From positions 1 to 21,820 of IMG/VR virus record IMGVR_UViG_3300013094_000314: a DNA stretch of 21,820 nucleotides; one strand, given 5' to 3'. This DNA comes from a virus. Shown here in pieces: positions 1 to 21,820 of this stretch. Both the position numbers and the translations under genes were made by a program. The notes beneath the pieces were generated by a model. That model worked only from the letters and a program-made list of their open reading frames with translations, searched no databases and had not been told where the DNA came from. The first letter of the stretch is position 1. The number at the start of each line of letters is the position of its first letter.

Positions 1-725
1 AAAGGAGGCAAAATAGAAATAGGCGTATTTGAACCGCCTGAATTTACTGTTGTTGCTACTGTAATTCCTGTAGTAGCAGTAGTTGTGGCTGCAGGTCCAT
101 TATCATTTGTTGTTGCTGAACGAGCAACACCGCCATTTGAAGTTGTTTGATTCCAAGTTTCAATATCATGGAAATGTCCTGGGTCTGTTACGGTAGAAGT
201 AGCCGTAAAATTAACATTAGGCAAATTGCCTTGTGTTAATGTGGCTGTTGTTGCTCCGCCTGTTTGACCTACTGTATAAGAATTACCAGCACCAATAATA
301 AAAGAATTTCTAAGGTCAGGAGTTCCGTTCGTACCATCGCAAAGCACAAATCCAGTTGGAATAGAGCCTGAAGAACCTGACCAAATTAAAATACAACCAC
401 TAGGTACAGCAGGGCTAGTGGTAGGGACAGAAGTAATAATTCCAGCAATATTGTCGTAAGTGTCAATTAAATTATTGTTTGAATCTTCAACTACAAATTT
501 GTACGAATATCCGTACTGAAGCCATAATTCATTAGGAAGTTTTCCGTCTGAACCTAAAACAATAGGATTTGCATTGGCAATATTTCCGTTAACTGTTGTA
601 TAAGTCGCTAATGGTGTAGAGCTTCCTGCTTGATAAGTAAAAACCTGACCGCCTGATAACGGCAAGCCAGTTGCGCCAAATAGCGTTTGACCATTAAAAA
701 GGGGTGATAGATTTACAGTTGTCAT
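1..725 (-). CDS. Tail-collar fibre / receptor-binding protein, 3'-truncated by the window edge
   Basis: A virion adhesin at the tail tip is the likely role. The ATG at 725-723 overlaps the TGA of the upstream gene (ATGA). The frame stays open for 241 codons to base 1. Residues 1-95 form an N-terminal domain of the appendage type, with GQTLFGATGLPLSGGQVFTY near the start and NPIVLGSDGK at about 53-62, like phage head-binding/anchor domains. Residues 108-157 carry the collar signature IPTGFVLCDG, then TPDLRNSFIIGAG and YTVGQTGG. A collar-type HFH triplet follows at about 184-186. The visible end, PISILPP, normally sits just before the final strand in this family, so probably only about 10-20 codons are missing. 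It lies directly after the gp16-like gene, where P22 encodes its tailspike. No endorhamnosidase-like beta-helix is seen. Family assignment is by recognition; binding specificity is unknown. Confidence 0.85.
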   Translation of the reverse strand, partial: MTTVNLSPLFNGQTLFGATGLPLSGGQVFTYQAGSSTPLATYTTVNGNIANANPIVLGSDGKLPNELWLQYGYSYKFVVEDSNNNLIDTYDNIAGIITSVPTTSPAVPSGCILIWSGSSGSIPTGFVLCDGTNGTPDLRNSFIIGAGNSYTVGQTGGATTATLTQGNLPNVNFTATSTVTDPGHFHDIETWNQTTSNGGVARSATTNDNGPAATTTATTGITVATTVNSGGSNTPISILPP

Positions 726-3274
726 TCTTTCTTTCCTATATCGCCTAGATTAGTAAATCCAGCTTGTTTTTTTAATGCTCGTTGTACTTGCGCTGCTTCT
801 TCTGCTTTTAAAGCTTTTCCAGCAAAATACTTATCTAGCAGTTGATGGGTTCCGATAGCAGCCAAACCGCCAGTAGTCCCACCCAAAGCTGCTTCAGCTG
901 CAACAGCACCACCTTTTTTAACAGCCTGTTCAAATAAATTCCTGCCGATACCTCTTTTAGGAAGATTTGTTTGTTGAACAGCAGAACCTTTGTAGCCTGT
1001 ATCGGTTTTAAGGATATGAGCCATAGAGTTTCTATCGTTTATTTTAGCCATTTCTTCAGGACTAAACAAACGATTAAACACTTCTCGGTTTTCGTTTAAA
1101 TATTTGGTGCCAGCATTTGCGCTTTTTGCATAAGCAAGTTCAGCTTTATTAAGGAAATGTGCTTTAATTTCGCCTTCTGCGGCTTGTGCAGCTGCTTGCA
1201 ATTCTTCAGGAACAGAACGCAATGTTTTAATAACATGGTCAAATTGGTCTACTGGCAAATTAGCAATAGTGTCAGCAATTCTTTCTATTGGCACTTTACG
1301 GTTAATTCCATTAGGACCTGAAGAATCTAAAATGCTTGCTATTCCTTTAGGGTTATCTAAAGTTTCTTTTCGATACTGGTACAAAGCTCTAGCATCGTTA
1401 TGTATTCCTTCAGGCGCATTAGCAAAAACATCGTTATCTACTGCCTCTTTTAATGCCCTATTTAAAGTAGCATTTTGAGGAGTCCATTTATCATTAAGGT
1501 ATTGACGGAATTTTTCAGCTTGCAAAGCATTAGCTGGTAACAAATTGCCATCTTTATCCATAATTCCAAGCTCTTTAAGACGCTCTGTTGCGCCTTCTGC
1601 ATGAGCTTTCGTTTCGGAATTAGCTAACACTTCAGATTTAGTATTTAAAATCTTTTGAACTTCATCCGCTACAACAGGCACATGCACTGCTTCTTCATCT
1701 CTTTTTTTGTACAGCTCTTTAATGTTATTGTCTAGTACTTCTGCTAAACCCTCAAAAGGTTTTAATTGAATAAAGCCTCGTTTGTAATTAGCGGATTCAT
1801 CTAACCCTCTGCTACCGCCAGTTTCGTCAATTAGCTTATTACCATATTCAATTTGAGCTTGTTTTTCTTTTTCAAATTGTTGATGCAACAAATTACCTTC
1901 AGGAGTATCAGTATTAGCTACTGCGTAATCGGTTGCTCTTTCTTTACCACGACCTTCGATAACATTGGGGTCTACTTTTAAATCAGGAGCAGTTCTATTA
2001 AGAACCTCAAGTCTTGCTTGTTGTTCTTGTTTCGGTAAAGTTTTTTCAACAAAATTATGCTCTTTAAATCCTTCTTCAGGATTAAATTCTTGACCGACAG
2101 TAGAAGGCGCAACAGTTTTTTCTTCAACAGGCGCAGAAGTTTGTTCAGCTTTTTTCTGTGCAAACTTGCCTTGCATTTCAGATTCCATCGTTGGAAATCG
2201 TTCGTTTAATGCAGTTTTTACTGTTTCAGGTGCATTTTTAACAGTTTCAGCAACAGTTCCACCGATTTTTCTAACAGCAGGAGCAGCAGCTTCACCACCA
2301 AGCAACATAACAGAATTCATCATGTGCTCCACATCTGCTTTTGGCAAGCCTGTTTGCTGTGAAATCCAATCTGCTCCTTTTCCGATATTTTCCCCTACAA
2401 ACTGCATAGCTTTTTGGCTTGCTTCGTTTTTGTAGTATGGGCTTTCAGTTACTCCTAATGCTTTTCCGAATGGTTTATCTAAAGCACTTCCGACTTGATT
2501 TGCTATATCTTGCGCTTTTTCAGCAGAAGTAAAAGGTCTAGCAAAAGCTTGCGTTAAATAACTAGCAGCGGAAGGAATTACAGAACCTACCGTTGTATCG
2601 GCTAAAGAAGCAAGACCAGCAGTTAAAGGCTCATGCGCTTTTGTGGCAGCTTGCATAGTAGCCATAGCATTAACTGGCTTAATTCCATCTGTTACTTTTC
2701 CTTTACCGCCTGATATTAAACCAATATCAGATACAGAAGGTGCTGTTTGATTTTGCGTTGTTTGTGTTTGATCTGTAGGCTCTGAAGCATCCGCAGCACC
2801 CATAATTAAACGACTTATATCGTCTCCAATACGACCTTTACCTTGTTGTATGTATTCTCCGACAGTAGGCGCATTTGGGTTTTTTAAATCTCTATATTCT
2901 GTGTGAATTTTGTCGCCATTGATTGCTTTTCCACCAGCATAATATTCGGCCAAAACTTTATCAGCATCGCCTTTGTAACGCTTATAAGCATCAGCAATTA
3001 GCGCATCGCCAGCAGCTTTATTATGTACAGGGTTGTTAATGTCGTAATCTTTAGGAATAAGACCTTGTTTTTTTAAACCGTCAAAAGTAGAAGGCAAAAT
3101 CTGCATAGGACCATGAGCTCCAGCATAATTTGGTTTGCTAGTGTCATCTTGTCCTGAACGACTTTCTTGACCATAAACCATTCTTTGCACTTCAGGCAAA
3201 GTGTAAGCAGGAGCAGAAGATGCTGCAGGCTGAGAAGCAGCTCCTAAAATCAAATCGCTAATTGCATCAGCCAT
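722..3274 (-). CDS. P22 gp16-like ejection protein with N-terminal lytic transglycosylase domain
   Basis: An 850-residue internal virion protein, probably ejected ahead of the DNA. Residues 25-150 resemble an SLT-type transglycosylase: a candidate catalytic Glu37 in YGQESRSG, the GPMQILPSTF motif at 55-64 and AEYYAGG at 109-115. This domain would cut peptidoglycan locally during entry. Residues 200-340 are rich in Ala/Gly and amphipathic stretches, 365-680 are charged and helical, and 780-820 contain a Gly/Ala-rich hydrophobic stretch (AAEAALGGTTGGLAAIG) that could insert in a membrane. The start ATG overlaps the previous stop (TAATG), with an AGGA Shine-Dalgarno in CAACAGGAAAACTGTA just upstream. 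Gene order (gp7-like, gp20-like, then this) supports the gp16 role. P22 gp16 itself is shorter (about 610 residues), so the cell-wall hydrolase domain is extra or relocated. Enzymatic activity is inferred from motifs only. Confidence 0.85.
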   Translation of the reverse strand: MADAISDLILGAASQPAASSAPAYTLPEVQRMVYGQESRSGQDDTSKPNYAGAHGPMQILPSTFDGLKKQGLIPKDYDINNPVHNKAAGDALIADAYKRYKGDADKVLAEYYAGGKAINGDKIHTEYRDLKNPNAPTVGEYIQQGKGRIGDDISRLIMGAADASEPTDQTQTTQNQTAPSVSDIGLISGGKGKVTDGIKPVNAMATMQAATKAHEPLTAGLASLADTTVGSVIPSAASYLTQAFARPFTSAEKAQDIANQVGSALDKPFGKALGVTESPYYKNEASQKAMQFVGENIGKGADWISQQTGLPKADVEHMMNSVMLLGGEAAAPAVRKIGGTVAETVKNAPETVKTALNERFPTMESEMQGKFAQKKAEQTSAPVEEKTVAPSTVGQEFNPEEGFKEHNFVEKTLPKQEQQARLEVLNRTAPDLKVDPNVIEGRGKERATDYAVANTDTPEGNLLHQQFEKEKQAQIEYGNKLIDETGGSRGLDESANYKRGFIQLKPFEGLAEVLDNNIKELYKKRDEEAVHVPVVADEVQKILNTKSEVLANSETKAHAEGATERLKELGIMDKDGNLLPANALQAEKFRQYLNDKWTPQNATLNRALKEAVDNDVFANAPEGIHNDARALYQYRKETLDNPKGIASILDSSGPNGINRKVPIERIADTIANLPVDQFDHVIKTLRSVPEELQAAAQAAEGEIKAHFLNKAELAYAKSANAGTKYLNENREVFNRLFSPEEMAKINDRNSMAHILKTDTGYKGSAVQQTNLPKRGIGRNLFEQAVKKGGAVAAEAALGGTTGGLAAIGTHQLLDKYFAGKALKAEEAAQVQRALKKQAGFTNLGDIGKKE

Positions 3275-4620
3275 TACAGTTTTCCTGTTGCTTCTAATTT
3301 ACGAAGGTTATTGTATTTTTCGTTAAATGTTTTTATATCGTCAGGGTTTGTTCCGATAATTTCTTTAACTCTATCTGCTTTTTCTTTAGCTGATAAATTG
3401 TTATCGTTTCCAATATTGATAACTTGGAAAATTTTCCTATCTGCGTTTTTAGCCCATTCATTCTGGAATGTTTTTGCGTTGTTGTCGCCATATTTAGGAT
3501 AAAATTGATTAACAGCTCTATTTTTCATTTCAATATTTGTCATGTCAGCCCTGGCTTTTTCTGCTTGTTTTCTTAAAACAGCAGGAGAATACCCAACTTT
3601 ACCATTAGCAGCAGCTTGAGCCTCTAAACCTTCATTAGTATTTAAGGTGCCTAATGCTCGCATATTTTCTACTTGAACTTTTGCTAAATCTTTGCTTAAT
3701 TCTTGATATTTTGCATCGCCTGTTAATTCAGCAAATCTGCGTTTAATTGCGCCAATAGGACCTGTTTCAGGAAAAGTTGCAGCTTTATCAATTTCATTTG
3801 CCTCTTTAATAACATTGTTAATGTTATCTCTATTGCCAGTTAAATTAGTTGCGCCAGCAGATAAATCTTGCCTAAACTTTTGACCAGATGCCAAATCTAC
3901 TGGCTCCGAAGGCAATGGAGCGTAAGCTTGACCAGCTTGACGAACTGGATAATTTAATTTTTCAGGTTGACTATGTGCAGGCAAAGTAACTGCATTATTC
4001 GTTTGCCCTTGTGCGCCAGTTTGTTGAGGAGCTTGCATAGTTCCTGTTGGAGTTCCTTGAACACCGCCTTCAGGTGGCACAGGATTTTGCACTGGTGCAT
4101 TTTGAAAGTTTTGTAAAGATTGGTATTGAGCAGCGTTACCACCAGCAGCTTGTACACCGTTTCTAATAGCTTGAAAAGCTTGTTTTGGGTCTTGTTTAGC
4201 CAAAGCTACTAAATTATCATGCCCTTGACCTTCATCATCAGGAGTTAAACCCATTCCTTGCAAAAATTTCCTAGCATTGTTTAACTTATTAACCATAGCA
4301 TCAGAGTTTCCGTTAATAAAGTCAGGGTCATTTAAATACTGACCGTAAACACCTCTAGCAATATTGGCTTTTTGTTGGCTTAAATCTAAACCAGCAGATT
4401 CGGCAGCCATTTGCAATTTTTTATTTTGAGCCAATTTGCCTTCAATATCAGATTCTTGAGTGGCTTTTTGTTTCTGAACATCTAGCCCTTTTTTCTGAAT
4501 ATCTAACATATCAGAAATAGTTAAAGGTGCAGGCGCATTTTTATTGCCATAAATGTCAGAATTTATGCCACCGCCACCGCCTAATTGTGGGACTGATAAT
4601 CCGCTAGTTCCAATCGCCAT
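3274..4620 (-). CDS. P22 gp20-like DNA ejection protein
   Basis: A 448-residue protein in the middle of the three-gene ejection cluster. The N-terminus is Gly-rich (QLGGGGGI), followed by a helical, Gln/Lys-rich segment at about 35-100 that could form coiled coil. A low-complexity Pro/Gln/Gly linker at about 175-215 comes next. The C-terminal half (250-448) is charged and mostly helical. No enzymatic motif or clear membrane segment was found. The assignment rests mainly on synteny with P22 genes 7-20-16 and on composition typical of ejection proteins, since sequence identity in this class is poor. The start is supported by AAGGA in GGTTAAGGAAAAATT before the ATG at 4620. The gene ends in a TAATG overlap with the transglycosylase gene, suggesting coupled synthesis of the two partners. 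Confidence 0.65.
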   Translation of the reverse strand: MAIGTSGLSVPQLGGGGGINSDIYGNKNAPAPLTISDMLDIQKKGLDVQKQKATQESDIEGKLAQNKKLQMAAESAGLDLSQQKANIARGVYGQYLNDPDFINGNSDAMVNKLNNARKFLQGMGLTPDDEGQGHDNLVALAKQDPKQAFQAIRNGVQAAGGNAAQYQSLQNFQNAPVQNPVPPEGGVQGTPTGTMQAPQQTGAQGQTNNAVTLPAHSQPEKLNYPVRQAGQAYAPLPSEPVDLASGQKFRQDLSAGATNLTGNRDNINNVIKEANEIDKAATFPETGPIGAIKRRFAELTGDAKYQELSKDLAKVQVENMRALGTLNTNEGLEAQAAANGKVGYSPAVLRKQAEKARADMTNIEMKNRAVNQFYPKYGDNNAKTFQNEWAKNADRKIFQVINIGNDNNLSAKEKADRVKEIIGTNPDDIKTFNEKYNNLRKLEATGKL

Positions 4621-4629
4621 AATTTTTCC

Positions 4630-5421
4630 TTAACCTAAAGCATATTCATTATTAACAGTTTGACCAAAACTATTGGTAGTCGTTCCTGCTCCAGTATCTT
4701 GAAGCAATGCGCTTTGATTTTGTATTGCGCTGCTATTTCCATAAGCAGAGCCACCGCCTAAATTCGGATTTGAATTATTGTAATTATTCGCAGCGTTATA
4801 ACCGATGCTTCCCAAAGTAGTTGCTGCACCGCCATATATATTTCCTTGAGCAATTTGTGATGCAGCTTGAGCATTAGCTGCCCCAATGCCTAAAGCTGCC
4901 ACATTAGTCGCTGTTCCAAGTTGAGCATTAGCAGAGCCAGTAGCACCAGCAAGCCCTAATTGAGCTTGACCAATATCTTGATTATAAATATTAGTGCGTT
5001 GCGCTTGGTAATTATTAAAAGCGTTTTGGTAAGCTGTACCAGCGTAATTTTGTGTGTAATTTTGTAATGCTTGTTGAGCATTCCCACCAACTAACCCCCC
5101 AGCAGCATTAGAAGCCGCATTTGTGCTTGCTTGACCTTGACCTAATTGAAACGCATAGTTTGGAGCAAGATTAGCGTTTAAGTCTTGATTATTAAACTGA
5201 TTATTAAAATAAGCGTTATTGCTAGCTAAATTACCTAATGCCGTTGTACCTTGTGCGGCATACGGTGTAAATTGTTGAGAAGCTGTTTGACCAGCAGCCA
5301 ATAAATTATTTTGTTGTTGCAAAGCAGCATTTGCTTGAGTTTGTGCGGCTGACTGTTGTCCTGACGAGCTAATTCCTGCTCCGACAATGTTACCAACAGC
5401 AGAGATTATCGAGCCGAACAT
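4630..5421 (-). CDS. P22 gp7-like DNA ejection protein
   Basis: A 263-residue Ala/Gln/Asn-rich protein. The N-terminus, MFGSIISAVGNIVGAGISSS, is a glycine-spaced hydrophobic helix typical of ejected virion proteins that enter the host envelope. It is followed by Gln/Ala repeats (AAQTQANAALQQQNNLLAAG). The central part has the family pattern of PYAAQGTTALGNLA, then PNYAFQLGQGQAS and NAAGGLVGGNAQQALQNYTQ, which I recognise from many podoviral 'DNA transfer' proteins. No enzyme motif is present. The ATG at 5421 has AAAGGA in AGAAAGGATTAAAT upstream. It is the first of three consecutive ejection genes, 9 bases ahead of the gp20-like gene. The function (forming part of the conduit for DNA entry) is inferred from family and order. 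Confidence 0.75.
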   Translation of the reverse strand: MFGSIISAVGNIVGAGISSSGQQSAAQTQANAALQQQNNLLAAGQTASQQFTPYAAQGTTALGNLASNNAYFNNQFNNQDLNANLAPNYAFQLGQGQASTNAASNAAGGLVGGNAQQALQNYTQNYAGTAYQNAFNNYQAQRTNIYNQDIGQAQLGLAGATGSANAQLGTATNVAALGIGAANAQAASQIAQGNIYGGAATTLGSIGYNAANNYNNSNPNLGGGSAYGNSSAIQNQSALLQDTGAGTTTNSFGQTVNNEYALG

Positions 5422-5423
5422 AT

Positions 5424-5780
5424 TTAATCCTTTCTACTAATTAAGATTTCTTCTGCTTTTGCAGAATCTATTTCATTGGTTGCATGAATACAGAACCAAA
5501 CAGAATCTTCTAAAGCTTCTATTTGATGATATGTTTCAGCTTTTATTTTGATACAAGCAGGAGCACAATAAACATGATTATAATCATCGGTCTTAACAAT
5601 TACACTACCTTTCGCCAATATACTTAAATGCGAAAAATTATGTTTATGCTGGCAAGCGATAAATCCTTTAGGAATTACCATTTGCTTGGAATATAGACCA
5701 TCAGAAAAATAATGTACTGTTTGAGGGTCAACATCAAACCGACCTTCATTTTGTTTAAAAATTTCAGCTAAATTAGACAT
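5424..5780 (-). CDS. Cupin-fold protein, function unknown
   Basis: A small single-domain cupin of 118 residues using the ATG at 5780; an upstream in-frame start at 5813 would add 11 residues but overlaps the previous gene more deeply. Motif 1 fits G(X)5HXH(X)3-4E(X)6G: Gly39, His45, His47 and Gly58 are in place, but the usual Glu is His51 (KHNFSH). A motif-2 histidine is His85 in TYHQIEAL. The metal site could therefore be all-histidine. Cupins of this kind occur in phage tail/ejection gene blocks, but their role is not known to me; candidates are a virion component or a small-molecule/metal-binding enzyme. The start overlaps the stop of the 80-residue gene by 8 bases, and the stop is 2 bases before the gp7-like start, so the gene belongs to the late operon. 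Confidence 0.75.
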   Translation of the reverse strand: MSNLAEIFKQNEGRFDVDPQTVHYFSDGLYSKQMVIPKGFIACQHKHNFSHLSILAKGSVIVKTDDYNHVYCAPACIKIKAETYHQIEALEDSVWFCIHATNEIDSAKAEEILISRKD

Positions 5781-6015
5781 TGTAATAAGGCACTTTGTAA
5801 GGTTTACCACCAACAGTTACATTTATAAACCCTGCTGGAGCTGCAGGCAAAACTGCTGCGCCTTTAGTCGCTGTCGGAGCAGAAGTAAAATTTAACAAAT
5901 TTAAAAACCATTGCTGCCAAGCTCTAGTTGGCATTTGTGTTTGAGAATCTACTAACGGAGTAACTGGGTAAGGGTTAGTCTGCTCCGTTCCCCAAATAAT
6001 GTTAGGGTTTGCCAT
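5773..6015 (-). CDS. Small conserved-looking phage protein (80 residues), function unknown
   Basis: The ATG overlaps the TAA of the gp10-like gene by one base (TAATG), so translation is probably coupled. The protein is 80 residues with a Trp-rich, partly helical segment at about 33-43 (WQQWFLNLLNF), an Ala/Pro linker, and a C-terminal strand-like end GGKPYKVPYYN. It occupies the place where P22 has its tail needle (gp26) and gp14, but it is much shorter than gp26 and lacks a visible trimeric coiled coil. It may be a small virion component or a remnant. I do not recognise a named family. Confidence in coding is high because of the tight coupling on both sides. Confidence 0.7.
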   Translation of the reverse strand: MANPNIIWGTEQTNPYPVTPLVDSQTQMPTRAWQQWFLNLLNFTSAPTATKGAAVLPAAPAGFINVTVGGKPYKVPYYNV

Positions 6016-8141
6016 TAGTTTTCCCCTTCCGATGCTTTAAGGTTAGCAGAAACAATAACTGCTTTTATTGGGTCAGTTACTACAACTTCAAAGATTCTAT
6101 CTCTAGACCAACCCAATCTGCGCCAAATAATACGAGTTTGGTAAGTTCCTATATCGCCAATGCTTGCCCAATGCTCGTTAGACCATGTAGAACCTCCATC
6201 ATTACTCCAGCGAAGCATCGCTTGAGGGTTAGCCCCAACTGTCTCTCCGTTTAACGGTGTGGTCGTTCCTGTAAGCCCAACTCCAGGCTGAAATTGAATC
6301 TGTAATTCGTCAAAATACTGTCTTTGTAAATCGGTTACTAAATGCGGAGCTCTACGAACCCTTCTAATAGTGCCACCATTGTCAGTGTAATTTTGCGAAT
6401 CTAACTGATAAATTTGACCATTTTGCCAATCGCCAACCAAAACGATATTTTGGAATACACAGGCGCAATTAGAACGATGACGATGGAATACATTGTTATT
6501 GTCAACCCAAAGCCATTTATGCCATAGTTGAGTAGTAAGGTCAAAAGCCCAAGTTAAATCAAGCGTAGGAAAAGAAACAACATAAACCTCATGCCCTTCT
6601 AGCTGGTAAGTGTAAGCAACTGCATCTTCAATGTATTGGTCTACTAAAGTATTTTCTACCGCATGAGTAGATATTCTTTGTGGAAAATATCCGTTCATCA
6701 ATACAATTTCAGCTTGACCTCGATTGTTTTTAGATACATAAGCAAAGGAATTTCCAGCTCTAGCTACTGAAAACGGTGCTGCGATACCATGCTGGCTTGA
6801 AGAAGCTGGAATACGCTGAAAAGCGAAAGGGAATGTTCCCACATCAGCCCATACCTCGCTAGTGGTTTCCCCTAATAAATAGACTTGACCGTGGTCGCAA
6901 ATTAAAGATACAAGGTTATCAGGTCCTGTAAATTTGCTTGCGTAGCTTAAACCATAAGTAATTGGACTAAGAATATTAGAAGCAGCCCATTGCTGTGTAT
7001 TTGGGTCGTTGTAAACAAAATAATTGTCCACAACATCGACAATCGTACCGCCTGTAAAAGCTCCGTCTGTATTAGGAATAACAGTCCAATTTAAAGCGTA
7101 CATCGTTTCCGATGTTACTGTTTGACTATTATTGATTACATAGTTTCCTGTACCGCCAGAACCTGAACCGAAAGTCAAAGTTAAGGTTAAGCCTGTGCCT
7201 GAACCAGTTGTAGATGTAGAAACTGGATTGCTAGGATTAGAAGTGTACGCACCAGCATAAGTAGGGGTTAAGCCTGTAACTACACCGCTAGTTACACTAG
7301 TAACGGTATAAGTCGCTGGGCTATTGCCATAAACACCGCCTAAAACCGTTACTGTATCGTTTACAGCGTAGCCTGTACCGCCTGTGGCAATAGATTCGCT
7401 AAGTACCGTTCCCTGTCCAAGCGCAGTAATAATTGTGTCAGACTGAACGTTTGCGCCTGTAATTGTTTGTCCAGGATACAAAACTTGACTTGTGCCGATA
7501 GCAGTAACAGTTAAGGTCGCTCCTGACATTGAAGCTGTTATAGTCGCTGCCACATTAGCAGAATTCATAACTTCTGCCGTAGCAATAGAAGCCGACTGGC
7601 TTAAAGTCCAAGTGCTGCCTGAACCTGAAACAATAACTGTTTCTTGCGGAATTCCGATTCCAAATAAAGCTTGATTTGCAGCAATAGTTCCGCTAATTAC
7701 TCTCGTTACAGTAAGAGTTGTTCCTGATACGGTTGCTTGAAAAATAGCAGAATTAGGATTAGAAATTCTCCATGTATAACGATATTGACCATCTACGATA
7801 TAGACATTTAAACCATTATCGGTAATGCCTACAATTCCTGAACTTGTATTAAGCTGACCAATAATAGTTGGGGTAAAGCTAGAATTTAAAACATATACAT
7901 ACGAGCCGCATACAGCGACCATGTAATTGCCACCACTTAAAGTACGCATTCCACGCACTTCGGATTGTGCTGACAAAGCAACAATAGAAGTAAGACCTGG
8001 GGTTGGATAAAGCGCAACTACACCTCTAGAGCCTTGTGGCTTAGTAGGGTCTACTTCAGGAAACCAATTAATGCATTCCTGTGCATCTTGATAAATAGAT
8101 GGGGCTTCGTAAGAGGCTCCAACAAAGCCAAAATCTGCCAT
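6015..8141 (-). CDS. P22 gp10-like packaged-DNA stabilization / tail hub protein with large insertion
   Basis: A 708-residue tail accessory factor, predicted to bind below the gp4-like adaptor and close the portal channel after packaging. The N-terminus has the gp10 pattern (ECINWFPEVDP, ALYPTPGL, GNYMVAVCGSYVYVL at about 72-86). The C-terminus has the gp10-like end WSNEHWASIGDIGTYQTRI and RRLGWSRDRIFEVVVTDPI, comparable to the end of P22 gp10. P22 gp10 is about 472 residues. The excess of roughly 236 matches a Gly/Thr/Ser-rich inserted region at about residues 132-352, built from repeated beta modules. After the insert the WD-like beta scaffold resumes (DVVDNYFVYNDP, ICDHGQVYLLGETTSEVWAD). 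The start is 2 bases after the gp4-like stop. The hub assignment is confident; the role of the insert is unknown. Confidence 0.9.
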   Translation of the reverse strand: MADFGFVGASYEAPSIYQDAQECINWFPEVDPTKPQGSRGVVALYPTPGLTSIVALSAQSEVRGMRTLSGGNYMVAVCGSYVYVLNSSFTPTIIGQLNTSSGIVGITDNGLNVYIVDGQYRYTWRISNPNSAIFQATVSGTTLTVTRVISGTIAANQALFGIGIPQETVIVSGSGSTWTLSQSASIATAEVMNSANVAATITASMSGATLTVTAIGTSQVLYPGQTITGANVQSDTIITALGQGTVLSESIATGGTGYAVNDTVTVLGGVYGNSPATYTVTSVTSGVVTGLTPTYAGAYTSNPSNPVSTSTTGSGTGLTLTLTFGSGSGGTGNYVINNSQTVTSETMYALNWTVIPNTDGAFTGGTIVDVVDNYFVYNDPNTQQWAASNILSPITYGLSYASKFTGPDNLVSLICDHGQVYLLGETTSEVWADVGTFPFAFQRIPASSSQHGIAAPFSVARAGNSFAYVSKNNRGQAEIVLMNGYFPQRISTHAVENTLVDQYIEDAVAYTYQLEGHEVYVVSFPTLDLTWAFDLTTQLWHKWLWVDNNNVFHRHRSNCACVFQNIVLVGDWQNGQIYQLDSQNYTDNGGTIRRVRRAPHLVTDLQRQYFDELQIQFQPGVGLTGTTTPLNGETVGANPQAMLRWSNDGGSTWSNEHWASIGDIGTYQTRIIWRRLGWSRDRIFEVVVTDPIKAVIVSANLKASEGEN
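7092..7745 (-). repeat. Inserted beta modules in the gp10-like gene (two copies, one interrupted)
   Basis: Two copies of one protein module are visible. Copy A (about 7566-7745) begins VSGTTLTVTRVISGTI and ends STWTLSQSASIATAEV. Copy B (about 7092-7547) begins MSGATLTVTAIGTSQVLYPG and ends GTGNYVINNSQTVTSETMYA. Copy B is split near ITALGQGT by a different Gly-rich unit (about 7167-7403) with GGTGYAVNDTVTV and its own repeat-like strands. Both copies resemble the module in the upstream gp4-like gene. The match is at the protein level; I see no long exact DNA repeat. Copy boundaries are approximate. Confidence 0.6.
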
Positions 8142-8143
8142 GT

Positions 8144-9133
8144 TTATCCTGTAAATCCACCGTTAAGAATCCATCCTGCATCTTTAGCTTTACCAGTAAT
8201 CATTACAGCTGGATAGCTAGCAGCAGCAATAGGTTTCATATTACTGCGTTTAATTGTAGATTTAGATTGTGCCGAATAAGCGTTAATCATAGCAATTTGC
8301 GTTTGCGAAGCTTTGCCGTACATAGGCATTAGACGCTCCGCAAGATTCCATCTAAGAGCCATAGAATAACCCTGTGGCAATACGATTTCATCGTACAAAC
8401 CCTCATAATTGCTAAAAATAGTAGTAGCAAACATGTGCATTTCGCCCTGTGAAGGGTTTGGCCATACGAATACATTGCCTGATTCTGCATTAGGGTTGTA
8501 ATACAAAGCTTTTGGCCATGGTCCATTCAGCGTTTTTAAACCAATTTGGTTGTAATTTGTAAGTGAAATAACACCGACTTGATAATCTAATCCGCCATTT
8601 AATACAGGCTCACCGTTAGATTGAGTGTTTACCCTTACAAAAGCTTGCTCAATGGTTAATGGCTTTTGGTAATAAGCAGTAATAGAAGTAGACGAAACTG
8701 GAGCTGTGTAAGTAATATTAAGCTCGTAAGTTCCTATTTCGTTAACATTACCGCCAGCGCCTGTTAAAAACTGAACGATTTTAGTTCCAGCTAAAATTCC
8801 TGTGCCTTTAAGGGTTTGACCTTGCGCTACCGCTCCGCTAGTAATAGCTGTAACCGTTAAAACATTTCCTGTAATTGAGCCTGTAAATCCTGCTCCAATA
8901 TAATTTGCTGTTGAAGGTGTAGGACCGATAGTGTATTGAATTTGCCCAGCGATTAAAGGAAAAATAATTTCTGTGGTGTTATACACCATCATATCTTCGT
9001 TAGACCATTGGTCGACTAAGTCGTTAAGCATATCAAAAGCATCTTGAGCAGCTTCAGGTGTAGGAGTTTCCCCAGCCTCTAATGCGCCAATATCTTTTAA
9101 TGCTCTGCTAATAATGTCTATCGGAGCTGTCAT
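8144..9133 (-). CDS. P22 gp4-like head-completion / tail accessory factor with inserted beta module
   Basis: A 329-residue adaptor expected to attach directly to the portal ring. The N-terminus has the gp4-family pattern: [20 protein letters not shown], then [20 protein letters not shown] at about 29-48, followed by beta-rich sequence. The family core resumes near [15 protein letters not shown] at about 263-277, which matches the conserved C-terminal helix region. P22 gp4 is only about 166 residues, so this is an enlarged member. Residues about 82-155 are an inserted Gly/Thr-rich beta module ([20 protein letters not shown] to [12 protein letters not shown]). P22 gp4 has muramidase activity; I see no clear catalytic site here. 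The start is 1 base after the previous stop, and the stop is 2 bases before the gp10-like start. Confidence 0.85.
8669..8890 (-). repeat. Beta module inserted in the gp4-like gene, related to those in the gp10-like gene
   Basis: The segment encodes [34 protein letters not shown] and a strand ending [11 protein letters not shown]. It aligns by eye with copies A and B of the neighbouring gp10-like gene: SG-x-x-LTVTA, then GQ-x-L-x-G-x-G-I, then an x-G-x-G-T-Y-x-x-N strand. The gp4-like core continues on both sides of it. Boundaries are approximate. Confidence 0.6.
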
Positions 9134-9134
9134 G

Positions 9135-9443
9135 TTACACCTGTGGAGTAAAAGTATCTGCTAGCCAAGGAAATTGAACAATTTTTTCGTTTTCCATTGC
9201 TTTTAATTGATTTTGTAAATTTAATTTTATTGCATTTACATCATCTTGAGTTGTGTCTTTTTCAAGCCAATCTATTAAATTTGATTCTTTAATTTCGTTA
9301 AAAGGCAAATTTACAGTTTCTTCAGCAAATACATGGTTTCCCTCTGATTCAACAGTATGTATTTCGTCAGTTGCAGTTAACAAATAATGTACTTTTTTGC
9401 AACCTTCAGAAATAGATAAAATTTTCCAATTAAAAGTAGTCAT
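9135..9443 (-). CDS. Small phage protein of the DUF7936-like type
   Basis: A 102-residue protein. It shows the pattern I know from many short phage proteins next to tail fibre genes: an MTTFNWKI start, a beta-rich middle, then an acidic helix ending in a WLE motif ([10 protein letters not shown], about 76-85). A QNQL helix follows, and the end VQFPWL replaces the usual PLPW. Its function is unknown; association with tail or fibre assembly is suggested only by location. The start overlaps the stop of the upstream 133-residue gene by 4 bases (ATGA). The stop is 1 base before the gp4-like start, so it is embedded in the operon. The family name is given tentatively. Confidence 0.65.
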
Positions 9444-9841
9444 GATGGGTTTGCAATAGCAGTTAATTGTGCAGTAGTAGTAGCAGCGGCAATGCTTGCT
9501 CTATCAGCAGTTAATTGGGCTTGCCAATCCGCATCAGATACCGCATTAGCAATACCAGCTAAAGTATTTAAATTGCGCTTATTAGCCACTTGTAGTGCAT
9601 CGGCATTGTATTGAGCCAATTTATCTGCTTGTGCTTTAGAAAAATTTACTGAAACAGTAGTCCCATTAAGCACCCAAGCATCAAAAAATTGTGCGTCAGA
9701 ACCTTGTGGCAAAGTGCTGTCATCAACAATAATTGCTCCTGCTGGGCAGTCTTTTGCTAAAACTGTTTGAATATCTAATAATCCAGTAGGAATACAAACT
9801 GCTACTTGACCATTATTTTCATAAATTATTACTTGTGCCAT
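9440..9841 (-). CDS. Fibre-associated small protein (possible fibre assembly or virion protein)
   Basis: A 133-residue protein immediately after the large fibre gene. The N-terminal half reads as strands with family-like spacing: VIIYENNGQVAVCIPTG, then VLAKDCPAGAIIVDDSTLPQ, then FFDAWVLNG. I have seen this arrangement in short proteins encoded downstream of tail fibres. The C-terminal half is helical and Ala/Gln-rich. It may help fold or attach the fibre, but no specific motif proves that. A Shine-Dalgarno AGGAA in CACATAGGAATAAAA precedes the ATG at 9841, which lies 8 bases beyond the end of the fibre reading frame's stop codon. The stop overlaps the next start (ATGA). Confidence 0.7.
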   Translation of the reverse strand: MAQVIIYENNGQVAVCIPTGLLDIQTVLAKDCPAGAIIVDDSTLPQGSDAQFFDAWVLNGTTVSVNFSKAQADKLAQYNADALQVANKRNLNTLAGIANAVSDADWQAQLTADRASIAAATTTAQLTAIANPS

Positions 9842-9849
9842 TTTTATTC

Positions 9850-12498
9850 CTATGTGTTTGCAAATACACCAGCAAATAATCTACTACCTGAAGCTGGGTT
9901 ATATCCTACCAATGTAGTTGTATATGTAGCAAATCCACAACCAGTTGTATTTTGACCATTGTTAGAATATGTAAATGTTCCTAATTGATTGCAATGTGAA
10001 TACATTGAATAATTTGCATTAGGCAAAGCGTTAATAAAGTTTAAGTAAAAAACTCCTGTTGCCGTATAAGTCATAGAACTTACATTGTAAGCGCCATTAA
10101 TTGTTGGAGTTCCACCAGTTGCTGTTGCTGCAACCCAAGCTTTTGCACCTTGTAAACCACCTTGCAAACCACAAGCAACAGTTCTCCAATACCCACCACC
10201 ATCACCAGCAAGTATTACTGTTTCACCTGGCTGCAATGTATTTTTAAAATCTGTTCCACCGAAAACTAAATTTACTGGATAAGTAGAAGGATTGCTTAAA
10301 TTAAAAGTATTTGCTGTGCTTGGAAAAGTAATAGTAATTGCAGCGGAAGGAATAAGCAGAATATTAGACCCAGCATAAGCGCTAGTTAATGTCATGCTTG
10401 TAGTAATTACTTGCTGACCTGAAGATTGAAGTCCAGGCAAAGATTCACTAACTGTTACTGCGCCAGTTGAACCTGATAATGTAATCCCACTTCCTGCAGT
10501 TAAAGAAGTAACAATCCCTGTTAAGGATGAACCTGAACCACTAAATGCAGTAGCAGTTAATGTGCCTGTAGAAGGAACAAAACTTAATTTAGTAGAAGAA
10601 GTTGTTTGTGGCAAATTACCAGTTGTTGTTGAAACAATGGTAGGGTACCAAGTTGCACTTGAACTTGTATTGTCTGTAATTGCAGTATTAGTTGCATTGG
10701 TTGCAGTTGTAGCAGTTGTAGCCGTACCAGCGCTTCCTGATATGTTGGCTGTAATTGTGCTAGCAAAAGTCCATGCTCCAGTGCTTCCGTTAATTGTTGC
10801 TGAATCGCTTGCTCCATTACCAACAACAAAATGTACTGCGTTTGCAGTATAAGAGCCTAAAACTAAATCACCGCTTGCACTGTATAAATAAGTTGCATTA
10901 GGCAACGAAAAAGAACCAGTACCAGTAAATCCTGATGAATTTATACCAAAATCACCATAATAAGTAGAAGCAGAGCCACTATTGCTGGAAACAATAAAGT
11001 CTGCAGAAGCAGCTGAACCAGAACTACTATTTTCCAAAATCATTTGTGCATAGCTATTTACAGAAGTTGTATAGCTTGCAAAAATATTCGTATCTGAATA
11101 ACTTAATGTTCCATAACTAAATGCGCCAGCAGAAGCAGAACCAGTAATTGCTCCTGTTGCTGTAAATGTTCCTGAAGATACAGATGTCGCTGTTGCTGCG
11201 CCTAAAGTTGGCGTTACAAAAGTTGGGCTTGTTGCTAAAGCGACTACAGTTCCGCTACCAGTAGTGCTATAAGAAGTTCCCCAAGCAGTGCCAGTGGAAT
11301 TAGCTATTCCTGCGCTAGGATAAACTTGGCTTGGTACGGTTGCGTTAATAGTAATAGCAGCAGAACCGTTATAAGTCGTTCCTGAACTAAAAGTTATATT
11401 TGTTCCTGCTGTTAAAGCTGCTAAATTACCGCCTAAAGATACTCCTGAAATCGTACTATTTGCTAATTGTGCGTTTGTAATTGTTCCGCTTAAAGCAGTC
11501 GTCGGAATAGTAGTAGAAGCTGTTTGCGCTCCTGTTCCGTTTGCATAAACATACCCAGTAATTGTTCCTGCAACACCAGTACCACCATAAGAAGCTCCAA
11601 TTACACCAGCATTCCATGTGCCTGCTGTAACCGTACCCAATCCAGTAATACCAGTATAAGAACCACTTAACAAACTAGAAGCGATAGTGCCAGCAGTAAT
11701 TTGGCTTGCGTTAATAGCAATACTTGTATTTGTTGCGGAAGTAATTTGCCCTTCTAAATTTACCGCAATAACTGGTACTGTGGATGCAGAACCATAAGTC
11801 GCAGCCGATACACCAGTAGCTGTAATGCTAAATACATAACCAGTAAGGGTTAAGCCAGTGCCAGCAGAGTAATTTGTTGCAACGCTAAAATTACTCCAAT
11901 TCATTGCCGTTGTACCAAGCGTACCACCTGGTTGTGCAGTGCAATACCAAGCCGAACCAGCTTGGCCACCATATTCCACAAACACTAATGCGCTAACATA
12001 TTGCGCCCAAGTAGTGCAGCCTGTTGCGTAAGTCCAAGCACCGCTAGAAACCGTATAAATACCGTTTTGAGCTGCGTTCGTTTGGTTTTTTACCAGTACT
12101 GTATTACCAGCAACAAGGTTTACTGAATCAACCGTTTGAAGCCCTGAAAGGGTAATGTTTACTGTCGTTGCTGCTGTTACAGGATTTTTCCAGCTAATTC
12201 CAGCAGCATAGGACTGAAGTGTTAATAAATTAACAATATCAGTAGCACTAGAGGCATTTGTGCTAATGGTTCCAGTTACTGTTGAAATGCTTGTAAAATT
12301 GCCAGTTGAAGGTGTGGTTGCCCCAATAGTTGTGCTGTCAATCGTACTGTTTGTAATATGCAAACCAGTTTGAATGGGGCTAATTGATGCGTAAAACGGC
12401 TGACCTTGTCCAATAAAAGTTTGAAAATTACCGTAAACATCAAAATAAGCCTGAACAGGCAGTAGATTTTGGTCTACTGTTGAATTGGGAGCACCCAT
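9850..12498 (-). CDS. Large tail fibre protein
   Basis: An 882-residue Ser/Thr/Gly/Ala-rich fibre, the largest protein here. Residues 1-45 carry a short anchor-like segment (QNLLPVQAYFDVYGNF, GQGQPFYASI) shared with the neighbouring 158-residue protein. Residues about 100-205 match a widespread phage fibre module: WKNPVTAATTVNITLSGL, VLVKNQTNAAQNGIYTVSSG, GSAWYCT. Residues about 210-380 hold fibre repeats with GTVTAGTWNAGVIGASYGGTG. The middle contains YGDFGINSSGF and a second beta module. The end (785-882) begins AKAWVAATATGG and includes YNVSSMTYTATGVFYLNF, a known fibre-tip domain type. No intramolecular chaperone (S74-like) is seen at the C-terminus. A Shine-Dalgarno AAGGA in AAGGATTAAAT precedes the ATG. 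It is probably a second receptor-binding appendage beside the collar fibre. Confidence 0.85.
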   Translation of the reverse strand: MGAPNSTVDQNLLPVQAYFDVYGNFQTFIGQGQPFYASISPIQTGLHITNSTIDSTTIGATTPSTGNFTSISTVTGTISTNASSATDIVNLLTLQSYAAGISWKNPVTAATTVNITLSGLQTVDSVNLVAGNTVLVKNQTNAAQNGIYTVSSGAWTYATGCTTWAQYVSALVFVEYGGQAGSAWYCTAQPGGTLGTTAMNWSNFSVATNYSAGTGLTLTGYVFSITATGVSAATYGSASTVPVIAVNLEGQITSATNTSIAINASQITAGTIASSLLSGSYTGITGLGTVTAGTWNAGVIGASYGGTGVAGTITGYVYANGTGAQTASTTIPTTALSGTITNAQLANSTISGVSLGGNLAALTAGTNITFSSGTTYNGSAAITINATVPSQVYPSAGIANSTGTAWGTSYSTTGSGTVVALATSPTFVTPTLGAATATSVSSGTFTATGAITGSASAGAFSYGTLSYSDTNIFASYTTSVNSYAQMILENSSSGSAASADFIVSSNSGSASTYYGDFGINSSGFTGTGSFSLPNATYLYSASGDLVLGSYTANAVHFVVGNGASDSATINGSTGAWTFASTITANISGSAGTATTATTATNATNTAITDNTSSSATWYPTIVSTTTGNLPQTTSSTKLSFVPSTGTLTATAFSGSGSSLTGIVTSLTAGSGITLSGSTGAVTVSESLPGLQSSGQQVITTSMTLTSAYAGSNILLIPSAAITITFPSTANTFNLSNPSTYPVNLVFGGTDFKNTLQPGETVILAGDGGGYWRTVACGLQGGLQGAKAWVAATATGGTPTINGAYNVSSMTYTATGVFYLNFINALPNANYSMYSHCNQLGTFTYSNNGQNTTGCGFATYTTTLVGYNPASGSRLFAGVFANT

Positions 12499-12507
12499 AT
12501 TTAATCC

Positions 12508-12984
12508 TTAAAATGCCATTGCCATTACAAGAACCATATCACCAGCAGTCATAGGCGAGGCAGTTCCAGTTGTAATGCCAAAACTGGTCAATGATGCTGA
12601 AGTAGTAGAGCTTCCTGATTGTTGCAAAAACAATGTATTTGCGCCAGTAATATCCCAAGCTTGAAGAACCCAACCAGTACTAGATGCTGGAAAGTTAATA
12701 GTCCCACCAGAAGAACCGCCAGTTCCCACAATAATTTTAAAAGCCGAAGTATTACTAGCTGTGATTGTTGCTCCTGTACCCCAACCAGTTCCCAATGTAG
12801 GAAGCTGATTAGAAATACATAAACAACCGCCAACAGATAAACTTTGCAAATTCATAGGAGGCACTAAAGGCTGTCCTGCTTGCCCATACAAACCTAAACA
12901 AGTTTCATTCCCAGTAGAAGCATATTCAGCCTGAACTGGCAATAAATTTGTAGAAGTAGTTGAAGCTACTTGATTAGAGGACAT
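12508..12984 (-). CDS. Short appendage-type virion protein sharing the fibre's N-terminal motif
   Basis: A 158-residue Ser/Gly/Thr-rich protein. The N-terminus (TSTNLLPVQAEYASTGN, then GQAGQPLVPP) resembles that of the 882-residue fibre just downstream, suggesting both attach to the virion through the same site or partner. The rest is a beta-rich domain of about 100 residues (GTGWGTGATITASNTSAFKI, FPASSTGWVLQAWDITGANT). The end, PMTAGDMVLVMAMAF, is unusually hydrophobic. The start codon shares one base with the stop of the 111-residue gene (TAATG). It may be a short fibre, an adaptor or a decoration protein; no function can be assigned. Confidence 0.65.
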   Translation of the reverse strand: MSSNQVASTTSTNLLPVQAEYASTGNETCLGLYGQAGQPLVPPMNLQSLSVGGCLCISNQLPTLGTGWGTGATITASNTSAFKIIVGTGGSSGGTINFPASSTGWVLQAWDITGANTLFLQQSGSSTTSASLTSFGITTGTASPMTAGDMVLVMAMAF

Positions 12985-13319
12985 TATGAAATCCCTTCAC
13001 CTGGGGTAATTTCTACTGAAGTTGCTGCGCTAGCTATAAACCAAGCATTCGGTGGAATAGAACTAAATACACCAACACCATTAGCAGGAATTGCCAAGAC
13101 ATTCATTACAGGAGCACCAGCAGAAGGAGCAGTAGCCACAGGAGTTACTGTTGCATCATTAGGCTCTTGCGGAGCCCAACCTACATGAACCAAGCTGCTT
13201 GTAAGGTTCACAATGCGATAGCCTGAAGGATATACATTATTAGCTGCCTTAACTTGAACAGCGGATGTTCCTACTTGATATGTTGCACCAAAAGGTGCGA
13301 ATGCTGAGTTATAAGCCAT
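12984..13319 (-). CDS. Small beta-rich putative virion protein (111 residues)
   Basis: The protein starts MAYNSAFAPFGATYQVG and has alternating strand-like segments: YRIVNLTSSLVHVGWAPQ at about 34-51, LAIPANGVGVFSSIPPNAWF at about 75-94 and EITPGEG at the end. This layout (RivN...vgW...f...TpGeG) recalls small phage structural proteins of unknown fold encoded near capsid and tail genes. No signal peptide or transmembrane helix is seen. It has a strong Shine-Dalgarno AAGGAG in TCTAAGGAGTAAAAA before the ATG at 13319. It lies 10 bases after the 107-residue gene and is coupled to the next gene. Its role is not known. Confidence 0.65.
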   Translation of the reverse strand: MAYNSAFAPFGATYQVGTSAVQVKAANNVYPSGYRIVNLTSSLVHVGWAPQEPNDATVTPVATAPSAGAPVMNVLAIPANGVGVFSSIPPNAWFIASAATSVEITPGEGIS

Positions 13320-13329
13320 TTTTTACTCC

Positions 13330-13653
13330 TTAGACTGAGCTAGTAGGCAAAGGCAAATTTTCAGGCTTAATAACTTTAAGGTAATAAACACCAGCAACAG
13401 TAACAGCAGATGCGCCAGTAGCGTTTACAAAGTCCAAAGCGATTGTATTTGCAGCTGTTACTCGAGCATTAACGCAAGCAACACCTTTAGTTTGAGCAAA
13501 ACCAGTAGAGACAAGCACTACATTACCAACCTGAACATCAGGAACAGTAATAGTTACTTCATCAGAAGAATCAGCGATAGTGGTCGAAGCTAGGGTGTAT
13601 TGAATGACTGTGGAAGATAAAATATTTCCACGAGCAATAGTAGTAGATGACAT
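13330..13653 (-). CDS. Small beta-rich putative virion protein (107 residues)
   Basis: This is the first gene after the second terminator. The sequence is almost wholly strand-like: TVPDVQVGNVVLVSTGFAQT at about 36-55, GVACVNARVTAANTIALDFV at about 57-76, then AVTVAGVYYLKVIKP. The pattern 'vGd.V.vs... Gv...arVtaant...fvN.T' is one I associate with small phage structural proteins. No enzyme motif is visible. AAAGGA in TTCAAAGGAAAAACT is the Shine-Dalgarno before the ATG at 13653. It may be a decoration, head-tail or fibre-base protein. Transcription must read through two terminators or begin in the short gap upstream, where I see no convincing promoter. Confidence 0.65.
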   Translation of the reverse strand: MSSTTIARGNILSSTVIQYTLASTTIADSSDEVTITVPDVQVGNVVLVSTGFAQTKGVACVNARVTAANTIALDFVNATGASAVTVAGVYYLKVIKPENLPLPTSSV

Positions 13654-13696
13654 AGTTTTTCCTTTGAATAAGGTAAATCAATTATATGGTATTCAA

Positions 13697-13733
13697 GAAA
13701 AAAAGCCACACTTTTTGGGCATGGCTTTTTTCT
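13697..13733 (-). terminator. Intrinsic terminator after the 146-residue gene
   Basis: A perfect 10 bp stem (13699-13708 with 13722-13731) encloses a 13-base loop. Read on the minus strand it is AAAAAAGCCA, loop, TGGCTTTTTT, extended by one more T. The U-tract lies within the 3' arm. It begins 18 bases after the stop codon of the 146-residue gene and 44 bases before the next start. Because both arms are A/T-tracted, it could also act in the other direction, but no plus-strand gene needs it. Confidence 0.75.
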
Positions 13734-13750
13734 TTTTACTTCATTTGTTT

Positions 13751-14191
13751 TTAGCTAAAGTCGTAACCGTAGATGTAAGCATCTACAGTGCCGACTGCGC
13801 CTGCTGCTGTACCAACATAAGCATACAGAGTTTGAGCTGAGAAAGCCAAAGTGCTTTCATAAGCTGTCGCTACTGTTGTGCCTAGCAAAGCTGTATTGTT
13901 GGTCAAAGTAGTCAAAGCAAAAACTTCAGTACCACTGCCACCTGAACCACCTGGGGCTGTGTAAACAGAAATAACAGCAGAGCTAAGGTTAGCAACTGCG
14001 CCTGCGTTGTTCGCATTAGTAAAAATAATCGAAGTAGGCAAGTAGTTATTGGTGTTGTTTACTGGAATTGCAGTAGAAGCTACTGAATTAGCATTAATCC
14101 CTTTTACAACTGCCAACAAACGCAATGCTTGGTCAGTTGTTACATTTGAGGGATGTGCCGATGTGGTTACTGCTGGTCCTGGATTACTCAT
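13751..14191 (-). CDS. Putative capsid-associated (decoration-type) protein, 146 residues
   Basis: The protein follows the coat gene and is enclosed by two intrinsic terminators. It is Ala/Thr/Asn-rich: an N-terminal helical part (TTDQALRLLAVVKGINANSV, about 18-37), then strand-like segments (YLPTSIIFTNANNAG; LSSAVISVYTAPGGSGGSG; LAFSAQTLYAYVGTAAG) ending YIYGYDFS. No known enzyme motif is present. Location, small size, beta content and probable high transcription fit a head decoration or other abundant virion protein, but homology was not testable here. AAGGA in TTTAAGGAATAAAATC supports the ATG at 14191. Confidence 0.7.
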   Translation of the reverse strand: MSNPGPAVTTSAHPSNVTTDQALRLLAVVKGINANSVASTAIPVNNTNNYLPTSIIFTNANNAGAVANLSSAVISVYTAPGGSGGSGTEVFALTTLTNNTALLGTTVATAYESTLAFSAQTLYAYVGTAAGAVGTVDAYIYGYDFS

Positions 14192-14219
14192 GATTTTATT
14201 CCTTAAATATGTTTAAAAA

Positions 14220-14239
14220 GCAGGGGTTTTACCCCCTGC
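14220..14239 (-). terminator. Intrinsic terminator directly after the coat gene
   Basis: On the minus strand, GCAGGGG and CCCCTGC form a perfect 7 bp GC-rich stem with a 6-base loop (GTAAAA), followed at once by TTTTT (14219-14215). It starts 5 bases after the coat stop codon. It would end part of the transcripts after coat, or stabilise the 3' end of a coat message. Confidence 0.8.
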
Positions 14240-14244
14240 GATTA

Positions 14245-15519
14245 TTAGGCTGCTACTCGGCAAGCCAACTCTGGGTAGAGTGGAGCCCAACCGTAGAGAA
14301 CATCCACACGAGTAGGAATCGAATCGTTGTTAATGGTGTATTGGCGAACCACACGCATTGACAGACCAATTTCCTTATCGCTAGCACGACCAGCGAAGTG
14401 AACACCCTCTGGCAACTCAAGGTCAGCCATAGCCATTGTGTAAGCATTACGATGCATAACAATGTTTTGTGGGGACACTACACCGTTGCCGCTTGCGTTG
14501 TACTGACTTGCGAAGAAAGTTACAGCTGCAGAGCTAGATGGGTTAGGAATTGACACATTCTGGAACTGACCGCCATAAATAACAGCAGGAGATACAGTAA
14601 CAGAAACGCTTGAACCTGAAGCAACAGAAACAGCAGACTTCACTACGAATGAACGCAGTTTGTTTGTGCCGTATGCTTGACGGTTTTGTGGATTAACTGC
14701 ATACACACCAGCGATTTGGAATGTATCACCAGCGTTCAAGTTGATTGTGCCAGTGTTAGCAGCAGTCAAAGTGATTGTAGAAGTCTGTGCCCAACCGCTA
14801 TTTAAGAAACCAGTAGCAGTAGAGGTGTTTACAGAAGCAGTAACAGTAGCAGTAGAGAAATTACCAAAAGTTTGGGACACAATGTTCTGATCAAGTTTCC
14901 AGTTCATACCGCCTGAATCACGACCCATCAAGCCTTTTTCGTATTGCATACCGATTTTGTCGTTAGGAACGAAAAGACCTTTTAAGCTGTCAACGATAGT
15001 TGCAGATGTAAATGGCTCAACGATACATGAACGACGACCATCACGAGGTGCGCCTTCAGAATCAAGGTAAGCCTGTGCTGACAAGTATGTATACAAGCCA
15101 GTTGGAGGTGTACCAGCTGTACCAACGATGTTCGCTGTGTTCAAAGCTGCAGTTGTAGTACCGTCAAAGTCAATTTTGTTGGCGATAGCTGCTACTGCTG
15201 GCTTCAAGATACGGTCAGAGAACATATCCAAGCTCAATGCCAAATCCTGTGTAGTGAATTGAGTATCCACATGGAATTGCGTGGAAAGAGTCACTGGAAC
15301 GCTAGTCTCGTTCAAGTCTTCCACATTGAGGGCTGGTCCTGTTGTACCAATAAAACGACCTGGGCGACGGACATTGACGGTTGCGCCAATTTTTGCACCA
15401 ACTACAGCGAACTGGTCGTCATAGTTACGGTCAACTTCAGATGTAAATGTTAATTCGTTTTCGAGAACCATCAACGCTTCGTTGGTGATTTTCGAGATAG
15501 TCAATAAAGTATTGCTCAT
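14245..15519 (-). CDS. P22-like major coat protein (HK97 fold)
   Basis: A 424-residue capsid protein, close in length to P22 gp5 (430). The N-terminus shows the family pattern MSNTLLTISKITNEALMVLE, then NELTFTSEVDRNYDDQF and GATVNVRRPGRF (about 46-57). Next comes the STQFHVDTQFTTQDLALSLD region (about 79-98), equivalent to the conserved N-arm/E-loop region of P22-type coats. A Thr/Ser-rich middle (about 220-300) probably corresponds to the inserted domain. The C-terminus continues the fold through NIVMHRNAYTMAMADLELPE and YGWAPLYPELACRVAA. GGAG in TTTTGGAGAATTACA precedes the ATG. It follows the scaffold gene, as in P22, and is followed by a terminator. The DNA looks less AT-rich here than in the ejection genes, as expected for a highly expressed gene. 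Confidence 0.95.
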   Translation of the reverse strand: MSNTLLTISKITNEALMVLENELTFTSEVDRNYDDQFAVVGAKIGATVNVRRPGRFIGTTGPALNVEDLNETSVPVTLSTQFHVDTQFTTQDLALSLDMFSDRILKPAVAAIANKIDFDGTTTAALNTANIVGTAGTPPTGLYTYLSAQAYLDSEGAPRDGRRSCIVEPFTSATIVDSLKGLFVPNDKIGMQYEKGLMGRDSGGMNWKLDQNIVSQTFGNFSTATVTASVNTSTATGFLNSGWAQTSTITLTAANTGTINLNAGDTFQIAGVYAVNPQNRQAYGTNKLRSFVVKSAVSVASGSSVSVTVSPAVIYGGQFQNVSIPNPSSSAAVTFFASQYNASGNGVVSPQNIVMHRNAYTMAMADLELPEGVHFAGRASDKEIGLSMRVVRQYTINNDSIPTRVDVLYGWAPLYPELACRVAA

Positions 15520-15543
15520 TGTAATTCTCCAAAAAAATTAGGT

Positions 15544-16440
15544 TTATCTAAGCTTACCTGACCGTCTAGCTTCTCGATACTGAGCAGGAGTTCCTAAGAA
15601 TTCACCATTGGTGTCTACTAGGACATCTGCGCCAGCACGACCACTAGATAATGGTCTGATAGGTTCAGGTGCTTTACTTCTAGAAACAATATTGCTTACT
15701 GTTGTTGTCTTTTGAGGGACTTCAAACTTCGCCTCAAGTTTGCCTAATTCTTTAAGAGCTTTAATCACTGGCATTTCTGACAGCTTTCTAGCAAAGTCTT
15801 CATCGGATGCAAGCGCATATAAGATTTGTGGTCCCACATCACTTTCAAGAATGCTGTCTCGTATTTCAGGTCTAACTGGCACCTTACTAGACGGCACTAC
15901 ATCATCCCAGTCGTCATATTCGGCTTTGGCTTTTTCAAGCTTTTTCTCCCAAGATTCTTGAGATTTTCGAATAGATTCCTGCTGTTCCCTTTGCTTTAAG
16001 GCATTTTCCGCACTCCACCTTGCCAACTCTCTTGCATAATCAAAAGGGTCAGTAAAGTCTTGCGCTTGTGGTTCACCAACCGCAATAACAGGCTTTTGTT
16101 CCTGCTGTTGCTGAGGGTTTACCTTGCCCTCTAACTCTCTCAAACGATTTTCTAGTTCAGCAGCTTTGGCTTCAGCTTCCTGCGCCCTTTTGCTTACTTT
16201 TTCGAATCGTTTATTAAGCTTATCCTTCGGCTTTTCAGCTTCAAGTGCTTCTTTAGCTTCTTCCTCTGCTTCTGGTTCACTCTGTCCTTCAACTTGCGCT
16301 GGCTCTGAAGATTCCTTTACACCTTCAGCCTCAGGAGGCACATTGTTGTCAGCTAAACCTAATCTTTCTGCATAAAAGGTTGCTGCGTTATCACTTGTTA
16401 CTACACTACTTGCTACTTTTGCTTCTGATTCATTGGCCAT
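15544..16440 (-). CDS. Scaffolding protein
   Basis: A 298-residue, strongly charged and helical protein between portal and coat, close in length to P22 gp8 (303). The N-terminal third is acidic (Glu/Ala/Pro-rich, about 35-75). A long coiled-coil stretch follows at about 70-105 (KRFEKVSKRAQEAEAKAAEL, ENRLRELEGKV), and a Gln-rich linker, then a Lys/Glu-rich helical part (about 140-175). The end is basic (QYREARRSGKLR), matching the basic coat-binding tail known for P22 scaffold. No protease motif is visible, so scaffold release without cleavage is likely, as in P22. TAGGAG in CATTAGGAGCTTGAGAAATC is the Shine-Dalgarno. Assignment rests on position, length and composition. Confidence 0.85.
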   Translation of the reverse strand: MANESEAKVASSVVTSDNAATFYAERLGLADNNVPPEAEGVKESSEPAQVEGQSEPEAEEEAKEALEAEKPKDKLNKRFEKVSKRAQEAEAKAAELENRLRELEGKVNPQQQQEQKPVIAVGEPQAQDFTDPFDYARELARWSAENALKQREQQESIRKSQESWEKKLEKAKAEYDDWDDVVPSSKVPVRPEIRDSILESDVGPQILYALASDEDFARKLSEMPVIKALKELGKLEAKFEVPQKTTTVSNIVSRSKAPEPIRPLSSGRAGADVLVDTNGEFLGTPAQYREARRSGKLR

Positions 16441-16463
16441 GATTTCTCAAGCTCCTAATGGTT

Positions 16464-16492
16464 AAAATACTACTAAAAATAATTCTTGTCTA
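16464..16492 (-). promoter_or_regulatory. Candidate sigma-70-type promoter before scaffold and coat
   Basis: On the minus strand TAGACA (16492-16487) is separated by exactly 17 bases from TATTTT (16469-16464). This matches the -35 consensus at 5 of 6 positions and the -10 at 4 of 6. It lies in the only gap between the 60-residue gene and scaffold, and would give scaffold and coat extra transcription. The leader would be short, with the ribosome site near its 5' end. In AT-rich DNA such matches occur by chance, so this is weak. Confidence 0.25.
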
Positions 16493-16494
16493 TT

Positions 16495-16677
16495 TTATTC
16501 TTCTTCAGCTTCATCTTTCAATGCTGCTTTGATTAAAGCTTTTTGAGCTTTTAATTCTTCTTTGCTCATACCTTCGTATGGGTTTTTAGGTTCGTCAGGC
16601 TCATATTTACGACCAGCCCTGCGAGCCATTTCCTTTAATTTCCATTCATGTACATTATCACCTGTTACTGTTGGCAT
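16495..16677 (-). CDS. Small charged protein between portal and scaffold (60 residues), function unknown
   Basis: The protein begins MPTVTGDNVHEWKLKEMARR and is followed by AGRKYEPDEPKNPYEGMSKE and a short Lys/Glu/Ala helix ending EAEEE. It is wholly hydrophilic, with no signal or membrane segment. It has one of the best ribosome binding sites of the window, GGAGGA in AATCGGAGGAAAT, with suitable spacing to the ATG at 16677, and starts 11 bases after the portal stop. Both facts argue that it is real. It might assist portal or scaffold assembly, but that is only from position. Confidence 0.7.
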   Translation of the reverse strand: MPTVTGDNVHEWKLKEMARRAGRKYEPDEPKNPYEGMSKEELKAQKALIKAALKDEAEEE

Positions 16678-16688
16678 ATTTCCTCCGA

Positions 16689-18794
16689 TTAAATACCACG
16701 CTCAACTGCTTCTGCTTCTGCTTCTTTTAAATCTTTTTTGTCCATATTAGCCAAAATCAAAGCCAATTGGGCTTTTAACTGCTCTATTTCTAGCTGGGTT
16801 TGTGTCTTAATAACAGTGTCATGTGCTGTTGTATCGGTACGCAACTGACTATCTTCCCTGCGTACTTGTAAGCGCATTTTCTCACGCTCTGTTTCGGCTT
16901 GTTGTACTTGTTCTTGTACCGTAGCACGATATTTCTTATCCATTTGCTCAGCTTGTAATGCTTGCTGTAACTGCTGAATAGTAGCTTGACCTTGTTTAAT
17001 CATCATCTGTGCCTGTGGAGGAATAGGTGATTTATCGTCAATTTGTGCCAATGGGTTGGCTGCTGCTAATCGGTCAGCAATAATGTCAGCACCTGGGAAA
17101 TCCATATTTCTAAAAATTAAATCGCCAGCTTGTTGCATTAACGCAGGGTCAGCAGTTAACAAAGTCATCATAGAATCTACTGCTTCCTGACGCTTAGAAG
17201 AATAACCAGGTCCTGTTTCCATAACAATGTCATATTCACCGACAGTTACATCGTTTAATACGATATCGACACCGTTTTCGTCGGTGGATTTTTCGTTAAT
17301 TTTAACGAGCTCACCTTTACCGTCAGCCCCAATAATACGCAATACACGCTCTCTATCGTAAATATGCGGAATTAAATCTAAGCAAATACGACCAGTTTGG
17401 CGAATCGAACGAGTTAGATTGTCGTAATAGTGGAAATTAGTCATATCGGTTTGCTGCTGCATACCGTTAATGGCTTTTCCTGATTGATTTCCGTTTGGTA
17501 ACTGGCTTGGGTCATATATACCTACCACAGCCATAAGGTCAGCATTTAAGCCTTCTAATGCCGTAACCATGCCTGTGGGTGGAGGTTCAGGCTGTACTCG
17601 CTGTGGTACTGGCGCTGGTCTACCTTCGCTATCGGTTTGTTTGTAGCGCAATACAGGCATAGACTTAATGTTTGCCTGATTCCACTCCATTTCATGACCT
17701 TCGTCTTGACCTTCAGCAATAAGATACTTGGCTTTAGGAGCAAGGGCAACAGATTCAGTAAGCGCAGTAGACCAAAAGTTATACATACGCTGTGGGTCTT
17801 TAGCCATACGAGTAAGACCAAACTTTTTGCGTTTGCTGTCTACTATTAGCTGAGAGCCATAAACAGGCACAACTGGAATGTATTTACCAGCCCAGTCCCT
17901 AGATTCAAGGACTTGCATTCCGGTTAGCTTTACCCATTTAATCTGCTTTTTAATGGTTTCACGCTTGGAAACTACATAAATGCCAGCGTCTTGTAGCAGC
18001 GTTTCTTTTGGCTTATCTTCTTCATATATAGTAGAGCCATCGGAAAGCAATAGCAATTTAGTGCGCTTGCGTACTGTGTAGAAATATTCAGCAATACGAA
18101 TATCTTCTTTGGTAATCCATTCAGACTGACTATCGCCTGTGCCACGAGGATTAAAACCACCGCCATCGTCAGCACCTGGGTACATTCTGCGGAATGCTTC
18201 TTTGCTAATTACTTCGGTAATTAAGCATTTTTCAGCGTCTGACCCATCAGGCTCGGTAGAGTTGGGGTCAAAATACACCATAAATGGGTTTTCAATGCGC
18301 TTGATATACAGCTCTTGGTCAAACGACTTGGGATTTGGGTAATCATGGGTTACTCGCCAATATCCCCAGCCCATACGCACCGCAAACGAGAAAGCATTGT
18401 CATAAGCGGCATCGGCATCGGATTGGTTTTCAATATGGCGCAATATACCAGTTACCACTTCCGCTACTTTTTCATCACTCTCGGTATTCATACCATGAGC
18501 AACCATGCGAGGTCTTTGTTGTCTTTGTTGATTTTCTATTTGACGACAGTAAGCATCTACCTTGTTAATAGTCAAATAAGGGCGAGATTCTAACAGGCGA
18601 CTGTTTTGAATTTCTACTGGCCATTGGTCGCCACCAGCGAATTTTAAATCCTCTAGTGCTTCCTGACGGTTATTTGAATCGTTGTCGGAGCAGAATCGTA
18701 GAAAGTCTTTAGCTTCCTCAATTACCCCTGAATTATCGTCATCAGCATATTCTGTGGAGTATATTCCACCATTGCTTTCAACATTCATTACCAT
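16689..18794 (-). CDS. P22-like portal protein
   Basis: A 701-residue portal, near the length of P22 gp1 (725), forming the dodecameric DNA channel at one capsid vertex. Family-like features are FLRFCSDNDSNNRQEALEDL near the start, FAGGDQWP (about 48-55), RPYLTINKVDAYCRQIENQQ (about 66-85), and FAVRMGWGYWRVTHDYPNP (about 136-154). The conserved IENPFMVYFDPNSTEPDGSD follows (about 166-185). The C-terminal 100 residues are Gln/Glu-rich and strongly coiled-coil (QQLQQALQAEQMDKKYRATV and following), corresponding to the P22 barrel region. It ends EAEAEAVERGI. AGGAAA in CTAACAGGAAATCATT favours the first of two nearby ATGs (18794 rather than 18788). It follows the large terminase by 12 bases. Confidence 0.93.
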   Translation of the reverse strand: MVMNVESNGGIYSTEYADDDNSGVIEEAKDFLRFCSDNDSNNRQEALEDLKFAGGDQWPVEIQNSRLLESRPYLTINKVDAYCRQIENQQRQQRPRMVAHGMNTESDEKVAEVVTGILRHIENQSDADAAYDNAFSFAVRMGWGYWRVTHDYPNPKSFDQELYIKRIENPFMVYFDPNSTEPDGSDAEKCLITEVISKEAFRRMYPGADDGGGFNPRGTGDSQSEWITKEDIRIAEYFYTVRKRTKLLLLSDGSTIYEEDKPKETLLQDAGIYVVSKRETIKKQIKWVKLTGMQVLESRDWAGKYIPVVPVYGSQLIVDSKRKKFGLTRMAKDPQRMYNFWSTALTESVALAPKAKYLIAEGQDEGHEMEWNQANIKSMPVLRYKQTDSEGRPAPVPQRVQPEPPPTGMVTALEGLNADLMAVVGIYDPSQLPNGNQSGKAINGMQQQTDMTNFHYYDNLTRSIRQTGRICLDLIPHIYDRERVLRIIGADGKGELVKINEKSTDENGVDIVLNDVTVGEYDIVMETGPGYSSKRQEAVDSMMTLLTADPALMQQAGDLIFRNMDFPGADIIADRLAAANPLAQIDDKSPIPPQAQMMIKQGQATIQQLQQALQAEQMDKKYRATVQEQVQQAETEREKMRLQVRREDSQLRTDTTAHDTVIKTQTQLEIEQLKAQLALILANMDKKDLKEAEAEAVERGI

Positions 18795-18806
18795 AATGAT
18801 TTCCTG

Positions 18807-20096
18807 TTAGCTCATCCAACTTGATACATGATATTCCATTGGCTTTCTTTTCGCCACTTTCTTTTCCTGAATCATTAGCCCAATATACCTAAAAGCATCA
18901 GCTCCATGTGAATATTGGTCATGTAAAGGAGTTTTGCTAAAAGCTTTTGTATCAGGGTCTACATCGTATCTGTAATGCCGTAAGCAATTTAATCCTGCTT
19001 CGGTATTGGTTTTATCAAAATAACAACTGGAGAAAATAGTCCTAGCAGCGTTAATAGAATCTGCAATAGGGGTGCGTTCAATAATTTTTACATTGTAGCC
19101 TGATGCTCTAACGATTTCTTCAATGCTTCGACCATTACTAGCTAAAGTTCTATTTTGAGCATCATGCGGCAAGTAAAGTGTATCGTATACATAACCAAAA
19201 GTCTGCATTTTCGCTAATATTTCGCTAATAACCGTTTGATTCACTTCCATGTATCGGAGTAATCTAGTCTCCATTCCTACGAATTGAACAAACCACACCG
19301 CAGTACTGTCAGCCCAACCAATATCAAATACTGCATGTACAGGCTTAATAGCGTCGTAAGGCACATTACAAATCCTGCCGTCTTGCTCTGCTCTGCTCAT
19401 TTCTTTAGCAAAAATAGCACCGTCAATAGTGCTTCGAGTAAAACCTTCCCACACATTCTGATAAGCTTCGAAGTCTCTATTCTTTAAAGATTGTCGTTCT
19501 ACATCAAGGACTTCAGGAAACCAAGGATTGTCTGACCAGTTTACTTTTTGAACAATAGCATTGTCAGGTGGGCTAATAACGAATCGCTTGTATGTCTCAT
19601 CAGATGGCAATTCAGGGTTAAAAGTAACCCAAATTTCACTGTTTTCTTTACGGATAGTAGGGATAAGAATGTCCCAGCTGTTTGCAGTCACGTTGTTTGC
19701 TTCCTCGACCCAGCAGTAATCTATGCCTTCTAAAGACTTTAAACCGTTAATGTTGTTCTTAATACCAGCGAAAATGAATTCAGTCTTGTTGTTTACCCCT
19801 CTAATAGAGCTATTGGTAATCTGGTAATACTTTTGCAGCCCCAAATTACCTATTTGGTCTACTAATAGCTTATGGACTGAATCTTTAATAGAGTTTTGGA
19901 ACTCACGAGCACATAGCACTCGGATAGTCTTTTGGAATCCCATGCATAGTAAAGCTCTAGCCACCGAATGGGATTTAGCAGCTCCTCGCCCACCGTATAA
20001 AACACGATAGCGAATGCTTTTAGGCTCAAATAAGCATCTTAGTTTGTTAGGAAACGCAGGCCATATAAAGCCTTGGTCATCAAGTCTTGTTTCCAT
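18807..20096 (-). CDS. Terminase large subunit
   Basis: A 429-residue packaging motor with ATPase and nuclease domains. Walker A is GGRGAAKS at 35-42; Walker B with catalytic Glu is YCWVEEA at about 127-133; the coupling motif is WVTFNPE at about 156-162. The RNase H-like nuclease acidic residues are probably Asp258 (AVFDIGWADS), Asp312 (LPHDAQNR) and Asp400 (HGADAFRY). The sequence is of the PBSX/phage terminase-6 style; all key residues are present, so it should be functional. It overlaps the small terminase gene by 17 bases and leads to the portal gene, the usual head-gene order. Whether packaging is headful (pac) or cos cannot be read from this window. Confidence 0.95.
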   Translation of the reverse strand: METRLDDQGFIWPAFPNKLRCLFEPKSIRYRVLYGGRGAAKSHSVARALLCMGFQKTIRVLCAREFQNSIKDSVHKLLVDQIGNLGLQKYYQITNSSIRGVNNKTEFIFAGIKNNINGLKSLEGIDYCWVEEANNVTANSWDILIPTIRKENSEIWVTFNPELPSDETYKRFVISPPDNAIVQKVNWSDNPWFPEVLDVERQSLKNRDFEAYQNVWEGFTRSTIDGAIFAKEMSRAEQDGRICNVPYDAIKPVHAVFDIGWADSTAVWFVQFVGMETRLLRYMEVNQTVISEILAKMQTFGYVYDTLYLPHDAQNRTLASNGRSIEEIVRASGYNVKIIERTPIADSINAARTIFSSCYFDKTNTEAGLNCLRHYRYDVDPDTKAFSKTPLHDQYSHGADAFRYIGLMIQEKKVAKRKPMEYHVSSWMS

Positions 20097-20433
20097 CAGC
20101 CTCTACCAATAGGATATTGATGCCTTTGACATCCTGTCCTTCACCAAGAGCATGCTCTGTTACGGTAGTTTCTTTCCAATTTGCCCTAGTTTTTAACCAA
20201 AAAATAGCAGCCGAGGTGTTTCCATTCTTAGCTTGCTGAAACAAAGTGTTTCCTATGCTGGCATTAGCATCTATGCGCCCATCTTCAAGCTCTTGCTTGT
20301 AATGTTTGCGTAAAGTTTCATCGTTAATACCCAGTTTATGCGCTATGTCTACATAACGAATGCCTACTGCGCTTAAACTTTTAACAAGTAATCTTGTTTT
20401 ATCGTCAGGAATATGTTCTTTGCCCTGTGCCAT
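20080..20433 (-). CDS. Terminase small subunit (HTH DNA-binding)
   Basis: A 117-residue protein directly before the large subunit. The N-terminal part (about 10-45) holds a homeodomain-like helix-turn-helix, LLVKSLSAVGIRYVDIAHKL then GINDETLRKHYKQEL, which would recognise the packaging start site. A central helix (IGNTLFQQAKNGNTSAAIFW, about 60-79) and KTRANWKE follow, a common pattern in this terminase class for oligomerisation. The C-terminal tail is short and acidic/polar, and may contact the large subunit. Only a weak Shine-Dalgarno-like stretch is seen before the ATG at 20433. It starts 19 bases after the oxygenase gene. Confidence 0.85.
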   Translation of the reverse strand: MAQGKEHIPDDKTRLLVKSLSAVGIRYVDIAHKLGINDETLRKHYKQELEDGRIDANASIGNTLFQQAKNGNTSAAIFWLKTRANWKETTVTEHALGEGQDVKGINILLVEADGNKT

Positions 20434-20452
20434 TTCTTTATAAGTCCCAAAG

Positions 20453-21253
20453 TTACCAGCAATTATTAAATGCTTTTAGTGGATAAAAGATTAAACTGTT
20501 TCTGTATCCTTCTGATTTTAAAGGAATAATTGGTGTTACACCATGTATGTTCATCCAAGCTGGGTAAACAATCATGCTGTTGTCTGATGAATCCAGCACT
20601 GCTCCGTAGTCTGGAATACTGAGGTTGCCGCCTTTAGCATGGCTTCTCTTGTTAATGATGACATTCGAACATCCTTCAAGATTTGCTGCATCTCTATGGT
20701 AGCTAGCAGCGATGTTGAAGTTGCTAATGCTGCTTGTAAATAGTTTTCCAAATCTCCATTTGGGAGGGACTTTTTCAGTAATAATTTGTAATTGCTTTTC
20801 ATATAACTCAGGTGCCAATTCTTTAATTGTTTCTTCTGCTTCATTACAAGCCAGCAGCATGGCTTTTATAAATGTTTTTGCGCTTTTTACCTCATGTACC
20901 ATAGCCATTCTTGGGTAAGGTAATCTCATGTGGGGTTTGGGAGCGCAGCTTCCGATAATCGTACTTAGCTGTTGTACTGGTTTTATTCCGCTTTTAGCCT
21001 GTTCTTCTTTCCATTTATTAGAGCCAACAGGACCTCTATTCATTAGATCTTTCGGCACTCTATCGCTTAAAAATTCAGCATTAGCGATGTCTATGTACTT
21101 ATTAAGCTTTTCAGGCATCTTTTTAAGATAAAACCCTATGACTTCGCCATTAACAGTAAAAAAAGTGTCTTCGGTAATGTTTGGCTCTAAATCTCCACAT
21201 ACATCGCCTACTTTGGTTTCGTTAGAAATTTTTACCAGTTCAATAGTTTTCAT
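20453..21253 (-). CDS. 2-oxoglutarate/Fe(II)-dependent dioxygenase, TET/JBP-like
   Basis: I choose the ATG at 21253 (266 residues), which forms an ATGA overlap with the preceding gene; an upstream in-frame start at 21310 would overlap by about 60 bases. The C-terminal domain carries the iron-binding set: His186 and Asp188 in SYHRDAANL and His237 in NIHGVTPI. The 2-oxoglutarate-binding Arg is probably Arg251 in YRNSLIFYP. Between them is KGGNLSIPDYG (about 208-217), a GG-L-x-x-P-x-x-G pattern typical of TET/JBP-like proteins, which oxidise 5-methylcytosine or thymine in DNA. The N-terminal 110 residues have no motif I recognise. Activity on DNA is inferred. A protein or small-molecule hydroxylase is the alternative. 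The neighbouring glycosyltransferase-like gene favours base modification. Confidence 0.7.
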   Translation of the reverse strand: MKTIELVKISNETKVGDVCGDLEPNITEDTFFTVNGEVIGFYLKKMPEKLNKYIDIANAEFLSDRVPKDLMNRGPVGSNKWKEEQAKSGIKPVQQLSTIIGSCAPKPHMRLPYPRMAMVHEVKSAKTFIKAMLLACNEAEETIKELAPELYEKQLQIITEKVPPKWRFGKLFTSSISNFNIAASYHRDAANLEGCSNVIINKRSHAKGGNLSIPDYGAVLDSSDNSMIVYPAWMNIHGVTPIIPLKSEGYRNSLIFYPLKAFNNCW

Positions 21254-21820
21254 AGGGCTAATAGGTCTATTTCCGATTGTTTTTGAACGAAGTCTTTTTG
21301 TTGCTCCCAAATCCGTTTTCTTACTTCTTTAGGCTGATTAACAAAAACATCTATGTCTTGAGCTTGTTTTACTTTAGCGCACCAAAACAATCCTGCATTG
21401 CCTTCAGGCGCAATAACTGGAATACCAGCGTACAAAGCATGGTAAGCCCTGCCTGTTCTCCATCCGCTATCTTTATGTTTATCATCAAATACAGCTAAGC
21501 AAGCCCTATATTGTGCGTAAAAAGCTCTTCTTAGCCTTTGTTGAGGGTTTGGTATTACCGTACAGTCAAAATCAATCCATTCAGCTTCTTTGCCTGCTAT
21601 GTCTAGTTTATCGCTTTTTAAAAACTCTTTAAAATAATCTTTGCGACCACCAGCTCTACCGATATACACCGCTTTGGGTATCTTTCCTTCGTAAAAGTCA
21701 GCAAATGGCATTCCTGAATTCATAGGGTAATCCACTGCTTTTACTGTTTTTGGGGCTTTTAATATCTCTTTGGCTTTTAATGGGTTAGCTGCGTTTACCG
21801 CTAAAGTCCATCTTGACCAA
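21250..21820 (-). CDS. Probable glycosyltransferase (GT-B-like), 5'-truncated by the window edge
   Basis: The reading frame is open from base 21820 to a TGA at 21252-21250 (190 codons), so the true start lies outside; a GTG at 21735 is internal. Visible features fit the C-terminal half of a GT-B enzyme: KAVYIGRAGGRKDYFKEFL (a new-domain start with Gly-rich turn), then AFYAQYRACLAVFDDKHKD and GWRTGRAYHALYAGIPVIAP, which resembles the donor-binding helix pattern 'R..E al..G.pvi.p'. A charged helical end follows. It ends in a 4-base overlap with the oxygenase gene, implying coordinated synthesis. In a modification pathway it would add a sugar to the hydroxylated base. The fold assignment is by resemblance only, and an unrelated small-molecule or surface-sugar transferase is possible. 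Confidence 0.5.
   Translation of the reverse strand, partial: WSRWTLAVNAANPLKAKEILKAPKTVKAVDYPMNSGMPFADFYEGKIPKAVYIGRAGGRKDYFKEFLKSDKLDIAGKEAEWIDFDCTVIPNPQQRLRRAFYAQYRACLAVFDDKHKDSGWRTGRAYHALYAGIPVIAPEGNAGLFWCAKVKQAQDIDVFVNQPKEVRKRIWEQQKDFVQKQSEIDLLAL

Follow-up and report, generated by a model that had tools for sequence, protein, structure and literature searches.

A TET/JBP-type oxygenase and a BGT-like glycosyltransferase in a putative thymine hypermodification cassette of a P22-like freshwater phage

Two overlapping genes at the right end of the IMG/VR virus record IMGVR_UViG_3300013094_000314 raise the question of whether, and on which base, a freshwater phage hydroxylates and glycosylates its own DNA. 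The window analyzed here is this whole record, 21,820 bp in length. An earlier note on the same DNA read the two genes as an HxD...H...R oxygenase of the TET/JBP type that is translationally coupled to a GT-B-like glycosyltransferase (GT), described the phage as P22-like, and placed the methyltransferase that would supply a methylated base either to the right of the window or in the host. The P22-like description agrees with PHROG matches to coat, portal, and scaffold proteins. A second contig, L002, is 99.97% identical to the window (3 mismatches over 9,432 bp, window positions 12389-21820) and extends 4,396 bp past its right end, bringing the known DNA of this phage to about 26 kb, i.e., an incomplete genome (the records of relatives have 36-41 kb). 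Upstream of the two genes, L002 also carries what by eye is a GroES-like co-chaperonin gene (2274-2585), with similar ORFs in the related contigs L003 and L004, and L003 has a 173-aa ORF (884-1405) that by eye looks like another 2OG-Fe(II) oxygenase (H-x-D...H) and has no Pfam match. A contig from a betaproteobacterial metagenome-assembled genome (MAG; L091, CAIYZI010000316.1) carries a 98% identical oxygenase, a weak hint of the host. The features of the locus are listed in Table 1.

Table 1. Coordinates of the features at the right end of the window
Feature	Position in window	Strand	Basis or remark
TET/JBP-type Fe(II)/2-oxoglutarate oxygenase, 266 aa (gene 1)	20453..21253	-	PF12851; AlphaFold and Foldseek; invariant HxD, H, R
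GT-B glycosyltransferase, 3' part, 189 codons (gene 2)	21250..21819	-	open at contig end
ATGA stop/start overlap of glycosyltransferase and oxygenase (translational coupling)	21250..21253	-	read directly in sequence
Terminase small subunit	20080..20433	-	phrog_309, 62 bits; next gene downstream of oxygenase
Terminase large subunit	18807..20096	-	PF04466, 135 bits

The oxygenase and the glycosyltransferase

Gene 1 runs from an ATG at 21253 to a stop at 20453; the TTG at 21310 given as its start in the ORF list is not needed because homologues begin at the same ATG. In a search with Pfam profiles, Tet_JBP (PF12851) was the only domain found at cut-off in the 266-aa protein (42.3 bits against a cut-off of 34.9, E 5.8e-11), and no J-DNA-binding domain of the kind present in JBP1 was detected at cut-off; the protein also matches PHROG 6059 with 170 bits. 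An AlphaFold model built from a 52-sequence alignment (pLDDT 92.5) was compared with the PDB by Foldseek, and the first 22 matches were all to TET-family structures (TET2, CcTet, NgTET1, CMD1), followed by FTO and AlkB, with no JBP oxygenase structure among the matches. H186-x-D188, H237, and R251, the iron and 2OG residues, do not vary across the 57 aligned relatives. The motif recognized in the earlier note thus belongs to a TET/JBP enzyme, and a match to a prolyl or protein hydroxylase appeared neither in the profile search nor in the structure search. The label "queuine tRNA-ribosyltransferase" attached to this family (phrog_6059; NC_020847, NC_051582, and other RefSeq phages) looks like a misannotation, and the present reading, if right, would correct it in the many genes that carry it.

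Gene 2, cut by the end of the window, is complete in L002 (4037-4966, 309 aa), where its TTG start overlaps the stop of a ParB-domain gene (TTGA). Neither the window fragment nor the full 309-aa protein matched any Pfam family, including the TET-associated glycosyltransferase profile PF20691 (TAGT). PDB sequence searches with single proteins were uninformative, the full GT having no match. A structural model of the full protein (29 relatives aligned; pLDDT 90.8) folds as a GT-B enzyme, as the earlier note had supposed, and a non-glycosyltransferase fold did not appear; its top four PDB matches are structures of T4 DNA beta-glucosyltransferase (BGT; 1j39, 1bgu, 1qkj, and 1bgt) with TM 0.67-0.72 and E down to 1.9e-9 (best 1j39, TM 0.72), followed by Gtf3/GtfC. 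Comparison of profiles detected no sequence homology with T4 BGT (hhalign probability 0.6%), so that the relationship to BGT is one of structure only. All 29 aligned relatives of the GT keep D106, R175, R179, and R244, and alignment by eye places FINDD106PDLPF, YIGR175AGGR179, and TGR244AYHALYAG of the GT opposite FTD100IRLPF, GGSFR191SGQR195, and TLR269VWETMASD of BGT, respectively. D100, R191, R195, and R269 are positions with functional roles in BGT; BGT E272 corresponds to H247 in the GT. The model supports the prediction that gene 2 encodes a DNA-type, BGT-like glycosyltransferase.

The two genes do overlap by ATGA at 21253-21250, and a 4-base overlap of the oxygenase gene with its 5' neighbour occurs in 65 of 90 related loci (63 ATGA, 2 GTGA). 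The pair and its overlap are real. As a small correction to the earlier note, the oxygenase gene lies downstream of the GT gene and comes third in a ParB-GT-TET unit. The ParB-domain gene of L002 scores 25.0 bits against ParB_N, just below the cut-off of 26.3, which its homologues in L003 and L004 exceed. In four other loci (L099:2921, L100:1454, L119:1204, and L170:4001) the GT-B gene apparently starts at an ATT over the ParB stop (ATTAA); the next ATG, GTG, or TTG, about 200 bases downstream in L099, would drop conserved N-terminal residues.

The decorator gene between ParB and the oxygenase is interchangeable among relatives

When viral contigs were scanned with a profile, at least 583 relatives of the oxygenase appeared, of which 80 were kept, and gene neighbourhoods were examined in 94 loci. 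A ParB gene lies directly 5' of the oxygenase gene, or of the genes between them, in 77 of these 94, and in most of the 94 the oxygenase belongs to a cassette of the plan ParB - decorator - TET/JBP. The terminase small subunit gene marks the conserved place of the cassette ahead of the terminase pair, an order that is also found in L003, L004, and the cultured Prochlorococcus phages MED4-184 and MED4-117 (ParB-FkbM-TET-TerS-TerL). Among other cultured phages, Rhodococcus phage Tonitrus has the arrangement ParB-x-TET...ADDT-kinase and Arthrobacter phage Lilmac1015 has ParB...TET-GT-deacetylase. Many such operons are said to have been predicted in earlier literature, by Iyer in 2013, Lee in 2018 and 2022, and Burke in 2021.

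The slot between ParB and the oxygenase holds an FkbM O-methyltransferase in 17 loci, a TAGT-related GT family (c3) in 15-16, other PF20691 TAGT-like GTs in 7 (and in 3 more with extra genes), the BGT-like GT family in 5 (window included), and a second GT-B-like family in 3-4; PF20691 is related to c3 and to the slot families of L060, L078, and L092. In about 25 further loci the slot contains a P-loop kinase and ADDT (PF18724, amino acid:DNA transferase), mostly together with a GATase_6 amidotransferase; kinase and ADDT are missing from the cassette of the window and L002, where the slot holds the GT. Each of the loci examined showed at most one decorator class. Mapped onto the tree of the oxygenases, the label of the decorator requires a minimum of 17 changes when loci with a decorator are considered and 21 with all groups, and the window's own clade (n=7) already comprises three loci with the BGT-like GT, three with c3, and one with the kinase; oxygenases 78-80% identical to that of the window are accompanied by a different GT in L003 and by the kinase in L004.

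Further genes accompany the decorators in some loci. In L052, L054, and L060 (about 3800-6800), the genes that separate ParB from TET are NTP-transferase-like, HAD plus kinase-like, and TAGT, and these phages may make their own activated donor for some decoration. The GATase_6 gene (a class-II glutamine amidotransferase) found with ADDT and kinase in L023, L025, L039, L041-L043, L053, L055, L056, L061-L063, L069-L070, L074-L075, and L085 suggests that one step of this branch has an amine or amide as donor.

A similar linkage was seen from the side of the glycosyltransferase: of the 80 loci retrieved with the GT, 72 have a TET/JBP gene at most 2.2 kb away on the same strand, a count that does not represent independent events because many of these loci are closely related to each other. 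Most of the 72 belong to larger phages with a different Tet_JBP protein of about 430 aa (82.6 and 65.2 bits in the two tested) and without ParB. A small HAD-like gene stands beside the BGT-like GT in large phages (L131:4927-5376, L134:4924-5373, L172:4836-5423, and L015:5559-6008) and is absent from the window's cassette. Of 22 long records with the GT (several above 100 kb and reaching 160 kb), two, L172 and L173, carry a thymidylate synthase (TS)-family gene. They form a single lineage, in which the surroundings of the GT showed no TET gene (L173 is cut upstream). The order in L172 is GT - HAD-like - HMUDK_hel (PF18723, 5-hmdU DNA kinase helical domain, 91 bits) - TS-family, with a two-residue shift at the Asn/Asp position (dUMP vs dCMP type) in the TS-like protein; judged from these genes, the pathway of this lineage is of the hmdU kind. 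Taken together, the linkage in 72 of 80 loci and the order in L172 indicate that the GT accompanies the enzyme that produces the hydroxymethyl-pyrimidine, of whichever kind this is.

Thymine or 5-methylcytosine as the substrate

JBP1 and JBP2 make 5-hydroxymethyluracil (hmU) from thymine in place. Because the oxygenase clade alternates between ADDT/kinase and GTs, the common intermediate of these cassettes would most simply be hmU made from thymine in the same manner. ADDT and 5-hmdU kinases serve thymidine hypermodification, in which phosphorylation of 5hmdU in DNA precedes its substitution (PMC6449724), and a published account gives Tonitrus a putative five-gene system for thymidine hypermodification (PMC11955845). 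Thymine rather than 5-methylcytosine (5mC) therefore appears the more likely substrate, and gene 1 a predicted thymine-to-hydroxymethyluracil hydroxylase. The hypermodification pair of the earlier note stands as a TET/JBP oxygenase with a DNA-type GT, on the evidence of profiles and folds, but its cytosine route is not supported: PF00145 (C5-methyltransferase) is missing from the known DNA of this phage, and the gene neighbourhoods speak for thymine. Beyond the right end of the window, one of the two sources that the earlier note gave for a methyltransferase, L002 carries the ParB gene and no methyltransferase. A search of 10 records, with control genomes positive, gave no PF00145 match in the window, in L002, in the close relative L003 (a 36-kb record), in L004, or in six complete genomes of related phages. 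The same 10 records contain no TS-family hydroxymethylase, and a TS-type enzyme as the source of hmU in the window's phage was rejected, none having been found in its known DNA.

The best surviving alternative, although an unlikely one, is that a phage or host C5-methyltransferase generates 5mC, which the TET enzyme would oxidize to 5hmC for capping by the GT. Such a route would be consistent with the fold matches of the oxygenase, which are to 5mC-oxidizing TETs (no JBP oxygenase structure being among the matches), with the natural use of hmC by BGT, and with PF00145 genes in 2 of the 41 additional relatives searched and in the MAG with the nearest copy of the oxygenase (98% identical), where there are five PF00145 matches; host-made 5mC is a possible source if that MAG bin is the host, a phage contig in a MAG bin being weak evidence of this. 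Against it stand the absence of PF00145 from the 10 records above and from all 22 long GT-bearing records, the presence of 5-hmdU-pathway enzymes in related cassettes, and the sparseness that would be expected of 5mC deposited by host restriction-modification. One of the two PF00145-positive relatives is L090, where a small C5-methyltransferase-like gene (4420-5061) lies near ParB-TET in a locus without a decorator, and some members of the cassette family, L090 for example, could act on 5mC. With regard to the acceptor of the GT, T4 BGT makes base J from 5hmU oligonucleotides in vitro, which favours hmU as acceptor, but in double strands it uses 5hmU only when mispaired with G, which does not (PMC4111573); one would accordingly expect an enzyme specialized for hmU.

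A far less probable reading is that the oxygenase makes hydroxymethylated or further oxidized bases while the GT acts elsewhere, on a phage structural protein or a host glycan, the linkage of the two genes being positional. The GT has no sequence homology to characterized DNA glucosyltransferases, and the protein glycosyltransferases Gtf3/GtfC are its structural matches right after BGT; however, BGT is the top fold match, the gene lies near TET/JBP in 72 of 80 loci whose phage backgrounds differ, a further lineage has it close to a 5-hmdU kinase/TS-like pair, and its slot is shared with other DNA-decorating enzymes. Finally, that gene 1 encodes some other 2-oxoglutarate oxygenase and neighbours the GT by chance has a negligible probability, since HxD...H...R is common to the whole superfamily but a prolyl/protein hydroxylase is excluded, as far as sequence and fold go, by the Tet_JBP score above gathering and by 22 leading TET-family fold matches, and the linkage of the oxygenase to ParB and decorators is conserved.

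Proposed pathway and comparison with known systems

We consider it likely that the phage converts thymine in situ to hmU and then to glycosylated, base-J-like hmU by means of a TET/JBP oxygenase and a BGT-like GT. Genes 1 and 2 would be the last two genes of a three-gene hypermodification cassette that precedes the terminase genes. After replication, the oxygenase would hydroxylate the methyl group of thymine in phage DNA to yield hmU; as thymine would be oxidized in the DNA itself, neither a methyltransferase nor a modified nucleotide pool would be needed. The GT would then move a sugar from a nucleotide-sugar onto the hydroxyl of hmU to give a base-J-like O-glycosyl-hmU. The ParB protein is probably a DNA-binding partner that targets the cassette enzymes or helps them, and the sugar may shield phage DNA from host nucleases. 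A broader and more tentative proposal, to which we give somewhat less than even weight, is that a true base-J-type nucleotide, glycosylated hmU, arises in situ in small aquatic phages of the P22-like kind, convergently with kinetoplastids, and that the GT is one plug-in among repeatedly exchanged decorators (sugar, O-methyl, amino acid, or other) on the same hmU handle.

If correct, base-J-like DNA would exist outside eukaryotes, one oxygenase backbone would serve, in aquatic phages that are abundant, a whole set of thymine decorations that can replace each other, and these cassettes would represent a natural enzyme set for differently capped hydroxymethyluracil. Exchange of decorators is the expected outcome of an arms race with both modification-dependent and ordinary restriction. 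As of 2019, no glucosylated 5hmdU had been reported in phages (PMC6449724).

Among known systems, kinetoplastid base J synthesis (JBP1/JBP2 and JGT) likewise uses a TET/JBP oxygenase and a separate GT, there without a methyltransferase, a gene that the search of the window and L002 did not find either, and the product predicted here is likewise a glycosyl-hmU; the phage system differs in its ParB partner, in a short 266-aa oxygenase without extra domains, and in its BGT-like GT-B enzyme, whereas the kinetoplastid JGT is GT-A-like. Tonitrus and CaiB, with predicted actinophage ParB-TET-ADDT-kinase cassettes, resemble the window's phage in the kind of ParB and TET/JBP genes that precede their terminase. 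In characterized thymidine hypermodification (ViI, M6, phiW-14), 5hmdU enters DNA through a modified nucleotide pool, whereas in situ formation by the oxygenase is proposed here, and ADDT and kinase occur in sister cassettes of the oxygenase clade, the window having a GT instead. Phage systems that combine TET, 5mC, and glycosyltransferases, reportedly described by Burke et al. in 2021, share a TET/JBP oxygenase with an adjacent GT, but the window lacks a C5-methyltransferase and its GT is BGT-like rather than a PF20691 TAGT. T4 BGT, an hmC-DNA glucosyltransferase, has the same fold as the GT (TM 0.72), with the invariant Asp and Arg residues equivalently placed; the two differ in that they have no detectable sequence homology, in the replacement of E272 by His, and in their partner enzyme, which is a TET/JBP oxygenase here instead of dCMP hydroxymethylase.
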